A DNA stretch of 64,000 bases from Fulvivirga marina (GTDB lineage: Bacteria; Bacteroidota; Bacteroidia; Cytophagales; Cyclobacteriaceae). The position numbers and the translations under genes were made by a program. Positions 1 through 64,000 of the stretch are shown here, one piece after another. The stretch's first letter is position 1. Each line of letters opens with the position of its first letter. The notes under the pieces were generated by a model. The model worked only from the letters and a program-made list of their open reading frames with translations. It was not told the DNA's origin and did not search any database. The stretch is taken from contig NZ_JAEUGD010000066.1 of the NCBI RefSeq assembly GCF_016775155.1, positions 346,833 to 410,832 on the forward strand. The letters are read 5' to 3'.

Positions 1-64
1 TGGCATATTTTGAACCGTAATCACTGGCATAAACACTCCGAAATCAGTGGCATATTTCAAACCG
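1..64. repeat. IS21-like terminal repeats (element end at window edge)
   Basis: Three imperfect direct repeats start at 1, 25 and 48, each TGGCATA followed 9 to 10 bases later by CCG (for example TGGCATATTTTGAACCG at 1-17 and TGGCATATTTCAAACCG at 48-64). Spacing is 24 and 23 bases. Ends of IS21-family elements carry multiple short terminal repeats of this general look (TGnCA...nnCCG). No transposase is visible here, so the body of the element would lie to the left of the window. The family assignment is an inference from repeat architecture only. Confidence 0.4.
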
Positions 65-141
65 TTATATCCAGTTGTACTCCCATATAAAAGAAGTAGG
101 TAGTAAAACAGGGTATTTATAGCCCGTATAAGTGTTTTGAT

Positions 142-482
142 ATGACTACTTTCGGTGAAAAAATTGCAGAGCTTAGGAAGGATAAAAAAATGTCTCAAGG
201 GGAGCTGGCCAAAATGCTCAATACATCTACTTCCGTTATCGGGAGATATGAACGGGACGAGATGACTCCTTCAATCGAAGTTGCTAAAAAATTGCTGCTT
301 TGCTTGATATTACTGTTGGTTATTTACTCGGTAAAACGGAGGACGATACACTCTTTAAAGATCCTGTAATGCTAAAACGCCTGAAGGAACTTAATAAGCT
401 TCCCAATAGTGACAAGGAACACATCCTTTATGCTCTTGACGGACTACTTCAAAATGTTAAAGCCAAACAGACGTATTCATAA
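142..482 (+). pseudogene. XRE-family helix-turn-helix regulator, frameshifted
   Basis: The N-terminal part (142 to about 291) encodes an HTH_3 (Cro/CI-like) domain: FGEKIAELRKDKKMSQGELA, then TSVIGRYERDEMTPS as the recognition region. The frame is then lost in a run of six A at 286-291. Adding one A restores the expected continuation VAKKIAALLDITVGYLLG and the second frame runs to 482, giving a protein of about 113 aa, the usual length of this small Bacteroidota regulator family with a short helical C-terminus. The break may be a real mutation, a slippery site or a sequencing error. As read, the first frame ends at 369 with an unrelated tail. It lies alone on the plus strand, facing the RHS toxin cassettes, and nothing shows a regulatory link to them. 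Confidence 0.75.
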
Positions 483-487
483 AAAAA

Positions 488-507
488 GCCTCGCATTGCT
501 GCAAGGC
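488..507. terminator. hairpin terminator, bidirectional
   Basis: The stem GCCT-C-GCA / TGC-A-AGGC has one mismatch and a TTGC loop. A run of A lies on its left, so transcripts on the minus strand end in a run of seven or more U. The plus strand only has TCATTTATTTC after it. It sits just after the XRE frame stop and about 180 bases beyond the last gene of the minus-strand toxin cassette. Confidence 0.6.
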
Positions 508-687
508 TCATTTATTTCAGTCATCGCGGAAGTAACTTCCGTGCCCAGATGGGCTATCTAATCAGCTCTACCTGATCAAACTTCCATATTTCTCTAATAT
601 TTCAATTCTCCGCAATAAAGCTGTACTTGAGCTTCCAATGAAGGACCATGCTGCGGAAATACCGCATCTCTAATCTGAACTGCTGAT

Positions 688-1320
688 CTACAGCTTAAAA
701 CCAGATTCCGATATATTAAGATAGAACGGCTTTCGGCTTTCTATTTCTATATCCCGCCATTGAACTCCACAAGTATATTGATGAAGTTTTTTATTAAATA
801 GTTTGCGGTTGTAAGAATGTATCCTCTCCGGAAGTTCGAATTCAGTATAATCGTTTAGATAATACTTGGGGCCGAATAAATTTAATTTAATATCAAAAGT
901 AAGAGCCACATAAGGCACTTCTTCATATGTATCATTCCAAAAATTTAGATTTCCTGCATTTGCAACGTGTCTGGTTTCTACAATTCTATCATGTGCGTCA
1001 ACAAGATCAATGTAAAAACCGAAATTAACCGTAGCAGGTATATCATAAAAAGCTGTGCTCTCATTCAATGACTTCAACCATTTAACCCAACTTTCATCAC
1101 CACTCTTCCATACATTACTTCCACCTAAATCCTCCTTAGTATTTCCTATAACTATAGTATCGTAACTTATAAAATCAAATGCTTTAGAAAAGTTTATTAG
1201 GTCTTCCGTTAATGAACCCATATTAAATAACGAGTAGCTCCTAATAAATGACCACTCTGCAACTTGACCATACCTGATCATCTTCTCCAAATGATCTCTC
1301 TTACTGTAATCAAAAATCAT
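688..1320 (-). CDS. putative immunity protein, second tandem copy
   Basis: A 210-aa protein with no signal peptide or membrane segment, so probably cytoplasmic. I do not recognise a named family. It is a divergent paralogue of the gene just upstream (1341-1997): both end in a matching pattern, W-x2-I-[EK]-[IF]-E-S-x-K-P-[FY]-Y-L then GF[KE]L at the C-terminus, and both contain an N-x-R-x-[LV] stretch before it. It is the last gene after an orphan RHS toxin tip, the position where immunity genes for polymorphic toxins are found. The function is inferred from position and duplication. One of the two copies may protect against toxin variants held by sibling strains. The gap to the upstream copy is 20 bases, so they are probably co-transcribed. 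Confidence 0.55.
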   Translation of the reverse strand: MIFDYSKRDHLEKMIRYGQVAEWSFIRSYSLFNMGSLTEDLINFSKAFDFISYDTIVIGNTKEDLGGSNVWKSGDESWVKWLKSLNESTAFYDIPATVNFGFYIDLVDAHDRIVETRHVANAGNLNFWNDTYEEVPYVALTFDIKLNLFGPKYYLNDYTEFELPERIHSYNRKLFNKKLHQYTCGVQWRDIEIESRKPFYLNISESGFKL

Positions 1321-1340
1321 GTTTAATTTTCTACTGAAGT

Positions 1341-1997
1341 TTAAAGTTCAAAACCATCAGCGCCAAACTTCAAATAATAAGGCTTGGCACTTTCAAACTT
1401 GATTTCGTCCCAAGTCCAACAGCCAGAAAAATCCTTAATACCAGCATTTATTACGCGCCGGTTATGGTTGACAATTTTTTGGGGCAATAACATTGTAGCT
1501 CCATTATCAAGGTAAATTGACTCACTAAAAAGATTTCTCTGGATATAGACTATAAACTCAGTATGATTTGGTCCGTCTTCTTTTTCATGCCAAAGCTGAA
1601 AGTTTCCTATAGATTCTTCAACTCCTTTAATCGTATTATCATTATAATCAACTAATCCAAAATTGTAATTTAAGTCTCCGGAAGCAACTATATCATCTAA
1701 TCTCACATCCTTATCCTTAATACCATTAATCCAATCACCATATTCCTGTAATGCGCTTTTTTTATTCCAGACATTTCTGTTTGTCTGATTAATATTAGAA
1801 GCGGCTAAACCGATGGAATTATAGGTCATGTAGGAAAAACTAGTTCTAAAATCTTCTAGCAGTTTTTTAACAGTTTTCATGTTAATTTCATCTTTATACT
1901 TTTTAAATGACAGCATGCAAATATCTGAGTAGGTACTTATTTCGCTTAGTTGCAAGCTGTTATTAATAGGTATAATTAATCGTGATTGTTCAATCAT
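1341..1997 (-). CDS. putative immunity protein, first tandem copy
   Basis: A 218-aa predicted soluble protein that begins one base after the orphan RHS tip stops (tip ends at 1999). It shares its C-terminal block (WDEIKFESAKPYYLKFGADG) with the next gene downstream. No domain is recognised with certainty. Tight coupling to the toxin-tip reading frame strongly suggests an immunity protein that binds and neutralises the C-terminal toxin domain in the producing cell. This is inference from context. It is rich in aromatic and acidic residues, as is usual for immunity proteins. Confidence 0.6.
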   Translation of the reverse strand: MIEQSRLIIPINNSLQLSEISTYSDICMLSFKKYKDEINMKTVKKLLEDFRTSFSYMTYNSIGLAASNINQTNRNVWNKKSALQEYGDWINGIKDKDVRLDDIVASGDLNYNFGLVDYNDNTIKGVEESIGNFQLWHEKEDGPNHTEFIVYIQRNLFSESIYLDNGATMLLPQKIVNHNRRVINAGIKDFSGCWTWDEIKFESAKPYYLKFGADGFEL

Positions 1998-1998
1998 A

Positions 1999-4584
1999 TT
2001 ATTTTCTTAATAGTTCTAAATCCAAAGAAATAACTCCATCACTACCATGTACCCAAATTTCACCAACTACACCATCATTTTTTATTAAAAGACTAGGCTG
2101 ACGAACATTTTTTAGCCAGTGATTTTTCATCATCACAACAGGAATATCCACATTAATTCTAATGTCAATGTTATTGAAGCCCAACTCAACTGCTTTTTGG
2201 TACGTTTGGTTTATCTCGTTTATCATTTGTTTTTTACCTCCCAGTGTCTTCAACTGGAACATTTGTCCTGTTTCATTATAAAATCCATCTATTGCCTTCT
2301 GATTTTCAGCCGCCAAAACTAACTTCTGCCCCTTTTCTGAAGCTATAATATCCCCAAAAGAAACTTCCTTCGCCAGTCCATCTAAATCATTATACACCTT
2401 AGAATTATCTAACAAAACATTTCCTGATGAGCCAACTGCCGTACCTAAATTATCTAAATTAATCCCAATTTTCTGAGAACTTGCAGTTAAAAGTTCCTGG
2501 AACTGGCTGGCCTTTACAAACCCGGAGGTGCCATCAGCTTTTTTAACAAGATAGACACTCTCGCCTATAACGTTTCCAATGCCATCTTTCACAGCAATAT
2601 CCTTTGATATTTCTATAAATTCATCAGCGGATGTTACCGCATCATCCAGCCATCCATCATTTGCAACGCGCAATACATCATCAGCCCCTTCTTTCAAAAG
2701 TACACCAATTGTGGCTCCGCTCTTTCCTATTAAAGTGAATTGTTCATTGGCGGTTGGTAATACCTTACTTCCAAGTTGAATCGCCTTGGCAATAGCCCTT
2801 CGGGAAATTGCACTAAGCTTAGCAACATCTACCACCTTACCTCCAATCTTCACAACCATTCCAACAATACCGGCCTTAACAAGTGCCTCACCGGGCACCA
2901 AGTCAAGAATGGCTAGTGCCCTTTCCCAGCCTGCAAGCTGCTCATCAGTTCTATAGTGTTTGCCATTAATAATTGTTTGTGCAGCCACCAGCGGTGCTGT
3001 AACTATATCGGCAACAATGTACGAGTATAATACCAAACCACCTTCGTCACCGGGTATAGCATTACTCAGGTCTTTGATGTGATAGTTGATTTTATCCCTC
3101 CATTGATCTGTTACAGCGGCGCTTTTCCCCCAATAGTCAGCGCTACCTGCCCATATCGTAAGTTTATCAAAAAGCTCCCTTTCCGAATCATTATTATTAA
3201 AAGTAACGGTATAGGTCGTTGATATTTCATTACCATCCTTATCGGTAATAATATATTCTCCCTCAACAACCACCTTATCAGGGTGTACAAACATTTTGGG
3301 ATAGTTAAAGCCCAGATCTTCCCATAATTTCATCAGGTAGTCTCCCGCTCCAACTGGGTCTGGCCCAAACATCTTCAGGTTTTCGGAAACCTCGCGTTTA
3401 TAGTCAAAACCCGTTTTACCGGAGTAATGCTTTTCCAGCGCTATCGTACCTGCACCGGTATCAGTACTCTTATGTGTTTTTAACTGAGCATAAACCTTCT
3501 CGATGGAGTTGTTTTCGCTGTTATCGGTACCACTCTCATATTTACGCTGGCTACTCCCCACAAACCTTGGTTGGCGTATTTGCGGTCCGCTCACAGGCAT
3601 GGATGAAGCAGCATAAGTTTCTTTCTTGGGTCTTGCAGGGCCAAAGACAAAGCTTTCCTCATCCTGGCTGCCCAGCACATCAAAGCTTTTGCGACCTTCA
3701 CCCTTCGAGCTTTCAAAAGAACCTGTCCGAGCAACATGATCTCTGCTACCTCCGCTTTGCTGATCGTCCGTTTCGGTTGAGGTATTTTCATCCTGTTCGT
3801 CTTCTCTATCTTGCTTTCCGTTATCTTTCTTTTTCCCGTTGACCTTTCTGTGCCTTTTTTGCTTCTTCGTTTTAGGTAAATTAATCGCTACCCTGGAGTG
3901 TGTACCACGGCCTTTTACCCTCACTCGCTTCACTCTTTTATCTTTCTTCCGTTTATCTTTATTTTTCCCTGTTCTGGCTCGTTTATTTCTCTCTCTTACC
4001 TTGCTTCCATCTTCAATCAGCAAGCCCAGCAAGTCTTCATTATTGACAAAATTGTTGCCGGCGTATTGATACGTGCTTTGTTCAAGTTGCAGATCAGCAA
4101 GAGGGTCTATGTTATAAAACCTGCCTAAAACAGCATCGTACTTCCTAAAGCCTAAATCTTTAATACCATGCGCTATACCTCTGGTATTTACTGAACCTGT
4201 ATAGTATTCGTTATCGCGATGGTAAGGATTGAACGAAAGACCTAAAGCATAAAAATCTTCACTTTTTATGATTTTACTTCTATTGTGCGTTAGTTTCAGG
4301 TCATCAAAATACACCCAGTTATCAGTAGCACTTTCATTGCTCACATAGGCATAAATGTATCCGGCCTCTTTAATTTCTATGTCACCGATCTCTAGTTTTT
4401 CAACGTTAAAATTGGCATCATCGGACACCTGCAGGTACCCGGCATCTTTATAATTCATTTCATCATCGAAAAGAATATAATTAAGATATGCTGCCGGAAC
4501 ATTATCATTACTTGTTTGACCATTATCAAAAAACGCAAAAGCGTTGTCAAAACTGTTGTAAATGGTGAGTTGACACTTCCTCAC
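1999..4584 (-). CDS. orphan RHS-core toxin tip (displaced C-terminus)
   Basis: An 861-aa open frame without a signal peptide, starting at a GTG. Residues about 1-230 match the corresponding region of the large RHS protein at 7730-16207: PAAYLNYI at the start, then the RHS-associated core (GRFYNIDPLADLQ, YQYAGNNFVNNEDLLGLL) and a Lys/Arg-rich linker. It lacks the whole N-terminal RHS cage, so it is a displaced tip rather than a complete toxin. The middle carries a pretoxin-like hydrophobic segment (ERALAILDLVPGEALVKAG). The last 100 or so residues (from about FYNETGQMFQLKTLGGKK to the end) are the variable toxin domain; it resembles nuclease-type CdiA/RHS tips, but I cannot name the family. 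The true 5' end is fused out of frame to a short leader (4547-4690), so translation may be weak or absent. Two immunity candidates follow. Confidence 0.8.
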   Translation of the reverse strand: MRKCQLTIYNSFDNAFAFFDNGQTSNDNVPAAYLNYILFDDEMNYKDAGYLQVSDDANFNVEKLEIGDIEIKEAGYIYAYVSNESATDNWVYFDDLKLTHNRSKIIKSEDFYALGLSFNPYHRDNEYYTGSVNTRGIAHGIKDLGFRKYDAVLGRFYNIDPLADLQLEQSTYQYAGNNFVNNEDLLGLLIEDGSKVRERNKRARTGKNKDKRKKDKRVKRVRVKGRGTHSRVAINLPKTKKQKRHRKVNGKKKDNGKQDREDEQDENTSTETDDQQSGGSRDHVARTGSFESSKGEGRKSFDVLGSQDEESFVFGPARPKKETYAASSMPVSGPQIRQPRFVGSSQRKYESGTDNSENNSIEKVYAQLKTHKSTDTGAGTIALEKHYSGKTGFDYKREVSENLKMFGPDPVGAGDYLMKLWEDLGFNYPKMFVHPDKVVVEGEYIITDKDGNEISTTYTVTFNNNDSERELFDKLTIWAGSADYWGKSAAVTDQWRDKINYHIKDLSNAIPGDEGGLVLYSYIVADIVTAPLVAAQTIINGKHYRTDEQLAGWERALAILDLVPGEALVKAGIVGMVVKIGGKVVDVAKLSAISRRAIAKAIQLGSKVLPTANEQFTLIGKSGATIGVLLKEGADDVLRVANDGWLDDAVTSADEFIEISKDIAVKDGIGNVIGESVYLVKKADGTSGFVKASQFQELLTASSQKIGINLDNLGTAVGSSGNVLLDNSKVYNDLDGLAKEVSFGDIIASEKGQKLVLAAENQKAIDGFYNETGQMFQLKTLGGKKQMINEINQTYQKAVELGFNNIDIRINVDIPVVMMKNHWLKNVRQPSLLIKNDGVVGEIWVHGSDGVISLDLELLRK

Positions 4585-4690
4585 ATGAACGCCACTCTTT
4601 TTCAGTAACTATATTATAAACGTTTCCGATAGCAACATTAATTGTTGCAAAGAAGATTAAGAATAGCATTATGTATTTGAGTAGTTTCAT
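4547..4690 (-). pseudogene. hydrophobic leader peptide fused to RHS tip, out of frame
   Basis: A 47-codon frame starts with an ATG at 4690 and reads MKLLKYIMLFLIFFATINVA, a typical signal peptide or membrane segment, then about 15 more residues before it enters the RHS-homologous DNA in the wrong frame and stops. The same leader occurs at 5786 (MKLLKYIALFLIFFAAVDAV), where it also runs into RHS-tip DNA. Both are preceded by a hairpin terminator. It looks like the 5' remnant of a small exported protein left at a recombination junction near 4578. It could instead act as a translated leader for the tip that follows. Confidence 0.55.
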
Positions 4691-4699
4691 TGGTAATGC

Positions 4700-4725
4700 A
4701 AAAACAAGTACTCTGGCTGGTTTTT
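4700..4725 (-). terminator. hairpin terminator after 81-aa gene
   Basis: AAAAACAAG (4700-4708) pairs with CTGGTTTTT (4717-4725) with one mismatch. It lies 9 bases beyond the stop of the 4734-4979 gene and 10 bases before the leader peptide. A close relative lies at 5795-5821 in the same relative place. Confidence 0.5.
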
Positions 4726-4733
4726 ATTTTTCA

Positions 4734-4979
4734 TCATACGTGCGAGTTTCCTACCTTATCAATTCCTAATTGAGTTAAAGTTATCTTAACCTCTTTACCA
4801 TCTCTGACTATGTTAATAAACCCTTCCTCTACAAGTTTCTTTGGTACTATATTAAAACTCTCTTTGACAAGAATATTCCTAGTTATATACTTATCAAAAG
4901 AATACCTTGATACTTCTCCTCCATTATCTTGGATAAACTGAAGGCATTTTAGTAGCATTTCGTTTGTTATCTCTTTCAT
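4734..4979 (-). CDS. small winged-helix-like protein, candidate immunity
   Basis: An 81-aa soluble protein starting MKEITNEMLLKCLQFIQDNG. The pattern of three short helices followed by a beta hairpin (FINIVRDGKEVKITLTQLG) suggests a winged-helix fold. It starts just after the decayed toxin tip at 4984-5786 and is followed by a hairpin terminator, so its position is that of an immunity gene for that tip. Unlike the toxin beside it, its reading frame is intact, which fits selection to keep protection after the toxin has decayed. A small DNA-binding role is the alternative. Family not recognised. Confidence 0.5.
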   Translation of the reverse strand: MKEITNEMLLKCLQFIQDNGGEVSRYSFDKYITRNILVKESFNIVPKKLVEEGFINIVRDGKEVKITLTQLGIDKVGNSHV

Positions 4980-4983
4980 AATT

Positions 4984-5786
4984 AATTTCCTGGGTGATAT
5001 AACGGTGCGTCAGCTTCATATATGCTATAAGATTCCAAACTTGCTGCGTGAAGCGTTATAATAGAAGTCCTCATCATTACCCATCTGCTATTCCTTTATT
5101 TTTATACCTAGCGTACTCTTCCAATTCATGTGTATAAAAACGCTTATCATAATCTGTTGCTTCGATCTCTCCTCGCTCAATTCTTCAACCTTTCTATCAT
5201 CCCTGCATTGTCAGGATCAGCCCCAAACCTGTTCAAGTGCTTTTCTACATCACTAATGCCATCTGAATCTATATTTGCATCCGTCCAACCCCTTTTAATA
5301 ATTGGCCCACCTGCATCATCTGGATCGAAATATCTTCAAGAATGCTCTCCTTTAACTTTTAGTTCTCCAGGATTATAAACATCATTATTATCAAGCTTTC
5401 CAAGTACAGTACCATCAGCTTGTTTCACAATTCCACCACTCTCAATGGTTAGACCATTATATAGATACCTATTGGTCTTTGCCAAAGCCTCTGGGCTGGT
5501 CTTCAACCCCCACATCATCCAACCCCCTCCAGGAGTCGACCAAGTCGGGAGCAACAAAAAACACATTATGCTCCCCTGAATCGCACTTCTCGAACAAAGA
5601 AATCCCGAACATACCATTTTCTTGTGAAGACGATTCAATCGGTTCTTTCTTTTTATTAAAATCAGTTAATCCTTCTACATATGAACATCGATCTTCTTCA
5701 TGTACTACTGCATAGTCCTTTCCTATTACAGCATCAACCGCTGCAAAGAAAATTAAGAATAGAGCTATGTATTTGAGCAGTTTCAT
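4984..5786 (-). pseudogene. decayed RHS toxin tip with FYTHEL motif
   Basis: Starts with the same leader as at 4690 (MKLLKYIALFLIFFAAVDAV, ATG at 5786), continues for about 65 residues and then enters RHS pre-tip sequence (VDSWRGLDDVG, compare ADSWKKLDDLG in the EndoU tip). A five-base G/C run at 5507-5511 shifts the frame; removing one base gives LKTSPEALAKTNRYLYNG and on to KVKGEHS, where an in-frame stop lies at 5336-5338. The frame then continues YFDPDDAGGPIIKRGWTDA, SDGISDVEKHLNRFG, another shift near 5177, then ATDYDKRFYTHELEEYARYK, another shift near 5085, and ends with ESYSIYEADAPLYHPGN at 4984. The FYxHEL...Y and YHPG pattern recurs at the ends of many contact-dependent or RHS toxins; an H-E pair could be metallopeptidase-like, but that is a guess. 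At least three frameshifts and one stop make it non-functional. Confidence 0.65.
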
Positions 5787-5794
5787 ATGAAGAC

Positions 5795-5821
5795 AAAAAC
5801 CAGCAACTAGCACTGGTTTTT
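5795..5821 (-). terminator. hairpin terminator after 115-aa gene
   Basis: Perfect 9-bp stem AAAAACCAG (5795-5803) / CTGGTTTTT (5813-5821) with a 9-base loop. It starts 4 bases after the stop of the 5825-6172 gene and ends 9 bases before the leader ATG at 5786. The symmetrical A and T runs make it usable on both strands. Confidence 0.7.
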
Positions 5822-5824
5822 TGT

Positions 5825-6172
5825 TTACCTGTTTTGGCTCTCCAAAAATTCGAGCCATTCCATTACTAAGTTCCTAAAATCTATGGAAGGCATTATCAAG
5901 TCTTTATAACCTACTTCGCTTCCACACAATTCCGTTTTTTCTTTCTGCACAACAGCAAGCCCCACTACATCTGCACCTATTTCAACAAAACTCACTTCCC
6001 CTTCTAACACGGAATTTATACCTGGTAATAAAGTCTCCTTTATCTCCCTAGGATCTCTCCATATATCTAAGTATTGAGCTAAAATTTCATATTCAGAACT
6101 TTCAGACACAGATGTCTTTCTATTTTCTATAAAAATGAATTTTACAGGATACTTTTCTATTGTTTTATTCAT
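5825..6172 (-). CDS. candidate immunity protein for EndoU tip
   Basis: A 115-aa predicted cytoplasmic protein that starts 4 bases after the stop of the EndoU tip (6177) and ends just before a perfect hairpin terminator. It is acidic (many Glu/Asp), fitting a partner of a basic nuclease. It has no signal peptide and no recognised domain. The immunity role is inferred from position only. The reading frame is intact although the DNA upstream of the EndoU tip carries frameshifts. Confidence 0.55.
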   Translation of the reverse strand: MNKTIEKYPVKFIFIENRKTSVSESSEYEILAQYLDIWRDPREIKETLLPGINSVLEGEVSFVEIGADVVGLAVVQKEKTELCGSEVGYKDLIMPSIDFRNLVMEWLEFLESQNR

Positions 6173-6176
6173 ATTG

Positions 6177-6764
6177 TTATATTTCAGGGAATGCAGAACT
6201 CACATTGCCTGCTTCATCCAAATAAATTGTAAGATTCGTTCCATCTGACATTGTCCCTTGATACTTATTTCCTCCCAAAGAAGTCTTATTATTGAAAGCA
6301 TAAGCCATTTCTGCCTGAACCTTCTCCTTAGACCATGAATCTGGAAAAAATGTCGACTCTTTTGATTTCACTTTCCAACCGTCGTTTGGAGAATAAGACT
6401 CACCAGTAAATGCTTCCACTTTAGCCTCAACTTTAGCTTTATAATACCTATTACCTACTGGAGTAATTTCACCTTTAATTCTCAACTTATTTGGGTCTAA
6501 TGCATCTTTGCTGTGTGCTCCCGAAACACTCCACATCTTGGTTCCATCAGGAGCTAATTTTTGCAGACCAGTATTTGGGTCAATAACGGGCTTAACATCT
6601 CCTTCAAATATGTGCTTATTAAGCGGCCCATTCTTAACTACATCATCCAGTTTCTTGAGATAATCAGGATCTCTTTTCCAACCATCGGGAACATCATCCC
6701 CAAGATCATCGAGTTTCTTCCACGAATCAGCCAAATCCGCATTCTCAGCCAATGCCTCGGCCAA
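6177..6764 (-). CDS. orphan RHS tip with bacterial EndoU nuclease domain
   Basis: The open frame gives about 195 aa from a TTG codon that lies inside the conserved pre-tip sequence (AEALAENADLADSWKKLDD), so the start is arbitrary. Residues from about 50 on match the bacterial EndoU family (RNA endonuclease found at the ends of polymorphic toxins): HIFEGDVKP with the first catalytic His, GAHSKDAL with the second His, then TFFPDSWSKEKVQAEMAYAF, the hallmark of the family. The domain would cleave RNA in a target cell. The nuclease part is intact, but the DNA upstream (6765-6983) is frameshifted and carries no start or secretion signal, so this is a displaced, probably silent tip. Its immunity gene follows at 6172. 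Confidence 0.8.
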   Translation of the reverse strand: MAEALAENADLADSWKKLDDLGDDVPDGWKRDPDYLKKLDDVVKNGPLNKHIFEGDVKPVIDPNTGLQKLAPDGTKMWSVSGAHSKDALDPNKLRIKGEITPVGNRYYKAKVEAKVEAFTGESYSPNDGWKVKSKESTFFPDSWSKEKVQAEMAYAFNNKTSLGGNKYQGTMSDGTNLTIYLDEAGNVSSAFPEI

Positions 6765-6830
6765 CTCGTCATTCGCTGCTATATCCTCTCCAAATCTACG
6801 GGCTGTTACATCATCAAAGCCTTTTCCTTT
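6726..6830. repeat. 105-bp identical repeat, copy 1
   Basis: Bases 6726-6830 are identical to 8423-8527. They encode the conserved pre-tip stretch (GFDDVTARRFGEDIAAND and ELAEALAENADLAD) just before the variable nuclease domain. The flanks remain similar but not identical. The repeat marks where a tip can be exchanged by homologous recombination. Confidence 0.9.
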
Positions 6831-6983
6831 TATGGTAGCCCAATCAATCTTGCCTAATTTACCAGTTTCTTAAATACATCGGCCACTTTATCAAAAAGCT
6901 TCTTCCCCCAGTCAAAACAGCCGCAATTAAAGTTACAGCATCATAAGTACCCGCATATTGGGGGACTTCCACTCATAAGCTAG
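6765..6983 (-). pseudogene. frameshifted RHS pre-tip remnant upstream of EndoU
   Basis: This stretch matches the main RHS protein region around QYAGFYDTS to GKIDWATVKGKGFDD. To read through it, single bases must be restored: one C near 6962 (SP-QYAGTYDAVTLIAAVLTG), one A near 6904 (TGGKKLFDKVADVFK) and one A near 6873 (KKTGKLGKIDWATIKG). Homology begins within a few bases of the stop of the upstream immunity gene (6986), which is what is expected if a newer tip plus immunity cassette recombined in and pushed this older tip downstream. Confidence 0.7.
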
Positions 6984-6985
6984 AA

Positions 6986-7729
6986 CTAAAGTAGATGCCT
7001 TTTAAATCCCAAAGCAATAGGATTCCTAAAATGATTAAGGCTTTGGATCTTCTTATCCCAATTAACTTTTGATAAAAGGTATATATCCACTTCTGGATAT
7101 GTTTGGGAAACAACCTCTACCATTTCGTCCATATCCATCCAGCCATCGTTAGCTGTGTACCCTTTCAGTAACTTGTTACATTCATGACTTATCAATTCCA
7201 TCCGTTCCTGATCCAGTGTATCGGGAAAAAGATATTCCCAAGCTGCTTTCTTAACATGAAAAACCACATCTTCCTTTGTGTAATAGATTTCTCCAAAGGC
7301 CAACTTATAGTCATGTTTGGTTGCAAACCTAAGCCAAGAGAATTGCTCGCTGTCCATTAATTCATGTATATTGGAAAAACTGTGAATTTCAATATCCTTC
7401 AATTGATCGCTTAATTTTTCTCTCTCTTCTTCTGCCAACTTAGCCTCTCTATTTGAAATTGTACCCACCAAACCAGAGTATATCAACAGATCATCTATCT
7501 TGAACTCTCTTGGTGGCATGTCATCGGCGGTAGGAACAAATTTTGTCTCTAATGCAATTTTTATCCAATCAAAAGAGTTATCATTTAATTTTTCAATCAA
7601 ATTAGACTTCAAACCTTCTTTACTAAAACCAGGGTTATGTCTCTCCAGCTTATTAATTATCTTATCGATAGAGTAGCCCCATTCAGATAAAGACATATAA
7701 CCTCTAAAAAACACTATTAAATCTTCCAT
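6986..7729 (-). CDS. candidate immunity protein of the active RHS tip
   Basis: A 247-aa predicted soluble, acidic, helix-rich protein. Its start codon directly abuts the stop of the large RHS protein (7730), so translation is probably coupled. No family is recognised; a Glu-rich coiled segment (NREAKLAEEEREKLSDQLKD) lies in the middle. Because it is the first gene after the complete RHS toxin, it is the best candidate for the cognate immunity protein that neutralises the tip with the RHGHDVT motif. Function is inferred from context. Confidence 0.6.
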   Translation of the reverse strand: MEDLIVFFRGYMSLSEWGYSIDKIINKLERHNPGFSKEGLKSNLIEKLNDNSFDWIKIALETKFVPTADDMPPREFKIDDLLIYSGLVGTISNREAKLAEEEREKLSDQLKDIEIHSFSNIHELMDSEQFSWLRFATKHDYKLAFGEIYYTKEDVVFHVKKAAWEYLFPDTLDQERMELISHECNKLLKGYTANDGWMDMDEMVEVVSQTYPEVDIYLLSKVNWDKKIQSLNHFRNPIALGFKRHLL

Positions 7730-10700
7730 TTACTTATTTGGATACATTGTTACTAACTGAAAAACCCCTGAAGAAACTTCTTCATATACGGCAGTTACTT
7801 TAGACATCTGCTGCAATCCATTGCCAACATTTTTACCATATCCAACTCCAAAATTTCCGGGATGTTCCACAATCCAATTTCCAGAAATTGGGTCTTGAAT
7901 CTTAGCGGTAAAAGCGGGGGTTCCAGGCTTAACATTCTCCAAAGCTTCTTTTACCATTTCAGGGCTATTGAACCGTGAGGCATAATTTGACACCTGTTGC
8001 ACAGCACCATCTGGAGCAATTCCTGTCTCTACCCTTTTTATTAAGGCATCATTGGTAACATCATGGCCATGTCTTTCTAATACGTGAGCATCTGGATGCT
8101 CAGTAAGCTTTGTAAGATCATCCGCATTGTAACCAGACGTATCAGGTGTACGCTTCATCTTTAGCTCACCACCATCATCTACAAGCTGATAGCCATTCTT
8201 TGGCTCACCAATCGGTGTACCATCTCCATACTTTTCAGGCAACACATTACCGTTCTTAATCTCTGCAATTTTCTTTCCCGCCGCATCTGTCAAATTAAGA
8301 TTGCCATCTAAATTTTTGGAGAGTGTTGCCCCTGCACCATCCCAGTCATTTACATGACTCAAAAATTCCGGATTTTTTTTAAGTGGATTATCAGGATCAA
8401 TTTCATCCATCTTCTTCCACCCATCAGCCAAATCCGCATTCTCAGCCAATGCCTCGGCCAACTCGTCATTCGCTGCTATATCCTCTCCAAATCTACGGGC
8501 TGTTACATCATCAAAGCCTTTTCCTTTAACCGTCGCCCAATCAATTTTGCCTAATTTACCAGTTTTCTTTAAAATGGTTGATAGCTCGTCAAAAACTTTC
8601 TTACCTCCTGTAAGTATAGAAAAAATGATGGCAGAAGTGTCATAAAAACCAGCATATTGAGCTGACTTCTCATATTCGGCAATTTTACCGTAGTACATAT
8701 TTTCTAAGGTTGAGAAATCAATGGAAATTATAGACTCTATCAATTGTTGACGGGTCTTTTTGTCAAACATCGACAATCCGAAAGCGACCATTTCAGGGAT
8801 ACTTTTCAGCTCATCCAACGCACTGTTTCCTACTCCTGCCGCCGGATCAGGCACCCAAATCCCCCAGGTGTTGGAGACTCCACCCTGCTCGTACCAATGC
8901 GACTCTTCAATGCCAACATCATCCAGCAGATCTTTAGCTGCTTTAACCACAAGCATGGTCTTCTCAAAAATATTTAATACAGGTTCATCCGCATCGGCCG
9001 TAGTGCCTTCAAGTTGGCTGGGAACATCTATATTGGGATCATTAGCCGGACTGAAGGTCTCACTGACTTCACCATCTGTTGCCAAAAAACCGCCATCATC
9101 ATAGATTTCGTATATGAGTAAGGTTCGTGCATTTCCTTCATCGTCTGTCCATTCCAGAGATCTGTTTTCAAAGGTAATTTCTCCTACTATATCCACCACA
9201 TCCCCAGAGTAGTTGCTGTAAACCTGTGTATTGTTATAGTCTATAGCCGACTGTATGGCCTCATCTCTGCGAGCTTCAAACTCAGCCATAACCGTTGCAT
9301 CATGAGGCAGAGCTACCACGGTACCATCGTCATATTTTTTCTCTGTTGGCAGTACAAACAGGTCATCACGATATACCAAATGCCGCTCATATGTGCCATC
9401 CTCTTTTTTGGCCAGGATCATGGTCACATCTTTATTTGTACTCCTTACGCCAAGATTATAATCATCCACTATGATGTCAAAATAGGCTTCTTCAACAATC
9501 ATAACCTCTGCATCCAGTCCGAACGGTTCGCTTTCAAATGTACTCATGGAGTTTTTAAGCTTATCACTCTCGGCCTGGTCGATACCTACAAAGTCATGTA
9601 GATCGCCATCGGCCAGTATCCGGTTTTTAATGCGGTTAATCTCGTCCTGTATCAGGTCATGATTAGCATCCAGATACTCCTGTATCTCAGAAGGCACAAC
9701 AATCTCCTGCTGCTGAATGGCCTCGTTAAGCAAGTCTCGGATAAATTTACCTGCCTTCAAAAAAATCATTTGCTCTTCTACGGAACCACTTGCTGTAATG
9801 TCAACCTTATTAACATTTAACAGGTCTATGTGGTCTTCCCCCATATTTACCTCTATATAAAGATCACTAAGCACGCCATTAATACCGTCATTTTCATAAT
9901 CAACAGTATATCCTCCATCTTTTACCGTTACATGCACAGGTTCTGCCTGGTCAAACGCCTCATCGTCATACTGACTGTAAGTGGTTCTGGCATCTATAGC
10001 CCTTTTAAAGCTGGAAGAAAACGGATGCTTCGACTGTATCAATAGCTTATAATGCAATGCCAGGGCCTGACCAAAAGGCAGGTTACCTGCCAGGTGTTCA
10101 AATTTCGCTACTTCAGGCTGATTCACACCTTTCTCATGCCAGTATTGCACATGACCTGATAAGCCGGACTGGTCGGTGCTTATAGACGGAGTCCCTGAAT
10201 CTGAAGACGGTCTGTATCGTGGTGATTTATTTTCAATATTATTTCCAGAAAACAATGGTCCATGTACGCGATCAATTTTATTTTTAATAGCTTGTTCCTT
10301 GTAGTTCTGATCGGCTTCATTCCCAACTCCATAGGCAATTAACCTATTAACTACATCCATCGTGCTAAGATCACTCTTTGCTAAGTTGTCCTTTTGTTCT
10401 GAACTATTCTCATTTGAAGCAGACTCATCCTCGGAACCTGATGACCCATCATTTTTATCTCCTCTACTCTGCTTTCTCTTCTTACCCTTGGTCACATATA
10501 CATACATTTTTCTTTTAGTATGCGTGCCTCGGGATTTCACCTTCACTTTTTTTACTTTGGCTTTATCCTTTTTATCTTTTTCCTTCGGACCCGTTGCTTT
10601 TTTATTGCCATTCCTCATCTTCCAACTGTTATCCTCAATCAAAAGGCCCAAAAGGTCTTTGTTATTTACAGGATCGTTACCAGCATATTGATAGGGACTC

Positions 10701-13700
10701 TGATCCAATTGCAATTCAGTAAGGGGATCAATGGTGAGGAACCTTCCGGTAACTGGTTCATATTGCCTGAAACCAAGATCCTTCCACCCTGTACCCTTCT
10801 GGGAATATGATCCTTTATAATCGGAAACCAGCCTTTTATATCCATTAAATGACAACCCAAAAGGAAAATAATCATCCGTTTGTATCACTGGGTGCTCCCG
10901 AAGAGTGACTTTCATATCGTCAAAGTATACTGGATTTTCCGTATTACTTTCATTGGTAAGGTAGATATAAATAAAGCCAGGCTTATCAGCCACAATATTT
11001 TCTATAGCGATTTTTTTATGACTTCCCGCCTCTTCCAGAACCTGTGCATGACCAAATTTCTGTAGATTCATGTTCTCATCGAACATAATATAGTTGAGGT
11101 AGGCAGCAGGCCTTGTATCGCTGGAGGTGCCGCTAAGTAATGCATTACCATTATTTACATTGTTAAATGCATCGTAGGTAGACTGTTCGTAGGTGTTACC
11201 TCCATTTACACCGCCAAAAGCACCTGCAATAGCGCTAATCATAGCAGTAGGATTTTGTAGGGAAGAATATCCATCTCCACCTTCATAATACGCATAAACT
11301 TCAATATCAACTTCATCGCCGATTCCCAGTGGCAAGCTAATTGATGGGCCTACCGGAGATGAAACATTGAGTCGTACCACCTGATCACCACCGTCATCAT
11401 TGGCATCAGCCGTGCTAAATGTGACTCTTGTCTCGGGTATATTGGTGTACAGATTTTCTTCATCCGTGCCCACCTCTGATTCAAAGGAAGCTGAGAATAT
11501 TAAAGTGTCAGGGTTGGCCGTAAATATTACCCTTGTGTTATCAAAGTTATCTTTGATATGATACTGATACTCAAATCCCTCTTCACCTTCTTTTGCCATC
11601 AATTGCCCCTGATCATGCTGGATAAGTTGCAATGCAGGCTCTGAATCCAGGACCTTCTCGTAAATAAATTCTCCCACAAAATCTGTCCGGGTTGTATATC
11701 CGTATTCGTAAATGATTTGTGCCAGTTTTTTCCCCTGAGCATTATAGATATATTCAACATAATCATTATCATTTTTGATTACTTTAACAGGTAGATTAAG
11801 GTGGTTATAGGTAATTTGATCTATACCTTTATTGGCATCAACAATCATATTACCATTGGCATCGTACACATAATCATCACCTTGTATATCCCTAAATCCT
11901 TCTTCCTTATAGGTCAGAAGATCATTTTCAGCCACATGGAGCAGCCTGTTGGCATGGTCAGCGCCTTGTCCATAATTATACTCCAGCTGGTCAATCACCT
12001 CCGGACCATCGTGGTCCGCGTAACGCGTCAACCCAAGTATGTTTCCATTGCGGTCATAACCTTGAATGTACTCGTTATATCCTCCCTGTTTTAATGTCCA
12101 TGCACCGGTCTGGCCTTCAACATAGTCTGCCAACCTCAAGCGGTTAAGTCCATCATAAACATAACCATAGGCTTTGCTTTCAGACTTACCCAATGTTTTC
12201 CATTTTACCCCGGCTACGTTACCATTGTACTGTTGCTGCTCAAAGCCATGATCATACATCAGTTCCATACCGAAATAATCATTAGGGCTTAGCACTTCAG
12301 TCTCCGACAATTCGCTGTTATTAATATGTGTCAGCCAACCTCTTGGGTTATAAGCGTAATCCACGCTTTGCGCAAATGAGGCTTTGTCATCTTCACTATG
12401 CAGGTTTTTCTCTATCAGCTCCCCTATTTCATTGTACTCGTTATGCGAAAGCAACACTCTTTGAAGCTTACTCAAATGCACATCCTCTAAAATGTATCCA
12501 TCAGAGTAAACACTTACATCTACCAGTAAAGCTGTATTGAGAGCGCTAACGGTTCTTAGTAATTGGTCATTATGAAAGTACTGTATTGAACCGTTTTTTC
12601 TTTCAATCTTGAACTTGTCGCCGACCTTATATTTATGAACACCTGACAGCAGGTTAGCAGAACCTTTTTCTCTAACCTGAAATGTGCTATCACTTCTTAA
12701 AAAGAAAGCGTATTGGATGGTGTTCCAATGTTCGTTGGCATTGGATGGAGATAAACCGATCATCCTATGATAGTCTACAACCTCAGCCGTAAGCGCTAAA
12801 GCTCCATCTTCATCCATAGGCAACTGATTTAAAGAAGCCGCTCCGCCATTCCAGTTATTCACACCTGCATTTTTCACAATGCCTTCGGTCTCATAAGTCA
12901 TATTTACAAGATCCTTCCACTCCACTTTTTCATATGAGCCGATGGAATGGTAAGTATCTACCAGTCGACCTAAGTGATCATAGGACATATCATAAATTAC
13001 AGTAACATCCTTACCGGAAGTTTTTACCTCCACCTGGTCCCCTGAAAAATTGTACCTGTAGGAAGTTATATTAACATCTCCTTGCTGATTTTCTTCCTGT
13101 ATTTGAATTACCCTGTATTCATCGTCGTAATAGGTTACGGACTTCAGCCATTTGAAATCGCCTAATACTTTGGCAACGGTACCAGTAACCAGACCCACGG
13201 CTCGGTCAAACGGTGCCGTATGCCCCAGCTCAGGCTCAAAAGCCAGGCTGTCTGCATAAGAAAATTCATAATCATCATAATAGGTGATCAGGTAATAATT
13301 TTCAACGAGCGTATCTACCGGGAAGGCCTGGTTAGTATACCCGAACATCTCATCTCCTCTTTGCTCAAACAAAACGGGGTGATTCTTTACGGCATTGCGC
13401 ACATCATCTAAAGAGCCGAACATCTCTGTAACCCCATGCATGACCGGCCTGTTTACCTCATCGTACTTGGTAAAGGCCCACTCTCCATGCAAACGCTGGT
13501 TTCCATCCTGGGTAAGTACCAGTCTATCCCTATTGTCATATACCAGATACATTGCTTCTGCACCAGGCACCTTTTTGGATATCATGCGGTCCCTCCCATC
13601 ATATTTATACTGAAATGCCCAGTTATCAATAATGCCGAAGTCAGTAGCCCAACTGAAGCCATCAACGATCTTTGCCGAACACTCCGGAGGTAATACATAC

Positions 13701-16207
13701 CGAAGGTTACTAAACATATCGTAGACATAATATGTATCCAGCCAGTCTCCCCGGTTGTTACCATTAACTCGCTTGAGCACCGTTCTTCCCAGCTTATCAG
13801 TAAACTCATGCACTTCCTGACCGTGCTCATCTACCGCGACCTCTACCATCAACTCACCACTGTAAACATATCCCTGATGCACCAGCTGATCATCAATCAC
13901 GGACCACCGGGTTACTACCTGGTCATCGGCAGCGTTATAGGGCCTCACATCGCTTTGGGTAGTATGCCCGCTCCCCAGTCTCCAGGACTCACCAGGTGCC
14001 GACTCTTCAAGGGCTTTATCCAATGGTGAATTTTCAAATCGTGTTTCGGCATAAGCAACACCGGTACGGGCAACTTTATAAGCAAGTGACCCCGGGCTGG
14101 TATTGTCCAGATTTCTGTAGAAATCATATTGCTCCAGCAAATGATTATTTCTGTATGCACCAAGACCGGAAGCACTTACATAAGGTAGGTATTCTCTATA
14201 CTGCCTCCCTCCTTTATCATAGGCTACGGCATGAATGATATCATTTTTCCCTGGAGAACCCTGCTTAACCACCGTTTGCACCGGTCGTCCCAAACCATCA
14301 ATATATTGCGTTGAAACATTGACCTGCTCAACAGGGAGATCAGGGACAGTACCTATTACCCTCAAATCATTTGATGGCGTTTTGAATGTATATGTTCTTA
14401 CAAAATTGACATCAGATGTCCCTAAAGTAGCTGTGGGGACATTACTTTGCAGTATCGGTGCTGATGAGTCGTCCGGACTGTTGCCCAGTGCGACCACTTT
14501 TACCGACCGGGTATTAAAATAGTCCGTTCCATTTAAACTTACTGCCAAATGGTAAACGCCGGGTACAGATACATTCAGCTCAGGCTGAGTGCTTCCGCTA
14601 ATATTGTTACCATCCTTTACCCATTGGTAATGGTTAAAAACGTTATTATTATCAATGTAAAGACGGGTTTGCTCACCATTCTTTATAAAAAGCGAACCAT
14701 CTACATGTATTACAGGGATGAGGAAGACATTGCTGGTAACAGATTTCGCTACCGCACTTGAACAACCGTCTTTAACACTATAAACATCAAAAGTACTGGT
14801 CTCGGTACAAAAAGCCCTGTATGTGGTACCTTCGTATTCCTTAATGCCATTTCTATACCAGTGATAGGTATAAGCCGGGTTAGCATCATTTACCGTCATA
14901 GTGACAAAGCCCGGATTTATAAGGTCTTCAACACTTACATCAGCAGAGGCAACAGGCAAAGGATCAATATTTACCTCCGCGGTAAAGCCAACACTGGACA
15001 AAGTGCCATCGCACTGTTTTGGTCTAAGATAATAAGTACCTGAAGTTGTTACGGTAAGAGTAGGCCCTGAACCTAATGAAGAGGAATTGCCTGCTCTGTA
15101 CCAGTGCCAGGTCTCACACCCCTCAGGCGCCCCTTTTCTCGTAAGAATAGCTTTTCCACATTGCATTTCAACATCAGGTGCAGGAAGAATTACCTCTACA
15201 AAGACTTCATTGATTTTGAAAGGACCGGAACATCCTTTAATGTACCCGTCACCGAGCTGATCCCACCGCACATCAGCATAATACCTTGTGCCTTCGGAGT
15301 AGGTATTTAATATTGTAGTACCTTCATTAGCATGCCACCAGACACCGGCAGAACCTGAGTTATCAACATAATAAGTTATTTGCTGCCCTAAAGCTACATT
15401 TACAGGGTCAATTGGGTTATCACCAATGACTGTTACACTCGATGAAGGCCCCCAACAATTCTCGTTTTTAGCTCTTAGATAATACGTACCTGCTGTGGCA
15501 GGCCTTGTTTCCCTTGAATCAGAAATATCTGTTCCTTCTGCTTGTGTCTGCCAATAATATGTTAGTCCCTCCGGAGGCGTCTCTCTTGACAATGTAGCCA
15601 ATCCGCAATTGTACAATACGGTAGGTACCGGTGGCATGGCAGGGTTTATAACCGAAACAGATACCGAACCTGACCCAAGACTCCAGCTATTGCCACTTTT
15701 TGCTCGCAGATAGTATGTTCCTGAGCTATTAGCCACATAAGTGCTGCCATAACCTAAGGCCGTGCTGGTTCCATTTGAAGTGGTTTGCCAGTACCATGTC
15801 ACTTCCGAGGGAGGTGTACCCTGACGGGTAAGGGTTTTACTACCACATAAATTTGTTGATGCTGTCGGATTCGGAGGAGTTGCCGGTGGTACATCTATGA
15901 TCACCGTAAGTGTACTTTTAACTAGATCTCCATTTTTAAATTTGATTGTACCGGAGCTAACATAGTTCCACTTTATCCTAACAACATAAGCTACTTTAGC
16001 TTCCGGGTCATTGTCAGGCATCATAGTTCCCTGATAGGTGATAACACCTCCGGTAACTTCCCAGTTAGGCCTAAGCTGAAGAAACTCATCGGAGTATGTA
16101 TACATCAATTCCACGTCCGCGTCTGCATTCGTTGGCCCGCTAATAACACCGGCATAAACAGAACATGTGATCAGGGTAACAACTATAGAAAGTAAAAATC
16201 TTATCAT
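7730..16207 (-). CDS. giant exported RHS polymorphic toxin
   Basis: About 2825 aa from the ATG at 16207; a longer frame begins at a GTG at 16231 but the ATG gives a clean signal peptide (MIRFLLSIVVTLITCSVYAG). Order of parts: three Ig-like repeats (W-Y-W-Q-T ... GTYYLRAK) in the first 450 residues; a DUF6443-type region around residues 620-760 (YIDGLGRPVQTVVKQGSPGK); RHS/YD repeats (YGYVYDGLNRLRLADYVEGQ, YVYDANGNMIVDANKGIDQI); the RHS-associated core near residues 1815-1850 (GRFLTIDPLTELQLDQSPYQ, YAGNDPVNNKDLLG); a Lys-rich linker; about 700 residues of conserved pre-tip; and a variable tip from about residue 2600. The last 130 residues contain HVLERHGHDVTND, GIAPDGAVQQ, YASRF and end VTAVYEEV...LVTMYP; similar motifs end other polymorphic toxins and suggest an RNase-like fold (inference). 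Unlike T6SS RHS proteins it has no PAAR domain and uses Sec export. Confidence 0.9.
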   Translation of the reverse strand: MIRFLLSIVVTLITCSVYAGVISGPTNADADVELMYTYSDEFLQLRPNWEVTGGVITYQGTMMPDNDPEAKVAYVVRIKWNYVSSGTIKFKNGDLVKSTLTVIIDVPPATPPNPTASTNLCGSKTLTRQGTPPSEVTWYWQTTSNGTSTALGYGSTYVANSSGTYYLRAKSGNSWSLGSGSVSVSVINPAMPPVPTVLYNCGLATLSRETPPEGLTYYWQTQAEGTDISDSRETRPATAGTYYLRAKNENCWGPSSSVTVIGDNPIDPVNVALGQQITYYVDNSGSAGVWWHANEGTTILNTYSEGTRYYADVRWDQLGDGYIKGCSGPFKINEVFVEVILPAPDVEMQCGKAILTRKGAPEGCETWHWYRAGNSSSLGSGPTLTVTTSGTYYLRPKQCDGTLSSVGFTAEVNIDPLPVASADVSVEDLINPGFVTMTVNDANPAYTYHWYRNGIKEYEGTTYRAFCTETSTFDVYSVKDGCSSAVAKSVTSNVFLIPVIHVDGSLFIKNGEQTRLYIDNNNVFNHYQWVKDGNNISGSTQPELNVSVPGVYHLAVSLNGTDYFNTRSVKVVALGNSPDDSSAPILQSNVPTATLGTSDVNFVRTYTFKTPSNDLRVIGTVPDLPVEQVNVSTQYIDGLGRPVQTVVKQGSPGKNDIIHAVAYDKGGRQYREYLPYVSASGLGAYRNNHLLEQYDFYRNLDNTSPGSLAYKVARTGVAYAETRFENSPLDKALEESAPGESWRLGSGHTTQSDVRPYNAADDQVVTRWSVIDDQLVHQGYVYSGELMVEVAVDEHGQEVHEFTDKLGRTVLKRVNGNNRGDWLDTYYVYDMFSNLRYVLPPECSAKIVDGFSWATDFGIIDNWAFQYKYDGRDRMISKKVPGAEAMYLVYDNRDRLVLTQDGNQRLHGEWAFTKYDEVNRPVMHGVTEMFGSLDDVRNAVKNHPVLFEQRGDEMFGYTNQAFPVDTLVENYYLITYYDDYEFSYADSLAFEPELGHTAPFDRAVGLVTGTVAKVLGDFKWLKSVTYYDDEYRVIQIQEENQQGDVNITSYRYNFSGDQVEVKTSGKDVTVIYDMSYDHLGRLVDTYHSIGSYEKVEWKDLVNMTYETEGIVKNAGVNNWNGGAASLNQLPMDEDGALALTAEVVDYHRMIGLSPSNANEHWNTIQYAFFLRSDSTFQVREKGSANLLSGVHKYKVGDKFKIERKNGSIQYFHNDQLLRTVSALNTALLVDVSVYSDGYILEDVHLSKLQRVLLSHNEYNEIGELIEKNLHSEDDKASFAQSVDYAYNPRGWLTHINNSELSETEVLSPNDYFGMELMYDHGFEQQQYNGNVAGVKWKTLGKSESKAYGYVYDGLNRLRLADYVEGQTGAWTLKQGGYNEYIQGYDRNGNILGLTRYADHDGPEVIDQLEYNYGQGADHANRLLHVAENDLLTYKEEGFRDIQGDDYVYDANGNMIVDANKGIDQITYNHLNLPVKVIKNDNDYVEYIYNAQGKKLAQIIYEYGYTTRTDFVGEFIYEKVLDSEPALQLIQHDQGQLMAKEGEEGFEYQYHIKDNFDNTRVIFTANPDTLIFSASFESEVGTDEENLYTNIPETRVTFSTADANDDGGDQVVRLNVSSPVGPSISLPLGIGDEVDIEVYAYYEGGDGYSSLQNPTAMISAIAGAFGGVNGGNTYEQSTYDAFNNVNNGNALLSGTSSDTRPAAYLNYIMFDENMNLQKFGHAQVLEEAGSHKKIAIENIVADKPGFIYIYLTNESNTENPVYFDDMKVTLREHPVIQTDDYFPFGLSFNGYKRLVSDYKGSYSQKGTGWKDLGFRQYEPVTGRFLTIDPLTELQLDQSPYQYAGNDPVNNKDLLGLLIEDNSWKMRNGNKKATGPKEKDKKDKAKVKKVKVKSRGTHTKRKMYVYVTKGKKRKQSRGDKNDGSSGSEDESASNENSSEQKDNLAKSDLSTMDVVNRLIAYGVGNEADQNYKEQAIKNKIDRVHGPLFSGNNIENKSPRYRPSSDSGTPSISTDQSGLSGHVQYWHEKGVNQPEVAKFEHLAGNLPFGQALALHYKLLIQSKHPFSSSFKRAIDARTTYSQYDDEAFDQAEPVHVTVKDGGYTVDYENDGINGVLSDLYIEVNMGEDHIDLLNVNKVDITASGSVEEQMIFLKAGKFIRDLLNEAIQQQEIVVPSEIQEYLDANHDLIQDEINRIKNRILADGDLHDFVGIDQAESDKLKNSMSTFESEPFGLDAEVMIVEEAYFDIIVDDYNLGVRSTNKDVTMILAKKEDGTYERHLVYRDDLFVLPTEKKYDDGTVVALPHDATVMAEFEARRDEAIQSAIDYNNTQVYSNYSGDVVDIVGEITFENRSLEWTDDEGNARTLLIYEIYDDGGFLATDGEVSETFSPANDPNIDVPSQLEGTTADADEPVLNIFEKTMLVVKAAKDLLDDVGIEESHWYEQGGVSNTWGIWVPDPAAGVGNSALDELKSIPEMVAFGLSMFDKKTRQQLIESIISIDFSTLENMYYGKIAEYEKSAQYAGFYDTSAIIFSILTGGKKVFDELSTILKKTGKLGKIDWATVKGKGFDDVTARRFGEDIAANDELAEALAENADLADGWKKMDEIDPDNPLKKNPEFLSHVNDWDGAGATLSKNLDGNLNLTDAAGKKIAEIKNGNVLPEKYGDGTPIGEPKNGYQLVDDGGELKMKRTPDTSGYNADDLTKLTEHPDAHVLERHGHDVTNDALIKRVETGIAPDGAVQQVSNYASRFNSPEMVKEALENVKPGTPAFTAKIQDPISGNWIVEHPGNFGVGYGKNVGNGLQQMSKVTAVYEEVSSGVFQLVTMYPNK
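8423..8527. repeat. 105-bp identical repeat, copy 2
   Basis: Identical to 6726-6830 and located in the pre-tip region of the complete RHS gene, about 1.7 kb upstream on the coding strand of the displaced copy. Recombination between the two copies would delete the present tip plus its immunity gene and place the EndoU tip onto the complete RHS protein. Confidence 0.9.
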
Positions 16208-16234
16208 TATTAATGAATTAATGCTCAACACGAA

Positions 16235-16636
16235 TTAATTATAGGAAATGGTATGCACAACCACCCGGATAGCGTACTGGTTATCAGGATCGATTTTGAC
16301 TTCCGTTAAGTCGGCAGTACTATCGATAATAACCTCCTTAGTGCTACCATCAATTTCCACAGCGTAGGTCAATACACCCTGATTGGTGCTTTGATCCCAA
16401 TCACCGCTAACCTCTGAGACTACAAACCGGACCTCCTGGCTGCTACCGCTTTGACTAAACTGTGTCCATACTATATTCCCCCCTGAGATTTCAATCGTTG
16501 ACTCTATCGGAAATTTCTGTTCACCACTAATGGCTTCAGAGCTCTCAAGCTTCATCGTAGCGGGCACCTGTGCCAAAGCATTAACTGACAGAGTTACAAT
16601 ACCCAATAATATTAGCAATGCTTTAACTTTAGTCAT
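16235..16636 (-). CDS. small exported protein of the RHS operon
   Basis: A 133-aa protein from the ATG at 16636 (longer upstream starts lie inside the previous gene). Residues 1-22 form a Sec signal peptide (MTKVKALLILLGIVTLSVNA followed by LAQ). The remainder is a single beta-rich domain with an acidic surface, ending in AIRVVVHTISYN. It overlaps the 3' end of the 1185-aa gene by 8 bases and is 27 bases from the RHS start, so the three genes form one operon. Family not recognised; a domain shared with the opening of the RHS protein (GGxIxW/YxG, VxxxVxWxYV-type strands) suggests a related beta-sandwich, possibly an adaptor or secretion partner. That role is a guess. Confidence 0.7.
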   Translation of the reverse strand: MTKVKALLILLGIVTLSVNALAQVPATMKLESSEAISGEQKFPIESTIEISGGNIVWTQFSQSGSSQEVRFVVSEVSGDWDQSTNQGVLTYAVEIDGSTKEVIIDSTADLTEVKIDPDNQYAIRVVVHTISYN

Positions 16637-19600
16637 TATAGTATCCATATTCGTATTTAGTAGTAATATTTTTATTATTATCCCTGATATGATCCAGCCT
16701 GTGCTGGCTGTCATATTTAAAATAGGTTGAGATACCATTGGGATCTGATTTCGAATTAACGCCAATAAAATCATCCACTTTAAAGGTATTGAACTGCACA
16801 TAGGCATTCAGTGGCATGACCCTTACTTCATCAATAGTCGCGGTACCACTAATTGCAAACGCACCATTGCTAACTTCCCAGGTCAGAAATGTCCATTCGG
16901 AAGCGGCATTCTTTTGAACACCATTAATTGTTACTGATCCATTCTTTGCAAAGAGGGTCACTTTATAAGTTCCAGCTGCCAAACCTCCCGCAAATGTTAC
17001 CGTACCTGAATTAAGATCTTTAACCAGGTTGCCTGTTACAGCATCCGTATCTTCAATGGTATTGCCTATTGTCCATGTACTGCGGGTAAACATCTCAAAG
17101 CTGCAATACTCAACTTGCTCGGGTAATGCATTTTTAACGGCAGCCACCAAATTTCGTCCTCGGGCATCGCACAGATAGGCTGTATTGATACCATTTCTCA
17201 AATTGCGAATGCCAACAAGTTTACCTTTGGTATCATGTGCAAAAACACGATTAGTCTCATACTGCAAGGTTTCCCTGTTTAAAACATATTCCTTTTCAGG
17301 TACATACCTGTCGCCAATCTTTTGGTAGTCATAGCTGTTTCCCGCAATTACCTGAGGGGTTCCATTCTCAGGCTCCACCTCTGAGTAGCTCTTTATCAAA
17401 TGAGAATAGTTGTAGTCATTGATCATTTGAGTGTAGAGAGTGCCTGAATATTGTGGAGGATACAGGTAGTAGCTATTCAACACTCCTCCATTAATCGTTT
17501 CGGTTTGCTTCGTTAGAAATTGATAGTGAACCTGATTTTTGAAGTTGTAATTTTCAGTACCGTACTCAAAAGATGTTTCTTTCAGATACTCGCCACCATT
17601 GAGCGTATAACTATAATCACTCTGCTTGATCAGGTGTCTCCAAAATGCCCCATAATTATAGTTGGTTTCAGGCATTTTATCAGAGAAATAATAATAATGC
17701 AGGGAGCCTTCTCCATCATCAAACAAAACCCTTACCTGATCTATCTTAAAGATAAAACCGGTTGTGTTTTCACTATAGCTATCGGCATATTCATAGATAG
17801 TTTTATTAAGTAGATTAAGATCGGCATCATAATGAGCCTCCTCTTTTTGCAAGTCCCTGACATCAGGGTTTGGACTGTTTATGAATTTGTATATGGTTAT
17901 ACCATTGTCATAGTTTTCACCCCCATTCCTGATCACTGCCACTTCAGAATATCCGATATGGTGTCCCTTGATTAGGCCAAAAGGATGGCTACTATATGCA
18001 GAAACTATAAGTTGTCCATCACAAATATCGTCTACAAAATACTCAGGGGAATAAAAGATAGTAGCACTGGATGTAGGTTGAGGCTCCTCTTCTGCGGAAG
18101 TACCCCCTACTGTGCCATTGTTATCTGTGGGCAACGGGCCCTCCCATGCAAGTCCGTCACCACTATTACCGGTAGTCAAAAATTTCGCATAGTCTTTGTA
18201 ATAACGAAATTCGGTAATCACTGGATTATCAGGGTCAACAGGATCATAATCCGTTATTTTTTTAATTCGTGCTCCTCCATAATACCTATCCTTGACAAAA
18301 TAATTGTCCACCACTTTATAATAATCCATAGAAGCTGAAACAGTAACTCCATTATGATTTTCACCAACCATAGCTACCAGTACATAATTGCCTGCCGGCA
18401 AGAATTTTTCAATGGCAGGATTAAAACTTATGGGTTGAAGTTTATCAACCACCGGCCAGTTGTACAATCGAGCGCCTATGGGCTCTTGATAATTTGCTGA
18501 AGGTGATATAGAGTAACTAACTTTTACATATTGCCCCTCATCAATCGTAAACCTCATGAGCCTTACATTAGGCATGCCATCCGGGATCTCAGTGTCACCA
18601 TCATTCCATAGTTCTCTGAATGCAAGCTCATCTGCCGACATCGTCCCATGGTTCTCAATATCACTTTTGGCAGTTACAGAAATAACCGTTGGCAAATGAT
18701 AATTATCGATATACCCCTGACCTGAATGCGTTTCAAACTCAAACATTGTAGAGCCACCGGTAGGATATGTAATTTTACTGAGCAACCCTACCAGGCTATA
18801 TATATGACTCGTTTCTCTATTAGCTGATGCCAATCCATTATTTATATATAACTTCTCATATTCTCTGGACAACTTTGGAATGAAGGAATTGTTCGCAGGC
18901 CTGCCCTCTCCATTCCAATATCCCCAATGGTCAGACATAAAGCCATATTCCGGAAGTGTATTACTACTGTACTCAAACTGATATGGAGGCTTACCAGATT
19001 CCGTAACAGCGTCAAGCCTTAACCTATTACTACTGTTACAATCAGCAGGGTTTCCATAAACCCCGTATTCAAAGTCAACATTTTTGATTAATGAGCTAGC
19101 CCCTCCAGGTTGATGGGAGTTGACAAGAATATTATTCAGCTTCCTCAAAATAGGAGTATAATTTACAACGCGTTCGCATGATCTACCTGCTACGGAGTTC
19201 AGTGTTACTTTAATATAACTGTCATTCTGAATAGAAATATCCGGATAGTAGAATATGGAACTTAAATAGAGAGTTGTTACATGATCAGGATCATCAGTCT
19301 CTATATAAGGATCAGGGTATTCGCATGATGAACTATTACCGGTGCCCTGAAGTGTAGTGGTACTCACTTGATACATATTTCCATTATCAACCACATGAGT
19401 TCCATTCGTTCCATAGTTAAAGATGACTTTTTCATGTGTATTAATACTTTCGATAGTACTTAAATACCATGCAGATACTACAAGGCCATTAGTAGATCGG
19501 GTATCATTTGTTTCCTTATCCGAAAAAGTATATCTGAGGCCATCAGGGGTGCTGATTATCCAATTCCCATTGGTAGTGCCTTCGAAGGGGTGTTGAATTT

Positions 19601-20186
19601 TAATATCCTGAAACGGAGATACCATGGGGTAAAACTCAAAACCGGAACCATCATTAATATATTTAAAAGTTATGGTACCTGAATATCCACCAAAATTAAA
19701 CGTAAAGGCATCAGGAGTTAGCCCAAACTTTCCACTTGCCACATCGGTTTGAAACTGATATTTTGCATGACCAACAAAATTATCTGTATTATAAACCTGA
19801 TCTTTTAGTGTTTCCCATCGATCTCTCTGATTAAAATAGCCAAAATTATGTTCATCTGGTCTGCCACGAACGGTCCTGGCTATTACCCCTCCGGCCGACA
19901 GCGTCCATCCCAAACCTACCCAACTGGCAACATCCTCCACCTTATGACCTTTAGTATCATATGTAAGACTTATGGGGAGTTCAATATCTTCGCCTTTTAT
20001 GGTGTAGACCGGTATTGAAATATTCGGAGTACCAGTATTATAGCTGATCGGTGTATTGCCATACTTTGCAATACTCGTTGCCTCTGGTGATGGAGGGATT
20101 ACCTTTTCATAAATTGGGCTTACCTGCCCATAATTGGTAAAACTACAGATCAAAAGACCTGCAATAAAAAAGCCGTACTTAATCAT
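16629..20186 (-). CDS. exported SpvB/RHS-like protein heading the toxin operon
   Basis: An 1185-aa protein with signal peptide MIKYGFFIAGLLICSFTNYG and the N-terminal block common in Bacteroidota RHS loci: PSPEATSIAKYGNTPISYNT, ISIPVYTIKGEDIELPISLT, then WVGLGWTLSAGGVIARTVRG, which resembles the GLGW segment of SpvB/TcB-type toxin-complex proteins. The body is a long beta-rich chain with few classic YD repeats, and the C-terminal part holds a carbohydrate-binding-like beta sandwich and one YD-like end (YFKYDSQHRLDHIRDNNKNI). No toxin tip is present. As first gene of the operon it probably assembles with or carries the RHS protein, similar to the TcB/TcC pair, but that comparison is inference. 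Outer-surface or secreted location is expected. Confidence 0.75.
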   Translation of the reverse strand: MIKYGFFIAGLLICSFTNYGQVSPIYEKVIPPSPEATSIAKYGNTPISYNTGTPNISIPVYTIKGEDIELPISLTYDTKGHKVEDVASWVGLGWTLSAGGVIARTVRGRPDEHNFGYFNQRDRWETLKDQVYNTDNFVGHAKYQFQTDVASGKFGLTPDAFTFNFGGYSGTITFKYINDGSGFEFYPMVSPFQDIKIQHPFEGTTNGNWIISTPDGLRYTFSDKETNDTRSTNGLVVSAWYLSTIESINTHEKVIFNYGTNGTHVVDNGNMYQVSTTTLQGTGNSSSCEYPDPYIETDDPDHVTTLYLSSIFYYPDISIQNDSYIKVTLNSVAGRSCERVVNYTPILRKLNNILVNSHQPGGASSLIKNVDFEYGVYGNPADCNSSNRLRLDAVTESGKPPYQFEYSSNTLPEYGFMSDHWGYWNGEGRPANNSFIPKLSREYEKLYINNGLASANRETSHIYSLVGLLSKITYPTGGSTMFEFETHSGQGYIDNYHLPTVISVTAKSDIENHGTMSADELAFRELWNDGDTEIPDGMPNVRLMRFTIDEGQYVKVSYSISPSANYQEPIGARLYNWPVVDKLQPISFNPAIEKFLPAGNYVLVAMVGENHNGVTVSASMDYYKVVDNYFVKDRYYGGARIKKITDYDPVDPDNPVITEFRYYKDYAKFLTTGNSGDGLAWEGPLPTDNNGTVGGTSAEEEPQPTSSATIFYSPEYFVDDICDGQLIVSAYSSHPFGLIKGHHIGYSEVAVIRNGGENYDNGITIYKFINSPNPDVRDLQKEEAHYDADLNLLNKTIYEYADSYSENTTGFIFKIDQVRVLFDDGEGSLHYYYFSDKMPETNYNYGAFWRHLIKQSDYSYTLNGGEYLKETSFEYGTENYNFKNQVHYQFLTKQTETINGGVLNSYYLYPPQYSGTLYTQMINDYNYSHLIKSYSEVEPENGTPQVIAGNSYDYQKIGDRYVPEKEYVLNRETLQYETNRVFAHDTKGKLVGIRNLRNGINTAYLCDARGRNLVAAVKNALPEQVEYCSFEMFTRSTWTIGNTIEDTDAVTGNLVKDLNSGTVTFAGGLAAGTYKVTLFAKNGSVTINGVQKNAASEWTFLTWEVSNGAFAISGTATIDEVRVMPLNAYVQFNTFKVDDFIGVNSKSDPNGISTYFKYDSQHRLDHIRDNNKNITTKYEYGYYND

Positions 20187-20562
20187 ATGATTTAGTTAAA
20201 TTAAAAGAGTTAAAGCTAGTTCTTGTTAGAAATCGCCTCACACAGTATAATATTCAATCCTTATGCACAGAAAACACCTCTATGGATAAGTAGTGTATCA
20301 GCCTACTGGTAAACGAAAGCTGAAAAAGTAAACAAAATTCTATGGGGATAATTTAGTCGTCAGATGAGGCCAGCATAAATGACAACTCTTTGACACCAAT
20401 AATATTAAGAAAAATCTTAATTCTTAAATTAAGAGGAACTAAAGTAAGTCAAAATATAATATTTTAATTAAAGCCTAAAATTCCGGCGCAAGGAAGGCAG
20501 ATTAGACTTTATATCAAATAAAAAGTTAAGATAGTGCTTTAGAAAAAGTGTGGTCAAAGGCC
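20187..20562. other. intergenic region between amylase and RHS operon
   Basis: 376 bases without a gene. It must hold the promoter of the minus-strand RHS operon, but no clear TAnnTTTG word was found. An AT-rich hairpin, TCTTAATT / AATTAAGA with a CTTA loop, lies at 20415-20434. Nothing else is visible. Confidence 0.5.
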
Positions 20563-22155
20563 TTAGTTCAATATTGTACTCTCATAAGCATTTAAGGAAT
20601 TTTGAGGTGTACCTTCATCAAAAAACTTGTATATCTCATCAAACCCCTCTGGCAATCCCTCCAAAGACTGCTCCTCCCCTGAAACATTATGCACTACCAA
20701 TAACTCCTGGCCTTTGTATGTGCGTTTAAAAACTAACAATGCAGGATTGGGGTGTTCTACCATTTCAATGTCGCCATAAGTAAGTACATCACTACCTCGA
20801 CGAAGGGCTATCATCTTCTTGTAATGGTTAAATAGAGAATTGGGGTCTTCCATTTGTTCACTGAGGGGCTTAACGGATTCGTCAGTGGTAAACTGGGGTT
20901 TTATCCATTGGGCTCGGCCCTTATCATTCGCAGCAGCTTCCCAAAGGAATGGCTCTCTAATGTGTTCATCAGGCTTTAGCCCTCTCATTCCAATTTCTTC
21001 ACCATAATAAAGGTAGGGTGCTCCCGGAAGGGTCAGCAAAATGGATGCGGCGGCTTTGGCTTTCTCCATGTCATTATTGAGCACACTCATCACCCTGTTT
21101 TGATCATGGTTACTAAGGAATGTAGCTATGGCAAACTCAGGATTATATTGTTTAAATTTTTCCTGTCCACCCGTATAGTTATTCACTATGCTCCCTTTTT
21201 CATTGGTAGTCCAACCATGACCGGTAATAGCTGCCGAAACGTTCACTTCCTTATTTAATGTCTCGAGAATGCTGAACGCGAGGTCAAAGTTGAATAATGC
21301 TGAAAATCCTTCGGCATAAGGCGCTTGTATGTCTGTATTGGCCCACACCTCTCCTACGAGGTAAACATCAGGCTTCACCTTTTCCATCTCAGCCCTGAAT
21401 TCCCTCCAGAATTCATGATTATCATTAGCTCTGTCGTCTGGGTAAATGTGCTTAGCGGCATCTAACCTGAAACCATCAACACCCACGTCCTGTAACCAAA
21501 ACCTACCAATATCATAGATCTCTGCCCTCAGTTTGGCGTTGTCATAATTCAGGTCTGGCATACCTCCATAAAAGAAGCCATAGTAATGCTCCGCTGTAGT
21601 GTCTCCATTTACGGCATGCCATTGGGTGATATTATCCGAGTCAAAGGAAACCTCTTTTTTAGCTAATTGATCGGCGATTGAGTCTTTATCTGCCCAAACA
21701 TAATAGTTGCGATACTGACTGTTTTCATCTTGCGTAGCGCTCTTAAACCAGGGGTGTTCCGAAGAAGTATGGTTAATGATCAAATCTATCACGACTTTGA
21801 TATTATGGTTGTGCGCCTCCTGAACAAATCCTTTAAAATCATCCATTGTACCATAGTCAGGATGGATGCCCTTATAGTCGGTAACATCATACTTGTGGTA
21901 ACTTGGTGAAGGCATAATAGGCATGAGCCAAACGGCCTCTGCTCCCAGGTCTTGCAAGTAATCAAGCTTTTGAGTCATCCCGTTGATATCGCCGATGCTA
22001 TCCCCGTCAGAATCATAAAAAGACTGCACAAAAATCTCATAGGTAATACCCTGTTGAGGCCAGGCTGAGATAGGTTCTCTTGACCCTTGCTCAGACTGGC
22101 AGGACATGGCCATTATGAAGACCAGGGCTAGAAACATGTGTTTATATACCTTCAT
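20563..22155 (-). CDS. lipoprotein GH13 alpha-amylase
   Basis: 530 aa with a lipoprotein signal peptide (lipobox MAMSC, Cys19), so it is likely anchored in the outer membrane or at the surface. The GH13 (beta/alpha)8 barrel spans about residues 35-450. Conserved regions: INH at 127-129, catalytic nucleophile D232 in DGFRLDAAKH, acid/base E269 in LVGEVW, and D351 in SNHDQNR. A small C-terminal beta domain ends the protein. It would cleave alpha-1,4-glucans to short maltodextrins. It is the last gene of the susC-led operon, 94 bases after the larger amylase. The neighbours (SusC/D, SusE-like, LacI regulator) point to starch or glycogen as substrate; the sequence cannot separate alpha-amylase from neopullulanase or oligo-glucosidase with certainty. 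Confidence 0.92.
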   Translation of the reverse strand: MKVYKHMFLALVFIMAMSCQSEQGSREPISAWPQQGITYEIFVQSFYDSDGDSIGDINGMTQKLDYLQDLGAEAVWLMPIMPSPSYHKYDVTDYKGIHPDYGTMDDFKGFVQEAHNHNIKVVIDLIINHTSSEHPWFKSATQDENSQYRNYYVWADKDSIADQLAKKEVSFDSDNITQWHAVNGDTTAEHYYGFFYGGMPDLNYDNAKLRAEIYDIGRFWLQDVGVDGFRLDAAKHIYPDDRANDNHEFWREFRAEMEKVKPDVYLVGEVWANTDIQAPYAEGFSALFNFDLAFSILETLNKEVNVSAAITGHGWTTNEKGSIVNNYTGGQEKFKQYNPEFAIATFLSNHDQNRVMSVLNNDMEKAKAAASILLTLPGAPYLYYGEEIGMRGLKPDEHIREPFLWEAAANDKGRAQWIKPQFTTDESVKPLSEQMEDPNSLFNHYKKMIALRRGSDVLTYGDIEMVEHPNPALLVFKRTYKGQELLVVHNVSGEEQSLEGLPEGFDEIYKFFDEGTPQNSLNAYESTILN

Positions 22156-22249
22156 AATTGCTTTATGTGGTCATTCTGATCTTGACAGCTACTGAGTCTG
22201 AATATCCTCTAAGTATTTTAGACATCAACAGATAGCATCTATTTTAGTT

Positions 22250-25200
22250 TTACTGACCTGCTTTAATAAACTTTATCTTATGTAAGTCTTTACTATTTTT
22301 TATTGTTAGCACATATACGCCTTTAGGCAAAGTGCTAACATCAACATACCCATTGACATTTCCTGCAAGTATACTTTTCCCTGCAAGGTTGAGTATTTCA
22401 TAAGTCGAATTACCCCTTATTCCGTCAATCTTTAAGTAATCTTTTGCCGGTACAGGATAAACCTTCAAGGCCTCGCTAACCCCGCCGTTTATACCGGTCA
22501 CAAATTCAGTGGTTGTAACGGTAGTTTCTTCTGAATCTGAGGTATAATGTGCATTTTTTGCCGTTACCTTATACGTATAGGTAGTTAGCTCCTCTACACT
22601 CTGGTCAATATAACTGCTAACATTTGAGTTTACAGTGGTTATCAACTCAAAACCTTCTCCAGTTGACCTCCATACTTGGTAGTTTGTTTCTATGGATGAA
22701 TTATCCTTCCAGTTCAACTCTATTTCATTGCCAGTAACCTTAGCAGACAAGCCGGTTGGAGCTATGGGCTGAACAAAATCAGTTAGCTCGGCGGCCACTG
22801 CAGGCAATTTAATGTCTGTATATATCCTGAACTCGCCTGGCTGCAACTGCAATACCTTAGGGCTCGCCTCTACACCTAGCTCATCTCCATTGGCAAAATA
22901 GCTATACCAATTTCCTGTATGTGGAAAGCTTACTGCAATATCTTTCGCTGTAAGATTAAAATTGGCCACAACCAAAAGGTTCATTTCATCAACTGATCCG
23001 GGGTTACTCACAAACGGATCTGTTTTAAGGGTAACCTGCTTTACCAATGGTTCCGATTCATTGATGGTAGTAATACTATTAGAAAATATTGGGTATGATG
23101 TTTTTAACTTCACAAGCTCGGCAGTAACATCATAAAGTTTTAACCTTTCATGGTCTTCATTGTATCCCAGGCCTCCATCTGCCCATGGAATGGGCTTCTC
23201 TCCTGTCCTGCCATTAAGCTCTATCGATTTATCGTAACCTAATTCACCGAACTGCCAGATCATTTTTGGACCACCTATAGCATAATATACTGCTGATGTT
23301 GCTTTTACTCTCTCCAGAGCTATATCCAGCTCCTTGGTATTATAACTTCCGGGAATTGAATTACCGTAACTAATATTTCGATATACCAAACGCTCTTCAT
23401 CATGGCTTTCCATGTAAGCAATGAGGTTAGGTTCCTGCCAATTCCGTGTTTTATAGTATGACCAATCTATAGCAGAGCCATCACTAAAGCCAAGGGTATT
23501 TTGGTTAAAATTATGGTTCATATTGCCCCAGAGCATTATACCGTGGTCGGCCAGCACTTTCTCTTCGCTGTTGTCTGCAAGGTGCTCGAATATAACGTAA
23601 GCCTCCGGTGAATGGGACCAAATGGCGTCCGCCATTCGCTTTAAAAGGTCGATCCGTTTTTGATTGTATGCACTCCAGGCTCCAACATCAGAGCCTTCGG
23701 TAAAGTCTTGGGTAAAGCCCTTGGTGAGGTCAAAGCGATAGCCGTCAAATTTGTACTCATGAAGCCAGTAATGATTAACCGTATCTACAAAATTTTGTGT
23801 GTATAAGGACTCATGATTGAAATCATAAAACACATTGAAAGGATGGCGTGGAGTTACATTGAGCCAAGGGTTATCCACCGCTGGCTTGTAGGTTGACTGG
23901 TTCCAGTATAATTGGGCCAAAGGATTATCTTCATGGGTATGGTTAAGTACCATATCAAGTATCACAGCAATACCTCGGCTATGGCACTCATCAATAAACG
24001 ACTTCAAATCATTTTTAGTACCGTAATATTTATCCGGGGCAAAGAAATAGGACGGGTTATAGCCCCAGCTCAGGTTACCGGAAAACTCCATAATCGGCAT
24101 AAGTTCGATGGCATTAACACCAAGTCCCTGAAGGTAATCAAGCCGGTTAATTATGCTTTGGTAGTTCTGCTCCTGATCAAAATCCCTTACCAGCAATTCG
24201 TAAATAACCAGATCTTCCTTTGCTGGCTGCTGAAAATTAGTAATCTGCCAGTTGTAAGGCACCTGGCTGGTCTGTAAAACAGAAACATTGCCAGATGCTC
24301 CGTTCGGATAGGTCTTCAACCCTGGGTAAGTTACCGTCGGTACAAACGGATCATTATTAGGATCCAGAATTTTATCTGCATAGGGATCCCCTACAATAAT
24401 TTCTTCATCAATAAAGTACTGAAAAGCATATTCCTGTCCTGAGTTAAGCCCGTTTATTTCCAGCCAGAACAGCTCACCATCTTGCTTCATTTGGTAGGTA
24501 GTAGAAGGTATCCAATTATTAAATTCTCCTATAACATAAACACTGGATTTTCCCGGTGCCTCCAGGCATAGTGTTACTTTTGAAAGATCTGCATCATAAT
24601 TTATTCCCTTAATAATGCCGGCTGGCATGGTAGCACTTTCAGTTGCCTGCCTAACAATAAAATAGAATTTATCGGTAGCTATTTCACCTCCAATCGAAGC
24701 TGTAACTGTAGCTTCAATGGTTCCACTTTCAACGACATTATGTCCATAGTTTAGCACTGTACCTGTTAAAGTCTCTACCACTACATTATTGATCTTCAAT
24801 TCAAGGTCTGCTGATACTGAACTTAATGCCACAATATTGATAACACTTCCTGCATCTACAAAAAAGTACTCGTCAGAAGGTTCAGAAAAAGATACCTCAA
24901 GCTCCCCTGTTGAAATATCAATAAACAGATTTTCCGGGCTTTGACCATTACCCCAGTCATCAGCCTTTACTTTAAATCCAATTCTGGCAATCTGATCTGC
25001 TGGTTTGTTAAAAAAGGTAGTTGGTGTAAAGGTTAAGGTAAAAACATCAGGGTCTGCGGTTGAGCTAAATCTAGCGGCAGATTGTGCGCTGGTGGCAGGA
25101 TTAACATTTGTAGGGGCATCACAGCTGGAAGAGCAGTCGGGAAGCCATGCCCAAAGCCAAATTGCGGACTCATCAGCCAGGGAAGGTACTGAAGAAACGT

Positions 25201-25318
25201 CTACAGTTAATGTTAAAGGCTGATCGGCTGTTGGAAAGGCGGGGTTTGTTGTGAATGTTTGAGCCGTTGTAATAAGACTCAAGAAACATAGAGCATGAAT
25301 TAAAAAAATAATTCGCAT
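22250..25318 (-). CDS. secreted multidomain GH13 amylase with T9SS tail
   Basis: About 1022 aa from the ATG at 25318 (a TTG start 33 bases upstream is less likely). Order: signal peptide (MRIIFLIHALCFLSLITTAQ); an N-terminal module with WLWAWLPDCSSSCDAPTN, shared with the 26809-27624 protein; a CBM48/isoamylase-type domain (VYVIGEFNNWIPSTTYQMKQ); the GH13 barrel with the nucleophile in DGYRFDLTKG, acid/base in YVIFEHL and the third Asp in MESHDEER; a fibronectin type III domain (PIAPTGLSAKV...); and a C-terminal Por sorting domain (VYPVPAKDYLKIDG ... STLPKGVYVLTIKN ... KFIKAGQ). The tail predicts export and surface attachment or release by the type IX system. It likely starts polysaccharide breakdown outside the cell. 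Confidence 0.92.
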   Translation of the reverse strand: MRIIFLIHALCFLSLITTAQTFTTNPAFPTADQPLTLTVDVSSVPSLADESAIWLWAWLPDCSSSCDAPTNVNPATSAQSAARFSSTADPDVFTLTFTPTTFFNKPADQIARIGFKVKADDWGNGQSPENLFIDISTGELEVSFSEPSDEYFFVDAGSVINIVALSSVSADLELKINNVVVETLTGTVLNYGHNVVESGTIEATVTASIGGEIATDKFYFIVRQATESATMPAGIIKGINYDADLSKVTLCLEAPGKSSVYVIGEFNNWIPSTTYQMKQDGELFWLEINGLNSGQEYAFQYFIDEEIIVGDPYADKILDPNNDPFVPTVTYPGLKTYPNGASGNVSVLQTSQVPYNWQITNFQQPAKEDLVIYELLVRDFDQEQNYQSIINRLDYLQGLGVNAIELMPIMEFSGNLSWGYNPSYFFAPDKYYGTKNDLKSFIDECHSRGIAVILDMVLNHTHEDNPLAQLYWNQSTYKPAVDNPWLNVTPRHPFNVFYDFNHESLYTQNFVDTVNHYWLHEYKFDGYRFDLTKGFTQDFTEGSDVGAWSAYNQKRIDLLKRMADAIWSHSPEAYVIFEHLADNSEEKVLADHGIMLWGNMNHNFNQNTLGFSDGSAIDWSYYKTRNWQEPNLIAYMESHDEERLVYRNISYGNSIPGSYNTKELDIALERVKATSAVYYAIGGPKMIWQFGELGYDKSIELNGRTGEKPIPWADGGLGYNEDHERLKLYDVTAELVKLKTSYPIFSNSITTINESEPLVKQVTLKTDPFVSNPGSVDEMNLLVVANFNLTAKDIAVSFPHTGNWYSYFANGDELGVEASPKVLQLQPGEFRIYTDIKLPAVAAELTDFVQPIAPTGLSAKVTGNEIELNWKDNSSIETNYQVWRSTGEGFELITTVNSNVSSYIDQSVEELTTYTYKVTAKNAHYTSDSEETTVTTTEFVTGINGGVSEALKVYPVPAKDYLKIDGIRGNSTYEILNLAGKSILAGNVNGYVDVSTLPKGVYVLTIKNSKDLHKIKFIKAGQ

Positions 25319-25382
25319 AAGTAAGAAATTGAGGAAGAAAAAGAGGGGCAATGGTTACTACCCTGCCCCTTCTATGAAAAGA

Positions 25383-26798
25383 TTAATTTAAACTATAAGA
25401 ATAACCATTAACAGGATTTAAATCCAATGTAACTGTATAAGTACCTCCTGAAACTGGGATATTTGCACCACTATACTCTATTGAACCATCATTACTATTA
25501 TCCCCAAAATTAATATCCCATCCATCATTAGCTCTAAACTTCAGCTCTCCGTCAATTAGAGTTGTAGTAATGGTCCATTTATAGTCTCCTTTAACTCCCG
25601 AATGCGCCATATCCGTATCTGGGTCGTTCCAACCATTTGGAGTACTACTCCCTATAATCGCCCAACCTATCTCCGTCACTGAATAAGTACCATTGGCCGC
25701 ATCAAATACAATTCTATAAAACCCATCAGAAGTTACAGTTACGTTTTCTTCTCCTTCTTCTGCCCATATACCTTCTTCACCAACTTTCTTACCTATGTCA
25801 CCTTCATAAGTGCCTAGTGTTGGTAAGAATTTAAACCCATCGCCATCGACCGTTATGTATTCGTATATTTCAAACTCAGTAGATGATCCCAGTATTAACC
25901 TAAATGGGACAGCCGTAAATTCATTCCATCCGGCAGAGGTTGAGCCTCCGACAAGATAAAGCTCAGTAATATTCACAAATCTCCTAATAGTTAAAGAAAA
26001 GTCCTGAGTTGATTCCAATGATAAATTACCAGATTGAGCCAATACCCTCCATTGGATAGTGGCGCTCTTACCTTCCTCAATACCAAAATAAGCAAGTGTA
26101 TCCTCTAACAATTGGTGTGTTAAAGTCAAGTAATTCTCACCCCCATCAATATTCGAACTAAATTCTAAATCAGGATTCGAAAAATCACCACTTGACAATA
26201 TAGCCTGCCATGTGTAAACTACATTATTCCCTAATCCGGAAAAAGCACTGTCCCATTCAAATTTCACTTCAGAAAGTGGGTTTGCTATATCCAGATTTTG
26301 AATCGATTCATCCGTTGGTGTTAACAAATCAATCGGAGATATAGCATCCACATAACGTTTTAACGTGATAGTGTTTGCATCAGCCATTTTGGTCAAATCA
26401 CCATTCGTTGCTAAAACTGTCCATTTCACTTCTATCTCATCACCAATATTTAAGCCTAATGCCTCCAGAGCCTGATCAAACTCTTTATTGGTGAGGGAAA
26501 TTTGCGTGGCCGTACCATCATTATCGGACGGAAAGGAAAGTAGCGGAGAGCTAAAATCCCCATCTACTTCATCTATTAACCAAGTATAATTTACCGTAGA
26601 GTTAAATCCACTTCTGGCTTCATTCCAGCTAATTACAACTTCCTCATCAGGAGCTACTGAATTCAACTCTATTCGTGCCCCTGAAACAGGGTTCAACTCA
26701 AAGTCGCGCAGACTCTCCAGTCCGGAACCTTCAAACTCTTCCTGTTCGCAGGAAAAGGCAATAAAAATTGCTATAAGTATTAAATAAATGTTTTTCAT
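25383..26798 (-). CDS. SusE/SusF-like starch-binding lipoprotein
   Basis: 471 aa with a lipobox at about residue 17 (IAFSC). Two SusE-type Ig-like domains follow (EEVVISWNEARSGFNSTVNY and LSEVKFEWDSAFSGLGNNVV), each with the pattern of a helper binding protein, then two starch-binding CBM-like repeats near the C-terminus (ELYLVGGSTSAGWNEFTAVP and GWAIIGSSTPNGWNDPDTDM). It should sit on the cell surface and hold starch chains near the SusC/SusD transporter. Spacing to neighbours (10 and 64 bases) fits one operon. Confidence 0.88.
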   Translation of the reverse strand: MKNIYLILIAIFIAFSCEQEEFEGSGLESLRDFELNPVSGARIELNSVAPDEEVVISWNEARSGFNSTVNYTWLIDEVDGDFSSPLLSFPSDNDGTATQISLTNKEFDQALEALGLNIGDEIEVKWTVLATNGDLTKMADANTITLKRYVDAISPIDLLTPTDESIQNLDIANPLSEVKFEWDSAFSGLGNNVVYTWQAILSSGDFSNPDLEFSSNIDGGENYLTLTHQLLEDTLAYFGIEEGKSATIQWRVLAQSGNLSLESTQDFSLTIRRFVNITELYLVGGSTSAGWNEFTAVPFRLILGSSTEFEIYEYITVDGDGFKFLPTLGTYEGDIGKKVGEEGIWAEEGEENVTVTSDGFYRIVFDAANGTYSVTEIGWAIIGSSTPNGWNDPDTDMAHSGVKGDYKWTITTTLIDGELKFRANDGWDINFGDNSNDGSIEYSGANIPVSGGTYTVTLDLNPVNGYSYSLN

Positions 26799-26808
26799 AA
26801 CTGATAAT

Positions 26809-27624
26809 TTAATCTTCTGTTATAGGAAATGCCTCAAATGTGTCACTCTGAACCGTACCTCCTGCATCTCGGAATATATAACCAATCTTAGTTATTGTAG
26901 CTCCTTCAGCGACATCAAAAAAGGCCTTCGGTATAAGTGAAATGGAATATAAACCGTCACCTCTATCCAGAAGCTTCAATTCAGGAGTAGAACCTACTTC
27001 TGACCACTGGGCTTTAACCACATCCTGAAAGTCAGTTCCATCAGCATTCTGTCCGCTGACAAAAAGATAGGCGTAGACCTCTGCAACAGATTTCATACCT
27101 GAACTACTGGTGAGATTCTGATCAAAAAACAGTGTCACCACATCCTCTTCGGTGAACTTTACGGGAAATGTACGGTTCTCAGATGGGATAAATACTAAAG
27201 GTTGTACTGCCACAGTCAGATCATTATCCGACTGTTTGCCGTCTCCCCAACTCTGGCTCTTAAGTTTCAACCCAATTTTCCCTATTTCAGAAGGTGCTTT
27301 GCCAAAAAAATCTACAGGAGTGAAGGTAATTCTATAAACATCAGAATTAGTTTCATCTCTCGTTACCTTTGCTCCTTCTGTATTTGCCCCGCCAGCCGGA
27401 TCTATATTTGTAGGTGCATCACAGCTTGAAGAGCAGCCTTCTGCAATCCAGGCCCAAATCCATACATCGCCGGTATAACCTGCCAGACTAGTACCGGATA
27501 CATCAACTGTGAGGGTTACTTCATCTTCAGCAGTAAACACTCCTGGGCTTGTCGTTACAGTTTGAGCCGTTCCTGCCAGGGGCAATAAAGCAAGCAATAA
27601 AATTTTTAATATGTTCTTCATCAT
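26809..27624 (-). CDS. exported surface protein sharing an amylase N-terminal module
   Basis: 271 aa with a signal peptide (MMKNILKILLLALLPLAGTA). Its first half (WIWAWIAEGCSSSCDAPTNI, TFTPVDFFGKAPSEIGKIGL, LKSQSWGDGKQSDNDL) matches the N-terminal module of the secreted amylase. The second half repeats the same fold (VTLFFDQN, FFDVAEGATITKIGYIFRDA). The paired Cys in SSSCDAPTN may form a disulfide. It probably binds polysaccharide or helps anchor the Sus complex. No catalytic motif is present. It lies 8 bases after the 169-aa lipoprotein gene. Confidence 0.75.
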   Translation of the reverse strand: MMKNILKILLLALLPLAGTAQTVTTSPGVFTAEDEVTLTVDVSGTSLAGYTGDVWIWAWIAEGCSSSCDAPTNIDPAGGANTEGAKVTRDETNSDVYRITFTPVDFFGKAPSEIGKIGLKLKSQSWGDGKQSDNDLTVAVQPLVFIPSENRTFPVKFTEEDVVTLFFDQNLTSSSGMKSVAEVYAYLFVSGQNADGTDFQDVVKAQWSEVGSTPELKLLDRGDGLYSISLIPKAFFDVAEGATITKIGYIFRDAGGTVQSDTFEAFPITED

Positions 27625-27632
27625 TATTTCCT

Positions 27633-28142
27633 TTATTGTTTGATAAAACGATATCTATAGCTCAAGAAAGCACTTTTCTCTCCTTTGCTATTGGTTTGAT
27701 ACCTTGTAAACTTCAGGTTCAGTACTCCTTCCCGGAGCTCCAGATAGCTTTCAAATTCAAGTGCTTCACTATCAGCAAATATGATTTGTGTTGGCGCCTG
27801 TAGGTCGTCAAGGGTCCATTGTCCTGAGGCAACTCCTAAAATAGCAGGAGAGTTGCCTCTCTCAATGGCAAAACTTGCCGGAGCTCCTCCGCTTACCTCA
27901 AGAGTCATCGTATAATCTGTATAACTAAAAACTTCAGTAATATCCAAGGTCTGGACAAAAGCAGGAAAACCTTTTCTTACCGCATCTTCGTCAACCTGAA
28001 TAACTGATCCCAACTTCCACGTACCTGCCAACTCATTTACTTTATCCACGGGCTCTCCTACTCCTCCATATTCTTCAATACACCCGGTAGCTAGTAAACT
28101 GCCAAATACCAGGAGTGTTATGTATATAAATGTCTTTTTCAT
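27633..28142 (-). CDS. small lipoprotein of the sus operon (DUF5004-like)
   Basis: 169 aa with a lipobox (LLATGC) near residue 20. The mature part begins with NELAGTWKLGSVIQVDEDAV, the lipocalin-like opening typical of Bacteroidota DUF5004/lipocalin-type lipoproteins, followed by beta strands with no catalytic residues. Position between susD and the starch-binding genes suggests an accessory glycan-binding or stability role. Exact function unknown. Confidence 0.65.
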   Translation of the reverse strand: MKKTFIYITLLVFGSLLATGCIEEYGGVGEPVDKVNELAGTWKLGSVIQVDEDAVRKGFPAFVQTLDITEVFSYTDYTMTLEVSGGAPASFAIERGNSPAILGVASGQWTLDDLQAPTQIIFADSEALEFESYLELREGVLNLKFTRYQTNSKGEKSAFLSYRYRFIKQ

Positions 28143-28161
28143 CTTTATTAATATTTAGTTG

Positions 28162-29586
28162 TTAGCAGCCACCTTCAATATTAGGTGTAAAAACATCTGT
28201 ACCACCTGCACCGGCTATTTCAGTATCAGGGAATTGTATGGACATACCCGGACAATCCCATGCGGAGTTCCTAATCCTTAAACTACTCTCCCCTGCTGCA
28301 CCTCTTCGTCTCAAATCATGAAATCTTTGTCCTTCTGATACCAATTCCTTTCTTTTCTCCTCTCTCACTGTATTTAACAGCGAAACCTGACCTACTCCAC
28401 TGGTTACTGGTGTCAGGCCTGCTCTTGCTCTGATGTCATTAATGTCATCAACAGCAGTATTAATCGATGCTGTGGTATTTAATTCCAGACCAGCCTCTGC
28501 CCTTATCAGTTTGAGCTCTGTAACATGCATTAATGGCACCTGAAAATAATTTATACTATCATATTTGGTAATAAAGATAGCCTCATTTTCAGCTCCCTCA
28601 TTTTCTATTCTATACCAGTTCTGGCCTCTTAAGTCATCGGCACTGGAAGTAGCCAACTCATACATATCCCTGGATATTCTTAAAGTTGGAGGGTTATCTC
28701 CATCAGACCTGAAATGTGTTGATAGCTGGGTACCTCTGTGATCATTTGGATTACTTACCATCTCGAAAATGGCTTCGTTGGTACCTTCAGTTGAATAACG
28801 ATTCTGATACTCATCAGCATCAGAGTTAAAAGCATGAGGTCCATTATTAAGCACATCAGTAGCTACATTAAAGGCCGTCTCATAATCATGCATAAAGAAA
28901 CGTACCTTGGCCAGGTAAGCTTTGGCAGCCCAAGAGTCTGCATACACCCCATTTGAAGTAGGAAGCGATGAAGCTGCATCTGACAAATCACTTACAATTT
29001 GCTCATAAACTTCGCCAACTGTATTTCTGTTCTTCGCTTCAGCAGAAGGTTCAGTACGCAAAACCACTCCAAGGTGAGTATTATCAGGAGTATACCCATA
29101 GGGATGAGCAAACAACCTTACTAACTCGAAATAGCAAATTGCTCTCAGGAACTTTGCTTCACCTGCAATTCTATCTTGCTCTGACTGAGATAGTCCTTCT
29201 ATCAGGTCGAGGTTTTTAAGTAGCACGTTGGCCCTGTAGATCACATAATGAGGTTCATCAAACATGTCTTGAGTATACCCCGTAAAGAAAGTACTGGTTT
29301 TGTTATAGTAGGCCCTGAAGTCGGCATTATTAAGATTGGTTTGACTTCCATCAATATTATCGCCCATTACTTCAGTTATCGCCTGAACTCTTCCTCCTAA
29401 AAAGTCTCCCCCATCGCCCCGTAGTGCATCATATGCAGAGTTAAGAAGTTCCTGCATATCCTGAGGGGTCTGTAATGCATCGTCAGCTATTATCTCTCCT
29501 TTTGGCTCTATTTCCAAAAGGTCGTCACAGGATACAGTAATAATAGCAGCTAAGAATATATACTTAAATATTTTCATATTATTCAT
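28162..29586 (-). CDS. susD: SusD/RagB-family nutrient-binding lipoprotein
   Basis: 474 aa, lipoprotein signal (ITVSCDDLLEIEP, Cys about 20) followed by the SusD hallmark LDLLEIEPKGEI-type opening. TPR-like helices (FLRAICYFELVRLFAHPYGY) and the C-terminal signature KELVSEGQRFHDLRRRG match the RagB/SusD family. It caps the SusC barrel and binds the glycan at the cell surface. The start may be the second ATG three codons in. The gap to susC is 9 bases. Confidence 0.95.
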   Translation of the reverse strand: MNNMKIFKYIFLAAIITVSCDDLLEIEPKGEIIADDALQTPQDMQELLNSAYDALRGDGGDFLGGRVQAITEVMGDNIDGSQTNLNNADFRAYYNKTSTFFTGYTQDMFDEPHYVIYRANVLLKNLDLIEGLSQSEQDRIAGEAKFLRAICYFELVRLFAHPYGYTPDNTHLGVVLRTEPSAEAKNRNTVGEVYEQIVSDLSDAASSLPTSNGVYADSWAAKAYLAKVRFFMHDYETAFNVATDVLNNGPHAFNSDADEYQNRYSTEGTNEAIFEMVSNPNDHRGTQLSTHFRSDGDNPPTLRISRDMYELATSSADDLRGQNWYRIENEGAENEAIFITKYDSINYFQVPLMHVTELKLIRAEAGLELNTTASINTAVDDINDIRARAGLTPVTSGVGQVSLLNTVREEKRKELVSEGQRFHDLRRRGAAGESSLRIRNSAWDCPGMSIQFPDTEIAGAGGTDVFTPNIEGGC

Positions 29587-29595
29587 CTTATTTGA

Positions 29596-32500
29596 TTAAA
29601 AGCCCACATTGATACCAAGCATAAAGGCCTTCTCTTGTGGAGCTGTTAAATAGGTCACATTCGGGCTTAGATTCCTTCCCTGACGACCGTTATGGTCTCT
29701 TACAATTTCTGGATCAGCCCCCGGATATTTAGTAAAAGTTATCAGGTTAGTACCATTAAAGTAAACTCTGGCACTTCTCAGTCTCAGCTTGCTTACCAGA
29801 TCAGAAGGTAGGTTATACCCTAAGGTCACATTTCTGATTCTGCCGTATGTACCATCATAAAGGAACTGTGTAGTGTTCAAATTCCAGAAACTTGCCAAAC
29901 CTCCATAAGTGCTCGGCTCCATAGTTAGTCTTGGGAATTGAGCTACATCTCCTGGCTCTCTCCACCTGTCGACAATCTCTCTACGCATATTCCAGTCAGA
30001 GACTACTCCCAACTGTCTTTTTCCTGAATCATCGTAGATATTGCCTCCTATAGTGAAGGTAAAAAGTACACTTAGATCAAAATTCTTGTAAGTAAAGGAG
30101 TTGGTTATACCTCCAGTCCAATCCGGCACTACACTTCCTACAGGAACCCTGTCATCAAGGTTGAATTCATAAGTCTCATTACCCTCTTTATCAAGGAAAA
30201 TAGGTAAACCATTTTCAGGGTCTACCCTCGAAAATCTGTTCAGGAAGTTAACACCTACCGGTAAACCTTCAACTACCCTGGTGTCCCCTGACCCGGCAAT
30301 GGCATCAGGAGGTGTTGCTCCTATGTCAATAACCTCATTATCAAGACGAGAAGCATTAATATCAGTAGTCCAGGTAAAGGCACCTGTCAGGTTTCTCGTT
30401 TTAAGACCAATTTCAAAACCACGATTATTAATCTCTGCTATATTTTCGAAGTATCTTTGAAAACCTGTAGAAGCCTGCACCAACCTATCTATCAAAACAT
30501 CTGTTGAATTTTTATCAAAATAGGCCAATTCAGCCACTACGCGGTCCTCGAATAAACCTAATTCAAAACCAAAATCATATGTTCTCTGAACCTCCCACTG
30601 AAGATCCGGGTTTTCAAGTCTTACCGGGAATATTATAGGCTCCTGGTTATAAGGATTACCGTCGTTCCCTTCGCGTCTTTGGAAAGTACCCCACCTCTGG
30701 TAATTAGGGATATCTGCATTACCGGTAATACCCCAACTCGCTTTAAGCTTCAGGAAATTCACCACATTGGAGCTAGGGAAGAAATCCTCCTCTGATATTA
30801 CATAGCCCAGACCCGCGCTGGGGAAGAAACCATAACGGTTATTCTGTCCAAACCTGGAAGAACCATCTACCCTGGCCGAGGCTTTCAGAAATATCTTATC
30901 TTTATAAGCATAGTTAATTCGTCCGAAATAACTTATAAAAGACCAAACTTCATCAGGAGCAGTTTCATATACGGGGTTAGATAGTTGTTTACCCTCTCCG
31001 TCCAAACCACGATCTGGAATAGAAGGATCTTCATAGAACGGACCACTTACTCCAAAAGCTTCTATTTTGTTCCATTTTTCAGTGAGTGAACGTTGGTACT
31101 CCCCCCCTACCAGAAAAGTAAACTTATTATTATCTTTTAGAGTGTAGTCATAAGAGGCTGTACCAGATATAGTATAGTTAGTCACCCAGGTAGGATATCT
31201 TCTCGCTATATTTTCAGTATTTGTCCATTCTGCAGGCTCAAACTGATCATCTTGCAAATCCATATAATCCAAACTACCTGATACATTGATATTCAATTTA
31301 TCAATGGGCTCATAAGCAAGTGTCAAAGTTGAAATTGATCTATTCTCTCTACTTCTCCAATCTACCAGCTCCTGTTTTCTTACAGGGTTATTCCCTGCAG
31401 TATAATAGGTACCGTCAGCATTTCTTACAGGATAAATAGGCAAAGCATCAGACATAGCCGCTCCAAGGCCGCCATCCCACGAACCACTCACTCGGTTATT
31501 TATACCCTGGCTCAATGAAGTAGTCAGACTAGCTTTCAGGTTATCCATAATATTGTAATCGAGATTTACTCTTCCACTAAACCTTTCATAGCTGTTCCCG
31601 TTCAAAAAGCTTTCGTTGTTGCTATAGGAAACCCCTACATAGGAGCTCAGCTTTTCATTCCCCTGAGTCATAGAAAGGTTATACTCTTGCTTAAACCCTG
31701 TTTGCGTAACAAGGTCAATCCAATCAGTATCCGTCTGTCTTGCCTGCTCCCAGGTAATTCCTCCGGGAAGGTCTGCTAAACCAACATTTCCATCATTCTC
31801 CCATGCTTCTTGTCTTAACTGAAGCCATTCCTCTGAAGAAAGAAGGTCTACCTCTCTGGAGGGTTTCGAAATACCCAGCTTAGTGCTGAATTCAAATTTA
31901 GGTTTACCTGTTTTTCCTCTTTTGGTGGTTATGAGGATAACACCGTTTGCTCCCCTGGACCCATAAATCGCAGCAGCAGATGCATCTTTCAAAATTTCTA
32001 CCGACTCGATATCATTGGGATTGATTGTTGCCAGCGGGTTATTATTAAATGCTCCGCGGTCACCATTCAGAAAATAGTCTTGCGTAATGGGGATACCATC
32101 AACAACATAAAGTGGGTCTCCCCCAGCACTAAGGGATGCAATACCTCTTACTCGAATCATTGATCCCGAACCAGCCGTACCACTACCTTGGATCACCTGA
32201 ACACCTGCTGCTTTACCTTGCAGTGCAGCCTCAAAACTAGGTACAGAAATAGTGGTGAGATCTTCGCCCTCAACTTTAGCGATTGAACCTGTTACCTCTC
32301 TTTTGGTCTGTACACCATAACCCACTACAACCACTTCAGCCAATTGGGTAACATCAGCTTCCATCGATGCATTGATTACTGACCTTCCGTTTACAGGCAT
32401 TTCTATCGATGTATACCCTACATACGAAAATATCAGGGTAGCATCAGAGGCCACTTTTATGCTATAGTTACCATCTACATCGGTAACTGTTCCATTGTTG

Positions 32501-32655
32501 GTGCCGGACTCAATTATATTGACCCCAGGCAGGCTCAGGCCATCCCCGGCATCAGTAACCCTACCCGATATGGTCTGTTGTTGGGCGTAAACCATTGAGG
32601 TTGTGATGCTAAGGATCATAAAAAACAGTAGTAATTTTTGTTTCATAAGCTCCAT
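29596..32655 (-). CDS. susC: SusC/RagA TonB-dependent outer-membrane transporter
   Basis: 1019 aa with a signal peptide, then a carboxypeptidase-regulatory-like domain (ISGRVTDAGDGLSLPGVNII), a plug domain carrying the SusC/RagA signature (VPSFEAALQGKAAGVQV and SAAAIYGSRGANGVILITTK) and a 22-strand type beta-barrel ending in an aromatic residue (FMLGINVGF). It imports oligosaccharides with SusD as lid, powered by TonB. It is the first gene of a seven-gene operon read from a promoter region shared with the divergent LacI regulator. Substrate is inferred from the two GH13 enzymes. Confidence 0.96.
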   Translation of the reverse strand: MELMKQKLLLFFMILSITTSMVYAQQQTISGRVTDAGDGLSLPGVNIIESGTNNGTVTDVDGNYSIKVASDATLIFSYVGYTSIEMPVNGRSVINASMEADVTQLAEVVVVGYGVQTKREVTGSIAKVEGEDLTTISVPSFEAALQGKAAGVQVIQGSGTAGSGSMIRVRGIASLSAGGDPLYVVDGIPITQDYFLNGDRGAFNNNPLATINPNDIESVEILKDASAAAIYGSRGANGVILITTKRGKTGKPKFEFSTKLGISKPSREVDLLSSEEWLQLRQEAWENDGNVGLADLPGGITWEQARQTDTDWIDLVTQTGFKQEYNLSMTQGNEKLSSYVGVSYSNNESFLNGNSYERFSGRVNLDYNIMDNLKASLTTSLSQGINNRVSGSWDGGLGAAMSDALPIYPVRNADGTYYTAGNNPVRKQELVDWRSRENRSISTLTLAYEPIDKLNINVSGSLDYMDLQDDQFEPAEWTNTENIARRYPTWVTNYTISGTASYDYTLKDNNKFTFLVGGEYQRSLTEKWNKIEAFGVSGPFYEDPSIPDRGLDGEGKQLSNPVYETAPDEVWSFISYFGRINYAYKDKIFLKASARVDGSSRFGQNNRYGFFPSAGLGYVISEEDFFPSSNVVNFLKLKASWGITGNADIPNYQRWGTFQRREGNDGNPYNQEPIIFPVRLENPDLQWEVQRTYDFGFELGLFEDRVVAELAYFDKNSTDVLIDRLVQASTGFQRYFENIAEINNRGFEIGLKTRNLTGAFTWTTDINASRLDNEVIDIGATPPDAIAGSGDTRVVEGLPVGVNFLNRFSRVDPENGLPIFLDKEGNETYEFNLDDRVPVGSVVPDWTGGITNSFTYKNFDLSVLFTFTIGGNIYDDSGKRQLGVVSDWNMRREIVDRWREPGDVAQFPRLTMEPSTYGGLASFWNLNTTQFLYDGTYGRIRNVTLGYNLPSDLVSKLRLRSARVYFNGTNLITFTKYPGADPEIVRDHNGRQGRNLSPNVTYLTAPQEKAFMLGINVGF

Positions 32656-32725
32656 TTTAAAATATAATTTTTTTAAGATTTAGGGATTGACAGTAAGTAC
32701 GTTAAAACCCATCCTAAGGTGCTTT

Positions 32726-32737
32726 GCAAACGTTTGC
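32726..32737. promoter_or_regulatory. LacI-family operator O1
   Basis: GCAAACGTTTGC, a perfect 12-bp palindrome with the central CG typical of LacI/GalR operators. Located about 70 bases before susC, inside the expected 5' leader. Confidence 0.85.
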
Positions 32738-32813
32738 GTACAGTCTATAGATTAATTTTTTTTATAATTACATAATCATCTCTTAACTAATCTTATAAAA
32801 AATTCATTACCAA

Positions 32814-32821
32814 CAAATTTA
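32814..32821 (-). promoter_or_regulatory. candidate -7 box of the susC promoter
   Basis: On the minus strand the bases read TAAATTTG, matching the Bacteroidota -7 consensus TAnnTTTG. No good -33 TTTG was seen 19 to 21 bases upstream, so the site may need the upstream operator and an activator. Transcription would start near 32807. Confidence 0.4.
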
Positions 32822-32870
32822 AAAATCCCCTTTTTTCGCCGTTTTTCCATGACACCGTCACCGCAAACGT

Positions 32871-32886
32871 TTGCGGAATATCATTA
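32871..32886. promoter_or_regulatory. LacI-family operator O2
   Basis: CCGCAAACGTTTGCGG, a perfect 16-bp palindrome with the same core as O1. It lies upstream of the candidate susC promoter and 170 bases upstream of the regulator start, so it could also serve autoregulation. Confidence 0.85.
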
Positions 32887-33055
32887 GTTTTTTAGCTACT
32901 CTCCTTTTGTCTTAAAAACATAACCACTTGACTATCACCCATATCAAATATTGTATTTTTTATAGAAATTGCACTTTTCACACATCTCTCCCCTTTTCTT
33001 TCTTAACACAGCTGCTTTTGTTATATTGCCGGATCAATTAGCGGGCCCCATTCGA

Positions 33056-34087
33056 ATGAAAAATTCTCAGGTTACTATCAAGGATATTGCAAAAGAACTT
33101 GGGATCAGTTCCTCAACTGTTTCCAGAGCTCTGAAGAATCACCCCAACGTTAGTCCGGAAACCAAAAAGGCTGTCACTGATCTGGCAGAAAAGTACAATT
33201 ATCAACCGAACTCCATTGCTCTTAGCTTAAGAAGAAGCAAGTCCAACACCATCGGAGTTATAATACCTGAAATTGTTCACTTCTTCTTCTCAACAGTTAT
33301 TAGTGGAATTGAAGATATCGCCTATAGTGCAGGTTACAGCGTTATAGTGTCGCAATCCAATGAGTCGTACGACCGGGAGGTAATAGATACCTTTGCCTTA
33401 TCAAAAAACCGAGTAGATGGCATACTGATTTCAATGTCAAGAGAGACCACTAAGTATGACCATTTCGAAACCATACACAAGCGTGGCTTGCCCATCGTAT
33501 TCTTCGATCGTGTATGTGATGCCATCAACTGCAGTAAGGTGGTTGTTGATGATTTTGATGGAGCCTATCAAGTTACCAGACACCTGATCCAACAAGGCTT
33601 TAAAAGAATAGCTCACCTGGCAGGTCCCGAGAATTTAATTTTGAGTAAACACCGTATGGATGGTTATAAAAAGGCGCTGAAAGAACATAGTCTCGAATTT
33701 GATGAATCTATTATAATACGTGGCCGTGCTGCAGATAATGAAACTTTAGCCAAACAACTGACAACTCAACTTCTCAACTCTGCTAATCCTCCGGATGCCA
33801 TGTTTGCTATCAATGACAGGGCTGCACTTGGGGTTATGAAAGCGGTTAAAGAAAAAGGACTCAAAATACCTCAGGATTTTGCGATTGCAGGTTTTAGTAA
33901 TTGGGAATTTACTGCAATGACTGACCCGGCAATTACTACTGTTGATCAGCCTGGCTTTAAAATGGGACAGGAAGCAGCCAAACTACTCATTAGAGAGATT
34001 GAAGCTGAAAAAGATGAGGTTATCGAGCCTGAAATCAAAATACTAAAGACTGACCTGATCATTCGTGGTTCTTCTGTTGCCGTGTAA
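33056..34087 (+). CDS. LacI/GalR-family regulator of the starch locus
   Basis: 343 aa from the ATG at 33056; the frame is open upstream but only this start gives the normal LacI N-terminus. Residues 6-50 are the HTH domain (VTIKDIAKELGISSSTVSRA with the hinge helix region LSLRRSKSNTIGVIIP). A periplasmic-binding-protein-like sugar sensor domain fills the rest (FAINDRAALGVMKAVKEKGL, FAIAGFSNWEFTAMTDPAIT). It is divergent from susC and two perfect palindromes lie between them, so it very likely controls the operon, with a maltodextrin or sugar phosphate as effector (inference). Repressor versus activator cannot be told. Confidence 0.92.
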   Translation: MKNSQVTIKDIAKELGISSSTVSRALKNHPNVSPETKKAVTDLAEKYNYQPNSIALSLRRSKSNTIGVIIPEIVHFFFSTVISGIEDIAYSAGYSVIVSQSNESYDREVIDTFALSKNRVDGILISMSRETTKYDHFETIHKRGLPIVFFDRVCDAINCSKVVVDDFDGAYQVTRHLIQQGFKRIAHLAGPENLILSKHRMDGYKKALKEHSLEFDESIIIRGRAADNETLAKQLTTQLLNSANPPDAMFAINDRAALGVMKAVKEKGLKIPQDFAIAGFSNWEFTAMTDPAITTVDQPGFKMGQEAAKLLIREIEAEKDEVIEPEIKILKTDLIIRGSSVAV

Positions 34088-34092
34088 ACCAT

Positions 34093-34944
34093 ATGACCAA
34101 GACTTACAGCCCTCAATTACCATTGATAGTAAGCCCTCAATGGCTTCATAAAAACCTCCATGACTCAGAACTGGTAATTCTGGATGCCAGCCCTAAGCAT
34201 AACAAAGCTGGAAAAACTAGCAATGTTGATACTTTATATATTAAGGGATCCAGGGTATTTAACCTAAAAGTTTTTAGCTCATATGAGAGCAACCTACCTT
34301 CAATGTTGGCCTCTCCTGAAGTCTTTCAAAAAGAATGCAGGAAACTTGGCATCAACAATACGAGCAAAATTATCGTCTATGACAATCTAGGAAACTATAC
34401 CAGTCCTCGAGTTTGGTGGATGTTCAGGGTCATGGGGCACAATAACATCTCAGTGTTGGATGGAGGTCTTCCTGCATGGGTTAAATATGGGTTTGATACG
34501 GCATTATTCCCTGACAAAATCAACAGTAATGGAAATTTTACTACCAACTATACACCAGAATTAGTCGTAGGAACAGCCCAGGTCATTGACAACCTCAGCA
34601 CGAAAGATGCTCTCCTCATTGATGCACGTACTGAAGGACGTTTTAAAGGAATAACTCCCGAGCCCAGAGAAGGCTTAAGAAGTGGGCACATCCCTCACTC
34701 CATCAACATTCCTTTTGAACAGGTACTTAACGATGGTTTCTTCAAAGCTCCCGAAAAATTACAACAGGTCTTTGGTCAATCAATCCAAGGGTGTACCCCT
34801 TTGATCTTTTCCTGCGGATCAGGTGTAACAGCCTGCATTGTTCTTATGGCCTGCGAACTAATATGCAAGAATGATAAAGCTGTTTACGACGGTTCCTGGA
34901 CAGCGTGGGCATTGATGGACGACCTACCTATCCAAACTGCCTGA
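34093..34944 (+). CDS. sseA: 3-mercaptopyruvate/thiosulfate sulfurtransferase
   Basis: 283 aa with two rhodanese domains. The first (about 10-135) is inactive; the second (165-280) carries the active-site Cys241 in the loop CGSGVTA, the form typical of 3-mercaptopyruvate sulfurtransferases, plus the domain signature DARTEGRFKG and RSGHIPHSINIPF. No signal peptide, so cytoplasmic. It transfers sulfur from mercaptopyruvate or thiosulfate to thiols or cyanide. It starts 5 bases after the LacI-type gene and may be co-transcribed with it, without an obvious functional link. Confidence 0.88.
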   Translation: MTKTYSPQLPLIVSPQWLHKNLHDSELVILDASPKHNKAGKTSNVDTLYIKGSRVFNLKVFSSYESNLPSMLASPEVFQKECRKLGINNTSKIIVYDNLGNYTSPRVWWMFRVMGHNNISVLDGGLPAWVKYGFDTALFPDKINSNGNFTTNYTPELVVGTAQVIDNLSTKDALLIDARTEGRFKGITPEPREGLRSGHIPHSINIPFEQVLNDGFFKAPEKLQQVFGQSIQGCTPLIFSCGSGVTACIVLMACELICKNDKAVYDGSWTAWALMDDLPIQTA

Positions 34945-34969
34945 GAACATATGCTCACCTCTCCTTTCA

Positions 34970-35155
34970 TCACTCAATGCAATACCCACTAATTGCATCA
35001 GCCGCCGCCTCAGAACCAAGCTCTCTGAAACTCTTAAAGTCTCTACATGCATTAAATTTATCATTCAAATTATTTTTTGCATCACCTATCATATAATAAA
35101 TTCTGAGATCATTAGGGTAATGGTGAGCGATTGTCAAGTCAGTACAACTAAGCAA
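34970..35155 (-). pseudogene. remnant of a TPR protein C-terminus
   Basis: Within a 357-base gap, the minus strand encodes YYMIGDAKNNLNDKFNACRD followed by FKSFRELGSEAAADAISGYC, the usual last repeat of Bacteroidota TPR lipoproteins (compare ACTDLTMAKSLGASNAAEVI at the end of the protein at 55737-56336). No start, signal peptide or further repeats are present. It is either a decayed gene end or a very short expressed peptide. Confidence 0.45.
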
Positions 35156-35301
35156 CTACTTTTAGCCACTGGTAAATAGAGTTCCTTGCCAACTTCCTAT
35201 AAACCATAGCCTTAATGCTTCCTTGAATTGTCATTAATATTGAGGTAATGCTCCTTACTTAACTTCGCTGATGAACATACAAACAACAAAAAACCAAAAA
35301 G

Positions 35302-35817
35302 ATGAAAAGAAAGTTGGTATTACTTTTGGGTATCCTTCTAGCCGCTAACGTTAGCGTATCGGCACAACAAAATTATAAAGCTAAATTTATCAATGCCTTT
35401 ACCCGGTATATGAACTGGCCTGACCAATCAAAGCATGGCTTTTTTAACATTGGAGTATATGGTTCATTTGATCTATATAAAGAGATTTCTGAGGAAACAA
35501 TGGGACGCTCAGTGGGTAACCAAAACGTGGTAGCCATAAACATTTTAAAGGAGAACCAACTGGACCTTACCAAACTGCATATACTCGTTGTTGGAAGGAA
35601 ATATTGTACTCCCGAAAACCTGAATAGGATTACATCAAAGTTTTCTAATAGTTATACCTTGATAGTTACTGAAGACAATGGCATTCTTAACGGCGCTGGC
35701 ATAAGCTTTCAAAACAATGGCACGGCTTTAGGCTTTAAGTATAACCTGGATAATATTAACAACAAAGGAATAGCCGCTAGTGGCCAATTTAAAAGCATGG
35801 GACAAGGAGTTAATTAA
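35302..35817 (+). CDS. exported YfiR/DUF4154-like protein
   Basis: 171 aa with a signal peptide ending near residue 22 (SVSAQQNYKAKF). The mature part fits the YfiR (DUF4154) family: KFINAFTRYMNWPDQSKHGF, FNIGVYGSFDLYKEISEE, then LHILVVGRKYC and a final GISFQNNGTALGF strand. In Pseudomonas YfiR is a periplasmic brake on the diguanylate cyclase YfiN; no partner cyclase is seen here, so the role is open. It stands alone with a hairpin terminator behind it. Confidence 0.8.
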   Translation: MKRKLVLLLGILLAANVSVSAQQNYKAKFINAFTRYMNWPDQSKHGFFNIGVYGSFDLYKEISEETMGRSVGNQNVVAINILKENQLDLTKLHILVVGRKYCTPENLNRITSKFSNSYTLIVTEDNGILNGAGISFQNNGTALGFKYNLDNINNKGIAASGQFKSMGQGVN

Positions 35818-35853
35818 CACATAGTACCCTCCAGAGCTCCCCTACTCTTTTCC

Positions 35854-35877
35854 GCTTCCTGTTACATAGCAGGAAGC
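35854..35877 (+). terminator. hairpin terminator after yfiR-like gene
   Basis: Perfect 8-bp stem GCTTCCTG / CAGGAAGC with an 8-base loop, followed by TCTCCTTTC. 36 bases past the stop codon. The U-tract is weak. Confidence 0.5.
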
Positions 35878-36020
35878 TCTCCTTTCAACGGTTATGACGC
35901 TGAACAAACTAAGACCTCCTTACATTCCTATTCTCCTCACCTTAATTAAGAAGCATCCCCGTAGTCTCAACTAGCAGGCTATATTTTACCTTTTAAAAAC
36001 TATTTTGTGTATAAACAAAA

Positions 36021-36041
36021 AAGGCTGCCAATGGCAGCCTT
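36021..36041 (-). terminator. hairpin terminator of the ribosomal operon
   Basis: Perfect 9-bp stem AAGGCTGCC / GGCAGCCTT around an AAT loop, with an A-rich left flank (T-rich on the minus strand). It lies about 20 bases beyond the stop of rplT, the last gene of the thrS-infC-rpmI-rplT group. Confidence 0.85.
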
Positions 36042-36063
36042 AATAATACAGATCGGGTTAAAC

Positions 36064-36408
36064 TTATTTTACTTTTTTTACGATAGCTTCGAAAGCTTCT
36101 GGGTGATTCATTGCTAAGTCAGCAAGTACCTTTCTGTTAAGGTCGATATTTGCTTTTTTAACATTACCCATGAACTGTGAATAAGACATACCATGCAGTC
36201 TTGCTCCAGCATTGATTCTTTGAATCCACAATTTCCTAAAATCTCTCTTTTTTGCCTTTCTATCGCGGTATGCGTAAGTCCAACCTTTTTCGACAGCATT
36301 TTTCGCTACCGTCCAAACGTTCTTTCTTCTACCAAAGTAACCTTTGGCAGCTTTTAGTATTCTTTTTCTGCGCGCTTTAGACGCAACATGATTTACTGAT
36401 CTTGGCAT
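36064..36408 (-). CDS. rplT: 50S ribosomal protein L20
   Basis: 114 aa, normal length for L20. Begins [20 protein letters not shown] and contains [20 protein letters not shown] and [17 protein letters not shown], all family hallmarks. It binds 23S rRNA early in large-subunit assembly. 110 bases separate it from rpmI. Confidence 0.98.
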
Positions 36409-36518
36409 TTTGTTAATTGTTTTTGGTCAATGGCGTCTGTCATAAGCGTATTAACTTGTGACAACACTTTAAAGCCAATTAACCTGGTTATACATTTTAA
36501 AACCTAGTTATTACCGGC

Positions 36519-36713
36519 TTAGATATTAAGCATGGCCTTTACGTTAGGCTCATCTGACTTATGAACTAAAGCCATTTTTGTGAGATTTCGCTTTTGCTTA
36601 GTCTCTTTTTTAGTCAGGATGTGGCTTTTGAAAGCATGCTTTCTTTTAATTTTGCCAGTCCCCGTCAGCTTGAATCTCTTCTTCGCTCCTGATTTTACTT
36701 TTACTTTAGGCAT
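36519..36713 (-). CDS. rpmI: 50S ribosomal protein L35
   Basis: 64 aa, normal length. Starts [20 protein letters not shown] with [16 protein letters not shown], the L35 signature. 24 bases after infC. Part of the conserved infC-rpmI-rplT group. Confidence 0.98.
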
Positions 36714-36737
36714 TTTAAATATTTATTTTGATCTGTA

Positions 36738-37301
36738 CTATTTCTTTGATTTGGCTGGTTTAGGAGCAATGAACATTGTCATTCGCTTACCTTCCAACTT
36801 AGGCAATTGCTCTACTTTGCCGTAATCTTCGAGCGCCTGAGCAAACTTTAACAAAAGTATTTCCCCACGCTCTTTAAAAACGATTGTTCGACCAACAAAG
36901 TGTACATACGCTTTTACCTTAGCCCCTTCCTTCAAGAACTTCTGGGCATGGTTCAATTTAAAATTAAAGTCATGCTCTTCAGTATTAGGACCAAAGCGAA
37001 TCTCTTTAATTACGGTCTTCTGAGCTTTCGCCTTTATTTCCTTCTGTTTTTTCTTCTGCTCGTACTTAAACTTCGAATAATCAATAACCTTACAAACCGG
37101 AGGATCAGCCTTTGGAGAGATCTCTACGAGATCCAAGTTCTGCTCCCTGGCCATTTTTAAAGCTTGTTCGATGGGATATACATCCACTTTTACATTCTCA
37201 CCAACAACCCTTACCTGGCGTGCAGTGATCTTCGAGTTTACTTTATAGGGCTCCTCAACTCTCCCTCGAAAGCCCCTTTTCTGAAATCTTTGTTTACTAA
37301 T
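36738..37301 (-). CDS. infC: translation initiation factor IF-3 (AUU start)
   Basis: 187 aa if translation begins at an ATT at 37301-37299. That start gives (f-Met)[39 protein letters not shown], then [20 protein letters not shown], which aligns with the full IF-3 N-terminal domain. No ATG, GTG or TTG is available in frame until a GTG at 37187, which would remove the first 38 residues. The C-terminal domain ([20 protein letters not shown]) is complete. IF-3 prevents premature subunit joining and proofreads the start codon; infC of many bacteria starts with AUU so that IF-3 represses its own synthesis. A GGAGG site lies 5 bases upstream of the ATT. Confidence 0.95.
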
Positions 37302-37311
37302 TTTAACCTCC
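37299..37311 (-). promoter_or_regulatory. Shine-Dalgarno site and AUU start of infC
   Basis: Minus strand reads GGAGG-TTAAA-ATT: a full Shine-Dalgarno core (37307-37311), a 5-base spacer and an ATT start (37299-37301). Most genes in this window lack such a site, as usual in Bacteroidota, so its presence supports the unusual start. Confidence 0.75.
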
Positions 37312-37404
37312 GTAGTTTAGTTCGAAAAAACAGGTTGCAAATATCGCTATATTATTTGAATAAGTCAAAATGTATATAGCTTTTCACTATTATGCAATCT
37401 AACC

Positions 37405-39339
37405 CTAATTAAAGTCAGACGCACTTGCTTGCTGAAAATGTTCAACAAATTCAGCCAACGGCATACTACCCAGATCGCCTTGTCCATGTCTTCTTACAGA
37501 AACACGACCTTCATTCTGCTCCTTCTCTCCCACTATCAGCATAAATGGCACCTTTTTAACCTCAGCATCTCGTATTTTCCTACCTATTTTCTCGTCCCTG
37601 TCATCAACGAAACCTCTGATATCCTTTTCTCCCAGCTTACTAAAAACTTCCTGTGCATATTCATGATATTTTTCTGAAATAGGAAGTATCGCCATCTGAT
37701 CCGGCGCCAGCCACAATGGGAAGTTTCCTCCACAATGCTCTATCAATACAGCCACAAATCTTTCCATTGATCCAAACGGAGCTCTGTGGATCATTACCGG
37801 GCGGTGTTTTTGGTTATCAGCTCCAGTATACTCTAACTGGAATCTTTGAGGCAGATTATAATCTACCTGTATTGTACCTAATTGCCACTTACGCCCCAAT
37901 GCATCTTTTACCATAAAGTCAAGTTTAGGGCCGTAAAATGCAGCTTCACCAAGCTCTGTTACAGTTTCTAAACCTTTCTCATCGGCAGCTTCTTGTATTT
38001 CACGCTCTGCTTTCTCCCAAAGTGCATCATCTCCGATATACTTGGCCTTGTTTTCAGGGTCTCTTAATGACACCTGAGCAGTATAGTCTTTAAAGCCTAA
38101 TGCCTTGAATACATAAAGTACAAGGTCAATTACTTTTATAAACTCCTCCTTCACCTGATCTGGGCGACAGAAGATATGTGCATCATCCTGCGTAAAACCA
38201 CGAACCCTGGTAAGTCCATGAAGTTCTCCACTTTGCTCGTACCTGTATACCGTACCGAACTCCGCATACCTTACGGGTAAATCTTTGTAAGATCGGGGTT
38301 TGTGCTTATAAATTTCACAATGATGAGGACAGTTCATCGGTTTTAACAAGAATTCCTCATTTTCATTCGGTGTCTTTATAGGTTGGAATGAATCTTCCCC
38401 GTATTTCTCATAGTGACCTGAAGTAACATAAAGCTCTTTAGCTCCAATGTGAGGCGACACCACTGGGTCATACCCAGCTTTAACCTGAGCCCTACGCATG
38501 AAGTTTTCAAGACGCTCTCTCAAAATAGTGCCCTTAGGTAACCAAAGCGGTAATCCTAAACCTACCTTTTCAGAAAAGGTAAATAGCTCCAGTTCCTTAC
38601 CTAGTTTTCTATGATCACGTTTCTTGGCCTCCTCAAGCCTTTCCAGGTGTTCTTTAAGCTCTTTCTGCTTAGGAAAAGAAACTCCATAAATCCTTGTCAG
38701 CTGCTTCCTGTTTTCATCACCCCGCCAGTAAGCACCTGCCACATTCATTAGTTTGATGGCTTTTATTACACCTGTATGAGGTACATGAGGACCACGGCAG
38801 AGGTCAACGAAGTTACCCTGCTCATAAAAAGTTATCTTACCATCCTCCAGGTCCTGGATCAGTTCAATTTTATATTCATCACCTTTCTCTTCAAAATACT
38901 TTAAAGCATCGGCCTTGCTGACATCTTTTCGTACAAACTCATTCTTATTTCTGGCCAGCTCAAGCATTTTTTGCTCTACTTTTTCCAGATCATCCTCCCC
39001 AAACTCTTTGTCTCCAAGATCCACATCATAGTAGAAGCCATTTTCAATAGGAGGACCGATACCAAATTTCACCCCCGGATACAGTTCTTCGAGAGCTTCC
39101 GCAAGAAGGTGCGCTGAAGAATGCCAGAAAGTGGACTTCCCTTCATCATCATTCCAGGTCAACAATTGCACCGCTGCATCATTGCTAATAGGCCTGTTTG
39201 AGTCCCAAACTTCGCCATTCACTTTCACTGATAGCACATTACGTGCAAGTCCTTCACTAATGCTCATGGCAATATCATGACCTGTTACTCCCTGCTCATA
39301 CTCCCTGACCGAACCATCAGGCAATGTTATTTTGATCAT
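37405..39339 (-). CDS. thrS: threonyl-tRNA synthetase
   Basis: 644 aa, full length. Order: TGS domain (residues 1-62, [20 protein letters not shown]), editing domain with [20 protein letters not shown] (the HxxxH pair) and the class II catalytic core with [13 protein letters not shown] (zinc ligand Cys) and [18 protein letters not shown] (motif 3), then the anticodon-binding domain ([20 protein letters not shown]). Attaches Thr to tRNA-Thr. Upstream of infC with a 103-base gap, as in many bacteria. Confidence 0.98.
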
Positions 39340-39355
39340 TATTTAAATCTAATTT

Positions 39356-40453
39356 CTAATTATCCTGTAATTCCTTTTTCTGTACTGGAGGCGGAACATT
39401 TTCCAAGGCTCTACGCTGTTGCTCCAACCGCCACAAATATGCAACTTTTCTTTTCAAATTGTCCAATTCAGTAATAGCTAAATTAAATGTAGAATCAGAC
39501 TCCACTATTAGCTCATACACATCAATGGCTTCCTGATACTTACGTAATTTATCCAACGACCTCGCCACTACCAATTGTGCATCAAGGAACCCCTCATTCC
39601 TCATAAAGGCTTTCTCCGCCATCACTCTTGAAGAATCATACTCCCCCATAAGATAGTAGATGTTTGACAATTTATACAAATTCATATAATCATCCCGCTT
39701 AGAAGCGATATATTTGAAAATTTGCGCTGCACTATCTAACAAGCCTGTCCGCTGCAACAAATCTCCCTTTCTTTCAAGGAAACCCAGGTTCTCAGGCTCT
39801 TGTTCAATAAGGTGATTAAGAAGACTAAAAGCCCTCTTCACGTTATTTCTCGCAATGTTTATGTCTGTCAACACTATAAACGGCTTCTTAAATGCCTTAT
39901 TTAAGGAGATAGATTTTTCAAAGTTGGTAATAGCCTCAGTGGTATCTCCCAATGACAACATGATCTGTCCCTGTAAAGTATACGACTCTGCTGACTGATT
40001 TATACTTGTAAGCCTACTAATAGCCTCCTTTGCCTTGTTGCCCATCCCGAGCCTCATGTATTCCTCAGCAATTATTTGATAAAGCTCGTGATTGATATTT
40101 CCCATACTTTCTGCAAGTAGCAGGGCTTTAACTGCTTCTTCCGGCTTATTTAGCTGTTGATATATCTTGCCTTCCATAAAATGGTATTCGGAGTAGTCTC
40201 CCTTTATATCAACCGCCTTTCGAATATTTCGCTGAGCCTGGCTATAGTTACCCTGATCAAAATAAACTTTACTTAACTGGTAAAATACTTCAGGGTTATC
40301 AGGGTCATCATCAGCCAATTCACGAAGGTATTCTAACGCTTCATTAGGGTTTACTTTTATTTCGGTGTCAAGCAGCGCATCCTTGGAGTGCTCTACACAC
40401 CCACCAAAGAGAATACCGCATAAACCTATAATCAGCTTTATCTTTAACGACAT
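39356..40453 (-). CDS. TPR-repeat lipoprotein
   Basis: 365 aa with a lipobox (GILFGGC, Cys19). About eight tetratricopeptide repeats follow (NPEVFYQLSKVYFDQGNYSQ, YHFMEGKIYQQLNKPEEAVK, YTLQGQIMLSLGDTTEAITN and so on) with a charged helical tail. Likely a periplasmic-face or outer-membrane scaffold. No enzymatic motif. It ends 16 bases before thrS, so it is probably transcribed with it, though a functional link is not evident. Confidence 0.8.
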   Translation of the reverse strand: MSLKIKLIIGLCGILFGGCVEHSKDALLDTEIKVNPNEALEYLRELADDDPDNPEVFYQLSKVYFDQGNYSQAQRNIRKAVDIKGDYSEYHFMEGKIYQQLNKPEEAVKALLLAESMGNINHELYQIIAEEYMRLGMGNKAKEAISRLTSINQSAESYTLQGQIMLSLGDTTEAITNFEKSISLNKAFKKPFIVLTDINIARNNVKRAFSLLNHLIEQEPENLGFLERKGDLLQRTGLLDSAAQIFKYIASKRDDYMNLYKLSNIYYLMGEYDSSRVMAEKAFMRNEGFLDAQLVVARSLDKLRKYQEAIDVYELIVESDSTFNLAITELDNLKRKVAYLWRLEQQRRALENVPPPVQKKELQDN

Positions 40454-40564
40454 GAATCATTCAAATAACCTACACAAAAATAATGGAATGGTTAAGGGAT
40501 AAAAATCAACATAGTTTTATTTTCAAAAATAAGTTATGACCTACCAAAAAAAACAATAAATCGT

Positions 40565-43075
40565 TTATAAAATAAACTGGAAGCTAATTTTAATACCAAA
40601 TTTATCCACATCAGGGTTATCAAGATAATTGAGCCTATGTAGAAAATCTACACGAAGTACTTTGAGAATATTTTCAACACCATACCCTACTTCAACATAG
40701 GGTTCATTTTTACTAAAAGATCCTATTGGTTTCACAACCTCCCCATCCTCCGTAAACTCAGGGATTAAGGCCTGATTTTCTTCTCTCAGCTGACCATATA
40801 TAACATTGGCTGTTGCCAACAATCTCCACTTTAACTTTTTCATAAGCGGAATTCTGTTTAAAAGAAACCCTTCAAAGTGGTGGTTATATTTAAGATATGC
40901 ATAGCTATCACTAGCAAACTCTGAAAAGTTCATAAGGTTAAATGCCGCAGAGGTATAGAATAGAGACTCATTACCAATATGAGCCTTAAGCAAAGGGTAT
41001 GGTAAAGTTTCAAAAATATGTTCACCTGTAATAGAGAAACTCGATGTACCAAAGAATCCCATTTTCATATTTTTAGTAATATTAACTCCCAATTTGTTAT
41101 AGTTAAAATCACTATTCATCACCCCTTTTAAACCTCTGGTATATCTTAGAGTAACTATTGGCCATTTCTGAGTCCCCAAGCTTATACGCTGATTATCATT
41201 CTGGACAAACACCTCATCTTTAGCAAACCGTGTTTCCAGAATTAATTCTGAGGTTTGGAACTCATCAGCAATTGGTGAATCTGCCTGATCCGGGTTAGTA
41301 TAGTATGCAAAGTTGTACAGAGGATCAAACGTACGATACTGGAAACTCGCCTTTTGTGTAAGACCTTTAAAAACCTCTCTTTGAAAGCTCATCTTAGCCT
41401 GGTGATACTTATAAGGCCTGATCAGATTACCAAACTTTGTTGCTGCCAGGAATATATAATTATCTAGAAGGTCATCCGCTGACAGCCCCACCTGATCTAT
41501 ATCTTTGGTATATTCAGCCCTCAGCAAAGTCCATCGGTCCCGATCAACAATCATTTCAGCAAATCCCCGATATTTAAACTCCTGATCCTCGGTACCGTAA
41601 GCCACTCTACCTCCAAACACGAACTTATCGCTAAAATCAATATTTGTCCGTGCTCCTATTTGAAAGCGATGTCCCTCCACTGTATTATTAGCATAAAGAG
41701 ACAGGTATGGTCCCACGTCAAACTTCCCTACTTTCTTATATCCATTGATGGCTACTTTAAGTATCTCGGTATAGGTTTTCACCACCGGAATGTTCTTGAG
41801 AGTGTCTATCATTTTATAAACACTCAGTTCTGTAGGTGTTAGTGGTTCATGACGGTGGCTATCCCAGAAAGAATTATCATTGCCAATTTTAAAATCTTCT
41901 GCCACCTCTATGGGTTGAGCATAAAATTTAAGATCCTGAGGCGTATTGACCTTTATATTTTTATTGGAGGTGTAAAATTTGGCCAAAACTCCTGCCATAT
42001 CCTTAGTTACCTCACCAATATCCAATAGCACTCTGTTTTTTACCGGAATCCATGGCCCGGCATCTGTTGGGGCCAACTCTTGCTGTATCTTAATCTTTTC
42101 AACGTAATTCAGGTTAGCTGTAGAAGAAACCGTTGCATCTATTTGTTTCAGCGCATATTCCCTTTTAGTTATCCACATTGTACCTTTAAAGGCCAGATCC
42201 TGTTCACTTTTCGGGTAAAAATCGAGCCTATAGCAATAGTCATCCCCCACATATGCACTATCTGTCAGATCATAATCATAATATAATTTCCAACCATCCG
42301 CAATCGGCGACACAAACTCTTTACCTACGATATTCAGCCAGTTTTGATAAAAGTTATACTCTTGGAATGATGAGCCTATAAATTGCGAGACTAAGGTACC
42401 GTCCTCAATACCCACTCCTGTAATTTTCGTTTTCTGAATTTTCTCGTGTTGTAGTTTAGGATTATTCCTGTAATAATATTCCGACAAACTCTCAGAAATA
42501 AATACTGGTAATACTGGTTTTCCATCCTCACCGGCTATCCGCTCCACACTATCCAATACCGTGGTAATCTTCTTCATGATCTTACGTTTCCGAAACTTTT
42601 CAGAAATATTATCTACATCTATTTCAATCTTAGTATAAGTTTCATATTCATAGGCATCCAAAGACCGCTTATTGTTATTGTCTTTATTTCTAACCACATT
42701 ACGCAAAATCTCAAACGCCGGATTTTCACCCGCCACAAAAACAACCTCCTGAAGGCTCAGTACATTTTCCTCCAACTGATAATTAATCGTCTGGCTAGTT
42801 CCCTTCTTTACCGCTTTAGTCTTGGTAATATACCCTATATATGATGCGGCTATAGAATCTGTAGGCTCATTAGTTTCAAGCCGGTAATTACCTTCAAAAT
42901 CAGTCGTAGTACCTACACTCGTACCTTTAAACACTATATTGGCAAAGGGCACAGGGTCTCCCGAGTTTGCATCTGTTACTTTTCCCGTCACTACAGTTTT
43001 CTGAGCGTACCCGGAAAGTGAAACAAAAAGAAAAAGGCTGAAAAATAGTAGCCTTAAAGATTTAATGTATTCCAA
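40565..43075 (-). CDS. DUF5686 outer-membrane protein with CarboxypepD_reg-like domain
   Basis: 836 aa: signal peptide (LRLLFFSLFLFVSLSGYAQ), a carboxypeptidase-regulatory-like domain (VVTGKVTDANSGDPVPFANI) and then the DUF5686 region to the C-terminus (AFEILRNVVRNKDNNNKRSL, ESLSEYYYRNNPKL), ending in many short amphipathic strands and a terminal Leu (KFGIKISFQFIL), the pattern of an outer-membrane barrel. Common in Bacteroidota; function unknown. Confidence 0.85.
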   Translation of the reverse strand: MEYIKSLRLLFFSLFLFVSLSGYAQKTVVTGKVTDANSGDPVPFANIVFKGTSVGTTTDFEGNYRLETNEPTDSIAASYIGYITKTKAVKKGTSQTINYQLEENVLSLQEVVFVAGENPAFEILRNVVRNKDNNNKRSLDAYEYETYTKIEIDVDNISEKFRKRKIMKKITTVLDSVERIAGEDGKPVLPVFISESLSEYYYRNNPKLQHEKIQKTKITGVGIEDGTLVSQFIGSSFQEYNFYQNWLNIVGKEFVSPIADGWKLYYDYDLTDSAYVGDDYCYRLDFYPKSEQDLAFKGTMWITKREYALKQIDATVSSTANLNYVEKIKIQQELAPTDAGPWIPVKNRVLLDIGEVTKDMAGVLAKFYTSNKNIKVNTPQDLKFYAQPIEVAEDFKIGNDNSFWDSHRHEPLTPTELSVYKMIDTLKNIPVVKTYTEILKVAINGYKKVGKFDVGPYLSLYANNTVEGHRFQIGARTNIDFSDKFVFGGRVAYGTEDQEFKYRGFAEMIVDRDRWTLLRAEYTKDIDQVGLSADDLLDNYIFLAATKFGNLIRPYKYHQAKMSFQREVFKGLTQKASFQYRTFDPLYNFAYYTNPDQADSPIADEFQTSELILETRFAKDEVFVQNDNQRISLGTQKWPIVTLRYTRGLKGVMNSDFNYNKLGVNITKNMKMGFFGTSSFSITGEHIFETLPYPLLKAHIGNESLFYTSAAFNLMNFSEFASDSYAYLKYNHHFEGFLLNRIPLMKKLKWRLLATANVIYGQLREENQALIPEFTEDGEVVKPIGSFSKNEPYVEVGYGVENILKVLRVDFLHRLNYLDNPDVDKFGIKISFQFIL

Positions 43076-43119
43076 TTTTCAACTAAAAAATTAATAACAC
43101 GAATTTACTTTTACCGAAA

Positions 43120-43761
43120 TCAGATGTCAAGGGTTTCCTTTTTACCTAAAAATTTTGGTTCTCTATTTATTATGTAAAGATCCCACACTGCCAGCATTCG
43201 TGCAAGATATTCTCTAAATTGTACTTTTAATGATTTTTCAACTTCTTTGGTTGTCATAACCACTGCATTCATATCATAATGATTACTAATGAATAAGGCT
43301 CTATAACTATGAAAGGGCTGAGTGATTATTATGACGTTTTCCTGCCCGAAAATTTTTTTACATCTCACGATGGAGTCAAGCGTACGGAATCCGGCATAGT
43401 CTAGTGTAATATCATCAAACGGCACGCCTAACTTCACTAGGGTTCTTCTCATTTTTTCCGGCTCATTATAATACCTTGTAGCATTATCACCACTCACGAG
43501 TATATGCTTTACTTTACCCGTATGATACAATCTGGCTGCAGTTTGCATCCGCTCATAAAAATATGGATTAGGGTTTCCGTTGATCAACCGATGGCTGGTA
43601 CCCAGCACCAAGGCAACCTGAGAAGGTTCTATATCATCAATATCCTCATAGACATGGCTAACTGTACTCAGGTAAACCCATATATTGCCCGTAAGTAAAA
43701 CCATAAGTGCCGAAAATATGGAATACCCTATTACCTTCAGTATGATCTTCACAAAACGCAT
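43120..43761 (-). CDS. SanA/DUF218-family membrane protein
   Basis: 213 aa with an N-terminal membrane anchor (KIILKVIGYSIFSALMVLLT), then the DUF218 domain: ALVLGTSHRLINGNPNPYFY, LYHTGKVKHILVSGD, PFHSYRALFISNHYDMNAVV. This matches SanA, a protein linked to envelope barrier function and vancomycin sensitivity in enteric bacteria. A role in envelope or lipid-carrier metabolism is likely. It lies 23 bases after trmH. Confidence 0.85.
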   Translation of the reverse strand: MRFVKIILKVIGYSIFSALMVLLTGNIWVYLSTVSHVYEDIDDIEPSQVALVLGTSHRLINGNPNPYFYERMQTAARLYHTGKVKHILVSGDNATRYYNEPEKMRRTLVKLGVPFDDITLDYAGFRTLDSIVRCKKIFGQENVIIITQPFHSYRALFISNHYDMNAVVMTTKEVEKSLKVQFREYLARMLAVWDLYIINREPKFLGKKETLDI

Positions 43762-43784
43762 GACTCAGTTTGAACGAAAAATCT

Positions 43785-44468
43785 TCATGAATGATTTACC
43801 GATTTTAAAAATTGTTTCTCAAGAATTTCCGATCGACCTACAATTGCCCTATACCAACTGAGTTTAATTTCGTTCTTTTCGTTTTCCGTTAGCCCCCAGT
43901 TTACTTCTGATCTAAATAGCTTTTCAATAAGTATGTTGGCACATATCGCTGCACTAACCGAGATATTCAAGCTTTCACTAAACCCATACATCGGTATAGT
44001 CACTAATTCATCAGCCTCGCTTTTTGTAAATTCTGATATTCCCGTTATTTCGGTACCAAAAACCAGAGCTACCGGCTCTGTCATATCAACATCATGCAAA
44101 GAAATACACCCTTTCTCCGGAGAGGTTGCTATAATTTTATACCCATTCTCTCGAAGTGAATCAAAACAGACAGCTGCATTATTTTCTTTATCCTGATAGC
44201 TGCAAATATTGATCCATTTAGACGCACCATGAACAACTCTGGGGTTGAGTTCGAATGAATGCTTATCTTCTATAATATGAAGATCCTGAATACCAAAGCA
44301 GTCACAAGTACGGACCACAGCACTTGCATTCTGTGATTGATAAATATCTTCCAAAACGAAGGTAAGATGCCTTGTTCGACGCGACAGCACTTCATCGATC
44401 AGCGCTTTCTTATGTTCAGTCACATATTTGCCTAAAAAGTCAAGAAGCTGAAGTGAAGTTTTGTCCAT
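43785..44468 (-). CDS. trmH: tRNA (guanosine-2'-O)-methyltransferase
   Basis: 227 aa, SpoU/TrmD-knot fold. Motif 1 is VLEDIYQSQNASAVVRTCDC (with NxxAVxR), motif 2 is PVALVFGTEITGIS, motif 3 is IPMYGFSESLNISVSAAI, matching TrmH, which methylates G18 in tRNA using SAM. No extra N-terminal substrate-binding domain, as normal for TrmH. It starts 6 bases after parC, so co-transcription is likely. Confidence 0.92.
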   Translation of the reverse strand: MDKTSLQLLDFLGKYVTEHKKALIDEVLSRRTRHLTFVLEDIYQSQNASAVVRTCDCFGIQDLHIIEDKHSFELNPRVVHGASKWINICSYQDKENNAAVCFDSLRENGYKIIATSPEKGCISLHDVDMTEPVALVFGTEITGISEFTKSEADELVTIPMYGFSESLNISVSAAICANILIEKLFRSEVNWGLTENEKNEIKLSWYRAIVGRSEILEKQFLKSVNHS

Positions 44469-44474
44469 TTTCTA

Positions 44475-47156
44475 TCAAAAGTCCAATTCTATAGTATCTC
44501 CAATCCCATAGTCTCCATCACTCTTCCTTTTTGCTGCATCAGATCCTTCAGGAGCTTTTTCTACTTTACCTACCTCTTCGCTATTGTTTTCATTAACGAC
44601 ATCGCCTTCCTTTTGAGTCTCTTCTTCCTTTTCAAAATCTTCCCCCCCTATATATTTCACTTTCTTAATAGTCTCAGAATGCAATCTATTACCTATCGCC
44701 TTCCAACCTTTGACCTCAATAACTTCGTTAAGTGCTACCTCTTCTTTAAGTTTATCTTTGCTCTTCCCTTTAACATACTCCACTTCAACCAATGGCCTAT
44801 CTTTGGTGGATACTGCTATGAGTTTTGAACCTGATGATTCGCTAATAAAACTAAAAGCCTTATTAACTGAAGTCGTTTCAATTTTGAATCGCTTAACAAA
44901 GTAATTTTTGCTGTCACCGTCATAATGAACAGCCGAGATCACTTTTTTCGGGTCAAACCTTTCAATAAGCATCACTTTCCCCGGTTCATATCTATTTGTC
45001 AACTCATAGGACGTCAACTCATAGGTTCCATCTTTATAGATCACAAGAATATTATCGTCACCATTAAAATTACCTATAAGCGTACCTCTCTCATCTTTAT
45101 TTAACCTCCCGACAACTTCATCGTACCAAATATCCAAGCCACTCAACGTTGATACGCCTTCAGATTTTAATTCAATTCTTCTGACAGGATACTTAGTCAG
45201 TATATTACCTCCTGCTCCTCTTCCTTTGATGTCCAGATCTGCAAAATCAAAATCAAAGACCTTCTTTCTGGCTGAACTACCCGAGGTAAGCTTTACATTG
45301 ATAACCTCTGCCTCTCCATTAGGATTTGCACTCAAATAAAGTACTTTTGACCCCTTATTGCCTTTGGTGAGATCATATTCCTTATCTCTGGTAACTGCAG
45401 TGACGTTAAACCGTTTGATCATAGAACGTCCGGTTTTTCCATCAACATAGACCAAATTGTAGGTCATACGTTCATCACCTTTCTTCCAAACTCCCACATG
45501 TAGTATACCTTTCCCCATAAACACCTTTTCGGATATCCGGGAAACCACGCACTTACCATCCTTTCTAATAACGATGATATCATCCAAGTCCGAACAATCT
45601 GTTACAAACTCATCTTTTTTAATACCATAGCCCACAAAACCATCTTCGCGATTAACGTATAACTTCTGATTATTTGCAGCTACAATAGTTGTATCTATTG
45701 AGTCAAATGATTTGATCTCAGTTTTTCGCTCACGGTCTTTGCCATACTTTTCAAGTAGTTTTCCATAATAGTCTATGGCATATTCAATAATATGAGCCAG
45801 ATTATATTCTGTTTCTTTAAGTTCTTCCTCAAGCTTTCTCAGCATTTCATCAGCTTTAAAGGAGTCAAACTTAGAAATACGCTTAATTTTGATCTCTGTA
45901 AGTCGAACTATGTCTTCCTCTGTAATCTCACGATAAAATTGAGGTTTATAAGGGTCTAGACCTTTATCTATGGTATCAATTACCGCCTCCCAGGTTTCAC
46001 ACTCTTCAATATCTCGGTAAATGCGATTTTCGATAAATATTTTCTCTAATGAAGAAAAGAGTATTTTCTCCATTAATTCATGTTTTCTAATCTCAAGTTC
46101 CTGAGTAAGTAGGTCCACTGTTTGGTCAGTGTTCACCTTGAGGATCTCTTCTACCCCAATAAAGTGAGGCTTTTCATCAATGATTACACAAGCATTTGGA
46201 GATATGGAAACTTCACAATCCGTAAAAGCATACAGTGCATCAATGGTAATATCAGGAGACTGCCCGGAAGCTAAAGAGACCAGTATTTCAACATCCTTAG
46301 CTGTATTATCCACTACCTGCTTAATCTTTATCTTACCCTTATCATTGGCTTTGATAATGGACTCAATCAGACTCGTAGTGGTAGTACCATATGGTATATC
46401 CTTAATTACAAGGGTTTTCTTATCATATTCCTCTATCTTGGCCCTTACTTTCACCTTTCCACCGCGTACTCCATGATTATACTCAGAAAAGTCGGCCATA
46501 CCTCCTGTTGGAAAATCTGGGTAGATTTTAACTTTTTTATCCTTTAGTAGATCAATAGAGGCCTTAATCAATTCACAAAAGTTATGAGGAAGTATCTTGG
46601 TAGAAAGCCCTACCGCAATACCTTCAACTCCCTGAGCAAGGAGCAAAGGGAACTTAACGGGCAAAGTGACGGGTTCTTTCTTTCTTCCATCATATGATAG
46701 TTGCCATTCGGTAGTTTGAGGATTATAAACTACATCCAAAGCAAACTTTGACAAACGAGCTTCGATGTACCTTGGTGCAGCAGCGCCATCTCCAGTCCGT
46801 ATGTCACCCCAGTTACCCTGGGTTTCTATTAGAAGATCCTTCTGACCCAAATTTACAATAGCATCACCAATGGAAGCGTCACCATGTGGATGGTATTGCA
46901 TTGTACTACCTATAACATTAGCAACTTTATTGAAACGTCCATCATCCATCTCCTTGAGAGCATGCATTATACGCCTTTGTACGGGTTTAAACCCATCCTG
47001 AATGGCGGGCACCGCTCTTTCAAGAATTACATAAGATGCATATTCAAGAAACCAATTCTGATACATGCCCGATACCGGGGTAACATCATGAATTTTGTCC
47101 TCGTCATTATGTTCTTCTAATCCGTTATTGTTGCTGTCTAAATTATCCTCTGCCAT
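44475..47156 (-). CDS. parC: DNA topoisomerase IV subunit A
   Basis: 893 aa. The breakage-reunion domain carries the helical gate motif YHPHGDASIGDAIV and the catalytic Tyr130 in AAPRYIEARLSKFA, followed by the coiled-coil region (FDSFKADEMLRKLEEELKET) and the C-terminal beta-pinwheel. The tail is long, acidic and lysine-rich (EKEEETQKEGDVVNENNSEE). It pairs with parE upstream (77 bases away) to decatenate chromosomes. The parE neighbour supports ParC rather than GyrA. Confidence 0.95.
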   Translation of the reverse strand: MAEDNLDSNNNGLEEHNDEDKIHDVTPVSGMYQNWFLEYASYVILERAVPAIQDGFKPVQRRIMHALKEMDDGRFNKVANVIGSTMQYHPHGDASIGDAIVNLGQKDLLIETQGNWGDIRTGDGAAAPRYIEARLSKFALDVVYNPQTTEWQLSYDGRKKEPVTLPVKFPLLLAQGVEGIAVGLSTKILPHNFCELIKASIDLLKDKKVKIYPDFPTGGMADFSEYNHGVRGGKVKVRAKIEEYDKKTLVIKDIPYGTTTTSLIESIIKANDKGKIKIKQVVDNTAKDVEILVSLASGQSPDITIDALYAFTDCEVSISPNACVIIDEKPHFIGVEEILKVNTDQTVDLLTQELEIRKHELMEKILFSSLEKIFIENRIYRDIEECETWEAVIDTIDKGLDPYKPQFYREITEEDIVRLTEIKIKRISKFDSFKADEMLRKLEEELKETEYNLAHIIEYAIDYYGKLLEKYGKDRERKTEIKSFDSIDTTIVAANNQKLYVNREDGFVGYGIKKDEFVTDCSDLDDIIVIRKDGKCVVSRISEKVFMGKGILHVGVWKKGDERMTYNLVYVDGKTGRSMIKRFNVTAVTRDKEYDLTKGNKGSKVLYLSANPNGEAEVINVKLTSGSSARKKVFDFDFADLDIKGRGAGGNILTKYPVRRIELKSEGVSTLSGLDIWYDEVVGRLNKDERGTLIGNFNGDDNILVIYKDGTYELTSYELTNRYEPGKVMLIERFDPKKVISAVHYDGDSKNYFVKRFKIETTSVNKAFSFISESSGSKLIAVSTKDRPLVEVEYVKGKSKDKLKEEVALNEVIEVKGWKAIGNRLHSETIKKVKYIGGEDFEKEEETQKEGDVVNENNSEEVGKVEKAPEGSDAAKRKSDGDYGIGDTIELDF

Positions 47157-47233
47157 TTTTATTTTAAAAAATACTTATAGAAACAAGACCTTCCGACATA
47201 TGCTTGCTGCAGATGAAGACCTTTAATATAAAT

Positions 47234-49099
47234 TTAAGCTACAAGTCCTTCTACCGGGTCTTTTTCGACACGAAGGTTATCAACAATAAACCCTTGCCTT
47301 TCTGGCGTGTTTTTACCCATGTAGAATGACAATAGCTGTCCAATAGTGGTTTCTTTATTTAATATGATGGGGTCCAGGCGGATGTCTTCACCAATAAAAT
47401 TACCAAACTCCTCAGGTGATATCTCTCCAAGTCCTTTAAACCGGGTTATCTCTGGCTTACCTCCCAATTTTCCAATGGCCTCTTTTCTCTCTTCGTCAGA
47501 ATAACAGTATACTGTTTCTTTCTTATTTCGTACTCTAAAAAGCGGCGTATCCAGAATATAAACATGTCCCTGTTTGATCAATTCCGGAAAGAATTGAAGG
47601 AAGAACGTAAGCAATAATAGTCGAATGTGCATACCGTCAACATCGGCATCAGTGGCTATAACTATCTTTCTATATCTCAGGCCTTCAATACCATCTTCAA
47701 TATTCAGTGCATGCTGCAATAGATTAAACTCTTCATTTTCATACACCACCTTTTTTGTAAGGTTAAAGCAATTCAAGGGTTTACCCCTCAAACTAAAGAC
47801 AGCCTGGGTCTGTACATCCCTGGACTTAGTAATGGAACCACTGGCAGAATCTCCCTCGGTAATGAAGATCATAGTTTCATCAGCCCTGCCTCCTTTTTTA
47901 TCATTATAGTGAACCCTGCAATCTCTAAGTTTCTTATTGTGTAGGTTAGCTTTCTTTGCCCTATCATTAGCCAGTTTTTTAATTCCGGCTATTTCCTTTC
48001 TCTCTCTTTCTGATTGTAGTATTCTTTTCAATAGAGCGTCTGCTACCTCCGAATTTCTATGCAGGTAATTATCAAGCTCGGTTTTCAGGAAATCATTAAC
48101 GAATGTTCTCATGGTAGGTCCATCCGGGCCAACATTTTGAGATCCCAGCTTCGTTTTAGTCTGCGACTCAAAAACCGGCTCCTGCACCCTCACAGCTATA
48201 GCTCCGACTATTGAAGCCCTGACATCCGTTGCGTCAAAATCTTTTTTATAAAAATCCCTTATTGTTCTAACCACAGCTTCTCTTAAAGCAGCCAGGTGAG
48301 TACCTCCATGTGTAGTATTCTGTCCATTAACAAAGCTATAGTACTCTTCACCATACTGATTACAATGGGTCAATGCCACTTCTATATCATTACCCCTCAA
48401 GTGTATAATAGGGTATCTCAGATTTTCAACATCTGTCTTACGCTCTAACAGGTCTTTAAGACCATTCTCAGAGTGAAAGCGTTTACCATTGAAGTTGATC
48501 GTAAGGCCGGCATTTAGAAATGCATAGTTCCAAATAAGATCGTTGAGATACTCTGGTATAAAATGGAAGTTCTTAAACACAGTCTCATCTGGCTCAAAAA
48601 CGATTAAAGTTCCGTTTCTACCACTAGAGCTGGTTACTTCCTTATCATTAACTACGTTGCCCTGCTTGAACTCGGCCATTTTAGTCTGTCCGTCTCTGTA
48701 TGACTGCACCTTAAAATAATTAGAAAGGGCGTTTACAGCTTTGGTACCTACACCATTCAGACCCACCGACTTCTGAAAGGCTCCCGAATCATATTTACCC
48801 CCCGTATTTATTTTGGATACACAATCCACAACTTTACCTAACGGTATCCCTCTACCATAATCTCTCACTTCTACCCTATGATCAGTGATTTTTATATCAA
48901 TAGTTCTACCGTATCCCATCATGTGCTCATCGATACAGTTATCTACTACCTCTTTAACAAGAACATAAATACCATCATCCTGAGCTGATCCATCCCCTAG
49001 TTTACCAATATACATCCCTGGTCTGAGCCTGATATGCTCTTTCCAATCAAGGGACTTAATACTGTCTTCAGTATATTCAAAATTATTCTCTACAGCCAT
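47234..49099 (-). CDS. parE: DNA topoisomerase IV subunit B
   Basis: 621 aa. GHKL ATPase motifs: [17 protein letters not shown] (with the Mg-binding Asn), VRDYGRGIP and [14 protein letters not shown]. The TOPRIM part has [11 protein letters not shown] and [15 protein letters not shown]. The end matches the short ParE form ([19 protein letters not shown]). It supplies the ATPase and TOPRIM functions of topoisomerase IV. Confidence 0.96.
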
Positions 49100-49271
49100 T
49101 TAATTTAATATTATGTCTACTACTCGACAGGCGAATAAACACCAATTTTAAGATTAATTCAAGCATTTAAAAAGAAATGAATTCTCAAGGCATCTCCAGT
49201 AAGAATTCACATAGAAGTACCTAAATATCAGATAATTAGATTTTTAGTCTATAATAATTAACCAGAATTCA

Positions 49272-49715
49272 TTAAGAGGATGCCTGGTGTCGGATCAGCA
49301 ATACAGGAAGTGCTATTACCCATATAACTATCAACCCCAATGCCACATAGATCATATAACCAAAATTATCATAGTCAAAGTTCTCTCCACTATTGACTAA
49401 TGATATAAAGTTCCAAATTACAATAAAAAAGAAGTTAAGTACTCCGGCAAGACTTAACTGCCAGTTCGTCATTAAAGCGTTTAATGACTCCTTTCTGTAC
49501 CTCAAAGATCTAGACACGGTATATAAGGAAAAGTTGGCCACTACCAGCACGGCCAGAGATAAATAAAAGAAGGTTTCGCGACTCATATATGACATTCCCC
49601 CTCCGGTTTCAATTTCATAAGCAACCTGCTCTGGTAAACCAGCATAAGTATATAACAATACGGCTAAACCAACAATTAATGAAAGAAACCAGAAAGCTTT
49701 AACTAATCGCGTCAT
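49272..49715 (-). CDS. four-helix membrane protein, unknown function
   Basis: 147 aa with four predicted membrane segments (FWFLSLIVGLAVLLYTYAGL; FFYLSLAVLVVANFSLYTVS; NWQLSLAGVLNFFFIVIWNF; YMIYVALGLIVIWVIALPVL) and short loops. A family of this kind is frequent in Cytophagales, but I do not recognise a function. It lies between parE and the channel gene, with gaps of about 170 and 65 bases. Confidence 0.65.
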   Translation of the reverse strand: MTRLVKAFWFLSLIVGLAVLLYTYAGLPEQVAYEIETGGGMSYMSRETFFYLSLAVLVVANFSLYTVSRSLRYRKESLNALMTNWQLSLAGVLNFFFIVIWNFISLVNSGENFDYDNFGYMIYVALGLIVIWVIALPVLLIRHQASS

Positions 49716-49782
49716 ATAGAATCAAATTTTTGTGCGAAGTTATGTTTTTATTTAAAACAGAAGGGAGCAATTGCTAATTTTC

Positions 49783-50868
49783 TTATTTCTCCAAATCATA
49801 CTCACCCAAAATCACTCTCCATTCTCTTCCATTTATTTCACTAAGCAGAACTGGATTAATCCTCCCTCTTAGCTCACTATTTTTGGGCAACGAAAAGCTA
49901 TAGTATTGCGTTGCAAATTTAGAGGGGATAACAGCCACCTTAGAACCAAGGTCCAAATTCTTTATAGTGTACTTCATAATAGGCTCATCGTAAACAACGG
50001 CATTTACCTTTTCTCCTGCCAATTGTTGAAGGGCCATTTTTAAGTTATCTGTTTCTTCATGACCTATATTATTGTTTTCAAGGTATTGCTGCCCTGAAGA
50101 TGCTCTTACGGCCAAAGTATGTACCTTCTTCAGGTCTTTAGGCCCTTTTACTGCAAACTCGAGTTCATTAACCGTAAGCGAAGAGGCTATACTTGCTGTA
50201 AAACCACTAATTATAATAATTGCCGTAAACATCCATATTAATGCTACTACTCTTCCTCCAATGGTCTTTGGCGATTTATCCCCATACCCTACAGTTGTCA
50301 TGGTTACCGCAGACCACCACAGGCCATTCCATATGCCTTTCATACCTGGACCAAACTCTTCTTTATTTTGGCCCCTCTCAAAGAACCATACCAGTACACC
50401 GAAACTCAACAATACCAGTAACAGCAGTAAAACTGCCTTAAGGAATGCTAATGAAAAGAAATTAGACAAGAATGACAGCCATTTATTCTGTTGACTTTTA
50501 TCAACTGCAATAGCCAGGTTGGTAATAAAAAATGGTTGTGTAAAGTCGAACTGTTCCACCCGCTGACTGGTTACTGTCAATGGGTTAATACATACGTCAA
50601 CTTCACCTTGCCGCAAAGCACCCAACAATCCGTTCAGGTCATATTCCTTATATTCAAAATCGAGCCTTAACTCTTTCGCAATATTCTCCCACAGAGCTAT
50701 GCTAATGCCGGAGTACTGTCCATTTTCCTCCTTGATAATAAAGGGCGGTGTTTGCTTTACTCCTATAATCAGCTTTTTATTTGGCTGCTCCTTTGCTTCC
50801 TGAGCATTTAGCTGGCTTGTTCCTGTAACAATTAAAAAAAATAAAATGGTGAGAAGTCTGATAAGCAT
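49783..50868 (-). CDS. glutamate-receptor-like potassium channel
   Basis: 361 aa from the ATG at 50868 (an upstream in-frame start would add 20 residues that spoil the signal peptide). Order: signal peptide (LIRLLTILFFLIVTGTSQLN); first half of a SBP_bac_3 ligand-binding domain (LIIGVKQTPPFIIKEENGQY); a membrane segment (AFLKAVLLLLLVLLSFGVLV); pore loop with the K+ selectivity filter TTVGYGD at 191-197; a second membrane segment (VVALIWMFTAIIIISGFTAS); then the second half of the ligand domain (DLKKVHTLAVRASSGQQYLE). The arrangement, a bilobed binding domain split by a K+ pore, is that of bacterial GluR0-type channels. Ligand unknown; the ligand residues FDFTQPFF resemble amino-acid binding proteins. 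Confidence 0.9.
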   Translation of the reverse strand: MLIRLLTILFFLIVTGTSQLNAQEAKEQPNKKLIIGVKQTPPFIIKEENGQYSGISIALWENIAKELRLDFEYKEYDLNGLLGALRQGEVDVCINPLTVTSQRVEQFDFTQPFFITNLAIAVDKSQQNKWLSFLSNFFSLAFLKAVLLLLLVLLSFGVLVWFFERGQNKEEFGPGMKGIWNGLWWSAVTMTTVGYGDKSPKTIGGRVVALIWMFTAIIIISGFTASIASSLTVNELEFAVKGPKDLKKVHTLAVRASSGQQYLENNNIGHEETDNLKMALQQLAGEKVNAVVYDEPIMKYTIKNLDLGSKVAVIPSKFATQYYSFSLPKNSELRGRINPVLLSEINGREWRVILGEYDLEK

Positions 50869-50966
50869 TTTTACCGGGGTTCGTCGTTTTATACAATCCA
50901 ATTTATAAACTAATGTTAGCCAGACCATATCATTTTACCAAACCATGTTTTAAAAAACAGAGATTT

Positions 50967-50992
50967 AAACTAAATTTATTTAAGTTTAGTTT
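50967..50992. promoter_or_regulatory. imperfect palindrome in divergent promoter region
   Basis: AAACTAAATTTA-TT-TAAGTTTAGTTT: 11 of 12 positions mirror. It is in the 142-base space between the channel gene and the desaturase-family gene, 18 bases before the latter's start. It could be an operator or simply an AT-rich hairpin. Confidence 0.4.
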
Positions 50993-51010
50993 TTTAATAA
51001 AATCGCCCCA

Positions 51011-52258
51011 ATGGATATTAACCCAATAGTTCTCTCTATTCCTATTTATTTTTTGCTCATCGGAATAGAATTAATCATTCAACAAATCTCTAGAAAAAAG
51101 ATTTACCGGTTAAATGATGCCGTAACAAATATAAGCTGTGGTATCACTCAACAGCTTACCGGAGTATTCTTAAAAATTGTTGGAGTCGGTGTTTATTACA
51201 TGGTTTATGAATACCTGGCAATATTTGAGATCCCATCTAACTGGCTAACCTTTGTTATATTATTCTTTGCAGTGGACTTCTGCTATTATTGGGCTCATAG
51301 AATGAGCCATGAGATCAACCTTTTCTGGGGTGGACATGTGGTACATCACCAAAGTGAAGACTATAATTTTTCAGTAGCTCTTCGCCAGGGAAGCTTTCAG
51401 ATTCTTTGGACCTTTGCATTTAACCTCCCCCTGGCGGTTATCGGTTTTGATCCTGTAAATTTTGTATTTGTTTCGGCTTTGGTTACTATATACCAATTCT
51501 GGATACACACCGAGACCATTGGTAAAATGGGGTTCATTGAAAAATTTATGAACACACCTTCTCACCACAGAGTACACCATGGCAGAGACCCTAAGTATAT
51601 TGACAAAAACCACGCAGGAGTATTCATTATTTGGGATAAGATGTTTGGCACCTTTCAAAAAGAGGAAGAAAGGCCTACTTATGGTATTACGAAACCCATT
51701 AACAGCTGGAACCCAGTCTGGGTCAACCTGGATCACTATGTATGGATGTGGGGCTACTTAAAGAAAATCCCTAAATGGAAAGACAAACTAAAGTTTATGT
51801 TCTACAAACCCGGATGGTTCCCCGAATATATGGGTGGATATCAACCCGCGCCTGAGATAGATAAAGCACATTATAAAAAATTCAATACACTTACCCCTAC
51901 CCCTCTTAACCTCTACGTACTTTTCCAGTACTTAATAGCTTTAGGAGCAACCGCATTCTTTCTATTTCAGCAGGCTAATTTCTCATCTTGGGAGAAGATC
52001 GCTTTTGTTGTTGCTATCATAGCCACTATCATGAATTGCGGGGCATTATTTGAAATGAAAAATTGGGTATGGTTACTTGAAAAGGCAAGAATATTGGCAC
52101 TATCAGCTGGTGTTATTGCCTTGTCATATTATTTAAACCTGAACCACTGGTTTATCATAGTTTCTATTGCTTACTTTGTCGTATCTATGAGCTGGATGAT
52201 TTTGCTCAATTTTTCTGTAAATAAGAATCAACCTTTAGTTACCCTAAAAGAATCTTGA
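51011..52258 (+). CDS. sterol desaturase/fatty acid hydroxylase family membrane enzyme
   Basis: 415 aa, multiple membrane helices (PIVLSIPIYFLLIGIELIIQ at the N-terminus, four more at the C-terminus). The di-iron histidine boxes are HRMSH at 96-100, HVVHH at 109-113 and HHRVHH near 185-190, the pattern of the fatty acid hydroxylase superfamily. The extended C-terminal membrane part resembles alkylglycerol monooxygenase-type members. It would hydroxylate or desaturate a lipid; the substrate is unknown. It overlaps the next gene by 4 bases. Confidence 0.88.
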   Translation: MDINPIVLSIPIYFLLIGIELIIQQISRKKIYRLNDAVTNISCGITQQLTGVFLKIVGVGVYYMVYEYLAIFEIPSNWLTFVILFFAVDFCYYWAHRMSHEINLFWGGHVVHHQSEDYNFSVALRQGSFQILWTFAFNLPLAVIGFDPVNFVFVSALVTIYQFWIHTETIGKMGFIEKFMNTPSHHRVHHGRDPKYIDKNHAGVFIIWDKMFGTFQKEEERPTYGITKPINSWNPVWVNLDHYVWMWGYLKKIPKWKDKLKFMFYKPGWFPEYMGGYQPAPEIDKAHYKKFNTLTPTPLNLYVLFQYLIALGATAFFLFQQANFSSWEKIAFVVAIIATIMNCGALFEMKNWVWLLEKARILALSAGVIALSYYLNLNHWFIIVSIAYFVVSMSWMILLNFSVNKNQPLVTLKES

Positions 52259-52632
52259 AATTAAAGTATTGTATTTTCCTGATTATAATGGCTGGCCTTT
52301 ATTCGTGCAATAAGCCCGTTGATCTTCCCAACTTTGATGAAAGCAAATGGCAAAGCGATCACAATGGCTGTTTAGGTAGGCGATTGCAAATGATGAATAA
52401 CCTTAAACAATGCAAAGAACACATCAAAGGCCTGACTGAGGATGAAATAGTTCAGGTTTTAGGTAAACCTGACAAAAATGAGCTATATAAGCGGAACCAA
52501 AAATTCTATATATACGAAATAGCTAATGCGACCGAATGTGAATCAAGCAATGAAGAAGCTGAACATATATACCTCAATATACGCTTCAATGCCACTGGTT
52601 TAGCAAAAGAAGTATTAATATATAATGATTAA
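52255..52632 (+). CDS. small lipoprotein, BamE/SmpA-like
   Basis: 125 aa starting at a TTG whose last two bases begin the stop codon of the previous gene (TTGA). Lipobox-type signal (LIIMAGLYSC, Cys about 18). The short domain HIKGLTEDEIVQVLGKPDKN followed by a beta strand pair (KFYIYEIANATEC, HIYLNIRFNATGLAKEVLIY) resembles the SmpA/OmlA (BamE) fold. Translational coupling to the desaturase-family gene suggests a shared role, but no evidence beyond that. Confidence 0.65.
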   Translation: MKLKYCIFLIIMAGLYSCNKPVDLPNFDESKWQSDHNGCLGRRLQMMNNLKQCKEHIKGLTEDEIVQVLGKPDKNELYKRNQKFYIYEIANATECESSNEEAEHIYLNIRFNATGLAKEVLIYND

Positions 52633-52745
52633 CCTTCCGAATGAAAAAAACCATATAATCATCTAAAAATCAAAAGTTTATGATTTTTATAGAATAAAAA
52701 ACAATACCATTCGAATCCTTACTGCCTGTAAACTGTTATGAGAAG

Positions 52746-52770
52746 AAAGGGGCTTTATTTTCTCCCCTTT
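52746..52770 (+). terminator. hairpin terminator after lipoprotein gene
   Basis: AAAGGGG (52746-52752) / CCCCTTT (52764-52770) followed by five more T. A second AT-rich hairpin, TAAAAATCA / TGATTTTTA, lies upstream at 52664-52689 inside a longer CGAATG/CATTCG inverted repeat (52638-52643 and 52708-52713). Confidence 0.7.
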
Positions 52771-52806
52771 TTTTTGTAAATTATAACATACCTAATTTTG
52801 ATTTAT

Positions 52807-53235
52807 ATGAGCAGTATACAATTTCACCCCAATGAACTTCTCTTGATTTATCATGACCCAAGTTCAAGTACAGGCAAGCAAACACGCGCCTATGCACGAT
52901 CAGTAAGCAATCACGTCAATGAAGTCGACTTACATAATGTACGCTTTACAACTACACTGTGGAAGGAGATTCTTAATATGTTAGATTGCAAGCCAAAAGA
53001 TCTGCTCGACAAATCTAACCCTGAGTACCAGGCCAAAGTAAGAGGAAATACTTTTACTATGACCGGATGGTTAGAAGTACTCATGAACAACCCTCATTTA
53101 CTCAAAGCTCCAATAGCAGTATTTAATAACAGGGCTGTGGTTTGCCAAAAGCCTACCGATATACTTAAGCTTGAGGTAAATAGCAGAAGTTCATCAAAAG
53201 TACCTCCACACCTTCGCCCAAGAGTTATTGAGTAG
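52807..53235 (+). CDS. ArsC/Spx-fold protein lacking the catalytic cysteine
   Basis: 142 aa from the ATG at 52807 (a TTG three codons earlier is possible). The fold fits arsenate-reductase-like thioredoxin proteins: LLIYHDPSSSTGKQTRAYA at the N-terminus, LWKEILNMLDCKPKDLLDK in the middle and LMNNPHLLKAPIAVFNNRAV near the end. In ArsC the first motif is NPxCSxS; here the Cys is Ser (DPSSSTGKQ), so arsenate reduction by that Cys is not possible. Such Cys-less members are known in Bacteroidota but have no proven role. The 3' end overlaps the convergent gene at 53225 by 11 bases. Confidence 0.75.
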   Translation: MSSIQFHPNELLLIYHDPSSSTGKQTRAYARSVSNHVNEVDLHNVRFTTTLWKEILNMLDCKPKDLLDKSNPEYQAKVRGNTFTMTGWLEVLMNNPHLLKAPIAVFNNRAVVCQKPTDILKLEVNSRSSSKVPPHLRPRVIE

Positions 53236-53617
53236 CATCAGGCCCTGACACTGTCAGATCCAGATATACCGAGTCTTGCTGCAGCAGCAGTTCGAAAATA
53301 TAAGTATGAGGATTAAAGGCATTTGATTTAAAATGCTCTAAGATGCCTATGCTTTTTCCTTTATAGTAGACCATGAATGTATTGCTCCCTCTGGCTTCAT
53401 AGAGGACGTCAAGTTCACGCCCCTTCTCAAAAATGGTAATCGTATCTCCGGCAGCATCAGATGTCCAATCAATATGAACCCATGCAGGGTCAGCCTCTCC
53501 TCTGACATTAAGTAAAACATGGTTAGCAAAAAAGTATCTCCGAATGCTATCCTTGCTAAGATAAGTTAGCCAGAATATAACAGTGCAAATGCTCAGAATC
53601 CAAACAACAGCCCTCAT
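53225..53617 (-). CDS. membrane-anchored hypothetical protein
   Basis: 130 aa with one N-terminal membrane segment (VVWILSICTVIFWLTYLSKD) and a beta-rich exterior domain (DPAWVHIDWTSDAAGDTITI, LDVLYEARGSNTFMVYYKGK). Its ATG overlaps the stop of the CvfB-like gene by 4 bases, so both are co-translated. No family recognised. Confidence 0.6.
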   Translation of the reverse strand: MRAVVWILSICTVIFWLTYLSKDSIRRYFFANHVLLNVRGEADPAWVHIDWTSDAAGDTITIFEKGRELDVLYEARGSNTFMVYYKGKSIGILEHFKSNAFNPHTYIFELLLQQDSVYLDLTVSGPDATQ

Positions 53618-54441
53618 TTTAACCGGATGCCGTCTGATTCAATATTGATAACCTGATCTTTGTAAAGACCTCCAATAGCTTTTTTAAAAGCCTTTTTACT
53701 CATATTAAACTGTTTGGTTATAGCTTCAGGTTCAGACTTATCATGGTAGGGTAAAAAACCACCATGCTCACGTAGATTTTCCAAGACCACCTCTCTATTT
53801 TTATCAATTGCATCTACCCCGATCGAATTTAACGAAAGATCTATTTTCAAATCTTCCCTAATCTTCTTTATAAAACCTGTTTTCTCATCACCAACATTGA
53901 TAGGCTCAAAAACTTCATTGCGATAGATAAGACCCTTATGCTTATTGTTAATGACAGCTGAATACCCTGCCTCTGTCTCCGCATAAATCAGCAATTGAAC
54001 CTGATCACCTTCTTTAAGTTCTTCAAGATTCGCATTGCTCAAAAAGGTATTGATCTTACTTACTCCTATAAGCCGATCAGATTTATAATCAAGACAAACT
54101 CTTACAATGTAGTTGCGCCCAATTTGAAATGGGGTGTGCTGCTCTCTATTGGGTACAAAAAGATCCTTCTCCAATCCCCAATCCATAAAAGCTCCATGAG
54201 GTGTAAGGTCTTTAGTGGTAAGCGAAACAAAGTCCCCTACTTTACCTTTAGGCTCCAATGTGGTAGCCAAAAGTCTGTCTTCAGAGTCTTTGTGAATGAA
54301 TACCCTAAGGATATCCCCCACTTCCGTCCCTTCCGGAACATATTTTAACGGCAAAAGGATTTCCCCTAGTTCTGAATTCAGATAAACCCCAAAGTCTACT
54401 TCCTTGCCAACTTCGAGTTCGTAATAGTTACCTATTTCCAT
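53614..54441 (-). CDS. cvfB: CvfB-like S1 RNA-binding protein
   Basis: 275 aa from the ATG at 54441. Three S1-type domains and a C-terminal winged helix: first S1 (GNYYELEVGKEVDFGVYLNS), second (VGDFVSLTTKDLTPHGAFMD with WGLEKDLFVP), third (IYRNEVFEPINVGDEKTGFI), then KQFNMSKKAFKKAIGGLYKD as the winged-helix part. This order is that of CvfB/YitL, which binds poly(U) RNA. Likely an RNA chaperone or decay regulator. Confidence 0.88.
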   Translation of the reverse strand: MEIGNYYELEVGKEVDFGVYLNSELGEILLPLKYVPEGTEVGDILRVFIHKDSEDRLLATTLEPKGKVGDFVSLTTKDLTPHGAFMDWGLEKDLFVPNREQHTPFQIGRNYIVRVCLDYKSDRLIGVSKINTFLSNANLEELKEGDQVQLLIYAETEAGYSAVINNKHKGLIYRNEVFEPINVGDEKTGFIKKIREDLKIDLSLNSIGVDAIDKNREVVLENLREHGGFLPYHDKSEPEAITKQFNMSKKAFKKAIGGLYKDQVINIESDGIRLK

Positions 54442-54762
54442 AACTGCAAAGCTACACAAAAAGAGGCAGCAACAGACATGCTTTTATCATGCCCTCTGTA
54501 TTCTTTTTTCTAACCGCATCACTATCTCCATTAATAGCTACTCCTGGCTTGTAGACCTATTCCATAATTACCTCTTAGCAGTCCCTAAGCAAGTTGCACT
54601 ACATCACGTCTTAAGATGAATTTCTTAAACCCTATAAACATCATAACAAGATTTCAACCTGATAAGTATTGATTGCTTACGAAAACGTTTACAATCATAC
54701 TATCCCTCCCAAAACTTACTATCTTTGCTCGGCCAAAACTTTAACCAAAAACACAGTAATTC
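54442..54762. other. intergenic region upstream of 3-hydroxybutyryl-CoA dehydrogenase
   Basis: 321 bases without a gene. The plus strand has TATCTTTG at 54720-54727, matching the -7 consensus TAnnTTTG, 35 bases before the ATG; no clear -33 TTTG was found. An 8-bp palindrome AAACGTTT (54683-54690) is upstream. Nothing else is visible. Confidence 0.55.
54720..54727 (+). promoter_or_regulatory. candidate -7 box for the dehydrogenase gene
   Basis: TATCTTTG fits TAnnTTTG exactly. Transcription would begin near 54734, about 29 bases before the start codon. Confidence 0.5.
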
Positions 54763-55653
54763 ATGAAAAATATAGCTGTAATCGGATCGGGAACCATGGG
54801 AAATGGTATCGCTCACGTATTCGCTCAAAACGGATACAACGTATCTCTGGTTGATATCTCTGAGGATGCATTAAAAAAAGCGCTCGCTACGATTGAAAAA
54901 AACCTCGACAGACAGATCAAAAAAGAAGCTATCTCTGAGGACGACAAGAAAAATACGCTTGCTAACATCACCACATTCACTTCCACTGAAGAGGGGGTGA
55001 AGAATGTTGACCTCGTAGTGGAAGCCGCAACTGAAAATATTGATCTTAAACTTAAAATATTCCAGAACCTGGATAAGATATGTGGACCTGAAACTATTCT
55101 GGCTACCAATACCTCTTCGATTTCTATTACAAAAATTGCAGCTGTAACCGAAAGATCAGAAAAGGTTATAGGCATGCACTTCATGAACCCAGTACCTGTA
55201 ATGAAACTTGTGGAAGTGATCAGAGGGTACAATACAACTGATGAGGTAACATCTACAATCATGGAGCTTTCGAAGAACCTTGGCAAAGTACCTGTTGAGG
55301 TAAATGACTATCCCGGCTTCATTGCCAACCGTATTTTGATGCCAATGATCAATGAAGCTATTGAGTCCTTGTACGAGGGGGTTGCCGGTGTGGAAGAAAT
55401 CGACACGGTAATGAAACTAGGCATGGCGCACCCTATGGGGCCTCTTCAGTTAGCAGACTTTATAGGCCTGGATGTATGCCTTTCAATTCTTAACGTTCTT
55501 TATGAAGGTTTCGGTAACCCGAAATACGCACCTTGTCCACTACTGGTAAATATGGTGGAAGCTGGCCATAAAGGAGTTAAATCAGGAAGTGGGTTTTATA
55601 GCTGGGGTCATGGCACTAAAGACCTGATCGTAGCTGACCGCTTTGCAAAATAA
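54763..55653 (+). CDS. 3-hydroxybutyryl-CoA dehydrogenase
   Basis: 296 aa. NAD-binding Rossmann motif IGSGTMGNGIAHVFAQNGYN, then LVVEAATENIDLKLKIFQNL, the catalytic His in IGMHFMNPVPVMKLVEVIRG, and the C-terminal dimer domain starting at YPGFIANRILMPMINEAIES. Full length for Hbd/FadB2-type enzymes. Oxidises 3-hydroxyacyl-CoA using NAD or NADP in fatty-acid or butyrate metabolism. No hydratase or thiolase gene is adjacent. A long hairpin follows directly. Confidence 0.92.
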   Translation: MKNIAVIGSGTMGNGIAHVFAQNGYNVSLVDISEDALKKALATIEKNLDRQIKKEAISEDDKKNTLANITTFTSTEEGVKNVDLVVEAATENIDLKLKIFQNLDKICGPETILATNTSSISITKIAAVTERSEKVIGMHFMNPVPVMKLVEVIRGYNTTDEVTSTIMELSKNLGKVPVEVNDYPGFIANRILMPMINEAIESLYEGVAGVEEIDTVMKLGMAHPMGPLQLADFIGLDVCLSILNVLYEGFGNPKYAPCPLLVNMVEAGHKGVKSGSGFYSWGHGTKDLIVADRFAK

Positions 55654-55657
55654 AAAA

Positions 55658-55700
55658 ATGCCGGCTCTCAACCTTCAATAGAGGAAATGAGAGCCGGCAT
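55658..55700. terminator. strong hairpin between convergent genes
   Basis: Perfect 13-bp stem ATGCCGGCTCTCA / TGAGAGCCGGCAT. The minus strand has seven T after it, so it terminates the TPR gene at 55737; for the plus-strand gene it lies 4 bases after the stop and lacks a U-tract, but may protect the 3' end. Confidence 0.85.
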
Positions 55701-55736
55701 ACACCACAACACACTGTAGTAAAAACAATAACAATA

Positions 55737-56336
55737 CTATTTACAATACTTTTTAATAACCTCAGCGGCATTGCTAGCACCTAATGACTTGGCCATCGTC
55801 AGGTCAGTACATGCCCTACTGGTCTGCTTTAAATGAATTCTTAGCAGAGCTCTTGACAAGTAGGCATCTGCATATTCTTTATTCACACTAATTGCCGCAT
55901 TATAAGCCGCCATTGCCTCATCAAGTTTACCTAACTTCTGATGTGCTTTCCCCTTTAGGGTATGAGCCACAGGACTATTCTCATTCAATTTCAAAATCTT
56001 TTCAGCATAAAAAATGGTGTTCTCGTAATCCTGTTGTCTGTAGTAATAATCACTCGTTATACTCAGATAAGCATTTACGTTAAGTGGGTCTTCTTTGATA
56101 ATCTTATGAAAATCTGCCAGTGCTTTGTCATGCTGCCCCAACTCCTCATAAGCACGGCCTCTGTTGTAAAGTGATTTGATATGGGTTGGCTCCAAAGTCA
56201 AATATTCAGTGTAGGCCGCAACAGCTTCTTTAAACTGCCCATTCTTAAAATACTGATCTCCAATATCCGAGCGTTCATCTTTACATGCACTAATAGCCAA
56301 CAAGAATAAAAAAAACACTATGAATACATTCCGCAT
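55737..56336 (-). CDS. TPR-repeat lipoprotein
   Basis: 199 aa, lipoprotein signal peptide (IVFFLFLLAISAC, Cys18). Four to five TPR repeats (GQYFKNGQFKEAVAAYTEYL, SLYNRGRAYEELGQHDKALA, VAHTLKGKAHQKLGKLDEAM) and an ending with ACTDLTMAKSLGASNAAEVI KKYC. Probably a protein-interaction module in the envelope. Confidence 0.8.
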   Translation of the reverse strand: MRNVFIVFFLFLLAISACKDERSDIGDQYFKNGQFKEAVAAYTEYLTLEPTHIKSLYNRGRAYEELGQHDKALADFHKIIKEDPLNVNAYLSITSDYYYRQQDYENTIFYAEKILKLNENSPVAHTLKGKAHQKLGKLDEAMAAYNAAISVNKEYADAYLSRALLRIHLKQTSRACTDLTMAKSLGASNAAEVIKKYCK

Positions 56337-56365
56337 AGTTCAATAAAGGTTTTAAATAAAAAAAT

Positions 56366-56392
56366 AGTGGCTGACCAGATCTGATCGCCACT
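56366..56392 (-). terminator. hairpin terminator after alpha/beta hydrolase gene
   Basis: AGTGGC (56366-56371) / GCCACT (56387-56392) with an inner near-palindrome GACCAGATCTGATC; the minus strand is followed by ATTTTTTT. It separates the hydrolase (56420-57172) from the TPR gene. Confidence 0.7.
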
Positions 56393-56419
56393 TATAAGCA
56401 CAAAGTTAATAATAATCTG

Positions 56420-57172
56420 TTAAATAGACCCTAAAAAATCATTTACAGCCTTCCAGTAGTCATCTGCATCAGGGTATTTACTCCAAAGCGCTCTTGAGCC
56501 GTGGTTTCCAGTAGTTTGAGGTAAGAAGTAAGATTTTTTGCCAGATGGTATAGCAACATATATACCCCACCAGTTGCTCTTCTCATCTCGAGCTGAAGTT
56601 ATAAAGGCTGGCTGAGTAATGTTCACCGCGCTAGAGGAAATGAAGTTTCTTGGCTTACCCTGAGAGGTGAAGTATTCCCCTGGAGAAAAAGCCAACACCG
56701 CGTCAATTTTCTCCTGATGATCGCCACTTAATTTCAGAGCAAGTGCAGCAGAGTAAGAACTTCCCCAGACAATAAGTTTACCATGAGCATAATTCTTCTT
56801 TGCATAATCCACAGCAGCCATCATGTCAGGAAGAGCGTCGACGTATCGGGTGGCTTTCATTGCCTTCAATGCATTCTGCTTCGTAATGTTGGAGACATCA
56901 TTAATGCTATTCCCGGAACGAAGATCTACAGCCATGCAGTTATACCCCATGCTATTTAATCTTGGAGCAATCTCTGCATATTCACCGCGACTCCAATTGG
57001 CCTGATGAAAAAGTACTATAAAGGGGGCTGTTTTAGGATGGCTGAAATAAAGGTCTGCAGCCATCTCTATACCATCTATAGATTTAAAACGAATGGTTTC
57101 ACTTTGCGCTAACGACGCGCTATATCTAAAGCCAAATAGACATAAGCCAACGATCAGTAAATAACGCTTCAT
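56420..57172 (-). CDS. exported alpha/beta hydrolase
   Basis: 250 aa with a signal peptide (YLLIVGLCLFGFRYSASLAQ). An alpha/beta hydrolase fold: oxyanion loop FIVLFHQANWSRGEY, nucleophile elbow VWGSSYSAALAL (G-x-S-x-S; the Ser after GS is the probable nucleophile), and the His in NHGSRALW near the C-terminus. Dienelactone-hydrolase-like. Probably acts in the periplasm on an ester or peptide; the substrate is unknown. Confidence 0.78.
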   Translation of the reverse strand: MKRYLLIVGLCLFGFRYSASLAQSETIRFKSIDGIEMAADLYFSHPKTAPFIVLFHQANWSRGEYAEIAPRLNSMGYNCMAVDLRSGNSINDVSNITKQNALKAMKATRYVDALPDMMAAVDYAKKNYAHGKLIVWGSSYSAALALKLSGDHQEKIDAVLAFSPGEYFTSQGKPRNFISSSAVNITQPAFITSARDEKSNWWGIYVAIPSGKKSYFLPQTTGNHGSRALWSKYPDADDYWKAVNDFLGSI

Positions 57173-57225
57173 AGGTTTCGGTCGTAAGAAGGCAATCTAC
57201 AACATTATTATTTCCTTAGAAAATA

Positions 57226-58041
57226 TTAACGGAGTATACTTACCTCATTTCTGAGGTTTTTGTACCCGGAAAGTTCTACCCCGGTACTACCTATAAACAT
57301 TTTGGCTTCTACCTTTAAAGGTATTTTATTCTTATCATCAGATATCCAGGCTAGTATGGAATCCTCCCCATCAAAAAGCTTATTTTCAGGCATGATCGGT
57401 TCCAGCTTAATGGCATTGAATTTTCCCGCTTTGGTTTTAACAACCTCTTTACCTCTGTATTTTACATCCAACTCATAGAAGGTATCTTCAAAGAAGCCTT
57501 TCATGGTGAATATGTCTCCTTCATCCATTTTGGAAAAATTTATAGTACGCAGGTAGAGATACCCAGCCAACATATCCCGGATATTCTCAGGAGCAGCATA
57601 ATAATTTGGCTCTTTGTATTCACCGGTCTTCTTATCCTTAACCTTCGCTTCAATTAGATTCGTACGATGATCAAAGCGTACAATTTCATTTTTCCGGTAC
57701 TTGCCCTCTTTGATAATGCGGTAAGAGATATGCGGCACCAATGCTGCCGTATCAACATATGCACCCCAATGATCATCTACTTTCGCCACCCAGTCAACCA
57801 TACCCGTGGTCTTGCCATAGATATCCACCTTATAGCAGTCCCTATGATTAACGCGGTAGTAATTATCACGAATGAGCATTTTGGCACTACCTATATTAAA
57901 AATCCCAAAGGACACCTTGTAATCAAGCACTTCACCTTTCTGAAAGCTCTCATGAGGTATCTCCTCGTAGACCTTTTCATCACCTGAGGTGAAAGAGCTT
58001 AGAATGATTGTGATAAAAAATAGAGAAACAAAGTTTTTCAT
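57226..58041 (-). CDS. DUF3108 envelope protein
   Basis: 271 aa from the ATG at 58041 (an upstream start at 58083 would precede the signal peptide by 14 residues). Signal peptide MKNFVSLFFITIILSSFTSG. The DUF3108 domain is recognised by GEVLDYKVSFGIFNIGSAKM and by KAGKFNAIKLEPIMPENKLF ... SILAWISDDKNKIPLKVEAK. Likely a periplasmic beta-barrel-like protein; function unknown. Confidence 0.82.
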   Translation of the reverse strand: MKNFVSLFFITIILSSFTSGDEKVYEEIPHESFQKGEVLDYKVSFGIFNIGSAKMLIRDNYYRVNHRDCYKVDIYGKTTGMVDWVAKVDDHWGAYVDTAALVPHISYRIIKEGKYRKNEIVRFDHRTNLIEAKVKDKKTGEYKEPNYYAAPENIRDMLAGYLYLRTINFSKMDEGDIFTMKGFFEDTFYELDVKYRGKEVVKTKAGKFNAIKLEPIMPENKLFDGEDSILAWISDDKNKIPLKVEAKMFIGSTGVELSGYKNLRNEVSILR

Positions 58042-58133
58042 GTTCGTAACTATTTTTAATAGAGGCACCTTTCGGTACCCCATTATTTACTTTATACCAG
58101 TTACCACTACAAAGCAAATGCCAAATCAAGTAA

Positions 58134-58946
58134 TTACACCGCCACATCGTTATCTCTCAATGCCTGATTAAGAGATGTCTTCTTGTCTGTACTCTCTTTA
58201 CGCTTACCTATGATCAGGGCGCATGGCACTTGGTACTCACCAGCAGGGAACTTCTTCGTATATGAACCCGGAATGACTACTGATCGTTCCGGAACGTATC
58301 CTTTTGTTTCTACGGGCTCATCCCCGGTCACATCTATAATTTTAGAGCTGGCTGTTAGCACCACGTTGGCACCAAGCACTGCTTCCTTACCTATTCTAAC
58401 TCCTTCAACTATAATGCAACGGGAACCGATGAATGCATTGTCCTCAATGATTACCGGCGCCGCCTGAACCGGCTCCAGCACACCACCAATACCTACACCT
58501 CCACTCAGGTGAACATTCTTCCCTATTTGGGCGCAGCTTCCCACAGTAGCCCAGGTATCAACCATAGTACCCTCATCTACATAGGCACCAATGTTCACAT
58601 ACGACGGCATCATCACCACCCCTTTATTGACGAAAGACCCATACCTGGCAATAGCATGAGGCACAACCCTTACACCTAATTTTTCATAGTTATTTTTGAG
58701 CTTGATTTTGTCGTGAAATTCGAAAGGTCCTACTTCGATGGTTTGCATTTTCATCAGTGGAAAATAGAGTATTACCGCCTTCTTGATCCACTCATTGACT
58801 AACCAATCTTTGCCATTTGGTTCAGCCACTCTTCTTACTCCCAGATCAAGATCACCAACTATTGTTTTTACAGCAATTTGAACATCTTTTTCTTTTAGTA
58901 AGGAGCGGTTCTCCCATGCATTTTCTACAATTTCTTTTAAATCCAT
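58134..58946 (-). CDS. dapD: 2,3,4,5-tetrahydropyridine-2,6-dicarboxylate N-succinyltransferase
   Basis: 270 aa, normal length. The left-handed beta-helix repeats are visible: GSFVNKGVVMMPSYVNIGAY, VDEGTMVDTWATVGSCAQIG, KNVHLSGGVGIGGVLEPVQA, PVIIEDNAFIGSRCIIVEGV. It acts in the succinylase branch of lysine and diaminopimelate synthesis, using succinyl-CoA. The start codon is 36 bases from the divergent glycosyltransferase start. Confidence 0.96.
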   Translation of the reverse strand: MDLKEIVENAWENRSLLKEKDVQIAVKTIVGDLDLGVRRVAEPNGKDWLVNEWIKKAVILYFPLMKMQTIEVGPFEFHDKIKLKNNYEKLGVRVVPHAIARYGSFVNKGVVMMPSYVNIGAYVDEGTMVDTWATVGSCAQIGKNVHLSGGVGIGGVLEPVQAAPVIIEDNAFIGSRCIIVEGVRIGKEAVLGANVVLTASSKIIDVTGDEPVETKGYVPERSVVIPGSYTKKFPAGEYQVPCALIIGKRKESTDKKTSLNQALRDNDVAV

Positions 58947-58982
58947 CAGCTATTATTGATTAATCTTTTATTATTACTGTTA

Positions 58983-60116
58983 ATGAAAAAACACAAACTC
59001 GTCATAGCATCGATACTGAAACCAATCGATGATACCAGAATGTATGAGAAGCTTGGGCTTTCGTTGGGCCAAACAAATAAATATGAGATTAATATCATAG
59101 GGTTTTATGCAAAAAAACTTCCTGAAGCAAAGAACATAATATTTCACCCTCTCTTCAATTTCAAAAGACTTAACATTTCGAGACTGGTCGCCCCCTTGAA
59201 ATGCTTCAAAAAATACCTTCAATTAAAGCCTGAACTCATCATCATCAACACCCATGAATTGCTAATTGTTACCATCGCATACAAAATATTATTTGGTACA
59301 CGCATCATCTACGACATCAGAGAAAACTACTTCAGAAACATCCTTTTCACCAACAGTTTCCCCCTCCTTCTCAGACCCCTCATAGCAGGCTATGTCAGAA
59401 GCAAAGAGTACCTTAGCCGACTGTTTTTTGATCACTACTTTTTGGCCGAAAGGCAGTACGAAAATGAGTTCAGTTTTTCACGCGGGAAGAGCACAATAAT
59501 TGAGAACAAATACCAACCTGTCGGCCTCGATGTAACACAAAAAAAAGACCACAAAAATGACGATAAAAATACCACAAAAATCAACCTGATCTTCACCGGA
59601 ACCATAGCTCAAAGTACAGGTGTTTTTGAGTGTATAGAACTTGTTAAAAAACTACATAAAACAGAACCTAAAATACAGTTAAAAATCATAGGGTATTGCT
59701 CCATCCCCGCAACACTCAATCGACTAAAAAAAGCGATCGAAAACACTGACTTCATAAAGCTTGAGGGGGGCACAAAACTAGTCCCCCATATCGAGGTACT
59801 TAAAGCCATCCATGAGGCTGACTTCGGAGTCATCTATTACCCCTGGAACAAGAGCACTATGAACACTATGCCGACCAAGCTTTTTGAGTACCTCGGCAAC
59901 CAACTTCCGATACTACTTCAGGATCACCACCCATGGACGGAACTATGCAGCCACTACAACGCTTCAATCACAGTCAACATCGACAACTTTGACGTTGAAA
60001 GTACACTTCAAAAAATGAAGACTACCAAGTTTTACACAACCTCCCCAAAAGACGAAATATTATGGGTTTCAGAGGAGAAAAAGCTACTAGAAATCATTTG
60101 CAATATAATACAATAA
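58983..60116 (+). CDS. family 4-like glycosyltransferase
   Basis: 377 aa from the ATG at 58983. GT-B fold with the C-terminal glycosyltransferase family signature: NLIFTGTIAQSTGVFECIEL, then FGVIYYPWNKSTMNTMPTKL and FEYLGNQLPILLQDHHPW. The N-terminal half (YKILFGTRIIYDIRENYFRN) fits an acceptor-binding domain. No membrane segment. Probably builds part of a surface polysaccharide or glycolipid; donor and acceptor unknown. By eye, it uses AAA/AAC and ACA-rich codons more than its neighbours, as cell-surface glycan genes often do. Confidence 0.8.
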   Translation: MKKHKLVIASILKPIDDTRMYEKLGLSLGQTNKYEINIIGFYAKKLPEAKNIIFHPLFNFKRLNISRLVAPLKCFKKYLQLKPELIIINTHELLIVTIAYKILFGTRIIYDIRENYFRNILFTNSFPLLLRPLIAGYVRSKEYLSRLFFDHYFLAERQYENEFSFSRGKSTIIENKYQPVGLDVTQKKDHKNDDKNTTKINLIFTGTIAQSTGVFECIELVKKLHKTEPKIQLKIIGYCSIPATLNRLKKAIENTDFIKLEGGTKLVPHIEVLKAIHEADFGVIYYPWNKSTMNTMPTKLFEYLGNQLPILLQDHHPWTELCSHYNASITVNIDNFDVESTLQKMKTTKFYTTSPKDEILWVSEEKKLLEIICNIIQ

Positions 60117-60243
60117 ATCATTATTTATCAGATAGTTAATAACAACAAAGCAAAGTAAAATATTAAGGTGTTTTTTCGACAATTCCACCTACAAAATGGG
60201 TGACAACACCTGATTTTCCACTCAATTGGCTGAAAATTCGATT

Positions 60244-60259
60244 TTTAGACACGCCTAAA
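60244..60259. promoter_or_regulatory. candidate DtxR-type operator, upstream copy
   Basis: TTTAGACACGCCTAAA: imperfect palindrome (outer TTTAG-like arms mirror; inner bases do not). It resembles the DtxR/IdeR box (TTAGG...CCTAA). It lies exactly 100 bases before the second site. Confidence 0.55.
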
Positions 60260-60343
60260 TTCAAGTATTTCAACTTCATTTTCCCTGCCAATTTTACGTC
60301 AACCCTATTTTTGTTAAATTTTTAAATAAAAATTAAAAAATTT

Positions 60344-60359
60344 TTTAGATATATCTAAA
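60344..60359. promoter_or_regulatory. candidate DtxR-type operator, proximal copy
   Basis: TTTAGATATATCTAAA: a perfect 16-bp palindrome 18 bases before the ATG of the DtxR-family gene. It shares TTTAGA and CTAAA with the upstream copy. Most probably the site through which the regulator controls its own operon in response to metal. Confidence 0.7.
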
Positions 60360-60377
60360 TTGCTATATTTGCTAATA

Positions 60378-61046
60378 ATGAAGGAAATAAAACTAAGTTT
60401 TGCAGAGGAGAATTATCTCAAAGCCATCTACCATTTATCGGGTGATGATGAGCAGGCAGTTTCTACTAATGCTATAGCCGACACCCTTAACACGAAGGCT
60501 GCATCGGTCACTGACATGATCAAGAAACTCTCGAATAAAGGCGTGATTTCATACCAAAAATATCGGGGTGTAAAGGTCTCAGAAATGGGCCAGAAAGCAG
60601 CCCTCCAAGTGGTCAGAAAACATCGGCTTTGGGAGACATTTTTAGTTGAAAAATTAAAGTTCAATTGGGACGAAGTTCATGAAGTTGCAGAGCAATTGGA
60701 GCACATTAAATCTCCCCTACTCATCAAGCGGCTTGATGAGTTTTTGGGCTATCCAAAATATGACCCTCACGGCGACCCGATACCGGACGAATTTGGAGAG
60801 TTCAAATCGAAACCCCGAGTGGCTCTTGGCGACTGTATAATCGGGCACGAAGGAGTGGTTGTGGCAGTCAAAGATGCGAGTGCTCCGTTCCTACAATATG
60901 TCGACAAAATCGGAGCTTATATCGGAGCTAAAATCAAGGTAATTGACAAGGTAGAATTTGACAGTTCTCTGGAGATTTTGATCGACAATAAGAAGACAGT
61001 TTTTATATCAAAAGAAGTATCAGAAAATATATGGATTACAGAATAA
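60378..61046 (+). CDS. DtxR/MntR-family metal-dependent regulator
   Basis: 222 aa from the ATG at 60378 (the frame is open a few codons upstream but has no good start). N-terminal winged helix (EENYLKAIYHLSGDDEQAVS, NTKAASVTDMIKKLSNKGVI), dimerisation and metal-binding domain (RKHRLWETFLVEKLKFNWDE, HEVAEQLEHIKSPLLIKRLD, GYPKYDPHGDPIP), and a C-terminal SH3/FeoA-like domain (GHEGVVVAVKDASAPFLQYV). Represses metal uptake genes when manganese or iron is bound. It overlaps the substrate-binding gene by 16 bases and is preceded by two palindromes. Confidence 0.92.
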   Translation: MKEIKLSFAEENYLKAIYHLSGDDEQAVSTNAIADTLNTKAASVTDMIKKLSNKGVISYQKYRGVKVSEMGQKAALQVVRKHRLWETFLVEKLKFNWDEVHEVAEQLEHIKSPLLIKRLDEFLGYPKYDPHGDPIPDEFGEFKSKPRVALGDCIIGHEGVVVAVKDASAPFLQYVDKIGAYIGAKIKVIDKVEFDSSLEILIDNKKTVFISKEVSENIWITE

Positions 61047-61954
61047 CAAAGTGGCTCATTCTAGGGGTGATTGTAATTTCGGGATGCGGCAAAGTTGCCA
61101 AAGAAAATTCTGAAAATGCACATTTCAATATTGTCACCACCACTGGCATGATCGGCGATGCTGTTACCAATATTGTGGGCGACTCAGCTGACGTAATTGC
61201 ACTCATGGGACCAGGTGTTGACCCCCACCTTTACAAGGCCACTCAGGGAGACCTGCAAAAGCTCACGGGCGCAGACCTGATCTTTTACAACGGGCTTCAT
61301 CTTGAAGGAAAAATGGGAGAAGTTCTGGAAAAGCTCAGTCACCTGAAACCGGTTGTTGCAGTGGCCCAGAATATTGAAGATACCAAGCTCAGAAAGGTAC
61401 CAGAGTTCAACAACAACTACGACCCGCATATCTGGTTTGATGTATCACTATGGATTGAGGCGGTGAGGGAAATTGACATCACTTTACAAAAACAGGACAA
61501 ACGTAATGCAGCCTATTATCACAAAAATGCTATGAACTACATCAAGCAACTTGAGTCGCTACATGCATGGGTTATCCAAAGGGTAGGCACAATACCTAAA
61601 GAGCAGAGAACATTGATTACTGCCCATGATGCGTTTGGCTATTTTGGAGAGGCCTACGATATTGAAGTTAAGGGCTTGCAGGGAATTTCCACACTTTCCG
61701 AATATGGATTGAGAGACGTTTCCGTACTAGCCAAATTTATTGTAGACCATAAAATTAAAGCCGTTTTTGTAGAGACATCAGTTTCTCAAAAATCGATCAA
61801 TGCAGTAGTACAGGGAGCACAAGAACGTGGCTTTGAAGTTTCTATCGGAGGCAACCTCTACTCTGACGCTATGGGTGAAGAAGGTACCCCTGAAGGCACA
61901 TATATAGGTATGGTAACAGCCAATGTAAATACCATTGTTGAAGCATTAAAGTAG
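61031..61954 (+). CDS. metal ABC transporter substrate-binding lipoprotein
   Basis: 307 aa with a lipobox (VIVISGC, Cys about 19). TroA/ZnuA-type binding protein: metal ligands His in GVDPHLYKA, His in YDPHIWFDV and Glu or Asp in VFVETSVSQ and SIGGNLYSDAM near the end; no long His-rich loop, which leans towards manganese or iron over zinc. It overlaps the regulator gene by 16 bases. The 85-base gap to the ATPase gene contains a hairpin. Confidence 0.92.
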   Translation: MDYRITKWLILGVIVISGCGKVAKENSENAHFNIVTTTGMIGDAVTNIVGDSADVIALMGPGVDPHLYKATQGDLQKLTGADLIFYNGLHLEGKMGEVLEKLSHLKPVVAVAQNIEDTKLRKVPEFNNNYDPHIWFDVSLWIEAVREIDITLQKQDKRNAAYYHKNAMNYIKQLESLHAWVIQRVGTIPKEQRTLITAHDAFGYFGEAYDIEVKGLQGISTLSEYGLRDVSVLAKFIVDHKIKAVFVETSVSQKSINAVVQGAQERGFEVSIGGNLYSDAMGEEGTPEGTYIGMVTANVNTIVEALK

Positions 61955-61968
61955 AAGAAAACAGACGT

Positions 61969-61990
61969 TATCGATATTCGATGATCGATA
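61969..61990 (+). other. hairpin between binding-protein and ATPase genes
   Basis: Perfect 7-bp stem TATCGAT / ATCGATA with an 8-base loop. It has no U-tract. It may stabilise the upstream mRNA part or act as a processing site so that the binding protein is made in excess; the role is speculative. Confidence 0.35.
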
Positions 61991-62039
61991 GACAAAGCAT
62001 TTGAATCAGTACCCCAAAAGTCATTAACCAGAAAATAAA

Positions 62040-62852
62040 ATGATTAAGCATGTAGATAATCCGGTTTTAGAAGTCCATGACCTTACCGTATCGTATGACC
62101 GGAAACCGGTACTTTGGGATATAGACCTTACCCTCCCTGCCGGGAAATTGATTGGTATTGTAGGCCCTAACGGAGCAGGTAAGTCAACACTGATCAAATC
62201 CGTAATGGGACTTACACCGAATAGCAGCGGGTATGTAAAGCTTTTTGACAAGGATCTGAAGCAGGTAAGAGATAGGATCAGTTATGTTCCACAGCGAGAA
62301 TCAGTAGATTGGGATTTCCCCGCATCAGCACTAGACGTGGTACTCATGGGAAGGTATGGCAAGCTAGGGCTATTTAAACGCCCCAGGAAGGCCGATCGGG
62401 ACATTGCCCTAGATAGCCTACAAAAAGTGGGTATGGACGCTTACGCGGGACGCCAGATATCTCAACTCTCAGGTGGGCAGCAGCAGCGCGTGTTCCTGGC
62501 AAGGGCTCTTGCCCAACAAGCCGATCTCTACTTCATGGATGAACCCTTTGCTGGTGTGGATGCTGCCACAGAAAAAGCTATCATCGAAATACTCAGGGAA
62601 ATGTCTGCTAAAGGCAATACGGTAATTGTGGTTCATCATGACCTTCAGTCTGTAACACAGTATTTTGACTGGGTGATACTGCTCAACATGAGACTCGTAG
62701 GCTCCGGACCTACTTCTGAAGTCTTTACAACGGAGCTTCTACAGGAAACCTACGGGGGCAAGCTTACACTGCTAAGCGATGTAGGTGATCTGATCAGAAG
62801 GGAGAGATTCCCTAACAGGGAACAGTTCGATAAAGCACAAAAACCCAAATGA
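62040..62852 (+). CDS. metal ABC transporter ATP-binding protein
   Basis: 270 aa. Walker A GPNGAGKST, Q-loop region YVPQRESVDWDFPA, signature LSGGQQQR, Walker B ADLYFMDEPFAGVD, and the switch His in VVHHDLQSV. The family VPQRxxVDWDFP stretch is typical of manganese/zinc/iron importers (MntB/SitB-like). It hydrolyses ATP to drive uptake through the permease downstream, 1 base away. Confidence 0.94.
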   Translation: MIKHVDNPVLEVHDLTVSYDRKPVLWDIDLTLPAGKLIGIVGPNGAGKSTLIKSVMGLTPNSSGYVKLFDKDLKQVRDRISYVPQRESVDWDFPASALDVVLMGRYGKLGLFKRPRKADRDIALDSLQKVGMDAYAGRQISQLSGGQQQRVFLARALAQQADLYFMDEPFAGVDAATEKAIIEILREMSAKGNTVIVVHHDLQSVTQYFDWVILLNMRLVGSGPTSEVFTTELLQETYGGKLTLLSDVGDLIRRERFPNREQFDKAQKPK

Positions 62853-62853
62853 T

Positions 62854-64000
62854 ATGGACACTTTCTTTGAATTCTTTTCATTTGCTGACCCCAACATCCG
62901 GTATGTTGTAATTGGCTCCCTCCTACTTACAGCCAGTTCAGCAATTGTAGGCTCATTCACATTTCTCAAAAAGAAAGCACTGGTGGGAGATGCCGTCGCA
63001 CACTCCGTACTACCAGGTGTTTGCTTGTCGTTTATCTTGTATGGCGAAAAAAATCCTATCATACTTATCTTTGGGGCCTTTGCTACGGGCTGGCTGTCCC
63101 TGATCCTAATCGACATCATATCTTCCCACTCAAAGGTCAAAGAAGATACAGCTATAGGGCTTATCTTGTCCGTTTTTTTCGGCATTGGCATATTCATGCT
63201 CACCATCATACAAAAGTCGGGGAATGCTGCTCAAACAGGTCTTGATCAAATCCTTTTTGGTAAGGCAGCATCCCTTGTTGGCAATGATCTCATTGCATTT
63301 GCGGTGATTGCCGCCATATTGATCCTAAGTGTCTGGTTTTTCTTTAAGGAATTTACATTACTGGCCTTCGACGAAGATTTCGCTTCCACCATTGGCCTGC
63401 CGGTAAGAGCTATTGAACTCCTACTCACCACCCTTACAGTACTGGCGGTGGTTATCGGCATTCAGGCGGTGGGTGTAGTGCTCATGGCTGCCATGCTCAT
63501 TACTCCTGCAGCTGCTGCTCGCTTCTGGACAGAAAAGATCTCCACAATGGTTTGGCTGGCAGCCATATTCGGAGCCTTTAGTGGACTAACAGGAGCTTAC
63601 ATCTCATACATTGCTCCCTCGATGCCTACCGGCCCATGGATTGTTGTAGTGATTTCAACCATTGCCTTTATTTCGTTCTTCATGGCTCCTAAACGAGGGA
63701 TATTGTACAGGATGAATAACCAAAGAAAGATCAGAAGGCAGATCAATGACGAAAATATACTAAAGGCATTGTATCAACTTGGCGAGGAGGAAAAGAATTT
63801 CTATGAAAAAAGAACCATTGAAGAAATATTAACTAAAAGGAAATTTGACCCTGCTTCCTTAAAAACAGGGCTACGGAGACTCAAACGAGAGGGATACCTA
63901 GGGAATGAGAGTGGCCACTGGTCTTTTACCAAGGCAGGTAAGCATAAGGGACAGCGTACTGTAAAGTTGCACAGGTTGTGGGAACTCTACCTGACACAAT
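62854..64000 (+). CDS. metal ABC transporter permease fused to a DtxR-like C-terminal domain (cut by window edge)
   Basis: At least 382 codons, starting with the ATG at 62854 one base after the ATPase stop and still open at 64000. Residues 1-290 are the ABC-3 permease with eight to nine membrane segments (VVIGSLLLTASSAIVGSFTF, GDAVAHSVLPGVCLSFILYG, QAVGVVLMAAMLITPAAAAR). Residues from about 305 leave the membrane: a winged helix (KALYQLGEEEKNFYEKRTIE, LKTGLRRLKREGYLGNESGH) and then GQRTVKLHRLWELYLTQ, which matches the DtxR dimerisation domain of the regulator in the same operon (RKHRLWETFLV). The tail would be cytoplasmic and could sense metal or respond to it. No stop is visible. Confidence 0.9.
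   Translation, partial: MDTFFEFFSFADPNIRYVVIGSLLLTASSAIVGSFTFLKKKALVGDAVAHSVLPGVCLSFILYGEKNPIILIFGAFATGWLSLILIDIISSHSKVKEDTAIGLILSVFFGIGIFMLTIIQKSGNAAQTGLDQILFGKAASLVGNDLIAFAVIAAILILSVWFFFKEFTLLAFDEDFASTIGLPVRAIELLLTTLTVLAVVIGIQAVGVVLMAAMLITPAAAARFWTEKISTMVWLAAIFGAFSGLTGAYISYIAPSMPTGPWIVVVISTIAFISFFMAPKRGILYRMNNQRKIRRQINDENILKALYQLGEEEKNFYEKRTIEEILTKRKFDPASLKTGLRRLKREGYLGNESGHWSFTKAGKHKGQRTVKLHRLWELYLTQ

Follow-up and report, generated by a model that had tools for sequence, protein, structure and literature searches.

The locus lies on the minus strand of a 64,000-nucleotide stretch of Fulvivirga marina DNA (the window; G000:C63:346833-410832) in an assembly of 6.78 Mb. A first-pass annotation of this DNA had described one complete exported RHS protein and three displaced tips. 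Every ORF it named was found in place in the ORF list, and this description stands except for the fourth unit, which is the end of a carrier and not a tip alone. Upstream of the carrier lies an RHS/YD-repeat companion protein of 1185 amino acids (16629..20186), whose RHS/YD matches are weak only. Its position in the gene order is kept in a second species of the same genus (G014) and in a genome of another genus (G027), with 78% and 28% identity to the respective counterparts, and it may belong to the same shell as the carrier. A small ORF (16235..16807) overlaps the end of the companion and has a likely signal-peptide start inside the frame; no family was found for it, and the gene order is conserved in G014. 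The intact carrier with its fused C-terminal tip follows and stands first in the array (7730..16231), with DUF6443 at 2.7e-36 in a Pfam scan, an RHS core at 7.1e-13 (about 10870-10643) and a likely signal peptide from the ATG at 16207. Signal peptides, including this one, were called by eye together with a crude hydrophobicity rule rather than by SignalP, and leader hairpins were called by eye.

The current tip of the carrier (7730..8347, the start being approximate) begins about 770 residues beyond the RHS core, after a W-x-x-L-D-D-like sequence that reads by eye as a pre-tip motif. It is possibly RNase A-like. Four of five members of its family match PF18431 (CdiA-CT RNase A-like) weakly, the best at 3.5e-4 and the window copy without a match, and a separately encoded tip in genome G675 exceeds the PF18431 cut-off yet resembles the current-tip family marginally (0.006). 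A fold search with the current-tip model (pLDDT 71.8, pTM 0.55) returned nothing at E 0.001 or better, and searches of solved structures at E up to 1 gave two matches for the end of tip 4, none for the EndoU unit and three for the tip profile, none of them convincing. Homologues of the tip are rare, occurring in 4 of 245 family genomes and at five loci in a scan of GTDB contigs, two of which (G033 and G252) are the same records as family-genome matches. When compared with a plasmid collection the carrier had no match, and the tip matched over 20% of the query only, in nine Vibrio plasmids. In these records (NZ_CP119304.1 and eight others) a 56-residue piece of the current-tip family, at 51% identity, lies inside a hypothetical protein. 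Directly behind the tip lies its candidate immunity gene (6986..7729).

Three displaced units follow. The first is an open frame encoding an EndoU tip (6177..6764; PF14436 at 7.1e-14, 52.7 bits against a cut-off of 25.3), with stops upstream in every frame and neither a carrier nor a signal peptide to be seen. Residual pre-tip DNA overlaps its start (6706..6868): positions 6868-6706 repeat the main pre-tip region at 8565-8403 with about 94% identity (93.9% over 163 bp, E 5e-68). The EndoU unit is thus a detached tip with carrier-like upstream DNA and without a start of its own, which the leader-bearing third tip is not. A candidate EndoU immunity gene lies behind it (5825..6172). The second displaced unit (unit 3, counting the carrier tip as the first), carrying a FYTHEL motif (4984..5786), stands behind leader module A (5664..5821), which comprises a hairpin, a signal peptide and a cysteine. 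The first-pass annotation had called this tip decayed; the three frames contain 16, 20 and 22 stops, but the stretch from the ATG at 5786 opens with the signal-peptide leader and stays open for its first 105 codons. An 81-aa winged-helix-like gene (4734..4979; PF22665 weak and below its cut-off) comes next and is an immunity candidate from its position. Leader module B (4568..4725) precedes the third displaced unit (unit 4), 861 codons long (1999..4584), which contains an RHS core (4.6e-08), a pre-tip region and a tip and across about 268 residues shares 46% identity with the main carrier. The DNA before these last two units is itself repeated, 5821-5664 matching 4725-4568 at 71% over 159 bp (E 5e-15). 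Behind the 861-codon unit lie candidate immunity genes 4a (1341..1997) and 4b (688..1320), paralogues of 24.5% identity named as candidates by position. All small genes of the array remain open frames; PHROGs and PADLOC scans of them gave weak matches that were unhelpful.

The key comparison was with the orthologous locus of one other species of the same genus, G014 (locus L025). In blocks of 60 residues the two carriers share 67-93% identity over G014 residues 481-1560 and then 33-61%. From about G014 residue 1765 the 861-codon unit of the window aligns instead, at 40-93% with 9 of 12 blocks at 78% or more; in a single alignment it is 77% identical to the G014 carrier end over 694 residues, so we regard it as the old carrier end. 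From the block identities, about the last half of the window carrier would therefore have been replaced, with the break near 11836 and the old end now lying as the farthest unit of the array. The first ~480 residues of both carriers have diverged too, with 22-53% identity where aligned and long stretches unaligned, so the divergence is not confined to the region of the tip.

EndoU, the tip type that is displaced in the window, forms the end of the G014 carrier, and three relatives of the EndoU immunity candidate lie behind this carrier. Further downstream in G014 comes a displaced tip of another kind, joined to a pre-tip copy with 90.6% DNA identity to window 2943-2636, and then the main immunity gene of the window without a tip, at 98.4% DNA identity over 733 bp. 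This copy lies at 16223-16933 of L025. It is followed by a pair of transposases, in which HTH_Tnp_1 and integrase-core domains were recognised, and beyond them by the remnant of a tip that over 106 residues shares 74% identity with an ORF of the G027 array. Where the locus aligns between the two species, identity is mostly only 74-78%, so that the value of 98.4% suggests a recent transfer of the immunity gene between them. The first-pass annotation had proposed stepwise tip replacement with retention of old cassettes, and the EndoU carrier, the tip-less immunity gene and the old carrier end all support this. It had also named a fixed order of the four tips across relatives as an outcome that would count against that proposal; in the one same-genus species compared, the order is not fixed, with EndoU on the carrier, a different tip displaced and an immunity gene without its tip.

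These comparisons lead us to conclude, with considerable confidence, that the locus encodes an RHS polymorphic toxin of the Sec type and that recombination has exchanged its C-terminal end more than once, old ends being shifted downstream and kept with their neighbouring genes. The mosaic carrier, the displaced units, the DNA repeated at their joints and the differing tip set of G014 are all directly visible in the sequences. The present tip would then stop competitors, perhaps as an RNase, and the retained immunity genes would still protect. An array grown by tandem duplication and divergence within one lineage, without import of foreign tips, would account for the internal repeats of the locus and for the paralogy of 4a and 4b. 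We consider it very improbable, because in DNA and protein comparisons the tips have no similarity to each other outside the shared pre-tip and core, and the near-identity of the immunity gene in an otherwise diverged locus suggests recent transfer.

Other genomes also point to exchange. The current tip of the window recurs in G027 at 64% identity, where it has a gene of its own behind a different RHS carrier; in G033 it stands, on a short contig, behind a different upstream sequence that by eye has what we presume to be a HINT look, with no Pfam support. Judged from these sequences, tips are exchanged between related genomes (G014, G027 and G033). In G027 (L021, L022) another RHS gene lies a few kb away; over 672 residues it shares 98% identity with the first carrier but its end differs, which points to duplication or gene conversion. 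The genome of the window holds a further RHS locus (L028, G000:C64, 2378-14319) where several RHS-like ends and small genes follow one another; the 1526-aa ORF there has a C-terminal stretch that matches EndoU.

The first-pass annotation had placed candidate immunity genes behind each tip, and homology now backs this candidate role for the main and EndoU tips, with position as the ground for tips 3 and 4. A profile built from five genes behind copies of the current tip matches the window gene at 7729-6986 (8.3e-18), the G014 copy, the genes behind the L044 and L042 tips and the gene behind a partial tip in G027. Members of this family lie behind 9 of 11 current-tip copies, five of these nine being rows of the profile itself; no member follows the L046 tip or the second L042 tip. 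The EndoU immunity candidate is 26-31% identical to the three genes behind the G014 EndoU carrier. Among 245 genomes searched with gene 4a, two gave a match, one of them the genome of the window, which alone has 4a and 4b together.

The export route was approached from the components of known systems. The genome encodes the T9SS protein SprA (2557.5 bits). Scans of the carrier, which ends in the tip, against Pfam and NCBIfam at E 0.1 showed no C-terminal T9SS sorting domain. The first-pass annotation had described the locus as free of PAAR and T6SS parts; in agreement with this, the Pfam scan of the carrier gave no PAAR domain and the sheath family VipB (PF05943) had no match in the genome, the E. 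coli control being positive, so that the absence of a T6SS is judged by this one sheath family. The TssC model PF17541 matched nowhere and is hence uninformative. We infer that the carrier would cross the outer membrane through the T9SS or some system other than a T6SS.

Units 3 and 4 are each preceded by a hairpin and by related signal-peptide leaders, which carry a cysteine about a dozen residues after the likely cut, that of B two codons later than that of A. The frame of leader A continues into a pre-tip motif before it breaks. Leader B and the old carrier end are in different frames, which implies that other rearrangements took part, so that the order of swaps is fixed only in part. Across 58 genomes the leader occurred three times, twice in the window and once in G027, there too before a tip piece; the G027 copy contains a frame break. 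The leaders resemble the beginnings of tips that are exported on their own, and relatives carry this form intact. Such split pairs, in which a tip-less carrier is immediately followed by a separate gene for the tip, were seen at five loci: G027, G308, Aquimarina (L045), a second locus in the genome of the window (C25) and G675. The split carriers of G027 and G308 have an RHS core, G308 with DUF6443 as well; that of Aquimarina matches TANFOR at 25.7 bits against a cut-off of 67, and those of C25 and G675 gave no family match. The C25 system (L087, G000:C25, 8522-12194) consists of a carrier ending in Cys-Lys, a signal-peptide tip with one cysteine and a small gene behind; overlapping ORFs precede this carrier, which may be one piece of a broken carrier.

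All five split carriers end in C-x-stop, and all five split tips have signal-type starts. The tips hold one cysteine each in G027, C25 and G675 and two each in G308 and Aquimarina, all at most about 15 residues from where the signal likely ends, and none elsewhere. To put the terminal cysteine in context we counted ORF pairs in which a frame of at least 300 residues is followed by a signal-type ORF (37 pairs from 153 sources with overlapping loci, repeats being removed by the last 60 residues). A cysteine in the last three residues was present in all five split pairs and in one of the 32 other pairs (Fisher 1.4e-5), and in 10 of 194 among all such frames of at least 300 residues. This count is post hoc, the cysteine having been seen in three pairs and then in two more reached through a profile that holds the tip cysteine and nothing of the carrier. 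The fused carriers have no cysteine after residue 851 (window) or 1097 (G014), that is, in their last 1,500 or more residues. The split tips of G027, G308 and Aquimarina belong to the current-tip family; C25 lies outside it and G675 is marginal, so the paired-cysteine pattern spans more than one tip type. A lipoprotein site was considered for the cysteine behind the signal and is unlikely in four tips, because the preceding residue is Q in G027 and C25 and D in G308, and in G675 the cysteine comes about 14 residues on; in the Aquimarina tip such a site is possible.

Two readings of the leaders were weighed. In one, carrier and tip would leave as two Sec proteins, and outside the cytoplasm a single disulfide would link the first cysteine of the tip, near its signal, to the terminal cysteine of the tip-less carrier, leaders A and B being remains of such tips. 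This would supplement repeated end-swapping and not replace it. The invariant carrier ending, the confinement of the tip cysteine, the contrast with other ORF pairs and the lack of a late cysteine in the fused carriers speak for it. The pairs number only five and were counted post hoc, 15 further regions yielded no new pair, the C25 carrier is perhaps broken over several ORFs, the cysteines of leaders A and B are two codons apart, the signal peptides were called by eye and a crude rule, and the window carrier is itself fused; we therefore put disulfide joining forward tentatively, as something short of probable. In the other reading the displaced tips yield no product and serve as a silent reserve from which later swaps draw, and the leaders are chance joins. 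The EndoU unit without a visible signal and behind stops, the decay of tip 3, the frame of leader B and the break in the G027 leader copy would fit this, but the leader recurs before a tip piece in another genus, signal-peptide tips stand behind carriers at five loci and the small genes stay open. We regard silence of the displaced tips as likewise short of probable. Repeated swapping of the carrier end, with old ends retained, is our preferred account of the array itself.

Wider surveys were made with the EndoU tip, the tip profile and the carrier end. EndoU matches occurred in 17 of 390 genomes. Among the short ORFs that could be read at these loci, three (L048, L050 and L053), all from genus g18, encode single-domain EndoU proteins with signal-type starts and were set aside as a separate thing; a motif search in the survey loci found no frame in L060 or L062 and unrelated frames only in L049, L064 and L065. 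The tip profile matched 6 of 325 class-level genomes, of which that of the window and G675 yielded the split pairs described above. Matches in L090, L091 and L092 appear unrelated, and L089 (G678), a small exported protein after another exported protein with no tip motif, was not counted as a pair. The carrier-end profile had matches at E up to 1 in 60 of 166 and 56 of 110 genomes, the top three being rows of the profile, a few others falling below 0.01 (G027, G021, G024 and G675) and the rest being weak; the 15 regions without a new split pair were hand-picked among these matches.

The array itself is of a kind known from CDI and Rhs loci, as the first-pass annotation had recognised. Passages of Poole et al. 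2011 (PMC3150448) describe orphan CT/immunity arrays in which a full-length carrier is followed by detached tips with adjacent immunity genes. As in the arrays of those passages, homology to upstream sequence is left on detached tips and relatives exchange them; unlike them, the carrier here is a Sec-type Bacteroidota protein, its tip starts about 770 residues past the RHS core behind the W-x-x-L-D-D-like motif, two leftovers have signal-peptide leaders and one is a whole carrier end. Sequential displacement of Vibrio cholerae T6SS effector genes, which leaves immunity gene arrays according to parts of PMC5361080, is alike in its serial replacement; here no VipB-type sheath gene was found and tips are kept too. 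The portion of Zhang et al. 2012 (PMC3482391) consulted covers tip exchange with standalone cassettes, EndoU tips, RHS and Sec-dependent export. The window shares tip exchange, an EndoU tip, RHS and Sec-type export with the systems in that portion, where the word 'disulfide' is absent. Toxin genes downstream of the carrier are likewise known for TANFOR polymorphic toxins of Bacteroidetes, which in sections of PMC7073777 have a Sec signal, are proposed by the authors to use T9SS export and sometimes have their toxin in the gene directly behind the carrier; neither 'cysteine' nor 'disulfide' appears in the main text of that paper. Compared with the TANFOR toxins of those sections, the five split carriers here are two RHS-type, one weakly TANFOR-like and two unclassified. 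A literature search of titles, abstract starts and passages found neither a disulfide-joined split polymorphic toxin nor the leader and paired-cysteine signature.

The comparison of the window with G014 documents, at base level and between species, the replacement of tips in Sec-type RHS toxins of Bacteroidota. If the cysteine pairing is real, it would explain how a separately encoded toxin rides on its carrier, a possibility raised in sections of the TANFOR paper (PMC7073777). Tips could then be swapped as whole small genes without in-frame fusion, and the array in the window would hold the remains of split tips beside fused ones.
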